The position numbers and the translations under genes are program-made. A DNA stretch of 64,000 nucleotides from Membranipora membranacea (lineage: Eukaryota > Bryozoa > Gymnolaemata > Cheilostomatida > Membraniporidae), in assembly GCA_914767715.1 (NCBI GenBank), contig OU612073.1, forward strand, positions 2,294,001 through 2,358,000, given 5' to 3'. The notes under the pieces were generated by a model. It did not search any database and was not told where the DNA came from. It saw only the letters and a program-made list of their open reading frames with translations. Within the stretch, counting starts at the first letter, position 1. Every line of letters starts with the position of its first letter. This document shows, in pieces, positions 1 through 64,000 of this stretch.

Positions 1-3000
1 TATGTGTAGCCTGTTAATGAGTTGCTCATCAGGGGATACCACCTTCTACACAAACAATAAAACTTGTCATTCAATGCAGGGAGATTAAAGAGGAGAATTG
101 GGCTTTTTAGAACATATCTATAATATGAGTAGAATCACTTTGATGTATTATGCGCCAATAGTCCCTCTTCTGCATGTTTTTCATAAGGTACCAACTGCCC
201 ATACAGTTTTCAGTAAATGCATGAGGCCTACATCATTGATTGTCTCAAATAACACTCTCACTTCCCAGAGAATTTCATGGGATTGCATGAGAAACAATGA
301 CAGTTATGTAACAGCTGGCTTACCAATTAGTCTTAATAGCTATATATTATGTTTGATTACTCATTGCTTGGGCTGGGACTGGAAATAAATTTATTCTGTG
401 GTCTTGGAATTTGCCAAAAACATCAAAAATCAATTAGTCTTTGGAATTGTGTATTGGAATGAGCTGTTGTTGGTTCCCTCTTCCACCTTTAACCAAGCTG
501 CTAAATCTCACCAAGGTAAACTCTTTAATTGTAGTTATACGAGCTTTTTTAAAAATTTATTACTTGCTTCTTTTGCAAGAAATTATTCAAACAGGAAATG
601 ACATTAAATGAACATACTTGAACCACCCTTTTCCTTTAGAAGAATCTCATTGGCCAATTCATTCATTTCAAGCACATGATTGGCTTTATACCAGTTTCCG
701 GTTAGCCACTGTGGGGAATCCCAATTAACCAAAATATCTTGAAGCTGAATTTCTCAACAGAACTCATCATCCATCAGAAGTAGCATAGCCCTGTAGAAAC
801 AATATCATTCTTTTAAAGTGTTTAACTAAGGAATAAGATACTTTTTGTTGGTCTTACTCTTTGGTTTAACTCATTGGCTTCACTCCCTGGTTAATTCAAG
901 GAGTTAAACTCTTATACTCCTTGGTTTATGATACGACATGACTTCTCACTGGACTTCTCACTGTAGCCACTGTACGTGACAATTCTCACCTTACAAATTA
1001 TGGTTGTTTTTACTTACACCCACCCACTCTAACTGAAATAGACAAATGGTAGTGGATAAATAACATGATACATTATGGCACCGATCATGGATGTGAATGG
1101 CCTCTTGGTCTTGCAAGCATAAACTAAGTCTGAATTTAACCCACAAGTCTACACCAAACCTTGGTCTATGGCAATGTCTGACTGCCACCTCTCGCCACCT
1201 GAGACATGTCCGCTACATCACCTGGCACACGTTTTACACCACTCATCTGCAGCAACAGTTTTTAGTGCCTTTCTACTGAGTCGCATCTTAGTCATAATTA
1301 CTGAATGTTACGCTTGGCTTTATTTGTCCCGGTAATCATTTCCATGAGCTAGAACATAACTCAGTAGTTTAGCTAAAAACTTTATGGAAGTCATCCTGCG
1401 GAGGTCTTGTTTGGACGGAAAACCTTGACTGGTGATATAACTTCCACGACTTTACTACTGAGCACACAAACATATGGTATCGATTCGATTATTACTCAGC
1501 AGCTCGCTCTAAACTGACCTAAATGAAGGTATCTCACAACTCTAACTTGGACTTACTGACATACCTACTTGGCTTCTAAATATCTGGTTATGATTATTTA
1601 CATCTCAGCCTTATTTTATACGGATCTAAACCTTAGCATAATGTTAGTTGAACCACCATTCATTGCATGCAATTACATATCAGTTATAGATATCAGATGT
1701 CAAAGATACTGCTTATTTATCACAGTTAAGGGCTGCACAAGAAATTTATGCTGTTCTGAATGGGCACTAAAAACAGGTGCTGTCGATAGATGATGTAAGA
1801 TGTGTGGCAGGTGCTGTTTATGACATGTCTAACAGCACTCAAGGAATATGCAGCGGTTTTGTGGGTGCGGTAGGGTGCTGTAAGGTATGTCCCATACAGC
1901 ACCTGTCACAAACCTACGGAGTGTTGGATTAGACTGAGTACCTAAAATATGTCTTCACACGCAACATGGGCTGCACCAACAAAAAAGTTTCTATGATTTT
2001 TTTATAAAACTGGCTACTGTCCATACAGAACTGTAATTTCTCTTCAATGACGACTATGGGAGCGTAGACAAACTTTATAGATTATGCTCACACATATGTA
2101 CAGATATTTGTACATAAGTGTATGCATGTGGGTATACCAATAAGCACATTTGTGAATGCAATATTTGGACACATATGCACATACAGGCGGATGCATCTCT
2201 GAGGAGTCTCCAACCTTAAAACTACTTCAAAACTATATTGTCTCAGTCCTTAGGATTAACCCAACCATAACCATCACATCACACATTCCATATACAGACG
2301 GACTTACATAATGCTGTCTTGTATTTCCATCTGTGAATATATAACGTCATGAATATAGCTATAATATTAAATGTCTGATTGTTAAGTTGTTGTCATCACC
2401 TACAAAAATTGAAAAAGGTTCAAGCTGCGGTAGAATCACTTGGCGTTACTTGGAGAGATTATTTTCACCATTAGAGAAGTGCACAGCTCTAATACAATCT
2501 GTTACAAAATGTTGATAGCATTGTCTAGCTGCTAGAGCTGCACCAATAAACATGTCACGCTGCAGTCTAGATGAGGTAAAGGATCTAGACTATAAATGGA
2601 CAACTTCAGTCTATACTGATAGTTTGCGAGATTGTTTGGAGATTTGTTAGGTATTGGCGTGGTTTGTTCTCTCTGCTGTTTTTACATCAGATAAACTTTA
2701 TTCACCACAGCTTGCCACTCAATGCATATCGGTTTATCCAACATTTCACTTTTTACAGGCTGTCAATCGTATCAAGAGCTAGTTGATGTTCCTCGACTCT
2801 TGATAATAATCAGTCACTGAGAAGGAATATCCACTACTAATGGGAAGCAATTCAAAAGGGTATTTTATCATCATGATTATCAACCTCACCTATGATATCA
2901 CTGATGAAGCCGCACTGCTTCCTGGCTTACTGTTAAGTCATAGCTGTTTTCTTGAAGGATAGGTCTTGGTTACTGCACCGATATTTAGTTCTTAGATTGA

Positions 3001-4415
3001 AAAAAATATTTGGATCCAAATATTTAGAAATATTCTGCTGCAATGGAACGCACTATTGCTTAACCTGGAACTAAGGGAGCTTGATGGAAAGCACTGCGGC
3101 CGTCGCAGTAATGCTGAGATAGTCTTTTCCTTGACAATGCTAATAATGATTACAGGATTAACTGATAAGGAAATGTAACATTTAGGAGAGCCTGACAAAC
3201 CTGATGAGGGCTTCAATCTGGTTTGCACCCGGTAGGGGGGGGGGGGGGGGAGGGGAAATCCCATGTTGATCATTTTTCTCTAATGGAACAAGACAATATA
3301 ATTTAATATGCTGCTTTTAGCAATAGAGGAGTTGTCTTCCAGTAAGGTTTGTTGAGATAACTTCGATGACTGTGTGTTCATTTCCTTTGACCTTGATACA
3401 CTCATAGCTAATATGTCTTTGAAAGCTTAATGGTCACAACTCACAATTAAAACTGGATAAAGTCAGTAGCTCATTCACTGCCAGCCAAGGAAAACTTTTC
3501 TTTTTGTAGTATTGTCGCAATACATACAAATATTACAATACAGATTTCTGTCTATCTATCAGGATATCATTATTTAGCAGCCTTGGCCTTGTTATTTAGC
3601 CAATGGCAAAAGGAAAGATAAACGGTTGTTTTATCATGGGAAAAGAAAATATAACATTATTCCACATGGATGTATTTAATCATATATTCTGATGTATTTA
3701 GTGTAAGCCGAGAGAGATTAAATGTATGATGTGACATGAATCATTACCATATAATGATATGATATCTGTGATGTGAAAATTGATACTGTTGGGTACCGCC
3801 AAACTTTGGATAAAAAACATCTCATGTCAAGTGGATATTATCCAGAGTAAAAAACAAATAAAATAACATTAGAGCCAGAAAACTAATTGAGTAAAGTCAA
3901 TAGCTAGAGAATGAGAAAAATAAAAAACTATGTGTATCAACACCTGATTACTTACTGCTGGTCACTTCTAAAAAATGAGAAATACGAGTGAAGTTAGAGG
4001 TCAAAATACATTAAGTTCAAACCCTCAGGTACAGATATGAATTATAATACATGGAATTGGAACTAATGGAGCCATAAGCAACAGTGCTTCAATATAAAAC
4101 TACACTTTACGTACCAACGCTATTCATTAAAATATACCAGGTCTATCAATCCAATAGCATTAATAGTTATCTTCTCATTGAGTAAAGGAAGACAAATCAA
4201 AAACAAACAAAACACAAACAAGTAAAACTAAAATAGCCAGATAAAGTTCAGATGTCTCTTTATATAAACTATTATATAATGTTATATTTATAGTATATCG
4301 ATAAAAATCAGGGAGAGAGTTATGTACAGATATAACAGATTCTGATCATTAGAGGCCGTTAGAGGCCCACAATAGGTAGTCAGTCAGTGGCAGTCAGGCG
4401 ATCTGAGTACTACTA
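1..4415. other. 3' flank of copy 1, no convincing gene
   Basis: The stretch downstream of the copy 1 stop codon has only short ORFs, and those shared with the duplicate are interrupted in one copy or the other. A minus-strand open stretch at about 607-745, preceded by an in-frame TGA, reads like degenerate protein sequence (it contains NWDSPQW). The duplicate at about 22025 carries an extra G that shifts its frame, so it is at best a relic. A run of G lies at 3236-3250 and is conserved in the duplicate near 25046. Confidence 0.5.
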
Positions 4416-4498
4416 TCAGCTTGTTCCCTTTACTACTTTCCAGTTTACAAACATCCGAGAGCTTTCATCACTGCCTTCAGTTCTCTCCTCCAGTGTAC
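4416..4498 (-). CDS. Tentative last exon of copy 1
   Basis: Exon F can splice at a GTATGT donor that is conserved in phase in all three copies, after TISWLPG. The acceptor at 4499 then gives a 26-residue tail ending with TGA at 4416-4418. If the donor is not used, reading continues to a stop at 4707. Another frame of the same exon also reads as plausible protein (contains WRRELKAVMKAL), so phase and use are open. The duplicate keeps the same exon at 26335-26417. Confidence 0.4.
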
Positions 4499-7400
4499 CT
4501 GAGTAAACAGACAAGGTGTGTATATGATTGGGTGCAACACAAAACAAAATAGTAAGTACAACTATTTTATAGCGCCCTCAGCTATCAGAGTTTACTATGA
4601 CTACATAAGGTCGGTTTGGTGTCAATATTCTGGATTAAGTCTATCACTAAAATTCTTATGACCTTGTCACTGAATATTGTGGGTAAATATGCACATTTAT
4701 GTTTCACTACAAAATCTGTTCACACCATAGGCTTCTGATGTACATCCAGTAACTGTTAACTGCAGCATGTTCTATATCCATCTTATCAAATTGTTTTGTT
4801 TTGTTCTCATTCTTTTGCTCAACATACATACCAGGAAGCCAGGAGATTGTAGATACTGAAGGATTAGGAGATCTGACATTAGTAGTAAGATTATCTGGAT
4901 GTTCTCCTTGTTTTCTCATATCTATCCCTGGTTCCAGGTAGAGTACTTTAGTACCCATATTATTAGTCATCCTCGGTGTCTGTGTTCCACGAGCCTTATT
5001 CTCTTTTGCAGTGTAAGTTCTCACTGCTTCCTGCACCTTAAAAACCAATCGATAATACGCCATTCAATAGTAAGTACAGAGAACATAAACTGAAAACGTC
5101 CATAGGAAACGAGATAATTTATTGTAATGATTATAATAATGGAACCGAGTCAAATTAACTGGACCAAATAATGGAATTGAATATCATTTCCGGAGGCTTT
5201 TCTTCCTGTTTTTCATCAATGTTTGCATTGGATAAATCAGCAGCCTGTCACCACTTACCATATTTCCCAGAGACTGGAGGTGATGCTGATGAGCATACTT
5301 GTAGAAGGTGATAACTAGAGCTCTTAGGAATGGAGATCCTATGTCATCTCTACCAGCGACAAAACCTGTAAAAGGTGAGTTGAATCATCAAAAAATTGAT
5401 TCGATAAGTTGTGAAAATTATAGTTTCATACCTCATATATTTGTCAGCTGTAACAAACCTGAATTTGTTTTTGACCAGTAAGATTATTTGCTGGCACTAT
5501 GTAGGTTAAATGGTTGGGATTAACATTTTGTATAGTTAAGAAAAAACCGGAATCAGTCTGCTGAATAACACAAACATAAGTCTTGGCTGTCGAAGATTTT
5601 GAGTTGACTGAATAATTCATTCTGTTTTCTATATAATATTATATTTCCTAGAAACAAAAGTATGGGATGGTACCTACTGTCAAAGCTAGACTGCATGATG
5701 AAGAGATCAGCTAGTGAGCTGTCCTCAGGCTGATCATCCACATAGGAAGCTCCAGATGGTTGGTTATCAGTTACAGAGTTCTCTGGTGATACCCTCACTA
5801 CTGCTGGTACCTGATTAGTAGTTTTGCTGAGATCCAACATCGTGTCTCTCTTATCTATAATCAGTCAAAACATTGTACTTAGTTATAAGCCGCTGGAGAT
5901 GATAAAATCCCTATTTAACTAAGTTAGGAAGCCTTATGAGAGACGAGACAACTTGAACTTGTGGGAACTAGGACAACTACAAAATTTGTACTACTTACCT
6001 CCGGCGCAGGCTTGTATTATAATAAGTTTAGGTTTTCCCTTCATAGCCGGGAAGTTTCTAGCAGATAATAGCTGATAGATATCAGTCAGCCTGATGTGTT
6101 CACCATCAGACCCTTGGACACTCCCTTCAGCACCATGACCAGTTATAACCAACACAAACATTCCTAGATCTTCATGGACTGATCCGCCTGTCTGGTCTAC
6201 CAGCTGAGTTTCCCTGTGAATGGTCTTCACGATATTCTTCAAAATCATAGGAATGGAATTGAATATGAAGGGGGATCATAATGGGATAAGAGACAGCCAT
6301 TTTTGGTAACATCAACACCTCAATCATAATCGGATATCCACCACATGCTCACACTGTTTTACAGCCGGGAGAATAACTATTGGACATTGTACAAATATGG
6401 CCAAATCCAGCAAAATAGAGCAATCTTAACAGGAATGTATTACCTGTGAAGTGTAGCTTTTATACTCTCCATTCACAAAAAACCCAAAATTCTCCAGCAT
6501 ATTCCTCATGTTATCATGGTCTATGTCAGCACCCTTCCTCCAGTCTATTACTTGGCCGTGAGTATCTTTGACCTCATGTTTATTAGATAATATGAGAGCT
6601 CGGCCTCTAGTCTCAGTCATCGCAAACATTGTCTAAAATAAAATCAAATGTGGTTAATAAACATGAGCACAGCACTGTGGGGGTTACTGAAACCCATGGT
6701 TTGTTTGAACCACAACATCAAGATAGACATCGGGCACAGAGAGCGATTCAATAACACACAGCAATCGTAATAACAACGCCTAAATAAGCTCAAAATAGTT
6801 AGTAGATATAGGTGCCCTTGGTCTGTTTGAACCACAACAGCATTTGGCACAGAGCTAGAGCAGTTCAATGCAGTAATTGTGATAACAATGCTTCAATTCA
6901 AAATAGTAAGTAAAGATAGATGTCCTAGGTTTATTTCTAACATCAATAAAACTCACCATGTTTTTTGGAATAGTTGACTGTGGCACACAAACTTCCAGTT
7001 GCAGATTGATGCCTGCAAGTTGTGATGTCATCAGCTCAATAATATTACGTACAGCTACATTCGGTACTTGCAGGCTAGTCATGTAATTTCTAACTTTGCG
7101 TTTATTTGCATCCGTCAGTGAGAAACCTACAGTGAGAAATCACAAGTTATTTTGATTGACGTATGAGTTACTTTTGATATCTCGGATAGATTTGTGGCTT
7201 TCCTTCGATCATAATTTGGCATGTATTTTTCGTACCCCTCCTCTTGCCCCCGGTTTTTGTCCACCCATCAGAGTATCACACAATGTCAGCTTACTTTTTC
7301 AACTTCCCATTTCCCATATTCATAACCAAAAGTAGAGAGGAGGCAGATGTCATATCAGAAACTGTCAAAACATGATTTTTTTCTGGCACAATTAAACTTA

Positions 7401-10400
7401 CATGGGAATCTTAGAGGCCTCGGTACTTGGAGTTGTCCACCATTAGTTTGATCGTTACAGCAGGGCACAGGGTCAGCATTAGAGAGGAATGTGGTCAGCT
7501 GATGAGAGAGAGGTACATCTTTGTTAGTGTGTCTCAGAGGAGAATACCAATCTGGATCTACTTCAGTCTCAGGCCCACACTCTTGTAGATACAGACAGTG
7601 AGCACAGTAGAACTCACAGATAGGTCGAGCTGCGACCCAGATAGACATCAGGTGGTTGATAAGTGAGTCTGTGATGCCGATCAGCTGCTTCCATGAGAAA
7701 TCTAACTCCTCCACAGGTGTATCCACCTGAACAGTGACTCTGCGATCAGCACTGCTGTGTCTTACACTGCTAACAGTGTTACCATGATGTACCATAGCTC
7801 CACTCCGAGCTGTTCTGATACGATTTCCGGAGTCAGTGAAGGGGGACAGATATACACATGTTAGCAGGTAGTATGCATATGAGGGAGGGGATAGACCAAG
7901 AAACTTGATATCTACTCTAAGTTGTAGAAGTTTGTTGTCCGTAGGAATAGGGTCCAGTGAGTCAGTGGAGAAGTAAGGGATGATGAATGTATTTCTTGGT
8001 GTTTTGTGAATTGGACCACATAAGAGATGGAATGCCTTGAGTAATGGCAACGCCACCTCATATGGAAAGTTATGTTGTGAATACAAACTCGATAGAACAG
8101 CCTCATCAACAACACCACTTCGCAACAGCTGACCAACAAGATCCTCATACTTCACTTTAGGAATCATCTCATTTCCTACAGCTATGAAGTTTGGTTGGGC
8201 TGCCAGTCTAGACTCCCATCGATCTCTCAATCTGTGATGAAACAAAAGGGCGATGGCATCAGTGACGGCAGTAAGTCTGTGGAAAACATATCCACTCAGA
8301 CTATCCTCATGTTCAAACCACAGAACTCTACCAACATTGTGCATGTAGCGGAGCACCGTCAGATTTGCGTCACCTGGGAATTTCTTTGTGACTTCAGTGA
8401 GAAGAATGAAGGGCACATCACTGTTCTGATCAAAGAAGAGAAGCAGTAACTCCCAAAGTTTTGGGATTATTGTGAAGAACGGTTCAGCTCTGATCTGAAG
8501 GATCTGCAGTATCTGCAGGATAATCTCCTTACTGTCATCACTGCTATCTAACTCAAATATATTCTGCGGAGGAAAGATATCTGATGATGACGAGAAGAGG
8601 GCAATACTACAGAACTCAGATTGACCTTTAGTAAATCTCTTCTCCTCCTCTATCATATCCCTGATTAGAGAAGTCAGAGTACCTAGCAGCTCCACCTTTC
8701 TGGTGTCAAAAACAGAAACATCAGAGAATTTGTCTTTATGGGTGAGGACAAGAAGAGGAGGGCCTAGACGAGGACATGACACATATAAATGTGACATGTA
8801 GTCCAGGACTAGTATCCTCACCGCTTCTTTTGGGCCACCTGATGACAACAACTTCTCAAACTGCTCCATATTGACAACAATGACTGGAATATAATTACTT
8901 CGTATTACCATATGATAGGAAATATGGTAAATACGGTCACCTCCAAAATCAAAAACTTTCAACTGTGACTCTCCAACTGTGATCTCGTCTATTTTGAAAA
9001 CCTCAGTAGTGTCATCCTCAATCCCTTCTCTGTTACGATATGTGAGACTTCTTTCCTTTGTTTTCAAACTATTAATGAGACTAGTTTTACCTGCCATTCT
9101 GTTACCGATCACTGCTGCAGAAACTATAGGGAGCTTTACACCACCGTGCTGTTTGAGATCTGTGTAGTATTTTCTTATAGCCTGCAGGCCCTGCTTACAG
9201 ACTGCATAGGGAGGAGATGTCAGAGCTTCACAGTACTCACAGTGCAGCTGCTCTAGAGCAGGTAGAAGAAGAAGACGAGAGTCTAATGATTCAAGGTCTT
9301 TGCTCCTTGATAGGTGCAGTGTCTTGAGCTTCTTCAGTTGTATAATAACTGGTGGGAGAGATGTTAAGCTATTACCACCTATATTTATGGTCTCCAGGTT
9401 CGAGAGATTTGAGAACCTGAAATAATAATTGTATGAGCTATAAGAATTTAGATAAAATACAGACATCTATTCTCAATATCAGTCTACAGCTCTTTTGGCA
9501 CCATTGCCTGAAATAATTGTAAAGCATCAAAGGGCAGATGATAGTGTTGCTCAAGTATCACAAATATAGACATGACATAAATTTAATTCAACACTGTGTT
9601 AATTGCATCATGCATCATTGGGTGATTATATCTGGTAGGTCGTAACTTGTTTCCCTCCGCTCAATATCTCACCCCATCCCAACAACTCCTCACCAATGAG
9701 TGAATTTATGATTAATTTGTATTTATAATGGCTATGTGCGGCTTCAGTACGTTTGTGTACAAATCCTAAAATAATCATTCATGGCCGACATCAATTATTT
9801 TTTTTTTAAAGTTGGTGTAATCGCACATAGGCGACTTAAAGTAGACTGCCCTGTTCATATTTTATTATTTTATTATGTGTGATAGTTTGGCAACTTTTTG
9901 AATAGGCAAATATTGACATCTTAGGTCAGATTCGCAGCCTCTTTGTGTTTTTGGGAAATTCTCACAATTCCTCGAAAGAGGTTTGTCTGAAGAGAATCAT
10001 ATTGTCTTTGAAAGGGTGAAAGAAAGCCTCATGGCCAACATAGTCTCGCTTCTCAAGTCTTATATGGGCTCATTTAATGAGACAGCAAGATGGCGCTGAT
10101 GGCTACTACCTCCACTACTATCGACATCCTCAACATGGAAGCTCTACACCTAATTTTATCATCCTACCAAAAGCTTCATAGGCGTACCAGGGCAAAAGGT
10201 TCTTTTACAGATGCGATTTCCGCCATGTTGAAAATGATCAGATGTCAATCAGCTGTTCTCAGCTCATCTCTACATTTTAGGTATGCAGTTGACTCTGCAG
10301 GCATTTTCTATCTACTTTGCTTGTTCACAGTTGAGGGACTTCAAATGAAATTGAACCGAAATAATTTTTATTATGGGAACTCAACTCTTTAGGAAAAAAA

Positions 10401-13400
10401 TCTGAATTAAATCTCATGTAAGAGCAAGATGGCTCTGAATGTCCCCAACCAATGCTTTGAAAATATACAGCGAAGAGGCAAAAAATTGGTTTCAGAAAAA
10501 AGACTTCCACATTTTCCAAAAAGCCGGATTTGATGACGACAATTAAAAAACTATGGTAAACACGTCAAACATCACTACTGTATCATATGTATATTTTGGG
10601 TCTACATTATTTGAAAATGTTACTTGTAGTATAGACAAAACGGAAAATAATTTTTCACTTAATATTTGCTCCTGAAACGTACAAAATATATTTAAAGACA
10701 TTGAGAATTCGTCTTCATCGGGTGAAATCCTAAAATTTTGGAAAACAGAAATTTGCTTTACGTGTGTACTGTGTACTGAAGTGGAAAATTTTCTCGAAAA
10801 AGCGAATTTTTTACAAGGAAAATAATTATTAGTTGTCTCCTTCTTGTACAGGAAAAAACCAATCTTTAAACTTACTTATATCATAATTATTCTTAATGGA
10901 CAACTGTCGTATTCCTATTGGCTGAGGGATGGGAGCTTTCACCATTCCAGTCAGTTGCATGTTAATGCACTGATCTTTCTGAATTTGGGTAACTTGAAAT
11001 TTGAGGATGGCTTTTAAAAGACTAACGGAAACATACATACTTATATCAGTCATATAAAGAATACACACATATACCTGGTACTTATATCAGTATATCGAAT
11101 ATCTATATAATAAATAAATATGATGATGGTGTTTAAAAAACCTGTTGGAAATATATATATATATATATATATAATATAGATAAAATGATATATATATATA
11201 TATATATATATTTTTATCAGTCATAATATACAGAACACACACGCATACCTGGTACTTATCTCAGTGAGCCCACAGTCATACAGATACAGCAGAGTCAGCT
11301 CAGTCAGCTCACACAGACCATCAGGTACAGATCTGAGTGCTGGGTTATTACTGAGGCCCAGGCTCTGTAGCTTAGTCAGCTGTGATATCCTGTATTATAA
11401 ATAATATGAGTCAGAAATAATTAATTGTGCTGGAGGATTAATATTATACAGCAAGATATTTCTCAAATAATATATTAAATTTTCTTTATTTCGCATGAAT
11501 ATGATCAAAGTATATCATATTATCTCATATTAAATCTGAATATCTATATAATTAATAAATATAGAATTATTCTCTGGCTACATGAGTGCAAATATGAATT
11601 TACGATACTGATATCAGTCACATACAGAATGCACACACATACCTGGTACTTATCTCACTGAGACCACAGTTACACAGATTCAGCACAGTCAGCTCAGTCA
11701 GCTCACACAGACCATCAGGTACAGATCTGAGTGCTGGGTTATTATTGAGGTTTAGGGTCTCTAGCTTAATCAGCTGTGATATCCTGTATATATATAATAT
11801 GAGTCAGAAATATTAACTTGTGCTGGAGGATTTATGTTATCATACATTTTTAAATGATAAATCAAATTTTCCTCATTCCACATAAACATCATCAAACTAT
11901 ATCATAAATCTCATATCAAATCCGAATATCTTTATAATTAATAAATATAGAATTATTCTCTGGCTACATGAGTGCAAAGATGAGATTGTACAGCACATGT
12001 TGTTTAAAATTTTATATATTAGTACATATAGAACATGGCCAAGTTCAATACACAAGTTTAAATACTTTAATTACTTAATTCCTTGATGGTATGCAGTAAA
12101 GTTTTTTGTTAAGTTCCAAGATTAAATCTAATCATATATTCTCAATTTGCCTATGTATGTTATTTGTGGTGTATACTGGCCACCAATAATAAAAATGGGC
12201 GATGCAAGAGTAGCCGGTGTCACATAGAAGGCTGCGGATAGATTGTTTCATGTAAGGTTTTCTCATTTTTAATTCCAATCAAAAGAATGGAACAAAACGA
12301 CATCAAATAAGACTTAATTCAAGCTTGCTGTTGGATAAGAATATTTTGCTAATGCTTTAGTAAGTGTGAGTAACCGGGCTGTGAGACAAGGATAGAGATA
12401 ATAGGAGCCTCGCCCGGGTCATATCGCTGATAAATAACTCAGAAATATAGCATACTAGTATCATGTGTACTCTACTTACCTCTGCCATTCAAATGTTCCC
12501 TGCCTGAGAGAGTCTGTCTTTATCTTCGCCAGTTTGAGCTGTAGGAGATGAGGAGCTATAACTGGTAACCAGGAGGGGAAACTCTTCAGACCAGAGATAC
12601 AGAGATGAGTGATAGAGTTATCTCCCTTCTCTAACTCTATCTCCTCTACTGTCATCACTCTGTAGTCTGTGCGTCTTAAGAGAGGTATCCTCTCTATCTC
12701 CTCCTCTCCTGAGTGTCTGTACCAGACTCTGTACTTCTCTATAATGTGATTATATTATAGATAAATATAATAAGGCATTAAAGATCATAAATATTATAAT
12801 TATATTGATCTTTGTGTACTCATAATACTTATATGGGAATGTAAGATAACAGTTAGATAAATTGTTGTCAACCATACTATAGAATTTAGAATGAAATACA
12901 GGTACAGGTTGGTCGGTGTGGTTTTAGTTGTCTGATCTTAGGTGCAGAATATGTTACATTTGAGGCGCAGTCGGGTTGATAAAACACACCAAACAACCTG
13001 TGAGAATAGGAATGCAACAACATTATGAGTTGTCTGACCTTACATGCCAATGTCTATTATTTATAAAAACCGTCAGCGGAGAGAATTATCCTTGCTTTTA
13101 GCTATTGCAACAATTTCTGTTTCCTAACATTAGGAAAAGATCCCCTCATTTAAGAGATTGAAATATTGTCATGAAAGTGGAACAGTTCTGAGCTATATGC
13201 AGTTACTGAAGAGGTTCACTGCAATAACAGTAAACAGGATTAATGATACCCATCCGTATCTGTTTTTATCCCAGTAAACTATTCTGGACGGTTTCCCCCT
13301 ATAAAAACCCATCTGGCAACTGCTGGTTGCCAAGTTGTCATCATGCAGCTGACAAATAGACCGGTTGGTACTTTGGAAACCACTTGAGTTCGTATTTATA

Positions 13401-13571
13401 GCTAAAGAAACTTTCACTCAGCACTTTCTGAGGCTAATTGGTGCAAAATAACCCAACTGAAATGGCATAACATAAATAAGATTGTCAAACAATTTCATTC
13501 TTACCGACAGAAACTGACTGACCTTTAGCTGACAGAGGAGGATCATTTCTCTTTCTCTTTTTCCGATACAT
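4416..13571 (-). CDS. LRR-Roc-COR-caspase fusion protein, copy 1
   Basis: Predicted exons on the minus strand are 13571-13505, 12738-12480, 11783-11643, 11389-11249, 9416-7402, 7126-6957, 6632-6444, 6236-5999, 5854-5678, 5365-5259, 5036-4832 and 4498-4416. Their summed length is divisible by three (1263 aa). Order: basic N-terminus, unknown N-terminal exon, leucine-rich repeats, Roc GTPase (P-loop GNRMAGKTS, DFGG, THKD), COR, short linker, caspase p20 (GHG histidine, QACAG cysteine) and p10. LRRs usually bind ligands, Roc-COR is a GTP-regulated dimerisation module, and caspases cut after Asp, so a self-activating cytosolic sensor-protease is inferred. The start is uncertain. The first exon is 16 nt shorter than in copy 2 and stays open only in a frame giving a KKRKR patch, so upstream exons (candidates near 17.8 and 20.3 kb) may exist. 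The last exon is tentative. Confidence 0.8.
4832..5365 (-). CDS. Caspase p10 exons of copy 1
   Basis: Two exons (5365-5259 and 5036-4832) encode the small-subunit part. The first has FVAGRDDIGSPFLRAL followed by VITFYKYAHQHH, matching the caspase p10 start. The Arg in AGRDD sits where caspases have the p10 S1-pocket Arg, in the loop before the GS-W/F-aromatic motif. The second exon is an extension beyond a normal p10, with LYLEPGIDMR shared by all copies. The acceptor of the second exon is AAG here and TAG in copy 2. Confidence 0.8.
5678..5854 (-). CDS. Inter-subunit linker exon, copy 1
   Basis: A 177-nt exon begins with the last Gly/Asp of the p20 QACAG-D motif. It runs through an acidic, Asp-rich linker (DDQPEDSS) and ends in ADLFIMQSSFD, the strand that starts the second half of the caspase fold. 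The Asp residues in the linker are possible self-cleavage sites, which is inference. Confidence 0.75.
5999..6632 (-). CDS. Caspase p20 exons of copy 1
   Basis: Exon 6632-6444 encodes RGRALILSNKHEV, then WRKGADID, where the Arg matches the p20 S1-pocket Arg of caspases, and ends at KSYTSQ. Exon 6236-5999 encodes the histidine motif VLVITGHGAEGS and ends in KPKLIIIQACAG with the catalytic Cys. S1 arginines rather than acidic residues make this a true caspase-type, not a metacaspase-type, site. The second exon uses an AAG acceptor, as do the matching exons of copies 2 and 3. Confidence 0.88.
6957..7126 (-). CDS. Linker exon between COR and caspase, copy 1
   Basis: A 170-nt exon encodes FSLTDANKRKVRNY to IPKNM. 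No known domain is recognised. In copy 3 the matching protein stretch is split between two exons (58818-58720 and 58559-58381) with extra residues between, so the gene structure differs here. Confidence 0.7.
7402..9416 (-). CDS. Terminal LRRs, Roc GTPase and COR exon, copy 1
   Basis: A single 2015-nt exon, bounded by TTTCAG and GTAAGT, encodes about 672 residues. The first 75 are LRRs (LSNLETINIGGNSLTSLPP pattern). Roc follows with P-loop GNRMAGKTS, switch-2 DFGG, and THKD in place of the NKxD of Ras. Then comes the COR region with IPKLWELL, MHNVGRVLWF and a long helical part. A P-loop LRR GTPase with COR is the ROCO family signature. COR usually mediates dimerisation. The last 160 or so residues are identical in copy 2. 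Confidence 0.9.
9417..11248. other. Intron, no gene seen
   Basis: The largest intron of copy 1 holds short ORFs that do not resemble protein and a (TA)n stretch at 11150-11215 in two blocks. The same sequence is present in copy 2. Confidence 0.6.
11150..11215. repeat. (TA)n microsatellite
   Basis: Two TA runs separated by a short unique spacer, just 3' (on the minus strand) of the second LRR exon. The length differs in copy 2 (about 33042-33095). Confidence 0.9.
11249..11783 (-). CDS. Two LRR-module exons, copy 1
   Basis: Exons 11783-11643 and 11389-11249 are each exactly 141 nt (47 codons). Both start and end in phase 2 and encode two LRR units with the frame ISQLxKLxxLxLxxNPALRSVPDGLCELTEL. 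Equal length and symmetric phase mean that single exons can be gained or lost without a frameshift. They differ from each other mainly at the variable LRR positions. Confidence 0.9.
12480..12738 (-). CDS. N-terminal exon of unknown fold, copy 1
   Basis: A 259-nt exon (phase 1 in, phase 2 out) encodes KYRVWYRHSGEEEIERIP and ends in GTFEWQ. The middle (SITHLCISGLKSFPSWLP) looks like a degenerate LRR cap. It is conserved in copy 2 (34640-34382) and, frameshifted, in copy 3 (59535-59303). No named domain is recognised. It differs between copies 1 and 2 at many residues, more than the COR part does. Confidence 0.75.
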
Positions 13572-13597
13572 GATAGGTAACTTCCCAAACCTGTTTC
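13505..13597 (-). CDS. First predicted exon of copy 1 (divergent frame)
   Basis: The exon is bounded by CTATTATAG and GTAAGAA. Relative to copy 2 (36209-36101) it is 16 nt shorter. To join the next exon in frame it must be read so that it encodes MYRKKRKRNDPP, with ATG at 13571. In the frame used by copy 2 the message would hit a stop in the next exon. Entry from an upstream exon in phase 1 would also keep it open. Confidence 0.5.
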
Positions 13598-13599
13598 CT

Positions 13600-14174
13600 A
13601 TAATAGATTAAGTGAAAACATCTAGATCTGAATGTTATCAAACAGCTTACGCAGCAAATATATATTGTGATATTGTTTCATCAATCTGACAGGAAAGTCA
13701 TTGAATTACATACCTCCGTGGACCTGTTCTGTTTTCTCAGAGCAAATGGAAAATGAAAGAAGAACGTTGCGAGACTACTGTTTAAAGCCCTATGAGACAG
13801 AATGCAAACCATGCGTTCTACTATCTAGGGTACTAAATTGAGGTACATGTTATATTATCCATTATCTGAGTTTTAAACTGAAATCTCAGTGTCCGGAGAG
13901 AAGGAAACGTGAGCTCAGTCTTACTCGTTGATGTAATGGCTGAGATTTTTGTTGCCAAGGTTATAAAGGTTTTAAGAGGTTGGAATTTAGTTGGCAGTGC
14001 AATAAATGTTTATTGATTATAAGTAACAATCTGTTTACCCTCTCGATTAATAAACCGAATATAGTTACCAGGACTTTGTTTTTTTATCAATGTAAACAGC
14101 CAAAGCTGCCAGTTTTTTGAGCAATACGCAATAGCTGACGCAAGGTATTCAGTTATGGAATCATATCTACACAG
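13600..14174. other. Upstream flank of copy 1, no gene seen
   Basis: Non-coding. 13818-14163 matches 38160-38515 closely and 36485-36700 less closely, so this piece occurs three times in the window. Confidence 0.6.
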
Positions 14175-16985
14175 TGGTATGTGACATATTGTTGGTTATT
14201 TGTTAGGTCATCTCTATGATTATATAACTTAATTTACCTCAAGCGGTTTAACCTTGATAGATACCTGAAGGTCTGATGCACTAATCACCCTCCGCTGTAT
14301 CAGCAGACTGATTGATCTTCATTGCTACTCTAGTTCTGTTTTAAGCTTCCTCACATTTCCAACTGAACTCCACTATATTGAATGCTGCCATAAAGATTGA
14401 AAGATTTGACTGGTTTGCCTCACATATAATGCTGCTATAGCGCTGACAACATCCAGGTAAGCAATCGATTTTTTATAGAAGTTGTGAGCTTGACTGAGTC
14501 TGCTTGATGTGGGCTGTGTCTCTCCTTTGTCAGCAGTGAACGGTAATTTAATCTACATGATGCATTACAGCACAAAAACTCACTGCTTTACTAAAACTAA
14601 CTTATACAAGACAAACAATAGAGTAACAAACTAGAAAAGATGCGTATAAAGCCAGTATTATAGTAGTGCTTTGCTTACACAAAGGGAATATGATGCCTCG
14701 TTAAAGTGTTTAACTATAGAGCTTTCAGCTCTTAGCTCTTACTCTGCTCATAGCCCTTCAATACACCATATATACAGGACTACTTCCTTCATGATGACCT
14801 ACTTTTGAGTTATTTTACCCTGGCAGACATGTTATTGCTATAGGTGTGCGTTGTTGAAGAAAAATTAGATTTTGCTTGCATGACACGTCCGTTTATCTGA
14901 TCGGAGGTGGAAGAAATCATGAACAGGCAATCTAAAAGAAAATAAGAGGATACAGAATAATTAGAATCATGATAACCCGCTTGTTGAATATTTTTTACAC
15001 AAAAAATAAATATTACAACAAAGAGGCCATAAAGGACGGACATCAATACCAGTGAAAAGGCCTTGTATCAGACATCAAATATGATGTGAGCAGATTGAGA
15101 TATCAAACCTTCTTTTATTTGTCAATCAAAGATACACAGACACAAGTCAGTACTGCCTAAAATTTGTGATCCAGTATGGCTTGTGCTGCAGGTAGGGTGG
15201 GAGCGATGCACCACCCACACTCTTTTGTTTTATCAAAATCACCTGCTGATAATAAATGCTAGGCTCTGCTTATTACTTTATGTTGGTTAAAAAATCAGTT
15301 CAGTCACTAATCACATTCCGTTGAAGAATAGGCGGTGAAATAGTGGGTGCCTTTAGGGCGAGGCGGTGATTTCTGCACAGATTTGCTTTCAGTTTGTAGG
15401 CAGGTCGGAGCACACCTGGGGTCCAAAAAGTTTCAGTAGTCGGTGGACTGCATGTGAAATTCAAGACTTCCATGCTGAAGACCGGCGCTTTAACAACTGT
15501 GCTATATCTTCTTCCGCCTTCAGTTTACTGTAAAGTTAAAAAGACCGAAAAGATTAAAACTTGTATTGTTGCAGACACTTGGAGAGCCCACCTTTACTAG
15601 GGTTGACTCGGGTAGTTTAAAGAACTTGTGTCTCACTAAACGATACCGGTATTATACCCTACATGTCAAATATTCAGTCAAATGTCGTTGCTTTTAACTA
15701 TTTGTTATTTGTACACTTTTTAGAAGATTTCATCATATGCCGGGAGCCAGGTATTCTGAGTCAGGCCTGAGAACCAAGACACGTATTAAGCAATATTATC
15801 TACCTGTGTACAAGATGGATTATAGGGGAGGGTAACTCCAAATTGTAATCATTTAAGAAGTGAAGTGAGGAAGAGCAGCCTCATAACCCTGGCTAGTACT
15901 AGTAGTAGTAACTATGGGGAGTAACGCCTGGCTAGTAACAAATATTATCAGTGTGATGTAACGATGAGTTAGAGACTGAAGGTGAAAGACAAGGCTGCAT
16001 ACATAGAGGACTCTCTCATCACAATCAAAATCCAGTATTCAGTCACTAGAGGGTTTGTCACTAAATTCTGAAGGGGATACTGAGTCATAAACAAATTTGT
16101 AAAACTGGCACTCAGAGAAATAAGCATCCATCCGATTTAGGACTCAGACTGCAACGTTATCAAGCATTCAATTTGTTCCTTCCTGATTGATAGTGTAATG
16201 CCACAAATTTGCTTACTATTTGTCACTCACTTTGATTATTGTGTGAGAGCAGAGTCTGCTCGATGGATTCGATTTGATCACCTCATTGATATTGCTGGAT
16301 AAGAGGACTGCTATAATATTGAGTACATTAGGAGCACATCGTAGAGGTTTTACAGTACAGCTCCTGTAATATAAAACACATCTAGGCATACACAAATAGC
16401 TGAGTGCTCCTTTATTAGAATATCATGACAAAGTTTGATGGACTATGTTGGTTAAACAAGATGGGTTATGGTGACACTTTCATTTGAAAACTCAATTCCC
16501 TCGGAGCAGCCCTTGAGAAATACAACAGATTGATTATATAGATAATGAGCGATCACATATTCAACTTTTGATCGTAACATATATCTGAAGTGTTACGGGC
16601 AGCGCACAAGAAACTGTTGCGGCAATTTTAGGTCTGCATCATTTAAGGCAGGATAGCAAGAATTTCTTGGAACTCCAATGGATTGCACTGCCTTTTGTCA
16701 ATTTCTAGCCAGCAGATGTTTTATAGACATGACACCAAAATAGAAAGAGCACAGTTTCATCCCATATTGTCGCAGGGGGAGCGTTAACTCAGAGGTCTGG
16801 TAAAGTAAAATTTGGAGTAATCAACTCTCTGATCAGAGAGGTGATAACTCCTAAGTATAGTTGGTACTGAGACATTTAAATCTCATCTCTGCAGTAGTAT
16901 ATTATAGTATAGTCATGGTCAATCAAAGATACACAGACACAAATCAGTACTGCCTGAGTTATGTAATCCAGTAAGGCTTGTGCTG
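14175..16985. repeat. Duplicated upstream block (matches 60841-64000)
   Basis: Long near-identical match to the region upstream of copy 3: 14178 with 60843, 14807 with 61276, and 16917 with 63934. It links the upstream flanks of copies 1 and 3. The match is interrupted by indels and by the TIR element at 62735-63084, which is absent here. Confidence 0.9.
15283..15519 (-). mobile_element. tRNA-headed SINE-like insert
   Basis: On the minus strand the element begins at about 15519 with a tRNA-like head. It has a box A-like TAGCACAGTTGTTAAAGCG and a degenerate box B (TCTTGAATTTC), followed by about 160 bp of body. It is present in unit 1 and in the 61.6-63.9 kb unit (about 61765-62047) but missing from unit 2. 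That presence/absence pattern supports insertion, though precise deletion is possible. Confidence 0.55.
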
Positions 16986-17780
16986 CAGGTGAATGGGGGG
17001 GGGGGAGATGCACCACCCACAGTCTTAGGTTCTGTCAGAATCACTTGCTGATAATTGACGTTAGGCTCTGCTTATTTCATGAATTGCTTCAGTTTACTGT
17101 AAAGTTAAAAAAAGGCGGAAAATATTTAGATTTGGATTGTCACAGAGACTTGGATTGTTCTACTAAGGTTTTGCTCGGGTTGACTAAAGAACTAGTGTGC
17201 CACTAAATGGCCTTTACTTTATTCTACTGCTACACACCGATATTATACTCTGCATGGCCAATATTCGGTCAAATGTCGGTGCCATCCATGCATATCATTT
17301 ATTTAATCTACCGATAAAATAGAAAATCTGCATTGCGGATAACTATAGTAATTGTTGTATTAAATATTTCAGTCATTTTCAGCAGATTCTACATGACCTG
17401 GAGAGACATGTACTCTCAGTCTGGCCTGAGAGCCAGGACACGTATTGAGCATCATAATCTACCCGGGTACAAGATGGATTACAGGGAATGGTAACTCCAA
17501 ATTGAGATAATTTAAGAAGTGAAGCGGTGAACCCGTAACTCTAGCTAGTAGTAGTAACTATGGGGAGGAAAGCCTGACTAGACTAACATTATCAGGATAT
17601 ATTGGAGGACAAACAGACCCAAAAATCGGTTGAGATCATATGTACTTATACATCTTGATAGCCCTGAAGATAACAAATGAGTTATACTGATAGTCTGCCT
17701 AAGTATCTTTACATGATAATTATCATGAAGCTGATGAGAATTAGAAGATATAATCATTAATTGTAATGTTAACCTCTAAC

Positions 17781-17924
17781 CTGAGTGTGTTATACTGTGA
17801 GAAGATCGAGTTAAGGGAAGGTACAGTCTCTGTTTCTTCATATACAGAATTAGATAGACTTGGTTGCAGTTAATCATATCTGTATTATCTGATATATCAA
17901 TGGCTCCACCAGCTACACAGTCTA
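17781..17924 (-). CDS. Possible upstream exon of copy 1 or of an unknown gene
   Basis: A 144-nt stretch lies between CATGTCAG and GTTAGAGG, open in one frame (VDCVAGGAIDISDNTDMINC...). It ends in phase 1, the phase that would enter the copy 1 exon at 13597 in the open frame. No homology is recognised, and the donor is only moderate. Confidence 0.35.
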
Positions 17925-18049
17925 CTGACATGGAGAGAGAGAATGTAAAATAGTAATTCTCTAGAAACATGATATTATAATGTCTCTGTTACTATCATTT
18001 TTGGTTGGTGTAAGTGAAGTGTAGTGAAATAGGCATATAATTATTAATT

Positions 18050-20323
18050 AAGACTGATAGTAAAAGAGAATGACAAGTCTGCATGCATAGAGGACACTCT
18101 CGTCACAATCAAACAGTAACTAGTGGGTGATTTTTCTGAATTATGAAGGAGACACTGAATTAAAAACAGATTCGTTAAATTGCCGGAGAAACATGAGTCA
18201 ATGGTGACATACCAAATGACACTGGAAATGCCCTTATAGTGATCGCTTAGTATGAAGATATGGATCAATAAACGCTTTAATACAAATTGTAGCTTATCAT
18301 AAGAAGCACAATCAGTTATACTTTGGGTCAGTTTTTATCTGATTTTAGATTTGGCGCTGGCTGACAGACCTATAACTCAGGTGAGTTATCATAGAAATAT
18401 TAAAATTGGATGTCATACAGTATAATTGAAATGATGAACAAAGTAAAAAGGACCACCAGGAATAAGTCTTAGCGCTCAGACGGCTGTATAAACATAATAA
18501 CTAAACATGTTATCTTGTAGTCATTCTCTGAGTAAAGTAATTCCTGAGGCTAAGGGCTTTTGATCAGAGGTGTTTTCTTGAGCTTTATTTTAGCTGATAC
18601 AATATATAACTGTTAGTCTAACTTCTCAGACGGCTTCATTATCAAGCATTCAATACGTTCCTTCCTAATTGCTTACTATTTGTTACCCACTTTGAATATT
18701 GTGTGAGATCAGAGTGCGCTCAATGAATTTGATTTGATCACCTCACAGATCAAGTTAGATGAGGACTGCTTTAATGTTGATTTCATCAAGAGCACAGGAT
18801 AGAGGTACTACAGTACAACTCCTGTAATATGAAACACATCTTGTCATGCATGGATAGCTGAGTGCTCTGTATTAGAATGTCATAGGCAAGTTTGCTGGAT
18901 TACGTTAGCTAACCAAGCAAGATGTGTTATCTTGTGTTATAGTAACATGAAAACATAACCCCCTCCCCCCACGGGGAGCAGCCATTGAGAAAAACAACAG
19001 TGAGCTTATATAGATTATGAGCTATCACACATTTAACTTCTAATCCTGACATACATTCGAAGTGTGACTGCCTGCATGCAAAAAACTGTTGTGGCTATTT
19101 GTTTCTGCGTCATTTAAAGTAGGATAGCAAGAATTTCTTGGGATTCAAATGTTTCACATTGGCTTTTGTCAAATTCAGCAAATATTTTACATCAAGATAA
19201 AAGTTTCATTCTCATACTGTGGTCGGGGGATTCAGTAATTCAGGTGTTTGGAAAAAATAATTTAGGGTAATCAGCTTTCTGATGAGGGAGCTAATAACTC
19301 CTAAGTATAGTTCATTCTGTGACAGTTAAATCTCATCTATGTTTCCAAAACATTTTTATCATATAAGGACAAAAAATATGCTGATAACTCAAACACTGTT
19401 TACACAAACCCCTCCTCTGTCATGGTCTGGTTGTATATATTAGTCAAGATATATCGTGCTGAGCAAAGTTAACGGCATAATCTATAGTTAATGTCAGAGC
19501 ATCAGTCATGCTTGAATCTCATTTCATACCCTCTCTCACAGTGTGTACTATCTATGCTTCACCTTATTATGATTATGATTATTATTATGATCAGAGTTTA
19601 CGACATACATGAGTGTACAGTGTACTGTAAACATACTACACTAACACAAAGGTACAAGGATAGAAAGATATAGAGAGATCATTTATATCGGTACACGGCT
19701 TGTTGTTATATCGCTGATTCATTTATTGTCAGGGCTGAAGAGGGAAGATGAGGTTTTAGGGATGCCTGTATTCTTTTTTTTTTGGTATTTCCTATATTTG
19801 TTGCTAGCTGCTTTCGAACTATCTATCATATCTAAAAGTTCACTTACTAAACAGGCAAGAGAGCAAGGCTAGGCCGACCTAGTGTCCGACTTAATCAGCT
19901 GAAGTTTTAGTGAGTCTGCGGTATCTCAGTCAATCTTTCATCTCAAGCTTGATGATGTCATCAGTCTCTGGTATAACCGTATCTGGTTTTCAGCACTCAT
20001 CATTCACCTGACTTTAATAAGTAGATAAAACTATAAAACAGTCATCACCTACTTCATCTTAGAAGAAACAGGACAGAAGCCTGACTGACTGACATAGTAT
20101 CATATATATTATGTGTCTAGTAAGCGTTCCTGTTCTACTGCATGACTATGGAGTCGACTGAACTTAGGCTATCTTAGGTATTTGTCGATAATTAAAGAGC
20201 GGACAGTTCATAAATAACAATTAATTATTGCCATAATCAGATTGACATCCATTTGAATCTCACTTCAGTGATGGCGTGTGATAATATTCCGCTGACTGTT
20301 GTTCTGACATACTATGAGCTTAC
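18050..20323. other. Non-coding repeat-rich stretch
   Basis: The remainder of repeat unit 2, then AT-rich sequence. A short minus-strand open stretch near 19930-20000 lacks usable splice sites. No gene is supported. Confidence 0.5.
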
Positions 20324-20495
20324 CTGAGTGGATGGTTGGTTAGTAGACGGGCATCTGATGAGAATGTCTGATTAGTAGAGTCGGCGTCTGGTGATATTAT
20401 TCCTCTCACCATCTCATTATTAGTAGCTAAACATCTCTTTATGTCTGCGTAACACCTGTGGGTATTAGCAGCAGTCTTCATTTGAGGGTTCTGTT
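20324..20495 (-). CDS. Possible exon, unknown gene
   Basis: A 172-nt stretch lies between TTTTAACAG and GTAAGCT on the minus strand. It is open throughout (QNPQMKTAANTHRCYADIKR ... LLTNHPL), with phase 1 in and phase 2 out. Both splice sites are good. It could be a 5' exon of the copy 1 gene or of a separate gene. The protein is not recognised. Confidence 0.45.
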
Positions 20496-20499
20496 CTGT

Positions 20500-21293
20500 T
20501 AAAATAAAACAAAGCATGCCTTAACCTCCATAAACAAGAGTGCGAACCGTATATATATACACAGGACATTCTCATTTGTAGATAGGGATGAGTATATCGG
20601 GGACTGTATTTATTGGAACAAAACAGGTCTGAGAAAAACAACTACTGATATTTTCCCATCATCCACTGTTAAAGTACTTCATGGCTGCCACTGATGATGG
20701 GAGACATCATATCCTTTTCAAATGTTGATCAAAAGCTTCAGAGAGTGCGTAAGTTTAAAAGGATAATTACCATGTACCACTGAATATTACATACTTACTA
20801 ACTTGCTACGTGTAGATATATCACCATCTTCTTTGTACAAGCTATCAGCACTATGACAAAACCGTCTCTCCATTTAACATTCCAGTAGGTCAACACTGGG
20901 TCATAGGTCAGTACCCGCTGCCATCTTAACCAGCTACTGCGGATCCTACCAGGTGGTAGATTGTGCCTTAGCTTAGCTCAGCTGATGATGGAGCTATTTT
21001 GATAGAACTAAGTCCTGGAATGAGGAATCAAGCGATGCCCATAGTTGGTCTATGGGGAGTCAAGTAGTTGCTGATGTCAGTCGCGACTTCTCCATAGTGC
21101 ATGGTTCGGAATATTCCGAGTCTGCAAAACTCTCTCATTGTGGGTAGGTAATGTTTTCAACAAGAATATCATGTATTCTCAGAAGATTGGCATAGTTTGA
21201 AATAGAATATCAGACACCCTCAAAATTTACATCGTAATATGTAATGCCCACATCAGGGTATGCCTACAATAAAAATGCTTGCCTATACATAAT
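20500..21293. other. Spacer before the right duplication copy
   Basis: Unique sequence with no coding signal seen. The duplication junction is at about 21293/21294, where the sequence of window position 1 resumes. Confidence 0.55.
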
Positions 21294-22617
21294 ATATGTG
21301 TAGCCTGTTAATGAGTTGCTCATCAGGGGATACCACCTTCTACACAAACAATAAAACTTGTCATTCAATGCAGGGAGATTGAAGAGGAGAATTGGGCTTT
21401 TTAGAACATATCTACAATATGAGTAGAATCACTTTGATGTATTATGCACCAATAGTCCCTCTTCTGCATTTTTTTCATAAGGTACCAACTGCCCATACAG
21501 TTTTCAGTAAATGCATGAAGCCTACATCATTGATTGTCTCAAATAGCACTCTCAGTTCCCGGAGAATTTCATGGGATTGCATGAGAAACAATGACAGTTA
21601 TGTAACAGCTGGCTGACCAATTAGTCTTAATAGCTATATATTATGTTTGATTACTCATTGCTCGGGCTGGGGCTGGAAATAAATTTATTCTGTGATCTTG
21701 GAGTTTGCCAAAAACATCAAAAATCAATTAGTCTTTGGAATTGTGTATTGCAATGAGCTGTTGTTGGTTCCCTCTTCCACCTACAACCGAGCTACTAAAT
21801 CTCACCAAGGTAAACTCTTTAATTGTAGTTATACAAGCTGTTTTAAAAATTTATTACTTGCTTCTTTTGCAAGAAATTATTCAAACAGGAAATGATACTA
21901 AATGAACATACTTGAACCACCCTTTTCCTTTAGAAGAATCTCATTGGCCAATTCATTCATTTCAAGCACATGATTGGCTTTATACCAGTTTCCGGTTAGC
22001 CACTGTGGGGAATCCCAATTAACCAAAATATCTTGGAAGCTGAATTTCTCAACAGAACTCATCATCCCTCAGAAGTAGCATAGCCCTGTAGAAACAATAT
22101 CATTCTTTTAAAGTGTTTAACTAAGGAATAAGATACTTTTTGTTGGTGTTACTCTTTATTGGCTTCACTCCTTATACTCCTTATACTCCTTGGTTTATGA
22201 TACGACATGACTTCTCACTGGACTTCTCACTGTAGCCATTGTATGTGACAATTCTCACTGTAAAAAAATATGGTTGTTTTTACTTTTTTTACTTACACTC
22301 ACCCACTCTAGCTGAAATAAGCAAATAGTAGTGGATAAATAACATGATACATTATGGCACCGATCATGGATGTGAAAGGCCTCTTGGTCTTGCAAGCATA
22401 AACTAAGCCTGAATTTAACCCACAAGTCTACACCAAAACCTTGGTCTATGGCAATGTCTGACTGCCACCTCTAGCCACCTGAGACATGTCCCCTACATCA
22501 CCCGGCACACTTCTTACACCACTCATCTGCAGCAACAGTTTTTAGTGCCCATTCAGAAGAGCATAAAGTTTTGAATTTCAGCCAAGCCTTTCTACTGAGT
22601 CGCATCTTAGTCATAAT

Positions 22618-23128
22618 AGACAGTTTTCTGAGCTCTTATTTATGCCTCAATTTGGAGTTGTCCTCTCTCCAGTTTGGTACTTTTAACCCACGCCGCATAG
22701 GAAAAACCTGCTGAAAGAGGGTTATCTTGAAAACCGATTATGTTAGGATAAAAATGAGGTTTGATTCAGAATCTGCACCATTGAAAACCCTGGGAGACAG
22801 GGTTTCCAAATCATTGGAGGCTTGGAATGTTGATAAATTTTAATTTTAGTGACGAAACTCACGAAAAATTCTGCCAAATTGTTCGCAAAACAGGCAGAAA
22901 ATGACATAATTGACTATCCAAATACTAAAATAATTTCCCAAACTATGTCCATATGAGTTTTCAATGCTGCAGATTCTGAATCAAAAATAAATTTTTTCCT
23001 GTTATAAGCGGTCATCAAGATAACCCTCTTTTCAGCACGTTTTTCCTATGCAGCGTGGGTTAAAAGTACCAAACTGGAGAGAGGACAACTCCGAATTGAG
23101 GCCTAAATCAGAGCTCAGAAAACTGTCT
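22618..23128. mobile_element. 511-bp inverted-repeat (MITE-like) element
   Basis: The ends are AGACAGTTTTCTGAGC and its complement, with arms of about 150 bp. The matching site in copy 1 (about 1297-1305) is empty, and comparison gives a 2-bp AT duplication at the boundaries. There is no transposase ORF, so it is non-autonomous. A second, partial family member lies at about 45648-45780. Confidence 0.88.
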
Positions 23129-26100
23129 ATTACTGAATGTTACGCTTGGCTTTATTTGTCCCGGTAATCATTTCCATGAGCTAGAACATAACTCAGTAGT
23201 TTAGCTACAAACTTTGTGGAAGTCATCCTGCGGAGGTCTTGTTTGGACGGAAAACCTTGACTGGTGATATAACTTCCACGACTTTACTACTGAGCACACA
23301 AACATATGGTATCGATTCGATTATTACTCAGCAGCTCGCTCTAAGCTGACCTAAATGAAGGTGACTCACAACTCTAACTTGGACTTACTGACAGACCTAC
23401 TTGGCTTTTAAATATCTGGTTATAATTATTTACATCTCAGCCTTATTTTATACGGCTCTAAACCTTAGCATAATGTTAGTTGAACCACCATTCATTGCAT
23501 TCAATTACATATCAGTTATAGATATCAAATGTCAAAGATACTGCTTATTTATCACAGTTAAGGGCTGCACAGAAAATTTATGCTGTTCTGAATGGGCACT
23601 AAAAACAGGTGCTGTCGACAGATGATGTAAGATGTGTGGCAGGTGCTGTTTATGACATGTCTAACAGCACTCAAGGAATTTGCAGCGGTTTTGTGGGTGC
23701 GGTAGGGTGCTGTAAGGTATGTCCCATACAGCACCTGTCACAAACCTACGGAGTGTTGGATTAGACTGAGTACCCAAAATATGTCTTAGTCTTAGTCAAT
23801 ATGGGTTGCACCAACAAAAACTTTCTATGATTTTCTTATAAAACTGGCTACTGTCCATACAGAACTGGAATTTTTCTTCAATGACGACTATGGCAGCGTA
23901 GACCAACTTTATAGATTATGCTCACACATATGTACAGATATTTGTACATAAGTGAGCACATTTGTGAATGCAATATTTGGACACATATGCACATACAGGC
24001 GGATGCATCTCTGAGGATTTTAAACCTTAAAACTACTTCAAAATTATATTGTCTCAGTCCTTAGGATTAACCCAACCATAACCATCACATCACACATTCC
24101 ATATACAGACGGACTTTCATAATGCTGTATTGTATTTCCATCTGTGATTATATAACGTCATGAATATAGCTATAATATTAAATGTCAGATTGTTAAGTTG
24201 TTGTCATCACCTACAAAAATTGAAAAAGGTTCAAGCTGCGGTAGAATCACTTGTAGTTACTTGGAGAGATTATTTTCACCATTAGAGAAGTGCACAGCTC
24301 TAATACAATCTGTTACAAAATGTTGATAGCATTGTCTAGCTGCTAGAGCTGCACCAATAAACATGTCACTCTGCAGTCTAGATGAGGTAAAGGATCTAGA
24401 CTATAAATGGACAACTTCGGTCTATACTGATAGTTTGCGAGATTGTTTGGAGATTTGTTAGGTATTGGCGTGGTTTGTTCTCTCTGCTGTTTTTACATCA
24501 GATAAATTTTTTTCACCACAGCTTGCCACTCAATGCATATCGGTTTATCCAACATTTCACTTTTTACAGGCTGTCAATCGTATCAAGAGCTAGTTGAGGT
24601 TCCTCGACTCTTGATAATAATCAGTCACTGAGAAGGAATATCCACTACTTATGGGATGCAATTCAAAAGGGTATTTTATCATCATGATTATCAACCTCAC
24701 CTATGATATCACTGATGAAGCCGCACTGCTTCTTGGCTTACTGTTTAGTCATAGGTGTTTTCTTGAAGGATAGGTCTTGGTTACTGCACCGATATTTAGT
24801 TCTTAGATTGAAAAAAATATTTGGATCCAAATATTTAGAAATATTCTGCTGCAATGGAACGCACTATTGCTTAACCTGGAACTAAGGGAGCTTGATGGAA
24901 AGCACTGCGGCCGTCGCAGTAATGCTGAGATAGTCTTTTCCTTGACAATGCTAATAATGATTACAGGATTAACTGATAAGGAAATGTAACATTTAGGAGA
25001 GCCTGACAAACCTGATGAGGGCTTCAATCTGGTTTGCACCCGGTAGGGGGGGGGGGGGGAGGGGAAATCCCATGTTGATCATTTTTCTCTAATGGAACAA
25101 GACAATATAATTTAATATGCTGCTTTTAGCAATAGAGGAGTTGTCTTCCAGTAAGGTTTGTTGAGATAACTTCGATGACTGTGTGTTCATTTCCTTTGAC
25201 CTTGATACACTCATAGCTAATATGTCTTTGAAAGCTTAATGGTCACAACTCACAATTAAAACTGGATAAAGTCAGTAGCTCATTCACTGCCAGCCAAGGA
25301 AAACTTTTCTTTTTGTAGTATTGTCGCAATACATACAAATATTACAATACAGATTTCTGTCTATCTATCAGGATATCATTATTTAGCAGCCTTGGCCTTG
25401 TTATTTAGCCAATGGCAAAAGGAAAGATAAACGGTTGTTTTATCATGGGAAAAGAAAATATAACATTATTCCACATGGATGTATTTAATCATATATTCTG
25501 ATGTATTTAGTGTAAGCCGAGAGAGATTAAATGTATGATGTGACATGAATCATTACCATATAATGATATGATATCTGTGATGTGAAAATTGATACTGTTG
25601 GGTACCGCCAAACTTTGGATAAAAAACATCTCATGTCAAGTGGATATTATCCAGAGTAAAAAACAAATAAAATAACATTAGAGCCAGAAAACTAATTGAG
25701 TAAAGTCAATAGCTAGAGAATGAGAAAAATAAAAAACTATGTGTATCAACACCTGATTACTAACTGCGGGTCACTTCTAAAAAATGAGAAATACGAGTGA
25801 ACTTAGAGGACAAAATACATAAAATTCAAACCCTCAGGTACAGATATGAATTATAATACATGGAATTGGTACTAATGGAACCATATGCAACAGTGCTTCA
25901 ATATAAAACTACACTTTACGAACCAACACTTTTCATTAAAATATACCAGGGCTATCAATCCAATAGAATTAATAGTTATCTTCTCACTGAGTAAAGGAAG
26001 ACAAATCAAAAACAAACAAAACACAAACAAGTAAAACTAAAATAGCCTGACAAAGTTCAGATGTCTCTCTATATAAACTATTATATAATGTTATATTTAT

Positions 26101-26334
26101 AGTATATCGATAAAAATCAGGGGGAGAGTTATGTACAGATATAACAGATTCTGATCATTAGAGGCCGTTAGAGGCCCACAATAGGTTCTTAGAGAGGGAG
26201 GGTCAGCTTTCACTAGTTTTATATCAGTCTACACGGATATATTCACTATCGGTGGGCTCCTCCTCACTAGCCCTTGCTCAACATAATAGTTTAGTCCTCT
26301 CAAATTGGCAGTCAGGCGATCTGAGTACTTACTA

Positions 26335-29300
26335 TCAGTTTGTAATCTTTACTACTTTCCAGTTTACAAACATCCGAGAGCTTTCATCACTGCCTTCAGT
26401 TCTCTCCTCCAGTGTACCTGAGTAAACGGACAAGGTGTATATATGATTGGGTGCAACACAAAAACAAAATAGTAAGTACAACTATTTTATAGCGCCCTCA
26501 GCTATCAGAGTTTACTATGACTACATAAGGTCGGTTTGATGTCAATATTCTGGATTAGGTCTATCACTAAAATTCTTATGACCTTGTCACTGAATATTGT
26601 GGGTAAATATGCACATTTATGTTCCACTACAAAATCTGTTCACACCATAGGCTTCTGATGTACATCCAGTAACTGTTAACTGCAGCATCTTATATATCCA
26701 TCTTATCAAATTGTTTTGTTTTGTTCTCATTCTTTTGCTCAACATACATACCAGGAAGCCAGGAGATTGTAGATACTGAAGGATTAGGAGATCTGACATC
26801 GGTAGTAAGATTATCTGGATGTTCTCCTTGTTTTCTCATATCTATCCCTGGTTCCAGGTAGAGTACTTTAGTACCCATATTATTAGTCATCCTCGGTGTC
26901 TGAGTTCCACGAGCCTTATTATCTCTTGCAGTGTAAGTCCTCACTGCTTCCTGCACCTAAAAAACCAATCGATAACACGCCATTCAATAGTAAGTAGAGA
27001 GAACATAAACTGAAAACGTCCATAGGAAACGAGATAATCTATTGTAATGATTATCATAATGGAACCGAGTCACTAACTGGACCAAATAATGGAATCGAAT
27101 ATCATTTCCGGAGGCTTTTCTTCCTGTTTTTCATCAATGTTTGCATTGGATAAATCAGCAGCCTGTCACCACTTACCATATTTCCCAGAGACTGGAGGTG
27201 ATGCTGATGAGCATACTTGTAGAAGGTGATAACTAGAGCTCTTAGGAATGGAGATCCTATGTCATCTCTACCAGCGACAAAACCTGTAAAAGGTGAGTTG
27301 AATCATCAAATGATTTATTCGATAAGTTGTGAAAATTATGGTTTCATACCTCATATATTTGTCAGGTGTAACAAACCTGAATTTGATTTTGACCAGTAAG
27401 ATTATTTGCTGGCACTATGTAGGTTAAATGGTTGGGATTAACATTTTGTATAGTTTAGAAAAAACCAGAATCAGTCTGCTGAATAGCACAAATATAAGTC
27501 TTGGCTGTCGAAGATTTTGAGGTGACTGAATAATTCATTCTGTTTTCTATATAATATTATATTTCCTAGAAACAGAGAAGTCGTGGATGGTACCTACTGT
27601 CAAAGCTAGACTGCATGATGAAGAGATCAGCTAGTGAGCTGTCCTCAGGCTGATCATCCACATAGGAAGCTCCAGATGGTTGGTTATCAGTTACAGAGTT
27701 CTCTGGTGATACCCTCACTACTGCTGGTACCTGATAAGTAGTTGTGCTGAGATCTAGCATTGTGTCTCTCTTATCTATAATCAGTCAAAACATTGTACTT
27801 AGTTATAAGCCGCTGGAGATGATAAAATCCCTATTTAACTAAGTTAGGAAGCCTTATGTGAGACGAGACAACTTCAACTTGTGGGAACTTGGACAACTAC
27901 AAAATTTGTACTACTTACCTCCGGCGCAGGCTTGTATTATAATAAGTTTAGGTTTTCCCTTCATAGCCGGGAAGTTTCTAGCAGATAATAACTGATATAT
28001 ATCAGTCAGCCTGATGTGTTCACCATCAGACCCTTGGACACTCCCTTCAGCACCATGACCAGTTATAACCAACACAAACATTCCTAGATCTTCATGGACT
28101 GATCGGCCTGTCTGGTCTACCAGCTGAGTTTCCCTGTGAATGGTCTTCACGATATTCTTCAAAATCATAGGAATGGAATTGAATATGAAGGGGGGTCATA
28201 ATGGGACAAGACACAGTCAGTTTTTGTAACATCAACACCTCAATAATAATTGGATATCCACCACATGCTCACACTGATTTACAGCCGGGAGAATAACTAT
28301 TGGACATTTTACAAATATGGTTACTAGTCTAGAGACTGTGAAACAAGGGCTCTTTCAAGAATCGCCGAATTAATAGAGGAATCTTAACAGGGATGTGTTA
28401 CCTGTGAAGTGTAGCTTTTATACTCTCCATTCACAACAAACCCAAAATTCTCCAGCATATTCCTCATGTTATCATGGTCTATGTCAGCACCCTTCCTCCA
28501 GTCTATTACTTGGCCGTGATTATCTTTGACCTCATGTTTATTAGATAATATGAGAGCTCGGCCTCTAGTCTCAGTCATCGCGTACAGTGTCTAAAATAAA
28601 ATCAAATGTGGTTAATAAACATGAGCACAGCACTGTGGGGGTTACTGAAACCCATGGTTTGTTTGAACTACAACATCAAGATAGACATCGGGCACAGAGA
28701 GCGATTCAATAACACACAGCAATCGTAATAACAACGCATAAATAAGCTCAAAATAATTAGTAGATATAGGTGCCCTTGGTCTGTTTGAATCACAACAGCA
28801 TTTGGCACAGAGCTAGAGCGGTTCAATGCAGTAATTGTGATAACAATGCCTCAATTCAAAATAGTAAGTAGAGATAGATTTCCTAGGTTTATTTCTAACC
28901 TCAATAAAACTCACCATGTTTTTTGGAATAGTTGACTGTGACACACAAACTTCCAGTTGCAGATTGATGCCTGCAAGTTCTGATGTCATCAGCTCAATAA
29001 TATTACGTACGGCTACATTCGGTACTTGGAGGCTAGTCATGTAATTTCTAACTTTGCGTTTATCTGCATCCGTCAGTGAGAAACCTACAGTGAGAAATTA
29101 CAAGTTATTTTGATTGACGTATGAGTTACTTTTGATATCTTGGATAGATTTGTGGCTTTCCTTCGATCATAATTCGGCATGTATTTTCCGTACCCCTCCT
29201 CTTGCCCCCGGTTTTTGTCCACCCATCAGAGTATCACACAATGTCAGCTTACTTTTTCAACTTCCCATTTCCCATATCCATAATCAAAAGTAGAGAGGAG

Positions 29301-32300
29301 GCAGATGTCATATCAGAAACTGTCAAAACATGATTTTTTTCTGGCGCAATTAAACTTACATGGGAATCTTAGAGGCCTCGGTACTTGGAGTTGTCCACCA
29401 TTAGTTTGATCGTTACAGCAGGGCACAGGGTCAGCATTAGAGAGGAATGTGGTCAGCTGATGAGAGAGAGGTACATCTTTGTTAGTGTGTCTCAGAGGAG
29501 AATACCAATCTGGATCTACTTCAGTCTCAGGCCCACACTCTTGTAGATACAGACAGTGAGCACAGTAGAACTCACAGATAGGTCGAGCTGCGACCCAGAT
29601 AGACATCAGGTGGTTGATAAGTGAGTCTGTGATGCCGATCAGCTGCTTCCATGAGAAATCTAACTCCTCCACAGGTGTATCCACCTGAACAGTGACTCTG
29701 CGATCAGCACTGCTGTGTCTTACACTGCTAACAGTGTTACCATGATGTACCATAGCTCCACTCCGAGCTGTTCTGATACGATTTCCGGAGTCAGTGAAGG
29801 GGGACAGATATACACATGTTAGCAGGTAGTATGCGTATGAGGGAGGGGATAGACCAAGAAACTTGATATCTACTCGAAGTTGTAGAAGTTTGTTGTCCGT
29901 AGGAATAAGGTCCAGTGAGTCAGTGGAGAAGTAAGGGATGATGAATGTATTTCTTGGTGTTTTGTGAATTGGACCACATAAGAGATGGAATGCCTTGAGT
30001 AATGGCAACGCCACCTCATATGGAAAGTTATGTTGTGAATACAAACTCGATAGAACAGCCTCATCAACAACACCACTTTGCAACAGCTGACCAACAAGTT
30101 TCTCATACTTCACTTTAGGAATCATCTCATTTCCTACAGCTATGAAGTTTGGTTGGGCTGCCAGTCTAGACTCCCATCGATCTCTCAATCTGTGATGAAA
30201 CAAAAGGGCGATGGCATCAGTGACGGCAGTAAGTCTGTGGAAAACATATCCCCTCAGACTATCCTCATGTTCGAACCACAGAACTCTACCAACATTGTGC
30301 ATGTAGCGGAGCACCGTCAGATTTGCGTCACCTGGGAATTTCTTTGTGACTTCAGTGAGAAGAATGAAGGGCACATCACTGTTCTGATCAAAGAAGAGAA
30401 GCAGTAACTCCCAAAGTTTTGGGATTATTGTGAAGAACGGTTCAGCTCTGATCTGAAGGGTCTGCAATATCTGAAGAATAATCTCCTTACTGTTATCACT
30501 GCTATCTAACTCAAATATATTCTGTGGAGGAAAGATTTCTGATGATGACGAGAAAAGGGCAACACTACAGAACTCAGAGGGACCTTTAGTAAATCCCTTC
30601 TCCTCCTCTATCATATCCCTGATTAGAGAAGTCAGAGTACCTAGCAGCTCAATCTTTCTGGTGTCAAAAACAGAAACATCAGAGAATTTGTCTTTATGGG
30701 TGAGGACAAGAAGAGGAGGGCCTAGACGAGGACATGACACATATAAATGTGACATGTACTCCATGACTAGTATCCTCACCGCTTCTTTTGGGCCACCTGA
30801 TGACAACAACTCCTCAAACTGCTCCATATTGACAACAATGACTGGAATATAATTACTTCGTATTACCATATGATAGGAAATATGGTAAATACGGTCACCT
30901 CCAAAATCAAAAACTTTCAACTGTGACTCTCCAACTGTGATCTCAGCCATTCTGAAAACCTCAGTAGTGTCATCATCAATCCCTTCTCTGTTACGATATG
31001 TGAGACTTCTTTCCTTTGTTTTCAAACTATTAATGAGACTAGTTTTACCTGCCATTCTGTTACCGATCACTGCTGCAGAAACTATAGGGAGCTTTACACC
31101 ACCGTGCTGTTTGAGATCTGTGTAGTATTTTCTTATAGCCTGCAGGCCCTGCTTACAGACTGCATAGGGAGGAGATGTCAGAGCTACACAGTCAACACAG
31201 TCCAGCTCCTCTAGAGCAGGTAGAAGAAGAAGACGAGAGTCTAATGATTCAAGGTCTTTGCTCCTTGATAGTTTCAGTGTTTCGAGCTTCTTCAGTTGTA
31301 TAATAACTGGTGGGAGAGATGTGAAGCTATTATCTCCTATAAATAATCTCTCCAGGTTCGAGAGATTTGACAACCTGAAATAATAATTGTATGAGCTATA
31401 AGAATTTAGATAAAATACAGACGTCTATTCTCAATATCAGTCTACAGCTCTTTTGGCACCATTGCCTGAAATAATTGTAAAGCATCAAAGGGCAGATGAT
31501 AGTGTTGCTCAAGTATCACAAATATAGACATGACATAAATTTAATTCAACACTGTGTTAATTGCATCATGCATCATTGGGTGATTATATCTGGTAGGTCT
31601 TAACTTGTCTCCCTCCGCTCAATATCTCACCCCATCCCAACAACTCCTCACCAATGAGTGAATTTATGATTAATTTGTATTTATAATGGCTAAGTGCGGC
31701 TTCAGTACGTTTGTGTACAAATCCCAAAATAATCATTCGTGGCCGACATCAATGATTTTTTTTTAAAAGTTGGTGTAATCGCACATAGGCAACTTAAAGT
31801 TGACTGCCCTGTTCATATTTTATTATTTTATTATGTGTGATAGTTTGGCAACTTTTTGAATAGGCAAAAATCTTAGGTCAGATTCGCAGCCTCTTTGTGT
31901 TTTTGGGAAATTCTCACAATTCCTCGAAAGAGGTTTGTCTGAAGAGAATCATTTGTCTTTGAAAGGGTGAAAGAAAGCCTCATGGCCAACATAGTCTCGC
32001 TTCTCAAGTCTTATATGGGCTCATTTAATGAGACAGCAAGATGGCGCTGATGGCTACTACCTCCACTACAATCGACATCCTCAACATGGAAGCTCTACAC
32101 CTAATTTTATCATCCTACCAAAAGCTTCATAGGCGTACCAGGGCAAAAGGTTCTTTTACAGATGCGATTTCCGCCATGTTGAAAATGATCAGATGTTAAT
32201 CAGCTGTTCTCAGCTCATCTCTACATTTTAGGTATGCAGTTGACTCTGCAGGCATTTTCTATCTACTTTGCTTGTTGACAGTTGAGGGACTTCAAATGAA

Positions 32301-35300
32301 ATTGAACCGAAACTTTTTTATTATGGGAACTCAACTCTTTAGGAAAAAAATCTGAATTAAATCTCATGTAAGAGCAAGATGGCTCTGAATGTCGCCAACC
32401 AATGCTTTGAAAATATACAGCGAAGAGGCAAAAAATTGGTTTCAGAAAAAAGACTTCCACATTTTCCAAAAAGCCGGATTTGATGACGACAATTAAAAAA
32501 CTATGGTAAACACGTCAAACATCACTACTGTATCATATGTATATTTTGGGTCTACAATATTTGAAAATGTTACTTGTAGTATAGACAAATCGGAAAATAA
32601 TTTTTCACTTAATATTTGCTCCTGAAACGTACAAAATATATTTAAAGACATCGTGAATTCGTCTTCATCGTGTGAAATCCTAAAATTTTGGAAAACAGAA
32701 ATTTGCTTTACGTGTGTACTGTGTACTGAAGTGGAAAATTCTCTCGAAAAAGCGACTTTTTAAGAGGGAAAATAATTATTAGTTGTCTTCTTCTTGTACA
32801 GGAATCCTATTGGCTGAGGGATGGGAGCTTTCACCATTCCAGTCAGTTGCATGTTAATGCACTGATCTTCCTGAATTTGGGTAACTTGAAATTTGAGGAT
32901 GGCGTTTAAAAGACTAATGGAAACATACATACTTATATCAGTCATATACAGAATACACACATATACCTGGTACTTTATCAGTATATCGAATATCTATATA
33001 ATTAATAAATATGATGATGGTGTTTAAAAAACCTGTTGGAAATATATATATATATATATTATATAGATAAAATGATATATATATATATATATATTTCTAT
33101 CAGTCATAATATACTGATATCAGTCATAATATACAGAAGACACACACATACCTGGTACTTATCTCAGTGAGCCCACAGTTAAACAGATTCAGCTCAGTAA
33201 GCTCAGTCAGCTCACACAGACCATCAGGTACAGAGCTGAGTTCTGGGTTATAACTGAGGTCCAGGGTCTGTAACTTAGTCAGCTGTGATATCCTGTATTA
33301 TAAATAATATGAGTCAGATATAATTAATTGTGCTGGAGGATTTATATTATACAGCAAGATATTTCTCAAACAATGTATTAAATTTTCTTCATTTCACGTG
33401 AATATGATCAATGTATATCATAATATCTCATATTAAATCTGAATCTATATAATTAATAAATATAGAATTATTCTCTGGCTACATGAGTGCAAAGATGAAT
33501 TTACGCTACTGATATCAGTCACATACAGAATACACACACATACCTGGTACTTATCTCAGTGAGCCCACAGCTTAACAGATTCAGCTCAGTCAGCTCAGTC
33601 AGCTCACACAGACCATCAGGTACAGATCTGAGTGCTGGGTTATTACTGAGGTCCAGGGTATGTAACTTAGTCAGCTGTGATATCCTGTATTATATAAAAT
33701 ATGAGTCAGAAATATTAACTTGTGCTGGAGGATTTATGTTATCATACGTTTTTAAATGATAAATCCAATTTTCCTCATTCCACATAAACATCATCAAACT
33801 ATATCATAAATCTCATATTAAATCCGAATATCTATATAATTAATAAATAGAGAATTATTCTCTGGCTACATGAGTGCAAAGATGAGATTGTACAGCACAT
33901 GTTGTTTAAAATTTTATATATTAGTACATATAGAACATGGCCAAGTTCAATACACAAGCTTAAATACTTTAATTACTAAATTCCTTGATGGTATGCAGTA
34001 AAGTTTTTTGTTAAGTTCCAATATTAAATCTAATCATATATTTTCAATTTGCCTATGTATGTTATTTGTGGTGTATACTGGCCACCAATAATAAAAATGG
34101 GCGATGCAAGAGTAGCCGGCGTCACATAGAAGGCTGCGGATAGATTGTTTCATGTAAGGTTTTCTCATTTTTAATTCCCATCAAAAGAATGGAACAAATC
34201 GACATCAAATAAGACTTAATTCAAGCTTGCTGTTGGATAAGAATATTTTGCTAATGCTTTAGTAAGTGTGAGTAAGCGGGCTGTGAGACAAGGATAGAGA
34301 TAATAGGAGCCTCGCCCGGGTCATATCACTGATAAATAACTCAGAAATATAGCATAATAGTATCATGTGTACTCTACTTACATCTGCCATTCAAATGTGC
34401 CCTGCCTGAGAGAGTCTTCATCAATAAGCTCCAGTTGGAGCTGTAGGAGATGAGGAGCTATATCAGGTAACCAGGAGGGGATACTCATCAGACCAGAGAT
34501 ACAGAGTTGAGTGATAGAGTTATCTCCCTTCTCTAACTCTATCTCCTCCCATGTCATGTCTCTGTAGTATGTGTACCATGAGTGAGGTATCATCTCTATC
34601 TCCTCCTCTCCTGAGTGTCTGTACCAGACTCTGTACTTATCTATAATGTGATTATATTATAGATAAATATAATAAGGCATTAAAGATCATAAATATTATA
34701 ATTATACTGATCTTTGAGTACTCATACTACTTATATGGGAATGTTAGACAACAGTTAGATAAATTGTTGTCAACAATACTATAGAATTTAGAATGAAATA
34801 CAGGTACAGGTTGGTCGGTGTGGCTTTAGTTGTCTGATCTTAGGTGCAGAATATGTTACATTTGAGGAGCAGTCGAGTTGATAAAACACACCAAACTGCC
34901 TGTGAGAATAGGAATGCAACAACATTATGAGTTGTCTGACCTTACATGCCAATGTCTATTGCTTATAAAAACCGTCAGCAGGGAGAATTATCCTCGCTTA
35001 TAGCTATTGCAACAATTTCTGTTTCCTAACATTAGGAAAAGGTCCCCTCATTTAAGAGATGGAAATATTGTCATGAAAGCGGAACAGTTCTGAGCTATTT
35101 GCAGTTACTGAAGAGGTTCACTGCTATAACAGTAAACAGGATTAATGATGCCCTTTGCTTACAACAATGAGTAAGATAATTCCCTCTGTAAACAGGAAAT
35201 ACAGTCATACCATCATTATCAGAGTTGTCCCCTCTCTCACCAGCAGAGTTATCCCCTCTCTCATAATCAGAGTTATCCCGACTCTCACCAAAATTTGATT

Positions 35301-36200
35301 CGGAGTTATCTACAATCTCAGGTAGTATGATGACCTCTTCCTGGTATATCTCTTTAGTGATGTCATTTCCACTACAAGTTACACAGTCTCCCTGATCTGA
35401 AAGAAATACATCTGTGTAAGCTGCTGAATTTATGCATCACAAATCATGAGTGTAATATTACAGTTTTTTTTAGTTTGATAAGGTTAATCAACTCCGCCTC
35501 CCCCGTGGGTTTCATCATAGACAATGATAGTGAAGAAATTTGATGTTTGATATGAGTTTCAGCAAGTTTTGTGCTGAAAAATATGTCCTGTAAATAGTGA
35601 TCAACCACGCATCTCTGTATAAAGGCAAACTGCTAATGGAAATACCCATCCGGGGCCAACTGGCCATCCTTTTCACCTTGTATCGATTTCAGCATGTCAC
35701 CATAACAAAGCCATCTGGTTGCATATATTGTAGCAGGATGGCCTAGCAACAATTTGTATTACAAACCCATCCGCATGGCTGTTTGGCAACTGCTGGTTGC
35801 CCAATACCAACTAGAAAGGGCATTCATCAGCCTACTGATGCCGTATACCCATCCGTATCTGTTTGTATCCCAGTAAACTATTCTGGATGGTTTCCCCCTA
35901 TAAAAACCCATCTGGCAACTGCTGGTTGCCAAGTTGTCATCATGCAGCTGACAAATTGACCGGTTGGTACTTTGGAAACCACTTGAGTTCCAATATAGCT
36001 AAAGAAACTTTCACTCAGCAATTTCCAAGGCTAATTGGTGCAAAATAACCTACTGAAATGGCATAACATAAATTAATTTGTCAAACAATTTCATTCTTAC
36101 CGTCAGACACTGACTGTCCATCACCTTTAGCTGAGGGAGGAGGATCATTCCCCTTTGAGGAAGGCTCAGCTTTTCTGAACCATGAAAGATAACTTCCCAT
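26335..36200 (-). CDS. LRR-Roc-COR-caspase fusion protein, copy 2
   Basis: Predicted exons are 36200-36101, 35396-35211, 34640-34382, 33684-33544, 33292-33152, 31374-29360, 29084-28915, 28590-28402, 28156-27919, 27774-27598, 27283-27177, 26956-26752 and 26417-26335. The total is 4011 nt (1336 aa plus stop) with all phases consistent. Rough residues: acidic N-terminus 1-95, unknown N-terminal exon 96-181, LRRs 182-350, Roc P-loop near 380-388, DFGG near 432, THKD near 501, COR to about 947, linker to 1004, caspase p20 1005-1146 with His near 1101 and Cys near 1144, p10 after that. The ATG (CAGGTATGG) has a good context, but an upstream exon is possible. It is the most intact gene of the cluster. 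The same sensor-protease role as copy 1 is inferred. Last exon tentative. Confidence 0.83.
26752..28590 (-). CDS. Caspase p20 and p10 exons, copy 2
   Basis: Exons 28590-28402, 28156-27919, 27774-27598, 27283-27177 and 26956-26752 match copy 1 in length and phase. They keep both S1 arginines (WRKGADID and AGRDD), the GHG histidine and the QACAG cysteine. Only scattered substitutions separate it from copy 1. The final exon has a normal TAG acceptor where copy 1 has AAG. Confidence 0.87.
28915..29084 (-). CDS. Linker exon between COR and caspase, copy 2
   Basis: A 170-nt exon, the same as 6957-7126 in copy 1 with few substitutions. The fold is unknown. Confidence 0.7.
29360..31374 (-). CDS. Terminal LRRs, Roc GTPase and COR exon, copy 2
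   Basis: A 2015-nt exon of exactly the same length as in copy 1. Roc motifs GNRMAGKTS, DFGG and THKD are intact. Compared with copy 1, about 13 replacements fall in the first 75 residues (LRRs), about 20 in the next 440, and none in the last 160 or so of COR. Confidence 0.9.
33152..33684 (-). CDS. Two LRR-module exons, copy 2
   Basis: Exons 33684-33544 and 33292-33152, each 141 nt and phase 2-2, carry the same framework as copy 1 with different residues at the variable positions (for example ELNLLSCGL here against VLNLCNCGL in copy 1). Confidence 0.9.
34382..34640 (-). CDS. N-terminal exon of unknown fold, copy 2
   Basis: 259 nt, the same length and phases as 12480-12738. The start KYRVWYRHSGEEEIE is identical, but the rest differs at many residues (IPHSWYTYYRDMTWEE here, IPLLRRTDYRVMTVEE in copy 1). 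Confidence 0.75.
35211..35396 (-). CDS. Acidic repeat exon, only in copy 2
   Basis: A 186-nt exon (phase 1 to 1) lies between TTTCTTTCAG and GTATGAC. It encodes QGDCVTCSGNDITKEIYQEE followed by an acidic stretch with three ERGDNS-like repeats. The phase fits both neighbours. Copy 1 has a deletion here (junction at about 13248), so its protein lacks this segment. Confidence 0.65.
36101..36200 (-). CDS. First predicted coding exon, copy 2
   Basis: It encodes MGSYLSWFRKAEPSSKGNDP... and ends in phase 1 at GTAAGAA. The ATG is absent in copy 1 (TTG). The exon's acceptor is at 36210, so the 5' UTR or more coding sequence lies upstream. Confidence 0.55.
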
Positions 36201-36957
36201 ACCTGTTTCCTATAATAGAATAAGTGAAAACTTCTGCATCCAAATGTCGTCAGACAGCATACGTATACAATAGGGACCCTGATATGTTTTAATTAATCTG
36301 ACAGAAAAGTCGTTGAATTCTATAACTCCACTGACCGTAAAAAGTAAAATGTTTTTGTCATCTTGTTTTGCTTCCTGACCAATTTCGGTACATGGTTGAG
36401 TGTTCCTAATTCAGTTTAAGAGTAACTGGGAGATGGAACAAAATATATATAACATTGTTTAAAGCCCTATATGACAGGATGCAAACCATACGTTCTACTA
36501 TCTAAGGGTACTAAATTGAGGTACATGTTATATTATCCACCATCTGAGTTTTAAGACTGCAACCTCAGTGTTCGGAGAAAAGGAAACATGAGGTCAGTCT
36601 CACTCATAGATGTAACGACCGAGAGTTTTGTTGCCAAGAATAGATTTTAAGAGGCGGGACTTTAGGTGGCAGTGCCAAAATAGTTTCATTGGGTATAAGT
36701 AACAGAGTGATGACATTTTGGAATTAACTAAGAAAATACGAAGTCAAGCCAGCTGTTAAATTATGTCATCAGCGTTTATAGTTGTGTTTGTCACTTGAAT
36801 CTCTATAACCTCCTGCTTTACCCATCTCCTGATTCACTTAACTCAAATATGATGATAATATAATAGGAGAGTGATCAGCGAACCGAATGCCTTCACAGTA
36901 AAATTTATCTTGATCATCTGTTTACCCCCCTCGATAAATATACTGAAATTAAAAAAT

Positions 36958-37208
36958 TGAAAAAAAGATGTCCAACTGGTATTCGAACCCAGCTTGGCAT
37001 AAATCTCCATCTGATTGCATGGCAGACACTAAGACCACTACACCACGCTAGCTTTTTTGCTTAGCTAAGGTGTATTCCTGTATAATTGTACATTGTTTAT
37101 GAAGCTATGGTGAGTGAGTTTAATTTAAGATACACTAAATTTTGCAACCTAGGCAACAATGCGAAAAGCGAATCCTTAATGCCGCGAAAACTAAACTCCT
37201 ATAGGGTA
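36958..37208 (-). mobile_element. TIR element with tRNA-like sequence, truncated copy
   Basis: Read on the minus strand, it starts at 37207 with the inverted-repeat end (CCCTATAGGAGTTTAG), then a head with GTTTTCGCGGCATT and TGTACAATTATACAGG, then a tRNA-like sequence at 37051-36970. It stops soon after in T/A-rich sequence, without a second TIR. It is related to the fuller copy at 62735-63084. Confidence 0.75.
36970..37051 (-). tRNA. tRNA-like sequence inside mobile element
   Basis: Box A (TGGTGTAGTGG) and box B (GGGTTCGAATACC) are present, with a long spacer like a class II variable arm. The acceptor ends do not pair well and the anticodon loop is irregular, so this is probably a tRNA-derived relic and not a working tRNA gene. 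Confidence 0.5.
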
Positions 37209-38515
37209 GTTGTCGAATAGTTTTGCCTGTGTTCCGCAGACAATACTGTAGTCATAGATAGAAAGGTTAGGAGTTACTAACAAAGTCCTCCACTACTCTG
37301 ATATTTGCATGAGGGTGTACAGGCTGTAAATAAATCTAAGAAGTTCCTTGTTTGGAATGGAAACTTTTCTAATTCTATCAGAATGAAACAGTTGCAGCGT
37401 CAGACCCTACCCTGGCCGAAAAACACAAGCTGTACCCTAAAACAATTGGATCGAAATTGTTGATTAATCTGGAATTATTTCGACAGTAAGTTGATAAAAA
37501 TAGATTTATGAGTAAATGGGTAAATGAGTTCCGTAAATAGATATTCTGAACCCTTAAATGGTCTTATAATTACATGAGATTACATGGTCGTTCATCATAA
37601 AAGAATGGTGTGTGGTTGCTAGCGAGAATTCAAGTAGAGATAAAACTACCATATGAAAAATAACATGCCAAACCACAGGACCTGCCATGCCAAAAGGCAG
37701 AGAAGCCACCTTCCATCTCAATAGGTACCTGTTGTATAGTTCTTTACCACTACACAATAAGGACCTCGCACCCCTAAATTGTTGTTGGATTTAATTGGAT
37801 TCAGTTTAGTTGACCGCATATGATAACTGTTCTAGTATTTCAGGGCTATCAGTTTTTTAAAATAATTCTAATTTGAATAATTGCATGATATTACTGCACA
37901 GATTAAGGGTGTGAAGGTTCCCTGGCTCTTTGAGCATAAACTGAGCCTGAATTTAACCAACATGTCTTTTCCAAATCTTTGGTCTGTCTTTTGCAATACT
38001 TAATTGGCCCTCCCCTTCCTCTTTTATCTTTTGTTTCAAACAAGATAAGGGGAGTGAGTTTGCATATATCTCAGGCGTCAGCGTTACCGCTTACTCATCT
38101 CTGTTGCAAAAGGCTACCTGGGCGAGCGTAGGTAGACTGAGGATAATATTGTCTACATTTTTTCTACTATCTAAGGGTACTAAATTGAGGTACATGTTAT
38201 ATTATCCATCATCTGAGTTTTAAAACTGAAATCTCAGAGTCCGGAGAGAAGGAAACGTGAGCTCAGTCTCACTCGTTGATGTAATGGCTGAGAGTTTTGT
38301 TGCCACGGTTATAAAGGTTTTAAGAGGTCAGAATTTAGTTGGCAGTGCAAAAAATGTTTATTGAGTATAAGTAACAATCTGTTTACCCTCTCGATTAATA
38401 AACCGAATATAGTTACCAGGACTTTGTTTTTTATCAATGTAAACAGCCAAAGCTGCCAGATTTTTGAGCAAGACGCAATAGCTGACGCAAGTTATTCAGT
38501 TATGGAATCATTCAC

Positions 38516-41500
38516 GAATAACCTTACTATTCACAGCAGTAATTTATACCGTTCCAGTTTTTGTCTCAGATAAGCCTTATTTCTATAACAGCCAATGAGT
38601 AACTCTTGGCCTATCTTTATGGCTTGCCTTCGTGGGTTGCAACCATGTTTTCTGTTATCACCATGTTTAAACTGGTTTAATAATAATTGCATAGGGCAAA
38701 CAGTATGACTGATAAAGAAGAGATAACAACGTTACAACCTTCTTTATAGCACTCCTAAACATAGACAAACTTACTAAGGACTAATATCTCACCGTCTAGA
38801 ATTACTCTAGAATCAATGTCACCTATAAATGATTTTCAGACACAAATAGACCACTACACAGAGCAAGAGTTTAAATAGCTAAATTAAGGGTATAACAAAA
38901 AGTGACCCAAATCGAGCTGAACTAAAATCTAAGTGTTATTTCATCATCTAGGTAGGGTAATTGATGTAAGTGTTCTAATGGCCTGTTACCACTAGAACGT
39001 AGCCGTTAGACCTCCATGTAGCGACCAGTTTTGTTCAGTGAATTTTTTACCTGTTGTCTCCTGACCACTGCTACAGTTTTATGCCCGGTTGGCTATGTCA
39101 CATCCAGACATGATTGTATCAGTCATTTACTTGCTCAAACTTACCTATTGGTATCAGTTCGCGACATCAATATGGCTTTGATATAGATATACATGCTGTT
39201 TCAATCCTGGCTGAATGGATTTGTCACAAATATGATGAGTGGTTTGAATTGAACCCACCCACTTCTATGTTGCAAATCACCCTAAGACAGTTAATCCTAG
39301 CTAGAGCTCTAATATGCTATATAGTTTGAAGGTGACTTAATATTAGCTAGCACCAGTTTTCTGTAGCAAAGGTTGGTGTTCATATTGTGTAAAGTATTGG
39401 GCGAATGGAAGTTCGCCATAACTTTCACTTTTTGATTCTGCGTGTAATGCCAGACTTTTCCTCCTGCAAAAACTTAACTTTGCTATGGTAGGCAACCACC
39501 GATTGCCCATTTAATAATTGGATCCCTAGGTGGCAGGCAGGTGTCAGATGCCCTTGTTACAACCAGAAGATTCTTGTAACATATCTGGATGGATTTGTAT
39601 TACAACACCTCTATCCAACATATTGACTTGCCAAAGTGTTTACTTCTCATTAAAAAGTGTATGTACAATGTATATTGGTACTTACTTAATAGAACGAGAT
39701 TAGTAACCCCTTCTGATGCAGACGTCACCGATGCTTTAAAGATTGCCCAATGATACTTGACCCAGTTAGTGACCAAGTTCCACAATCACTAGAGCCTTAA
39801 ACCTGCAACAGGAAGCGCTGCAAGTAGTGAGTTGTCAGGGCAAAGGTTATTCTGCAGCTAAGCTATTTGACAGTGTCATAGTTAGAGGGCTGGGTGTATG
39901 ACAGAAGAAAGATAAGGAACAACTCAAGCAAATGTGTGACAGCTGACAGATGTGGAGAATTGTGAGTCAATTTCTCAGAGCTCATGTAAGGAGGACCAGA
40001 AATATTACAAACTAATTATATCTGGTTGGATCTGATCAGCGTTCAACATAAAACTGAACAGTATTGTCAGCCTATGGTCAAAGGTTTATCTGAGATAAAA
40101 GTAGTCAATGCAGTCTTTTACAGTATCTGTATCAGTTTCTGACTAATGAATGAAAGTTGGTCGGCTGTTTAAAATATTGATCTCAGTCCTACCTCATCAC
40201 TCCTGAACAAATGAATAGGAAGGCTTCACCAACCAAGAGAAGAAAGTATAAACTCAACCGATCTGTAAATATGTACCAATGACGGTTTAAGTAACTTTAA
40301 TAACTGCTAGATTAGTACCATTGAGTCTTCATCAATAAAACAAGCCTTATCTCAACATATAACTATTGCCTACTAGGTATATTTTGAAGTGTTTACATAG
40401 AGAATACCAGCAAGCTGTTTACTTGAATGTTGCTAAAATACAGAGAGAGACAAATAGTGTACAGTACAGTTATAGCAGATTTAAGTCAACATTCTCCAAT
40501 ATACCACCTCAGTAGTGGATGATTGAGTTAAAATAGCAGATTTGCAGATCAATCTCCTCAGTCTCTGTATCACCTCAGGAGCGAAAGATGTAATAGTATC
40601 ACGTATATATATATATATATATATATATCACCCGGAGTCATCACTCTATGATATAAGCAGTCGAAGAGGAATAATAGAAGATTCGAGAGCCTGTTCGAAG
40701 AATCAGATAACACTGATTACCATTGTGATCACATATATATTATAGCATTTTGTTATCTCGATGTAAAATCATATTAAAAGCTTGTTATGGCAAAGTGTAT
40801 GTCCCATTTCTGCTTGTTCTTCTTCAACTGGATGCAAGTGCTTTCTAGAACTTTACATGGCTTCCAATTAAAGTTATTTAAAATACCTGGTTGAACTTAG
40901 TCATGTTGTTAGGTATTGAATATTAGCCAAATTCTAATAGTTAAAAGGGGCTTGCATAATTTCAATATTAGTGATATCATTTTAGCGTCAACAATTAAAG
41001 ATACACTAAGACCAAAGCAATATATAGTCAGGCAGTCATTTTCGAAGTGTTAGAAATTGTCACCATAGTGTATACACCTGTTTACAATATTGAAATGTCG
41101 GACTCGGGACTTCTATAATGTATTCTAATCTACACAAATTGGAAATTTACTCAAATTAATACAAAATTTGGTTTAACCAAGTCGCAATTATTCAAATAAG
41201 TTATTATCCATTCAACCTGCAAATGACATGGGACATGTCTGCGAAATGAAAAATGACTAGGAATATCAGCGGCCAAACGGGGATATTGGGAAATGAAGTA
41301 CCAAAATCAGGCGGGAAGTTGCATAATGAATAATAATTTGTGAGAAAGGCTGTAGAAAGTGAGCTTAAAAAATCTGACAGCTTCTCTTGCTGATATCTTG
41401 GCACCATCCAGCAATCAGGATATATCTATTGACTAACAGACTGAAGGGTCAGATCAGGGAGTTTCGGACATTGTTATATCTGAAACTAAGGGTTTTAGGA

Positions 41501-42090
41501 TGATCCTCTCAGTAAAAAGCTGTCTATGGATTGCCTCTCTACTCGCCGCCAGCATTTTTGGGTGACTCTACAAGTAATATAATCCTCATGTGAGTAATCT
41601 AGCTGTCCTCATAAGTTACATATTATTTATCTTTATCAGCGTTGATGACAGTTGATTCTGTGATCCTCTGTAGTCATACCCAGTAGAGTGTCAGTAGTAA
41701 TATCATCAACTGTAAATGATGCTAGCTGGGCTGGACTGGAAAACGTTTCAATGGTCAGCCGGTGGGTTATTAGTACGAAGAAAAGAAGAATAAAAAAGAT
41801 GTGACATGTACTATGTACATAAATTACCATGATGAATGCTAGCGGGTTGGCTGTGGTCAAACTGCCGCTTCACTCGCCCACCAATCACCCACCTCAAACA
41901 TAGGGAGAGATGACAACCCCCTAGAGTAGACAGCAGGCAATCAAGGACTCAAGTGAGCTTAGATTCAATAAATTGGGATTATTTATGGGTGGTGAGAAGG
42001 TATCAAAATGATAAAGCTGTAAATTTTAGGGCTCACAGTTGGAAGGAGTATTTTCTGACATCAGTGTTGATGTGACACCTAGTAGCTCCC
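38516..42090. other. Intergenic stretch, no clear gene
   Basis: Short ORFs only, with a (TA)n run at 40600-40628. A 48-nt open stretch at 39686-39733 (minus) has a strong donor but a weak AAG acceptor. Pieces near 39480-39610 resemble 35740-35800, suggesting an old repeat family. Confidence 0.5.
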
Positions 42091-42093
42091 TAC

Positions 42094-42151
42094 CTGGTGT
42101 TGTGCTCGGAGTGGTATGGAAGGAACCTGTTCCTGTCAACTGCTGCGTCAT
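42094..42151 (-). CDS. Possible first exon, unknown gene
   Basis: A 58-nt stretch lies between ATTACAG and GTAGGG, starting with ATG and open (MTQQLTGTGSFHTTPSTTP), and ending in phase 1. It could be an upstream exon for copy 2, but it would enter the 36209 exon in a frame with a stop unless another exon intervenes. Confidence 0.3.
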
Positions 42152-42159
42152 CTGTAATG

Positions 42160-43630
42160 ATTCTAGGAAATAGACATCTATCGATATTGTATAGTATTCG
42201 ATGTTGCACGGTAAACAGCCATAAGTAGAGTCCCTTTCTCGATCTTGTCTTTTTCTTTATTGTTTTGCTTTTCGTGTTTCTATTTGAAGCGTCCTCAGTC
42301 TACTTTTAGTTTTGGTTTCTTAAGGATCCATAATATGGTAGGTTAAATGTATAAGGTATATTATGATCCCTCAGTATGAAATATGATGGTAGTAGTCTGC
42401 ACTATCTGTTTGCTGCTATATGCATACTCGCCAACCTGTAACTTATGTGTCTGACTGGTTTCTGGCTGAGTCAAGTTATTTATGCCTTTGTACTCCAACT
42501 TCATCTGAAATGGGAGTTGCCTTAACCTTATATGAGGTAGGGCAACTCAAAAGTAACATTTGATGCCTAACAGAATTAGGCTAATTATTCAATATAACAA
42601 CGACAAACTGTTCGATCTCCTGCAATTTAGTTTTCACAGCTTGGGAGTTGTCCTGACCTATCAAATTTTTGGAAGCTGTATAAAGGTAGATAACTTGCCC
42701 GCTACATTTAGATTAAGCATTCCAATGAATAGTACTGTAACTCTGCACCGGTCACCCACTTGAAGGTTCTTTTTTACCATGGATCCTCGGCAATGAAAAA
42801 CAAATCCTCAGAGGAAAAATATTTGTGATAGGCAAAATAATGTTCTAGTTCTTTTCCAAGGACAATACTGAACAAATGAATACTTTTGGACTAAATATCA
42901 GTAGCATTGTTCTGGATTATTTCTTCTATTGGATGGGTTGAGGAAGCTGCCTCTCTTTCTCAAACCAAATCCTTACTCTAGTCAAGGAGTTAAAGACTTA
43001 AACTCCAGTCCTTGCTCTAGTCTAGTTTAACTCATTGTGTAAATGTATTGTAACTGTTCATTCATGCAATGAACTACATTGATTCATGTACCACAGGTTC
43101 ACTACCCACTCTACGACTCTGAGGGTAAAATCAGGATGTCTGTCTCTGTTTGGGCTTTATTTTTTTTAATTAATTGGGATATATCGGTGAGTAAGTGCTG
43201 AGTAAGGATGGTCACACATTGCAGCCTAGGCTTATCAATTCATTTGGCTAAACTAATGATCAAATTCTCCTTTACAATGTTTACAAATCACGATTGTGGT
43301 GGTTATGTGCTCTTGAGGCCTACAGTACCCTTGATTTACCTATAATAGTAGTTATCTCATTGATACCTGAGACTTGCAAGCATGTGTTTTGTGCGGCGTG
43401 AATGGAGGAGCTGTTTTGAACCACTAGTAGTACAATGTATGTACTAGTAATTGGATGTACCAGCTGGTGAGACTGACTGGGTCCAAGTGAGCGGGTTATA
43501 ACAAAGCTTTTCTGATCTGCAGGTTAGGCCTGGGTTCAATCAAGGACATTGAACAGATCTCATTCTCAGATATTTCTGTAACCAGTATGCACCATTATTA
43601 GAAAATTTGACCAGGAACTTGTCTTGAATG
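42160..43630. other. Intergenic, no gene seen
   Basis: Upstream of the MINDY-4-like gene. It contains a short inverted repeat around GGAGTTAAAGACTTAAACTCC-like sequence at about 42985. No exon is supported. Confidence 0.5.
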
Positions 43631-43636
43631 ATTGGG

Positions 43637-44002
43637 ATCATAGGACTGCTGCAGTTCCTGATTTTGGGCTTGGTGTGGGTGGGGGTGGGAAGGATGGAAG
43701 CTCTATTTGCTTTGCAGTTGACAGTTTGGAGTGAACATAACTTTTAACTGCCAAAGATGGATCATTTATCATACCCGAAACACTTTCTTATTGGTTAGAA
43801 CATATTGTTGTGATGTTGCTTTGAAATGAGTCAATATGACCAAACCAATGAGAAAGTGTTTCGGGTATGATAAATGATCCATCTTTGGCAGTTAAAAGTT
43901 ATGTTCACTCCAAACAGTCAACTGCAAAGCAAATAGAGCTTCCCACCCCCCACCCCCCACCCACACCAAGCCCAAAATTAGGAACTGCAACAGTCCTATG
44001 AT
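43637..44002. mobile_element. Foldback element of about 366 bp
   Basis: Arms of about 150 bp (starting ATCATAGGACTG and ending CAGTCCTATGAT) are near-perfect inverted repeats around a spacer of about 60 bp. Each arm has a C- or G-rich run of the CCCCACC type. No ORF. It sits about 550 bp upstream of the MINDY-4-like start codon. Confidence 0.85.
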
Positions 44003-44547
44003 TGGGGTGGGAATTACTAGAATAGAAAAAGGCCTACTTTGTCAGTTCAACAGTTGTGATTCTATTTATCCACCTCCACATGACTTATCTGTGTGTACAT
44101 TCCTGTCTGTAGATGAGATTTAAAAATTCTGGTCCTAAATCAAACCATTTGTGCATCTTGAGCAAAGTTACAGCGGACAGTGAGAGGGCATACATACTAC
44201 CGAAAGACCTCAACAATATAAAGTCAGACAGCTAGGTCTGCAGTAGTTATGCAACATTTTTACACTGAAAAAATTTAGCACTTCTGTGTAAAAAATTATG
44301 TATCATTCATTTTAGACATTGCACCCCCCCCTTCTAGTCTATGAGGTATCAAAACCTAGTGCTGTACCAACCTTATACGCTACCACGTCTTTCTGTAGAT
44401 TAGAACAACCATCAGGCCGAGAAAAATTTGTGTGTGTTTATCTATGCAATGAATCAAATGTATCGTCTATTTTCAGCACCTATGCAGAAGCTTTGGTGCA
44501 GCTTGATGTGATGGCGATGTTATTGCCGTGCTGTTATTTCCGCTAAT

Positions 44548-45841
44548 ATGATGGTAGCTGTTCAAATCTTAGAGAGTGTGTCATTATCGCTGGTCAGAGA
44601 GTTTCTGAAACGAAAGGTGAGCCTAAAATCAGTATTAAAATGAGTTTTAACAGCTGCAAAATGAAATACAGGAATATATAACAGGAATTAACATCTTAAC
44701 ATCTGTACAGCGTAAATAACCGACTTGCTGTAATGGACGGATGGGGCGAGACATTTTTGAGGACAGTTGCTGATTCTGACGACCGATAAGTCACTTCTGT
44801 GTTTCTCATATCGGGTAACCTTGTTTTACTATCCTGTCTTTCCATGACTTTGTTGTTATCGCTACGAAATCAACAAAGTCATTCAAAGCGGCCATCAGTA
44901 TGTCATACCCACGATTGCCATAAGATTCGGTTTTCTAAGATGCATGTTACTTACTTGCTTGCTTACTTACTTTCTTACTTACTTACCCACTCACTCATTT
45001 ACTCATTTACTTAGCTACTCACTTACTTACTTACCTACCTACCCACTTACTAACTTACCTACTCACTTACCAACCTACCTACTCACTTACCAACCTACCT
45101 ACCCACTTACTTACCTTCTCACTTTCTTACCTACTCACTTACCTGCCTACCTACCTACTTACTTACTGACTTGTTGCCAGGGCTTGTCCTCCACATACCA
45201 TGAGCTGGATAAGGAGTATCCTCGAGATGAGAGAAGCATCACTAACAGAACAGAGCTAGCTCGTATTCTACATATGGAGCGACTGCTCAAGCGTAACAAA
45301 GTAAGTCACATTATATCTTACTCAATTGTAAAGTAAGTCACTTGGGCCAAGTTCTACACATCACCTAACTTCCCCTAGACGGCCACTGAGCATGAGCATA
45401 TCCAAAACCAGCTGTATACCATATCTAGGCCCACTCTATCAGCTTCAGGTTAAGTAGGCTAAGGCATCACACATATATCTGTTCCAATTATTATAATTTG
45501 CTGGGTAGTGGAGGGCAGGAATATCTACGTTTTCAATCATGTTTAGCCGCGCGGTGAAAACTACAAACCTATCTTCATGTAAGGATGAGTAAGTATTTTA
45601 AACATGACTGTCTGTTAATGGCATGAGTTTTTTAAAGTTATTTAAACGGACAGTTTTCTGAGCCCCGATTTGAGCTTATGTTCGGAGTTGTCCTCTACAG
45701 TTGGGCACTCTTTAACCCCCACAGCATAGGAAAAACAGTTGAAATTGGTGTATCTTGGAAAGTCTTATAATAGGATAAAATCTATGCAATGTATATATAT
45801 ATATATATTGCATTGATTTATATGTATGTATTGCATTGATT

Positions 45842-45873
<32 letters not shown>

Positions 45874-48800
45874 TTGTGCAATAAAGTGTCATATATTATA
45901 TATCCCACTATTGTACCCATAAAAACCCTGGACAATGAGTGATTCATATATATATATATATAGTGGCTATCAGTGTGTAGGGCATATCTTTGCATTGGAG
46001 TTGTCCGACCATGTCAGGCTATTTTATCTACCATTAATTACTATTGGGTTAAGGATGCCCAACATGATTATTTAAGAGGATTTAAGACTGATTTTTTGTG
46101 GGTCATATAGAATGACTCCTTATTTTTGAGTGACACTGAGTTGGGGCCAAATACACACAGATGACACTTAAAAGCACAGATTTGAATCTATATATATATA
46201 TATATATATATAATATATTTAGGAAATGGAGCAGCCTGTCAGGACAATGTTGGAGGTGATAGCTCGTTATTTGATTGACCCGGATGAAGAGCCTGAGTTG
46301 CCGGGTCGGAGGGAACAGGAGAAGGATGATGTGTATAGTTATCAGCCCCCTCTAGTCAGACCAAAAAGTCAAAGACGTGTCAGTAATGCGCATGACGGTA
46401 TGTTCACATTACTACTCGCGCAGCAACAAAGTCGTGACTTTTCCCATCTTGAATTAGAAAACCCCTTTCTTGCTCAACGTTTTAGAGACCAAATTGCATG
46501 GCTTTTGCTTAAAATTTATGCTGGTCCTTCGGAAAACCACTATGATGTAAATACTAAATAATCTGCTGTCGACTCTTGATCCAACACGGGCCTTCTGCCA
46601 ATCAAATTAATCTCCCTGATCGTCCAAGCCCACCCTGAACAGGACATTAACTCATGTCTGCAGCACAACTCTGGTCTATACTACTGTTTGGAAGTTCACT
46701 GCTATAGGAGGCAACTCGGAACGCTTGGTTTTGAGATTTATACAGTCAATAAGGACTGGCTATCGCGTATGTTTTGGCGTTATTATAATTATCAATGTTT
46801 ACTTGTACATTTAGAGCCTCTAGATAGAGACCTGGGTCTGATGATAACAGAGGATGACCTTGACACTGAACTCATCGCTGGTAGAGGTATGCAGGACGTG
46901 TATCAGTCTGATATACCACAACCTTCACCGGAGGAGATAACTCAAACACAACAACATCACAGGACAAATAAGCACAGAAAGTCTTGGAAACAAAGCAATC
47001 AAAATTCACATCAGAAGGTAATTAAACACTATGGTCTCTACTATATGGTAAGACCTGAGCTCTGGTCCAATCCTTTAATATTTTCTGGGTAAGACCTGAC
47101 CTGTTAAAAGGTGTTTTAAATAAAGAATTAAGACTTGATATAAGGTGTGCCCATATGAATGATTTTGTGTAATAAACTCCCACCCTCTATTTGTTAGTTT
47201 ACTGCTTTCACTTTGAACAGTGTGCCCATAACCTTCTCCAACATTCTGGTTTGTCTAATTTTTGTTTCATATTTTAGCCGGACCAACAGGAAGCAAACAA
47301 CCTTCAAACCAAACATTCAGGTCACCTCACTGCTGGTTTTGGTGAGGGAAAACAGGTTCCAAACCCGACACAACAGAGCAGCACATTCATATCAGAAACT
47401 GATCAAAATGGGGACACAACTTCAGACACACCAACAGGAAGTGATGAAAGTGAGACCACGCCCTCCAGTCTCTCAAATCAAGACAGCGGCAAAGGTAATA
47501 GCAAATACGCAACAAGCAAGTTATCCAGAAAATGTATTTGCATTTTTTCAACAATTCTGGTAGTTACAGGTACAGGCATTTAGATCCTTGATACAAATCA
47601 CGTCACAGGTCAGATTCCTCAGTTGTCTTTATGAGTGACAAGCAAGTCTAGGGTGACAAGTCACCATACTTTATGCCAAGGAAGAGTCAAGCCACAACTT
47701 GTAACTTATGACCGCAGGACTTCTTATGTCTATCTTGATCCGTACCTGATACATGTTAGCGAAGTGTTATTCTTAATTTTGTTGCAGACATTTCACCCGC
47801 TCCGACAAATACAACTCTTGAATGTCCAGAAGAACCACCACCAGCTCCTCCTCCACAGGACATGGATACAAAGGAAAAACCCGAGGTCACTGCCGAGGTC
47901 AAACTCAAACCTAAACCTCCTCCGAAAATGCCTGATTATCTCAACTCAACAATGAAGAATAATCTGGAGAAGTCAATGGAGTTACTGAGACAGAGAAGAA
48001 TGAGTCAGCTGAAGCTGGACTCTGTCATCGGTGCTACTAATCAGGAGGTGAGATGATAGATGATAGATGTTTCGCTGCAATGCATAAATGGGTAGTGAAT
48101 ACTGTGCTAAGCAGCATCAGCTTTGCGAATGACGCAATACAAAGTCAAAGTAGTTGCTGACTCTTAGCTGAGTTACACTTCAGTTTAGGGAAGTTCAAAG
48201 ACATTGCTGTAATAATGATAGAACGCAAAAAAGTATACCTTTCCATATAAACCAATCATATACAATGGTGTTAAAAATAGAGTTGTGGAAGGATTAAAAA
48301 ATTTGTCAAGATCAATTCTCATAATGCGGCACAAATTATCTGAATCGCTTAGTATTAGTTGCCTCTCAATTAAGTATGACTTTAATAACATGTAATGCAT
48401 AACACTCGCAATAAGATTTATGTCACCAAACCCGCTTAAATAACAGGAGCACTGTAATTGTGAGGACAGTTCTTTGTAAATAAAAAGTTGATTTTTGTTA
48501 TACCGGATAGCAAAACATATGCTACCTTAAATTTGTTAATTCACTAAGTCATTAATTTATATACAGAGTTGTGAAGACGAGGATCACAACGAAGCAGACA
48601 GGGGAGATAAAGCCAAAAATGAGCGTCTGACTGAAACAGACACAAACGATGACAGTAATACAGAGCTAGAAGATGACAGCTATAGTCCTAGGATAATCAG
48701 GTGGGTTATTTAATGGGAGAGGTATGGGTTGATGGCGCTAATTAGCATGACCGCTTTTCACTGCTCTTGTCCCATAGCTCATCCCACTACACCATTGCCA

Positions 48801-51800
48801 CCTTATGCAACACAGCGTACGTGTTAGGGCTGTTTGCCTTAAGGGTCTGCTACACAGGCCGATGTTTGGCATCTATTAGCATCGACATAGGCTACGATGG
48901 GATCAACCTGTGCTCAACGATGTGCATCGTATGCATCAATAGGCAACACCGGTCTGTTGGTGTTTCAGTCGACTTAGTCGGTCGATCCTCTCTTTTCATT
49001 GGCTGATGGGTTTATAGCAGTAACCCTCAAAAAGTATATGGACTATTATTGTCTGTGATTGGTTAATAATGAGTCATGATTGTTAAATGGCCATACTGGG
49101 ATATATAATCAGTCGACCACAACGTTGGCTGCATCTGCACGTGTAGCACATGTTACGATATTAGCATCGAGCACAGGTTGTTTGTAAGATGCAAAACATC
49201 GGCCCATGTAGCATGGCCATTACATGGCCCATTGCTGGGACCCCTTGAAGCGAGTTTTTAGCTGTCCTTCCATGCTGTCACATGTCTTTCCGTGAGTCAG
49301 TCAGAAGAGGTATACACCCGAGGGGGCTGGAACAATCAACCTTGAAAGCTCCCCCAATGGGATTCAAACCCACAACTCTCGCAGCACTAATCGCCTATTT
49401 AATGAGGGCGTTATGGCAGCAACTTGTTTCAAATTGTGAGAAAGGGACCCCTCCCATTATATTTTAATATTAATTCATATCCACCCAAAGAGAGTGCCAT
49501 AGTGAAATTTAAAAACAGTTCTACTCCCAGTGTGGCAAAAAAACAAGGATATTCCCGTTACACAACACAAGCCCTGTTTGGAGCATCTACCATTGGACAG
49601 ATAAAAAGAGGTGCTTTGGGAACAGGCAGTTTTAAATGACAACCAAATTTAGTCTTAATTTTAATTCTATGTGCGATTAGTACCTTTTCATTATGTGACA
49701 CCAATTTTCACTGCGGAAATGATTGTGAATGAATCAAGTTACTTGCAAGAATTTTGCAATAATTTAAGGCATGAGACAACCAAACTGCACCACATAAAAT
49801 TTCCATCCATTCAAAAAGCACAAGTAGGCATACATATGCAGCATCAATTTGATTCTACATTTTTCAATTGCAGCTCACCGCTCATAGACAAACCTTACTC
49901 TGACTCTCCTGAACCCGAAGTCGATGATGATGATAACACCAAACCAGGTGGAGATAAACCAGAAACAATTATTACCCGCCAACCAGTACAGTTTATGGCT
50001 GTTAAATCTGTTATATCTACAGCTAAATCCATAGATGTTAAGACTGCTACGGTACGGTTATCAATAATAATTGTCATGTCTATTAGTTGTTTATCATTAT
50101 GATACCAATTATTTTGCCTTGCCATGGCAATGAGCTATAGTAGTGTTTTTCATCCTCAAGCATATTATTTTCCAAACCGTCAGAGATGACCTGAAATTTC
50201 GGGCTGCATGTGAACACATTTATAATAATGACATAATGATATTCACTTTATTTGCTATTGAGTGTCCCTTTTGGGGCATATTAGAATATGCTTACACAAG
50301 ACATGAGACAACTCATCTATTTAGCGCACCCTTGTACAAGGTTTGCATTATTTATCTTGTAGGAGCTGAAGAGGCTGGTACTGGGTTCAGCGTCTGTACT
50401 GTTTTATGATAACTGGTTATGTCAGGGTATAAGTTTCTGTGATATCCCTTCTCTCATGTTCGGTATGATCCAGCACCGACAGGGCACCTGCGGGCTACTG
50501 TCTGTAGTGCAGGCATACTTCATCATAGAACTGCTTTTCCGTGACTCCAAGACAAAAGAGCTGCCAGCCCAAAAGTAAGAGTCAAATATTAAATCTTAAT
50601 GACTGAATTTGCAGAAAAACTGCGTTAGATATTTTTTCTCATGGAGTCGCTCTCCTTCAGCTGAGCTAAGCTGTTGTGAAGAGTAGTCACATTCAGATAA
50701 AGGTAGTTTCCAATGATCACATCTGCTTACTGTTTGGCAGCAGTTTCTGAAGCGACCCTACCTCAATGCAGGCAAGTTTTAATCGCTGCATACACATCTC
50801 CTCAACCTCAAACGTATAGAGCTCAGGTTTTAAACCACCACCAGTGCAATCAATCTCATATTATAACACACACACACACACACATATATATATTTAAAAG
50901 TTTATATTTATATATATATAATAGTTTACCTACATATAATATAATACATATATGATATATTAACAGGAAGTTATCGCTTAGCCCTGATGTACGATCTCGT
51001 ATATTAGCCCGAGCTATCAGTAAGATGTTATGGAGGTGTGGTGAAGAGAAGAGAGCCGTACTAGCTTTACCGAGTGACACAACGATAATCACCGGAGGGG
51101 GACGATATAAACCTGATCATATCACGGAAACTGTGAGTCATATGTGTGAGAAATAATGTGGTGATTGGAAGATCAATATACCATCATATATACAACCATA
51201 AGTAAACATACCATCATATATATAAAAAAAATATACCATCACATATGAAAAATAAATACACCAGCTAGCATAAATGCTCACTAGCTATAGGGGGCAGTTT
51301 GATGTTAGCTGGTAAAAATTCCACAATTTCAAGCCTGCGAATTAGAAAACTTCTCCTGCAAAAACTTAGCTCCCCGAGGGGTAATATCAATCCGCTAACT
51401 AATGTCATTGCTATAACTGATTGTAAATTCACCAAGTCCCCAATATTCAAACAATGACTTGGTGCAATACTTTATAGGAACTCATGAAACTGCTGCCACA
51501 AGTCATAGCAGTTTACTCTATGGCTTATTGTTGTACATATACAATGTATATATTATTTTGTATTAATTTATACTTTTTAATTTAATTTTTAATTTCCTTT
51601 TATTTATCAGAGTGATAGATGATATGGAGTCAGCAGATACTCCGCTGATCAATGATTGCGCCATGTGCAGTCAGGAGCTAGTCAATCTACTTATGTGTGG
51701 TAAAGCTGTCAGTCATGTGTTCAATGATAGTATGGAGGTCACTCAGGGAGTAGGGAAACCTATAATACTCAAAGGGATTCCCCGTAGGTCTGATGTCGGC

Positions 51801-54800
51801 TTCATGTCACTCAAAGAACATCAGAATCGTAAATATCAAGTACGTTATTCAAAAACTTGAGTAAAAGATATTCAAGTGGCTAATGTTATACCTTAGAGCG
51901 TAGATAGACAACCAATTGGTGTATTGATCGACCAATTGATTTATTGTCACACTGGGACCAGACGAGCTCAAATGGCGTGTAATGTAAAATTAGGCAATAG
52001 ATAGACACTTCACCTCTGAGCATAGTGAGACCCTAAGACAGTTATTCTTATGTAGGTTAAATCTTGATTTAACTCATCTAGTCCCTGTTTGGCAACAAAG
52101 AAAATGCTCACTATAAGAACAAAGTATTGGATATATGATGCATGGATGATTTGCATGGTGACATTGTAACCAGTAATATGCATGAAACTATACCTTTGCA
52201 ACCATAACTATAAAACTTTACCAGTCTAACTATAACAATAAACTATACCTGTCTAACTATAACTATGGAACTTTACCTATTTATCTGTACCTATAAACCT
52301 ATAAACCTGATTGCTGTTACTGTATGATTACTGTTTATTTACTGTACAGTTACTGTATTGTTGCAGGTTGGTACTTTTCTGAAGACACCTAAATACCCTG
52401 TATGGATCACCTGTATGGACGATCGATACAGTCTCGTATTCTGCCTCAACAAAGACCTCATAAGTGACTGGAAAGCAGAGAAGAGATTTGATCTTATCTA
52501 TCATGATACTCTGGCTCAGAATGACTCACCAGTACGTCTGACATTGGGTGTGTAGGTCAGCTGGTTACATGTGTGGTCCCTTTTGAGTGCATTTATTTTG
52601 TTTCAATAAATGTATGTGGATTTAATCGCATGCAAAATCTAAAGAAATTTTTGAATGACTGAGGGAGAGGAGTTTATTGTTACCAAACTGCCTGCACTTT
52701 GGAGTTGTCCATCCATGCAAAGGGGATATTGCCGTCCCGTGATGAAGGGTCTTCTCATAATATCTGTACTAATTTGGTGTCATACAAGGGCGCTTTGCTG
52801 AATTTTAAGGGTATGCTAATTATTTCATATAAGACATAAGGTTTCTGTTCCATTGTTGGGTTTCACCTTTTTTGATTTGTTCATAATATGGCAACACATT
52901 TTAGTAGATCTCACATCAAAAACATAGCAGAATGATACTTTTAGGGTCCAAATTCTTTTTTTGTTGGAATGTGGCTGATGATGTGGAGAGTTGAAATCAT
53001 ATTTTAACATATGAGAAGCTCCACCTGGTGACTTTGTGAGGAATACAAAGAGATTTTGTTGGCTGAACTTTATACAGGAAGATTTCACACTGATTCACTA
53101 TGGATACTAGCTCCTCTACTTTAATATAGTTTTTCATGTTGAAAACATCCCGCTTGATTCCCGGGTAACTAAAACATTTAAAAAAATTGAACTAGCTTAC
53201 AAACCACAGATTGGGCTTGATACAATTAACTTATACGACACCCATAAACATGCTAATTGTCACTGGTAAAACTATGAATGATATCTGTGTACCATTTGAA
53301 AATATTAGTTTAATAAATGAAGTCACTTTTCACTTAACCAACCCATTACACTGCTGGGATTGGTGCTAGCTTATAAAAGTCTTAAACTTCATTATTTCCC
53401 TTGTGATGTGACAATAAATTTGATCATTTGACTTGACAGGTTATAATATAACATTTGTATCGTTCATTTTTATACGTGTTAACATTTGTAGCATTATTTG
53501 AATGAATCTTCCTGATCTCTAACTTTTACAATTCCTCGTTATTTTCATTCACAGACACGACTATCAGATTATACACACCACCAGAGAACGATGATGAGGT
53601 ACCACCACTCGACCTTGTGCTCAGAACTAAGTGGGTTTCTTTCTCATAATAAGTATTCTCAAATCTTATTTTTGAGTTTTCTGTCAACTATCAAACAATA
53701 TGAGACAACTCCTTAACTATTATTTTATAATTTTCTGACTGTTGTTTAAATAAATCGTAGCATGAGACTGTACTCACCATAGAACAGATGATTTGCCAAC
53801 AATAGGTTTTTGTCCGTGCCAGTTTTGAGTGTTACTGATAGCTCGATCCTTGCTATTGTCATCTGAGTTTGGTTCAGGGAACCTTTCTAGAAATAAAGAC
53901 GTTTGAATTTGAATAGATATAATATTCAATTTTGGTATTTAATACATTAAACCTTGATCATGGAACTGTTGGTGATGCCAGGCTTTGAGAGATTTTCTAT
54001 GACTATGACTCAAAAATAACTGAAAGACCAAAGTAAATAAGTCTTTTTGCAACCAGATCTTCACAACGTCATTAGACGTCCCATGACTATATTTGAACAA
54101 CGTCTCAAAATGTCTCTCAAGACTGTCATAAACAGTCTGAAGACTGCCTCACAGCAGGTCTTATAAGCCTTCACTCACCATTAGAATACCAAGGTATGAG
54201 GTAAAATATGTTTGCTCCCACTGTAGTGGCGTAGTGCTGTTACAGTCTTGTATTGAGGCGTGGCGGCTTCGTACACAGCTTTTTAGGTGTTCTTCTGCAT
54301 TCACAGAGGGAAAGATTTGTTATAGGTACGACGTAGATCAGGTTTGATCCATTTTGCCAGCATTGGAATTGCCCCCCCCCTTTTCTGACACGCTGAAGGT
54401 CTCCACTGACACTACTGACCCGCAGCTGCCTTTTCTGACACGTCTTCGGCGTGTCAGTAGAGTGGGGGCAATTCAAACGCTGGCAAATTGGATCAAACTT
54501 GTTATAGGTACGAGGGGTATGGAAGTATTTGGGTACTGCTGGTGACAGAGAAACCAATTTACATTGACTGGCATCATTACAGCAAAGAGTTTGACACTGT
54601 CTAAACTCCCTGATTACTACGTGGTATTTATTGTATTATTATAGGGTCCTTTAGAGTAGTACATTTATTATCCATCATTGTCATGATATGAAGACATCAG
54701 TAAAATAGATTAAGTAGACGTATTAACTAGAAATATATCATACTCATCATTGAGAAAATACTTGTATGTCAAAATTGGTCAAAATCACATAACTGATAAC

Positions 54801-55510
54801 TCCGTTGCACACTATTGAAGAAAATACAATGAAACAAACAAGATTTTGATCAGATATGATGATCATACTTCTATAATTTGTATTATATGTTGTGCACGTG
54901 ATGGGATTGATTTGGAGCGCTACATTGCCTGTCTTATGGCTTATCAGCATAACATGAACTGAAGTTTTCAGCAAACACTTTATAACCACACCAATGGATA
55001 AAAATTTAATTTGAGAACCGTAATTGTCTTCTCTCTTGCAGTGAGAAGATAACTTCTAATGATATCAACTACAAAAAGGTACAAGCAGGGAGGGTACAAG
55101 GATGACAGACATTAATACTTCTAACATATTAATAAAATAAGAAAATAATTTGTGAAACTTGATTAAGAAATTTAAGTATTCTGAGAAATAACACCGTGTT
55201 ATGAAGCTGCATGCCAGGTGTACACATAGAAACACCCTATTAATATGGAAAATTGAAAATGTCATCATCTTATAAATTGCATAGAAGTCCTCCAAATGAT
55301 ACTTTACTGATTCATTGAAACAGTATCACTTACAAAGTTTGAGAGTTAAAGAGTGAGTTTACACATTTTGTCTCACTTTTACTCTCCTGTGGAAGTATGA
55401 ATTAAACTCATGTCCTGTCTATTCTCCATTTTCTGATATTCTGTGAGGTTGTAGCTCCTCCTCCTCCTCCTCCGCGTGTTGTCACCACATCATCTGTGAA
55501 AAAAACATGA
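44548..55510 (+). CDS. MINDY4: MINDY-4 (FAM188B)-like deubiquitinase, possible pseudoenzyme
   Basis: Exons: 44548-44616, 45181-45300, 46223-46397, 46815-47017, 47278-47494, 47788-48047, 48567-48700, 49874-50051, 50363-50574, 50967-51132, 51478-51545 (uncertain), 51611-51839, 52367-52547, 53555-53630, 55042-55078 and 55448-55510; total 2388 nt, 795 aa. The start (SLVREFLKRK, ITNRTELARILHMERLLKRNK) matches the MINDY-4 N-terminus. The middle is low-complexity acidic/proline-rich. The C-terminal half is the MINDY catalytic domain: IQHRQGTCGLLSVVQAY with Cys about 495 and oxyanion Gln about 489, CSQELVNLLMCGKAVSHVFND, GFMSLKEH and VGTFLKTPKYPVWITC. The family cuts Lys48-linked polyubiquitin. The residue aligned with the catalytic His is Arg (codon 52424-52426), so activity may be lost. 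The 3' end is uncertain: reading on at 53631 gives RTKWVSF and a stop. ATTAAA at 55525 could be the poly(A) signal. Confidence 0.85.
44944..45178. repeat. ACTT/ACCT tetranucleotide tract
   Basis: About 235 bp of imperfect 4-bp repeats (ACTT, ACCT, CACT) at the 3' end of intron 1 of the MINDY-4-like gene. It runs directly into the acceptor at 45180. It also supplies the pyrimidine-rich tract. Confidence 0.92.
45648..45780. mobile_element. Partial copy of the GACAGTTTTCTGAGC element
   Basis: It shares the arm sequence with 22618-23128 (GGACAGTTTTCTGAGC, then GGAGTTGTCCTC, then GCATAGGAAAAAC). Only one arm is visible, followed by (TA)n runs to about 45965. It lies in an intron of the MINDY-4-like gene. 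Confidence 0.75.
46190..46213. repeat. (TA)n next to a splice acceptor
   Basis: A TA run ending about 10 bases before the AG at 46221-46222 that opens exon 3 of the MINDY-4-like gene. Confidence 0.85.
49330..49440 (-). mobile_element. tRNA-derived repeat fragment
   Basis: On the minus strand a box B-like motif (GGGTTTGAATCCC) is followed by GGGGGAGC and a body. No good box A is seen upstream. Likely an old SINE fragment in an intron of the MINDY-4-like gene. Confidence 0.35.
50363..50574 (+). CDS. MINDY4: MINDY catalytic-Cys exon
   Basis: It encodes ELKRLVLGSASVLFYDNWL and then IQHRQGTCGLLSVVQAYFI. TGC at 50489-50491 is the catalytic Cys, and the Gln six residues before it is the oxyanion-hole residue. 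The family usually has Gly-Pro before the Cys; here it is Gly-Thr. Confidence 0.88.
51478..51545 (+). CDS. MINDY4: Uncertain MINDY exon bridging 51132 and 51611
   Basis: The neighbouring exons end in phase 0 and start in phase 2, so an exon of 3n+2 nt is needed. This 68-nt stretch (after TTTATAG, before GTATAT) fits. It gives ELMKLLPQVIAVYSMAYCCTYT followed by VIDDMES, with the spacing of the family's YS...D-D/M segment. Conservation is poor, and about 30 residues normally found before it are not seen. Confidence 0.35.
52367..52547 (+). CDS. MINDY4: MINDY exon with the catalytic His position
   Basis: VGTFLKTPKYPVWITCMDDR YSLVF: the family has a His where this protein has the Arg of DDR. The rest of the exon (LISDWKAEKRFDLIYHDTLA) follows the family closely, so the alignment is firm. 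It ends in phase 1 at GTGTGT. Confidence 0.85.
54317..54513. mobile_element. Foldback element with 15-bp direct flanks
   Basis: An inverted repeat at 54342-54498 (GTTTGATCCATTTTGCCAGC and its near complement, with C and G runs inside) is flanked by identical direct repeats TTGTTATAGGTACGA at 54317-54331 and 54499-54513. The spacer holds a tandem CTTTTCTGACACG. It is in an intron of the MINDY-4-like gene. Confidence 0.8.
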
Positions 55511-56634
55511 AAATGTATCAGTAAATTAAAAATTTTAATTCTAATATAACGCATTATTTATTTATGGTCCATTTTAAAATACCATTTTATTGGCGCAGCT
55601 CTACTAGCCTAAACAAAGCGTTACTCTTATCTGGTTCTGTATTTTTAAAGAGCAAGTTTCTTTCCTCTGTGAACGTAGAGGAATACGGGAAGCTGTGTAT
55701 CAAGGCCTCTCGATACTCGACGTTTACAAGGATTGACCCTGTCACCACAGAAAAAACAAACTTGTTCTAGTATTCTTATGAATGACTGATATATGACAGA
55801 TATTATGTGTGGGAGGTGATTACTATACAGGGTCAAGGATTGATATAGGGCTGGGATAGTGGTACAATATTTAGCTTAAATCTATTTGACTGAATGAAGA
55901 TTTCTGCACTGGTGTGTAAAATAGACTAACCAAACAAATATTGATCCACTTTTATATATTTCATCTGTTGATTCAAACTAATATTCACAACAATGGGACT
56001 GTATAAATTTGGAGTTATCTATAATTCATACCGTCGAGCCAGGAGATTGTAGTCTGTGGAGGATTAGGATCTCTGACATCAGTAGTAACATTAGCTGGAT
56101 GCTCTCCTAGATGTCTCATATCTATCCCTGGTTCTAGGTAGAGTGGTCTGTCACACATAGTACTGGTTATCTTAGGCATCTGAGCTACATACGCCTTTTC
56201 TCTGTCCTGAGGTGATACCATCTGCCTGAGTTCATCAGTTCTCTGCACGCTGCTCTTACTGACAGCTTTCTGGACCTGGTGAGACAGAAAAAAAACTTCA
56301 AAGATGCAATACCAAATTACCGTGTTTGTAATAACGTCCAGGTCATGGCAGTGGCCACAACCATCAAAGTGTTGGTTTGATTTATTCTCATCGATACTTA
56401 TACTCGTTGTACCATACTCATATTATTACTTGAATTTGGATTCATTCTTAGATGCACCGGCATATGACAGGCCACTAATGAGATTGAAATTAGCATAAAT
56501 CAACAACAATGAGGGCAGGCAAATCCAATATATGATTATCTCCACATCATCAGACAAGCTCCCTGATTAGATTATTTAACCAGTCTGATATCTCAGACTA
56601 AATAACCATTTACTGTCACCTAGAGTTGATACAC

Positions 56635-56636
<2 letters not shown>

Positions 56637-56666
<30 letters not shown>
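56637..56666. repeat. (TA)n microsatellite
   Basis: A simple TA run in a copy 3 intron. Confidence 0.9.
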
Positions 56667-56672
<6 letters not shown>

Positions 56673-57358
56673 AACTTACCTTATTTACTGAAAAGCAGAA
56701 ATAATATACATCTTTATGAAACAAACTCACCATATTCCCCAGAGTAAGCAGGTGATGTTGGTGAGCATACTTGTAGAATGTCACAACCACAGCTCTGATG
56801 AATTGAGACCCCGAATCTGTCGATCTTATTGACACAAATGCTGAAGAAGAAATGTTCAATGAGTGAACATAACAAATAAAAACTGACTTGAATACTGGTT
56901 GAATGTGATAATATAAGTTTGGAATCAGATAAAGAAATTTTTACAAGAAAAACAAGAGAACAATTTGATATCAAAATGGTTTGGTTCTGGAGATATTTCA
57001 TACAAATTTCAAATGTTTTTAATGTGCAATCTGCAAACTCATCACTTTATATTTTGTTGAGTTTTCCCATCTATACTGTGGAAAATAGGCTCAGTAGGTA
57101 CTTACTATCAAAGCTGGCTTGCATGACAAACAGATCAGCTACAGATATATCACTGGGATCTGAGTCTACATGTCCATTATCTACTGTCTGTGATCTCACT
57201 TCCTGTCTGTTATCTGGCTGATCAGCAGCTGTGTTGTTTACCGAGTCTGTCATCATCTCTCTGTTAACTGCAAATCAAAAAAATCAATGCAAGATATGCA
57301 TAAAATAATGCTGAGAGACTGTTGGTACAAAACATCTAATAGCTCAAAACTTCTGTTT

Positions 57359-57595
57359 CTAGGATACGAATTGTTGATAATGTAATTTTGGTTTTCCTCT
57401 CATAGCCAAGAAGTTTTTAGCAGATAATAACTGATAGATATTAGTAAGTTTGATATGTTTGTGATCAGATCCTACAACAGTTCCTTCTGCGCAATGACTA
57501 GTTATAACCAGTACAAACATTCCAAGATCTTTGTATACCGACTGGCCTGTCTGATCTACCAGATGAGTCTCTCTGTGAATCTCTGTCACTATATC
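57359..57595 (-). pseudogene. Broken p20 active-site exon of copy 3
   Basis: It matches exons 5999-6236 and 27919-28156 up to GKPKL, then loses similarity. The bases that should encode the Cys motif and the GTAAGT donor are replaced. The histidine is still present (TSHCAEGT). Without the Cys no protease activity is possible. Confidence 0.8.
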
Positions 57596-58839
57596 CTTTA
57601 TAAACAAACATGTCCTCACTTTATTTATAAAAAAAAGTTATTGATTATTTTATAAATATAGTGAGGAAATTGAACAGGCTTCATCAATGATATTGTCAGG
57701 CTCTGTTAATTGGATGAAAGCTCAATCAATTGTCAAATATTAGGTCCAATTTACATTCACAATTCCCAAATGAGACGATATTAGAACATCACTGTAACAT
57801 GTTGTATTAAATGTGTTACCTCTGAAGTGTAATTTTTATACTCTCCTTTCACAAAAAAAACCCCAAAGTTCTCCAGCATATTCTTCATATTCTCATGATC
57901 TATGTCAGCACCCTTTCTCCAGACTTGTTGACCTCGTTGATTAGTGTACTCATACTTATTAGATAGTATGAGGGCGCGACCTCTTGTCTTAGTCATCTTA
58001 TATCTCATCTAAAATAGGGTAGGCCATATCATATGTCTTGAGATTAGTCGGTAAACACAAATCAAAACCGTATGTTGTTTTGAGCTAGAACTCAATATTT
58101 CAACCCTATTTCAACTTATAGGATCTTTGTTTGGTTTATTTATTCAGATTTGTAGTAAGAAAAGATATCATATTTAAAAGATATTCCTGGAGTCGTCGGC
58201 TTTCTCAGCGAGCAACCACAACTCCTAAACATAACTCTTGTTCATATTCAAATCTTCTCTGTAAAGCTCTGAGCAGGATAAATATTTCTGAGCAATTACT
58301 TTTTATTCGTTAGCAAGTGAAATGCAGATATAGTCTCACTTAGGCTGTCATTTGTCTATAGCCGAATAAGGAGAACTTACCGTTTCCCATGAGATAGTTG
58401 ACTGCGAGTCACTGAGGACCAGTGGTAAGTCGATTATTGGAGGTTGTGATGTCATCAGCTCTATGATCTCATCTACAGCTTCCTCATTATTCTGTGTATC
58501 ATTTCTGACATTCTCTCCACCAGCTGCTACTGCTCTGTGTGTCTCTTCAGGTTGTATAGCTGTGGGGAGACAATTTAATTGAATTGTGAGTGAATCAGGC
58601 CAATTAAATAGAGAATAAAGAAGTCTGAGAAACAATTTATAGATATATAACTCAAGAAGTCAATGATGATATTTAGGATAATAATGATATTACAATCTTG
58701 TTATTGAAGGAAAATTTACATTGGCTGTACAGACCCAGACGAGCTGTTGAGTCCGGTGCCTGGAGAGTGGAGATATAAGCGCTGACTTTATCTTTATCTG
58801 CCCCTGTCAACGATAAACCTGTTGGAGAGAGGAATAAAT

Positions 58840-58935
58840 AATGTTATATTACATTTTATATTACATGTTACATTTATTACATATTACATATTACATGTTA
58901 TATTACATTACATTACATTTACATATTATTTTTAC
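58840..58935. repeat. TTACAT-type simple repeat at a deletion junction
   Basis: Irregular repeats of TTACAT and TACATTACAT. Immediately after it (from about 58945) sequence homologous to copy 1 at about 12117 begins, so it marks the point where the LRR and Roc-COR exons are absent. Confidence 0.8.
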
Positions 58936-59302
58936 AGTTTAAGATTAAATCTTATCATATATTTTCATTTTGCCTATGCATGTTAGTTGTGGTGTATACT
59001 GGCCACCAATAATAAATAAGGGCGATGCAAGACTAGCCGGTGTCACATAGAAGGCTGCGAATAGATTGTTTCATGTAAGGCTTTCCCATTTTTAATTCCA
59101 ATCGAAAGAATGAAACAAAACGACATCAAATAAGACTTAATTCAAGTTTGCTGTTGGATAAGAATATTTTGCTAATTCTTTAGTAAGTGAGAGTAAGCGG
59201 GCTGTGAGACAAGGATAGAGATAATAGGAGCCTCGCCAGGGTCATATCACTGATAAATAACTCAGAAACATAGCATAATAGTATCATGTGTACTCTACTT
59301 AC

Positions 59303-59535
59303 CTCTGCCATTCAAATGTGCCCTGCCTGAGAGAGTCTTCATCAATAAGCTCCAGTCTGAGCTGTAGGAGATGAGTAGCTATATCAGGTAACCAGGAGGG
59401 GAAACATTTCAGACAAGAGATACAGAGATGAGTGATAGAGTTATCTCCCTTATCTAACTCTATCTCCCCCATGTCATGTATCTGTACTCTGCCTCCGGTA
59501 TCCTCTCTATCTCCTCCTCTCCTGAGTGTACTTCT
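59303..59535 (-). pseudogene. Frameshifted N-terminal exon of copy 3
   Basis: Close match to 12480-12738 and 34382-34640 but 26 nt shorter. A 16-nt deletion after GAAGTACA shifts the frame to an early TAG. A further single-base loss in GACATGGGGGAG adds a second shift. Splice sites are kept. Confidence 0.8.
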
Positions 59536-59634
59536 CTATAATGTGATTATATTATAGATAATTATAATAAGGTATTAAAGATCATAAATATTACAATTAA
59601 TAAAAAAATAGATAAAAATCTCTCTACTTCAGGG

Positions 59635-60168
59635 AGCTTTGCTCTAACATCTTTGAACATGAGTGTTTCTTGACCACAATATATTTTGTTAGTGAAAAAG
59701 AGTAAATTTATTAGCGATGGCAAATTGTCAGATTTTGGCAAAACAGGACGAGACCGAGACAGCAACAAAATTCGTGACGAGACAAGACCGAGACGAAACC
59801 GAGACATATATAAATGCCGATAAAATTGAAAACTGCCACCTTTTTGGAATCTGCAAATTGAATATGATACAGAAATGACCGTATTAATTAGGATATTACA
59901 TCAGTCTGGGCTTTTGAGCAAACATTTGGGGGCCTTGTCATTATTCTCTGCTAGCCTTGTCACGTGGCCACAGGTTTGTTTTGGTTTAAAAAAACCCAAA
60001 AACCATGCCAAAAACCGTGACGAAAACAGTGTTTATAATGAACAAGTCTTGACAAGTATCAAGAGTGACTGTCTCACGAGACCGAGACAGTATCTCGAGG
60101 GGAAAAGTCTCATGTGACCTAGACCGAGACTTTGCCATCACTAAAATTTATATAGTTAGAGCAAAGCT
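59635..60168. mobile_element. TIR element in copy 3 intron 1
   Basis: The ends AGCTTTGCTCTAAC and GTTAGAGCAAAGCT are inverted repeats, with a second inner pair around GATGGCAAA and TTTGCCATC. The interior has several GACCGAGAC motifs in both halves. It ends 14 bp from the donor of the first copy 3 exon. Confidence 0.7.
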
Positions 60169-60182
60169 TGTCATTAACTCAC

Positions 60183-60331
60183 CGCTGCCAGACTGTTTAT
60201 TGCTGTCAATTGAACCAGCTGTAAGAGAACTTCTCCCTGTAGATTCGCTCACTAGTTTTCTTGTCTTCGAGAACTGTTCATAGCCAGTTGATGATGTAGA
60301 CCTGTTTTCCATGTTCTCTTCCTACCGATTC
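60183..60331 (-). CDS. First exon of copy 3
   Basis: It opens after TTATTGTAG with a short 5' UTR. ATG at 60312 (AGAACATGG) encodes 43 residues rich in Ser/Thr, ending in phase 1 at GTGAGT. No counterpart was found in copies 1 and 2. Confidence 0.5.
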
Positions 60332-62734
60332 CTACAATAAATATCCAGTACACAGTTGTTCAAACAAGGATAATTATTGAGTGAATTATGAAATGGTTGA
60401 GTAGCAGATCTGATGTAGGTTATAAACTGCGGTGATGGATGCAGCTTAATGTATTCAAGTAATCAGGTGACAAAATTCTCATTAATAAACGTGATTCACT
60501 CAAAGTTCAGCCCCATTTTAACCAATCCCAACCACCATAGCAAACTGGCAAGGGCCCGGGAATCTGGAGATACTAATGACAATCTCTTGACCCGGGATAA
60601 AGTGAAGATGTCAGACGTTCTATGGATGCATGTGAGCCAAGTCACGCATATACAGTCCAGCTAGTTAGTTTAGACCTGTTAGCCTGAGCTGAGGGTTGCT
60701 TTTTACCTTGGTTCTAGTTTGAACAGTTTTATATTGAGCCAGCCATTAAAACATGAACATTTTATAAGGCAATTTTAATGATTGGGGAACCAACAATAGT
60801 TTATTAATAGGTTTATAGCTTCTTTACATTTTGTCAAATGGTATGCGACATATTGTTGGTTATTTGTTAGGTCATCTTTATGATTAAATAACTTAATTTA
60901 CCTCAAGCGTTTAAACCTTGATAGATACCTGAAGGTCTGATGCGCTAATCACCCTGCGCTGTATTAGCAGACTGATTGATCTTCATTGCTACTCTGGTTC
61001 TGTTTTAAGCTTCCTCACATTTCCAACTGAACTCCACTATATTGAATGCTGCCATAAGGATCGAAAGATTTGACTGGTTTGCCTCACATATAATGCTGCT
61101 ATAGCGCTGACAACATCCAGGTTAGCTAGCGATTCTTTATAGAGGTTGTGAGCTTGACTGAGTCTGCTTGATGTAGGCTGTGTCTCTCCTTTGTCAACAG
61201 TGAATGGAAATTTAATCTACATGATGCATTACAACACAAAAACTCACTGCTTTACTAAAACTAACTTATACAAAACAAAGTTATTTTACCCTGGCAGACA
61301 TGTTATTGCAATAGGTGTGCGTTGTTGAAAAAAAGTTCGATTTTGCTTGCATGACATGTCCGTTTATTTGATCGGAGGTGGAACAAATCATAAACAGGCA
61401 ATCTAAAAGAAAATGAGAGGATACAGAATCATTAGAATCATGATAACCCGCTTGTTGAATATTTTTTACACACAAAATAAATATCACAACAAAGAGGCCA
61501 TAAATGACGGACATCAGTAGCAGTGAAAAGGCCTTGTATCAGACATCAACTATGATGTGAGCAGGTTGAGACATCAAACCTACTTTTATTGGTCAATCAA
61601 AGATACACAGACACAAGTCAGTACTGCCTACATTTTATGATCCAGTATGGCTAGTGCTGCAGGTAGGGTGGGAGCGATGCACCACCCACACTCTTTTGTT
61701 TTATCAAAATCACCTGCTGATAATAAATGCTAGGCTCTGCTTATTACTTTATGTTGGCTAAAAATCAGTTCAGTCACTAATCACATTCCGTTGAAGAATA
61801 GGTGGCGAAGTAGTGGGTGCCTTTTGTGCCAGCTTCCATCCGATTTAGGACTCAGACTGCAACGTTATCGTGGGTGCCTTTAGGGCGAGGCGGTGATTTC
61901 TGCACAGATTTGCTTTCAGTTTGTAGGCAGGTCGGAGCCCACCTGGGATCCAAAAAGTCTCAGTAGTCGATGGACTGCATGTGAAATTCAATACTTGCAT
62001 GCTGAAGACAGGCGCTCTAAACAACTGTGCTAACTCTTCTTCCGCCTTCAGTTTACTGTAAAGTTAAAAAGACCGAAAAGATTGAAACTTGTATTGTTAC
62101 AGACACTTGGAGAGCCCACCTTTACTAGGGATGACTTGGGTAGTTTAAAGAACTTGTGTCTCACTAAATGATACCGGTATTATACCCTGCGTGTCAAATA
62201 TTCAGTGAAATGTCGTTGCTTTTAACTATTTGTTATTTGTACACTTTTTAGAAGATTTCTTCATGTGCCGGGAGCCAGGTATTCTGAGTCAGGCCTGAGA
62301 ACCAAGACACGTATTAAGCAATATTACAAGATGGATTATAGGGGAGGGTAACTCCAAATTGTAATCATTAAGAAGTGAAGTGAGGAAGAGCAGCCTCATA
62401 ACCCTGGCTAGTACTATTAGTAGTAACTATGGGGAGTAACGCCTGGCTAGTAACAAATATTATCAGTGTGATGTAACGATGAGTTAGAGACTGAAGGTGA
62501 AAGACAAGGCTGCATACATAGAGGACTCTCTCATCACAATCATAATCCAGTATTCAGTCATTAGAGGGTTTGTCACTGAATTCTGCAGGGGATACTGAGT
62601 CATAAACAAATTTGTAAAACTGTCATTCAGGGAAATGAGCATCATTTTTTTTCACACACAAGTCAATGGTTTACACCAAATGCCACTACAAATGCTCTTA
62701 AAAACTGTGCACTAATATGAAAACGTTGATGAAT

Positions 62735-63084
62735 ACCCTATAGGAGTTAAGTTTTCGCGGCATTTAGGATTCGCTTTTCGCGTTTTTGCCTAAGTAGCGA
62801 AATTTTATGATAGCGGAAGTTACTTCCTAGCAATAAACACCACTCAGTTTCATAAACAATGTACAATTATACAGGAATACACCTTACCCACACATGCAAA
62901 GCAGTGTGGTGTAGTGGTCTAAACGTCTGCCTTGCAATCAGATGGAGGGCTATGCCCTGGGTTCGAATCCCAGCTTGGACATTTCGCTAGTAAGCCTACT
63001 AGCGAAAATGAGTGTATCTTGAATTAAACTCACTCACCATAATAGCGAAATTAATCTCTAGCTAAATTAAACTCCTATAGGGTA
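62735..63084 (+). mobile_element. TIR element carrying a tRNA-like sequence
   Basis: Both ends carry the inverted repeat CCCTATAGGAGTT(T)AA, flanked by TA at each side. It is about 350 bp long. Inside are GTTTTCGCGGCATT, TGTACAATTATACAGG, the tRNA-like sequence at 62902-62982, and a short palindrome TTTCGCTAG...CTAGCGAAA. It is absent from the matching site in the copy 1 block (after about 16122), so it is inserted sequence. Confidence 0.82.
62902..62982 (+). tRNA. tRNA-like sequence in the TIR element
   Basis: Intact box A (TGGTGTAGTGG) and box B (GGGTTCGAATCCC), a T-arm stem that pairs, and a variable arm AGGGC-TAT-GCCCT. The anticodon arm has a mismatch, and the acceptor ends pair poorly. 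Likely a captured tRNA promoter and not a working tRNA. Confidence 0.55.
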
Positions 63085-64000
63085 GACACTTTAATAAAAA
63101 TCGAAGCTTATCATTAGAGAAATACAGTTAGTTAGTTGTATTTTGTGCCGGCTTCCATCCGATTTAGGACTCAGACTGCAACATTATCAAGCATTCAATT
63201 TGTTCCTTCCTGATTGATAGTGTAATGCCACAAATTTTCTAACTATTTGTCACTCACTTTGAATATTGTGTGAGAGCAGAGTCTGCTCGATGGATTCGAT
63301 TTGATCACCTCATTGATATTGCTGGATAAGAGGACTGCTATAATATTGAGTACATTAGGAGCACATCGTAGAGGTTATACAGTACAGCTCCTGTAATATA
63401 AAACACATCTAGGCATACACAAATAGCTGAGTGCTCCTTTATTAGAATATCATGACAAAGTTTGTTGGTTAAACAAGATGGGTTATGGTGACACTTTCAT
63501 TTGAAAACTCAATTCCCTCGGAGCAGCCCTTGAGAAATACAACAGATTGATTATATAGATAATGAGCTATCACATATTCAACTTTTGATCGTAACATATA
63601 TCTGAAGTGTTACGGGCAGCGCACAAGAAACTGTTGCGGCAATTTTAGGTCTGCATCATTTAAGGCAGGATAGCAAGAATTTCTTGGAACTCCAATGGAT
63701 TGCACTGCCTTTTGTCAATTTCTAGCCAGCAGATGTTTTATAGACATGCCACCAAAATAGAAAGAGCACAGTTTCATCCCATATTGTCGCAGGGGGAGCG
63801 TTAACTCAGAGGTCTGGTAAAGTAAAATTTGGAGTAATCAACTCTCTGATCAGAGAGGTGATAACTCCTAAGTATAGTTGGTACTGAGACATTTAAATCT
63901 CATCTCTGCAGTAGTATATTATAATATAGTCATGGTCAATCAAAGATACACAGACACAAGTCAGTACTGCCTGAGTTATGTAATCCAGTAAGGCTTGTGC

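Follow-up and report, generated by a model that had tools for sequence, protein, structure and literature searches.

Judging from its sequence, the Membranipora membranacea locus at 26335..36200 of the analysed stretch (the window, 64,000 nucleotides) almost certainly encodes an LRR-Roc-COR-caspase protein in a single chain and belongs to a bryozoan family with that architecture. One 1336-residue open reading frame runs on the minus strand from 36200 to 26335. Its thirteen exons were placed by hand; their splice sites are canonical and their phases consistent. The chain starts with MGSYLS and continues through LRRs, Roc, COR and a short linker to a complete caspase. A preliminary description had proposed this one-chain order, and splice structure, paralogues and fused gene models from Watersipora subatra agree with it. 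The exons are as follows.

Exon 1, 36101..36200 (−): ATG; N-terminal MGSYLS
Exon 2, 35211..35396 (−): acidic linker with RGDNS-type repeats; unmatched in tandem copy A
Exon 3, 34382..34640 (−): N-terminal cap region, motif (V/I)WYRH(S/T)G
Exon 4, 33544..33684 (−): LRR exon, 141 bp, phase 2-2
Exon 5, 33152..33292 (−): LRR exon, 141 bp, phase 2-2; 95% identity to exon 4
Exon 6, 29360..31374 (−): final LRRs, Roc GTPase (GNRMAGKT, DFGG, THKD) and COR-A/COR-B; ends in a phase-1 donor
Exon 7, 28915..29084 (−): linker exon, motif FSLTDADKRKVRNYMTSLQ; related loci and W. subatra have the same motif after COR
Exon 8, 28402..28590 (−): caspase p20 start; S1-pocket type R-x-G motif (RKGADID)
Exon 9, 27919..28156 (−): p20 core; catalytic His (TGHGAEG) and Cys (QACAG)
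Exon 10, 27598..27774 (−): p20-p10 intersubunit linker (YVDDQPED), then p10 start
Exon 11, 27177..27283 (−): p10 core; AGRD aligned to caspase-9 SWRD
Exon 12, 26752..26956 (−): end of p10 and tail
Exon 13, 26335..26417 (−): C-terminal tail, stop TGA

The likeness of exons 4 and 5 points to a recent exon duplication or conversion. We take MGSYLS to fit the N-myristoylation pattern M-G-x-x-x-S/T.

Domains of the predicted protein

Roc matched PF08477 at 30.3 bits against a cut-off of 27, carried GNRMAGKT, DFGG and THKD, and agreed in fold. COR was located directly behind Roc by hhalign and fold comparison, with no Pfam match to a COR domain in the window protein. The ROCO GTPase of the preliminary description (P-loop, DFGG, THKD, COR) is thereby upheld; in the Pfam check that it proposed, Roc (PF08477) and the caspase (PF00656) were recovered and COR was not. 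The P-loop, DxGG, THxD, R-x-G, His and Cys motifs were present in all 25 aligned rows. At E ≤ 10 the window protein had 12 Pfam matches, among them neither a protein kinase, unlike LRRK and DAPK, nor NACHT/NB-ARC. The Roc-COR unit is likely a dimer-regulated GTPase switch, by analogy with other Rocos, which dimerise through COR according to excerpted text of PMC6337361.

PF00656 covered the caspase over positions 1-233 of 233 (E 4.4e-30). The full p20/p10 and the consistent splice phases of the preliminary description hold across the thirteen-exon open frame. The domain contains p20 and p10 with catalytic His and Cys and is alignable to caspase-2; every one of the 25 rows retains the His and QACAG. 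In a database ranking, p20 was nearest to caspase-2, with caspase-9 second and CED-3 close behind. An ancestral effector caspase (E 5.7e-15) took the same rank as CED-3 (E 5.8e-15), so "initiator-like" denotes a ranking and not a phylogeny. The S1-pocket R-x-G occurred in all 25 rows, and a p10 Arg aligned with caspase-9 SWRD (p10 piece alone, E 0.014, window copy only); these are presumably the residues that set caspase Asp specificity. Pfam found no CARD, DED or death domain in the window protein (E ≤ 10) or in five proteins of W. subatra (E ≤ 0.1); a death fold of divergent sequence in the linker could escape such a search. The predicted structure of the W. subatra P0002 chain had a mean pLDDT of 50.6, mostly below 45 over the caspase. 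An acidic linker motif of the ESD[LVI]SD..EGYC type, seen in W. subatra, was considered as a site of autocleavage and set aside, being absent from the window copy. Taken as a whole, the gene product probably begins with a lipid-anchor-like leader and continues with an LRR sensor, a Roc-COR switch, a linker and an initiator-like caspase, working as proposed below.

Copies in Membranipora membranacea and Watersipora subatra

At least 99 ROCO loci were found genome-wide, at least 64 of them with caspase or caspase-like exons downstream; these counts derive from the best 140 of 515 caspase, 66 of 269 ROCO and 150 of 372 Roc candidates. A listed caspase lay within 6 kb downstream on the same strand at no fewer than 57 of the 99 loci, compared with a mean of 2.97 and a maximum of 9 of 99 at shifted control places. 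Listed caspases upstream or on the opposite strand occurred at 0 of the 99. In all 27 ROCO loci that were read through, exons of a caspase or caspase-like type followed downstream, on the same strand. Other copies among the best 66 of 269 ROCO candidates were 34 to 96% identical to the window Roc-COR exon, and the family includes many recent tandem copies. It is a lineage-expanded bryozoan family with many dozens of such genes. Two further copies lie in the window.

Tandem copy A, 4416..13587 (−): ~97% identity over the Roc-COR-to-caspase part; exons 3-13 have open frames and canonical splice sites
Copy C, 56024..59599 (−): relic with an N-terminal exon and diverged caspase exons; catalytic Cys region lost

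In copy A, the exon 1 ATG is replaced by TTG, and an in-frame ATG downstream yields MYRKKRKRNDPP..., with loss of the MG start; exon 2 is missing. Copy C gave no Roc-COR match within 56024..59599.

Across 14 copies, exposed LRR strand sites had a pN/pS of 1.59, and the values for Roc, COR and caspase exon 9 were 0.34, 0.23 and 0.22, respectively. The LRR residues of the recognition face diversify; Roc, COR and the caspase are under constraint. In a comparison limited to copies A and B of the window, Roc carried 11 non-synonymous versus 2 synonymous changes (dN 0.0275, dS 0.0172). Sensor-switch and caspase modules have been swapped between family members. Where exons 6 and 9 could be aligned, all 25 rows were free of stops.

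The database proteins nearest to the window protein were bryozoan, against a sponge origin to which the gene style had seemed to point. Related proteins were searched for with an LRR-free profile because an LRR-containing profile was swamped by LRR proteins (310 matches). The survey of related genomes suggested in the preliminary description recovered the same domain order and junction in predicted proteins of a second bryozoan genus. Six of the 23 models (P0001, P0002, P0006, P0123, P0128, and P0141) contained the whole order in one chain with the catalytic Cys motif, and all six shared the COR-end junction P-L/F-R/K-x-P-C. PF00656 was found in 11 models, four of which begin inside Roc or COR (P0004, P0144, P0146, and P0152) and one of which, P0124, is cut within p20. 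It was missing from the other 12, six of which extend into the linker or the p20 start. P0130 terminated at PLRFPCK, as expected of an unspliced exon. The W. subatra Roc matches fell below the Pfam cut-off. MG starts were uneven: six models begin with MG and three fit the myristoylation pattern, namely P0001 (MGAKSS), P0003 (MGNGQS) and P0141 (MGCSLS). The same three carry the exon-3 motif (V/I)WYRH(S/T)G. The 35 matches of the LRR-free profile and the best 120 of 310 from the LRR profile included no named protein from outside Bryozoa that combines a Roc-COR region with PF00656; both searches scored limited candidate sets and reach relatives that share 5-residue words.

The exon junction and rival explanations

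The exon-6 GT donor was kept in all 24 related rows that reach the exon end (25 rows in total), down to 33% identity, so the Roc-COR exon is read as not the last exon of its gene. Of the 24 rows searched for the linker motif, 22 had it behind the Roc-COR exon, and in each of these an AG stood at the phase-1 position. Separate ROCO and caspase genes split at ~29.0 kb, the result named beforehand as refuting the one-chain reading, are contradicted at the sequence level by this conserved donor and by the linker motif behind a phase-1 acceptor. Two adjoining, co-duplicated genes, a ROCO gene ending at ~29.3 kb and a caspase gene starting at ~28.6 kb, would explain why the unspliced window Roc-COR frame meets a stop ~15 codons past the donor, why exon 8 has an ATG shortly ahead of the caspase core, and why so many W. 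subatra models have no caspase. Against donor and acceptor conservation, fused gene models in a second genus, and unspliced tails that vary from 8 to 50 codons and differ by copy type, this explanation is very improbable. The same early stop and internal ATG would also permit one gene to yield ROCO-only and caspase-only isoforms beside the fused protein, through intron retention or an internal promoter, with regulation partly in trans. The end of P0130 resembles such an unspliced product, but the unspliced tail is unlike between copy types, and we regard this option as unlikely, if the least so of the four rivals.

Two further explanations concern the role of the proteins or the copy number. 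Bryozoans undergo polypide regression, a cyclic tissue degeneration, and a caspase in a sessile colonial animal could function in the regulated loss of tissue during polypide regression or metamorphosis, or have some other housekeeping role, in place of non-self recognition. Recent tandem copies, a diversifying LRR face and module exchange are, however, typical of recognition families and not of a developmental protease, which leaves a housekeeping role rather improbable. The copies could also be mostly non-functional or inflated by assembly, as haplotype duplicates or pseudogenes. Copy C is decayed, copy A has no start ATG, and 17 haplotypic duplications were removed in curation of the assembly (excerpted text of PMC10290214). 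The same excerpt describes a HiFi assembly at chromosome level, and the spread of identities among copies, the stop-free exons 6 and 9, the catalytic motifs in 25 of 25 rows and pN/pS values of 0.2-0.35 in Roc, COR and caspase exon 9 make wholesale decay or inflation highly unlikely.

Proposed mechanism and significance

For the one-chain receptor that we prefer, the concave LRR face, varying between copies, would read a pathogen, damage or self/non-self signal at the membrane. Ligand binding would alter the nucleotide state of Roc and the COR-mediated monomer-dimer balance. COR would then bring two caspase domains together for activation by proximity, without death-fold adaptors; the caspases may cleave themselves at aspartates in their linkers and could start cell death or inflammatory proteolysis. 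The Roco of C. tepidum is a dimer when nucleotide-free and becomes a monomer with GTP (excerpted text of PMC11052575), so the switch here may run in either direction. We infer membrane anchoring, ligand sensing, dimer-driven activation, autocleavage and cell death, and likewise the "self-contained sensor, switch and executioner" with COR-driven dimerisation of the preliminary description. The chances are about even that the protein acts inside the cell, possibly anchored to a membrane, as a receptor for patterns or for self/non-self, and that its dimer cycle pairs initiator-like caspases.

MFHAS1/MASL1 has the LRR-Roc-COR core in common with the window protein, and several W. subatra members are named MFHAS1-like or MFHAS1 homolog by NCBI. 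MFHAS1 consists of LRR and RocCOR only (excerpted text of PMC6337361), whereas the window protein has a caspase after COR. The fold of the window LRR-Roc-COR exon is like that of LRRK1/LRRK2 and C. tepidum Roco (CtRoco). LRRKs end in a kinase and CtRoco is not known to carry a caspase; the effector of the window protein is a caspase. Apaf-1/caspase-9, CED-4/CED-3 and PIDD/caspase-2 are comparable in working principle, a sensor-switch pairing initiator caspases. In the Apaf-1, CED-4 and PIDD platforms the caspase is separate and recruited by CARD or death domains, whereas the bryozoan caspase is covalently attached, with no death-fold domain by Pfam. NLRs (NACHT or NB-ARC plus LRR) also combine an LRR sensor, an NTP switch and an effector, in tandem clusters with diversifying LRRs; the likeness is one of working principle, and the bryozoan switch is Roc-COR and not a STAND ATPase. 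Brown algal LRR-ROCO candidate immune receptors share with the bryozoan family ROCO expansion, phase-2 LRR exons and diversification of the concave LRR face (Teng 2024, PMC11378527, in excerpt). These proteins are non-animal, and the few with a C-terminal peptidase carry IPR009003 and not a caspase; the word "caspase" is absent from the main text of PMC11378527 that was searched.

Among the matches listed in our search of the open-licence literature, none described a comparable gene family in Bryozoa. The known animal initiator caspases are separate proteins, recruited by sensors via death-fold adaptors. With sensor, GTPase switch and caspase in one chain, that recruitment step would be removed, and the link from a GTPase dimer cycle to caspase proximity would become testable with a single purified protein. 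The output of ROCO proteins is a matter of debate because of LRRK2, and a fused caspase would give it a simple protease read-out. The family also offers candidate recognition genes for Bryozoa. Somewhat more tentatively, at slightly less than even chances, it may form a germline repertoire of dozens to more than 100 membrane-anchored one-chain receptors, with modules reshuffled at the intron behind the Roc-COR exon. Such a repertoire would be an equivalent of inflammasomes or resistance genes with neither NACHT/NB-ARC ATPases nor death-fold adaptors in its origin. It would also be a candidate means of cell suicide in immunity or in colony self/non-self recognition.

Gene structure of copy B and the junction between COR and caspase

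The gene under study (copy B) shares the window with two related copies.
Copy B, 36200..26335, minus strand: LRRs, Roc, COR, linker and caspase
Copy A, 4416..13587, minus strand: tandem copy
Copy C, 56024..59599, minus strand: putative relic

Copy B was modeled by hand as 13 exons from an ATG at 36200 to a TGA ending at 26335, with all internal junctions GT/AG and all phases consistent. In a Pfam search, its 1336-residue product matched LRRs, then Roc (30.3 bits, cutoff 27), then the caspase profile over its full length (E 4.4e-30). This result upholds the preliminary description, which had claimed a ROCO GTPase joined to a full caspase by consistent splice phases in this domain order. By sequence, the product belongs to both the ROCO and caspase families, and by fold to the ROCO family as well. 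Two 141 bp LRR exons (33152-33684), both phase 2-2, are 95% identical, which points to recent exon duplication or conversion. The LRR exons of brown algal ROCOs are 72-bp and phase-2 in the excerpted text of PMC11378527.

Separate ROCO and caspase genes, the alternative named in the preliminary description, would make the Roc-COR exon (exon 6) a last exon. A last exon is not expected to retain a splice donor, and the phase-1 donor closing this exon is kept in all 24 rows whose alignment extends to the exon end (of 25: loci L019-L041 elsewhere in the genome and copies A and B), even in L040 (35% identity) and L041 (33%), which counts against that reading. Among rows matching to the respective exon edge, the exon 6 acceptor (21/21), exon 8 donor (23/23), exon 9 acceptor (19/19) and exon 9 donor (25/25) were also kept. 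Unspliced tails beyond the exon 6 donor run for 8 to 50 codons, vary by copy type and are similar only among near copies. The linker motif after COR (FSLTDADKRKVRNYM in the window; LSLTEPDKDKVSAYI, FELTADEKTQIKDYL and others in related loci) was present in 22 of 24 rows searched (L037 excluded), the pattern finding no match in L041 and copy A, although exon 7 with its AG is present in copy A. All 22 rows with the motif carry AG at the exact start of the phase-1 exon; since the pattern was written after the frames were inspected and the script favors AG-bearing matches, this is a consistency check and not a blind test. Predicted proteins of a second bryozoan, Watersipora subatra, read through the same COR-linker junction (PLKLPCFQLHKDEVEMLKSYLADL, PLRFPCFHLTDNEIKKLKEFLSKL and others). 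The donor, the linker motif and these models thus counter the separate-gene alternative, with the linker evidence not blind.

The family in M. membranacea and W. subatra

The M. membranacea genome (339,339,785 bp, 18 contigs) was searched with the Roc-COR exon, giving at least 67 rows and at least 65 merged loci; with the inclusion of Roc rows whose open frames span at least 360 aa, the total rose to at least 99 ROCO loci. On the same strand, at least 57 of these 99 had a listed caspase row no more than 6 kb downstream; among the matches listed, none had one that close upstream or on the other strand, the caspase list being the best 140 of 515 candidates scored. ROCO loci shifted by 20-300 kb gave a mean of 2.97 and a maximum of 9 (1000 trials). 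Reading seven of the 42 loci that lacked a listed caspase showed caspase exons in L024, L025, L026, L029, L038 and L043 (the last with SHG and QACSG), and a diverged caspase-like frame pair in L042 (27.0 bits, above the cutoff of 21.4, and 17.0 bits, below it). Caspase or caspase-like exons therefore lie downstream of at least 64 of 99 ROCO loci, and of all 27 loci that were read, 25 retrieved by position plus the two window copies. Conversely, among the matches listed, a ROCO locus from the search with the Roc-COR exon lay upstream of just 45 of the 137 merged caspase loci; some of the others will be unlisted ROCOs and some ordinary caspases. The original observation is real and larger than first reported.

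The P-loop, DxGG, THxD, R-x-G, His and QACAG motifs occur in all 25 rows, and no stop interrupts the aligned parts of exons 6 and 9, the L037 exon 6 match being split (388 aa) and several others partial. By database rank, the p20 is nearest to caspase-2 (E 1.7e-17), followed by caspase-9 (1.8e-16), an ancestral effector caspase (5.7e-15) and CED-3 (5.8e-15). The top caspase-domain row listed, L001:1297-2334 (C4:18.27 Mb), has FFDSSTGS at the QACxG position and is a probable pseudo-caspase in a single open exon.

Several partial copies and repeats were also observed. Copy C has no Roc-COR and no longer holds the catalytic Cys region; what it retains is the N-terminal exon (~89% identical) and caspase exons (~78-80%), and it reads as a deletion relic with two ends of unequal divergence. 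The upstream flank of copy A (14175-16983) is repeated in pieces at 94-98% upstream of copy C (60839-64000), so the duplicated unit exceeds the gene. L031:6725-8386 and L026:6796-7882 match the final 81 bases around the end of the COR exon and then caspase exons, as if truncated copies followed full ones. Hairpin-type repeats lie at 22614-23132 (self-complementary, ~78% over 526 columns) and 43637-44002 (~88% over 367 columns).

Three protein searches returned relatives from W. subatra, all automated gene models; one search gave 35 matches, 21 from W. subatra and 14 metagenome or bacterial-type proteins. PF00656 is annotated by the database in 11 of the 23 W. subatra models compared. Six of these 11 (P0001, P0002, P0006, P0123, P0128, P0141) hold LRRs, P-loop, COR-end junction and QACxG in one chain, so that 6 of 23 predicted models extend the domain order to a related genome. 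P0004, P0144, P0146 and P0152 begin within Roc or COR, whereas P0124 breaks off inside p20. Among the 12 models without PF00656, P0126, P0129, P0132, P0140 and P0150 extend into the linker and P0143 into the p20 start. A Pfam scan gave the order LRR, Roc, C14 in P0001, P0002 and P0006, with Roc at 18.4-22.8 bits, below the cutoff. Metagenome ORFs of Roc-COR-exon size (P0007, P0009, P0125, P0131, P0133-P0139, P0142), ~36-44% identical to a W. subatra query, are perhaps bryozoan DNA in environmental samples.

Proposed mechanism and relation to known systems

The predicted chain combines a sensor (LRR), a switch (Roc-COR) and an initiator-like caspase; Pfam found no CARD, DED or death domain in the window protein or the W. 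subatra proteins scanned. Initiator caspases require two caspase domains in proximity, and a COR dimer would hold two such domains near each other. The main dimer interface of the C. tepidum Roco is the C-terminal part of COR in the portion of PMC6337361 consulted, and the linker from COR to caspase in the window protein is short (~56 residues, exon 7), so a COR dimer would bring the caspases together. The same Roco, in the available part of PMC11052575, forms a compact dimer with back-folded LRRs when nucleotide-free and an open monomer with GTP-gamma-S. Hence the active state may be a GDP or apo dimer, or else bryozoan Rocos may depart from the C. tepidum protein.

The N-myristoylation pattern is M-G-x-x-x-S/T. 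The N-termini of copy B (MGSYLS) and of P0001 (MGAKSS), P0003 (MGNGQS) and P0141 (MGCSLS) fit it; P0130, P0143 and P0148 start with MG and have neither S nor T as residue 6. Where copy B has its ATG, copy A reads TTG, with an ATG further downstream and then a basic stretch. An acidic linker stretch ahead of the caspase, SDDEDGW in L032 (from 3271) and L035 (from 3348) and of SD.EEGYCDE type in W. subatra, is absent from the window copies and is a candidate autoprocessing or phosphorylation site. Copy B protein may be membrane-anchored, have a ligand, cleave itself and deliver a death output.

The LRR, Roc-COR and caspase parts are each already known. Within titles and abstract openings of the open-licence papers listed, no ROCO-caspase fusion was announced. 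Two papers in eLife (52696, 70394) deal with conflict systems; their available portions discuss GTPases linked to COR as well as caspases, and do not describe an LRR-Roc-COR-caspase fusion. An Aplysia study describes, in its excerpted text, TLR and MyD88 proteins that are joined to ROCO domains (PMC9334734). The word caspase is absent from the main text of the brown algal ROCO paper (PMC11378527), as are caspase and immun- from the Flustra genome paper. What appears new is the architecture, together with its expansion and module exchange; the copy B family consists of ROCO proteins that probably work in an NLR-like way.

Selection and module exchange

Selection was compared across 14 of the 25 rows, all on the window's contig, with exposed LRR strand sites picked by the xxLxLxx motif. 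The 15 exposed sites averaged 4.40 residue kinds vs 1.50 at 54 other LRR sites (Mann-Whitney p 3.9e-6). Uncorrected pN/pS, pooled over non-independent pairs of related copies, was 1.59 at exposed LRR, 1.07 at other LRR, 0.34 in Roc, 0.23 in COR and 0.22 in caspase exon 9. Between copies A and B, dN exceeded dS in LRR exons 3-5, with constraint values of dN 0.010 and dS 0.030 in COR and pN 0.014 and pS 0.044 in caspase exons 8-12; contrary to the overall trend, Roc gave dN 0.0275 and dS 0.0172 (11 to 2 changes). The exposed-site pattern resembles that of brown algal ROCOs, whose diversifying sites are located on the concave LRR face in the excerpted text of PMC11378527.

Tree tests used 20 of the 25 rows, omitting L032, L035, L037, L040 and L041, which had partial matches or another type of caspase. 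The group {A, B, L019-L023}, defined on Roc-COR, was rejected by caspase exons 8-9 (p-AU 6e-5) and the group {A, B, L022, L026, L031}, defined on the caspase, by the Roc-COR exon (p-AU 2e-107), values that are descriptive because the groupings were picked from observed identities. Relative to copy B, L031 is 71% identical in the Roc-COR exon and 94-100% in exons 7-13; L019 shows the opposite pattern, 94% and 47-87% (exons 8-13), respectively. Copy B and L019 are ~96% alike up to 29354, six bases beyond the exon 6 donor, after which similarity is lost until exon 8. This break places the exchange point in the intron that follows the Roc-COR exon, where a fused gene can swap effectors.
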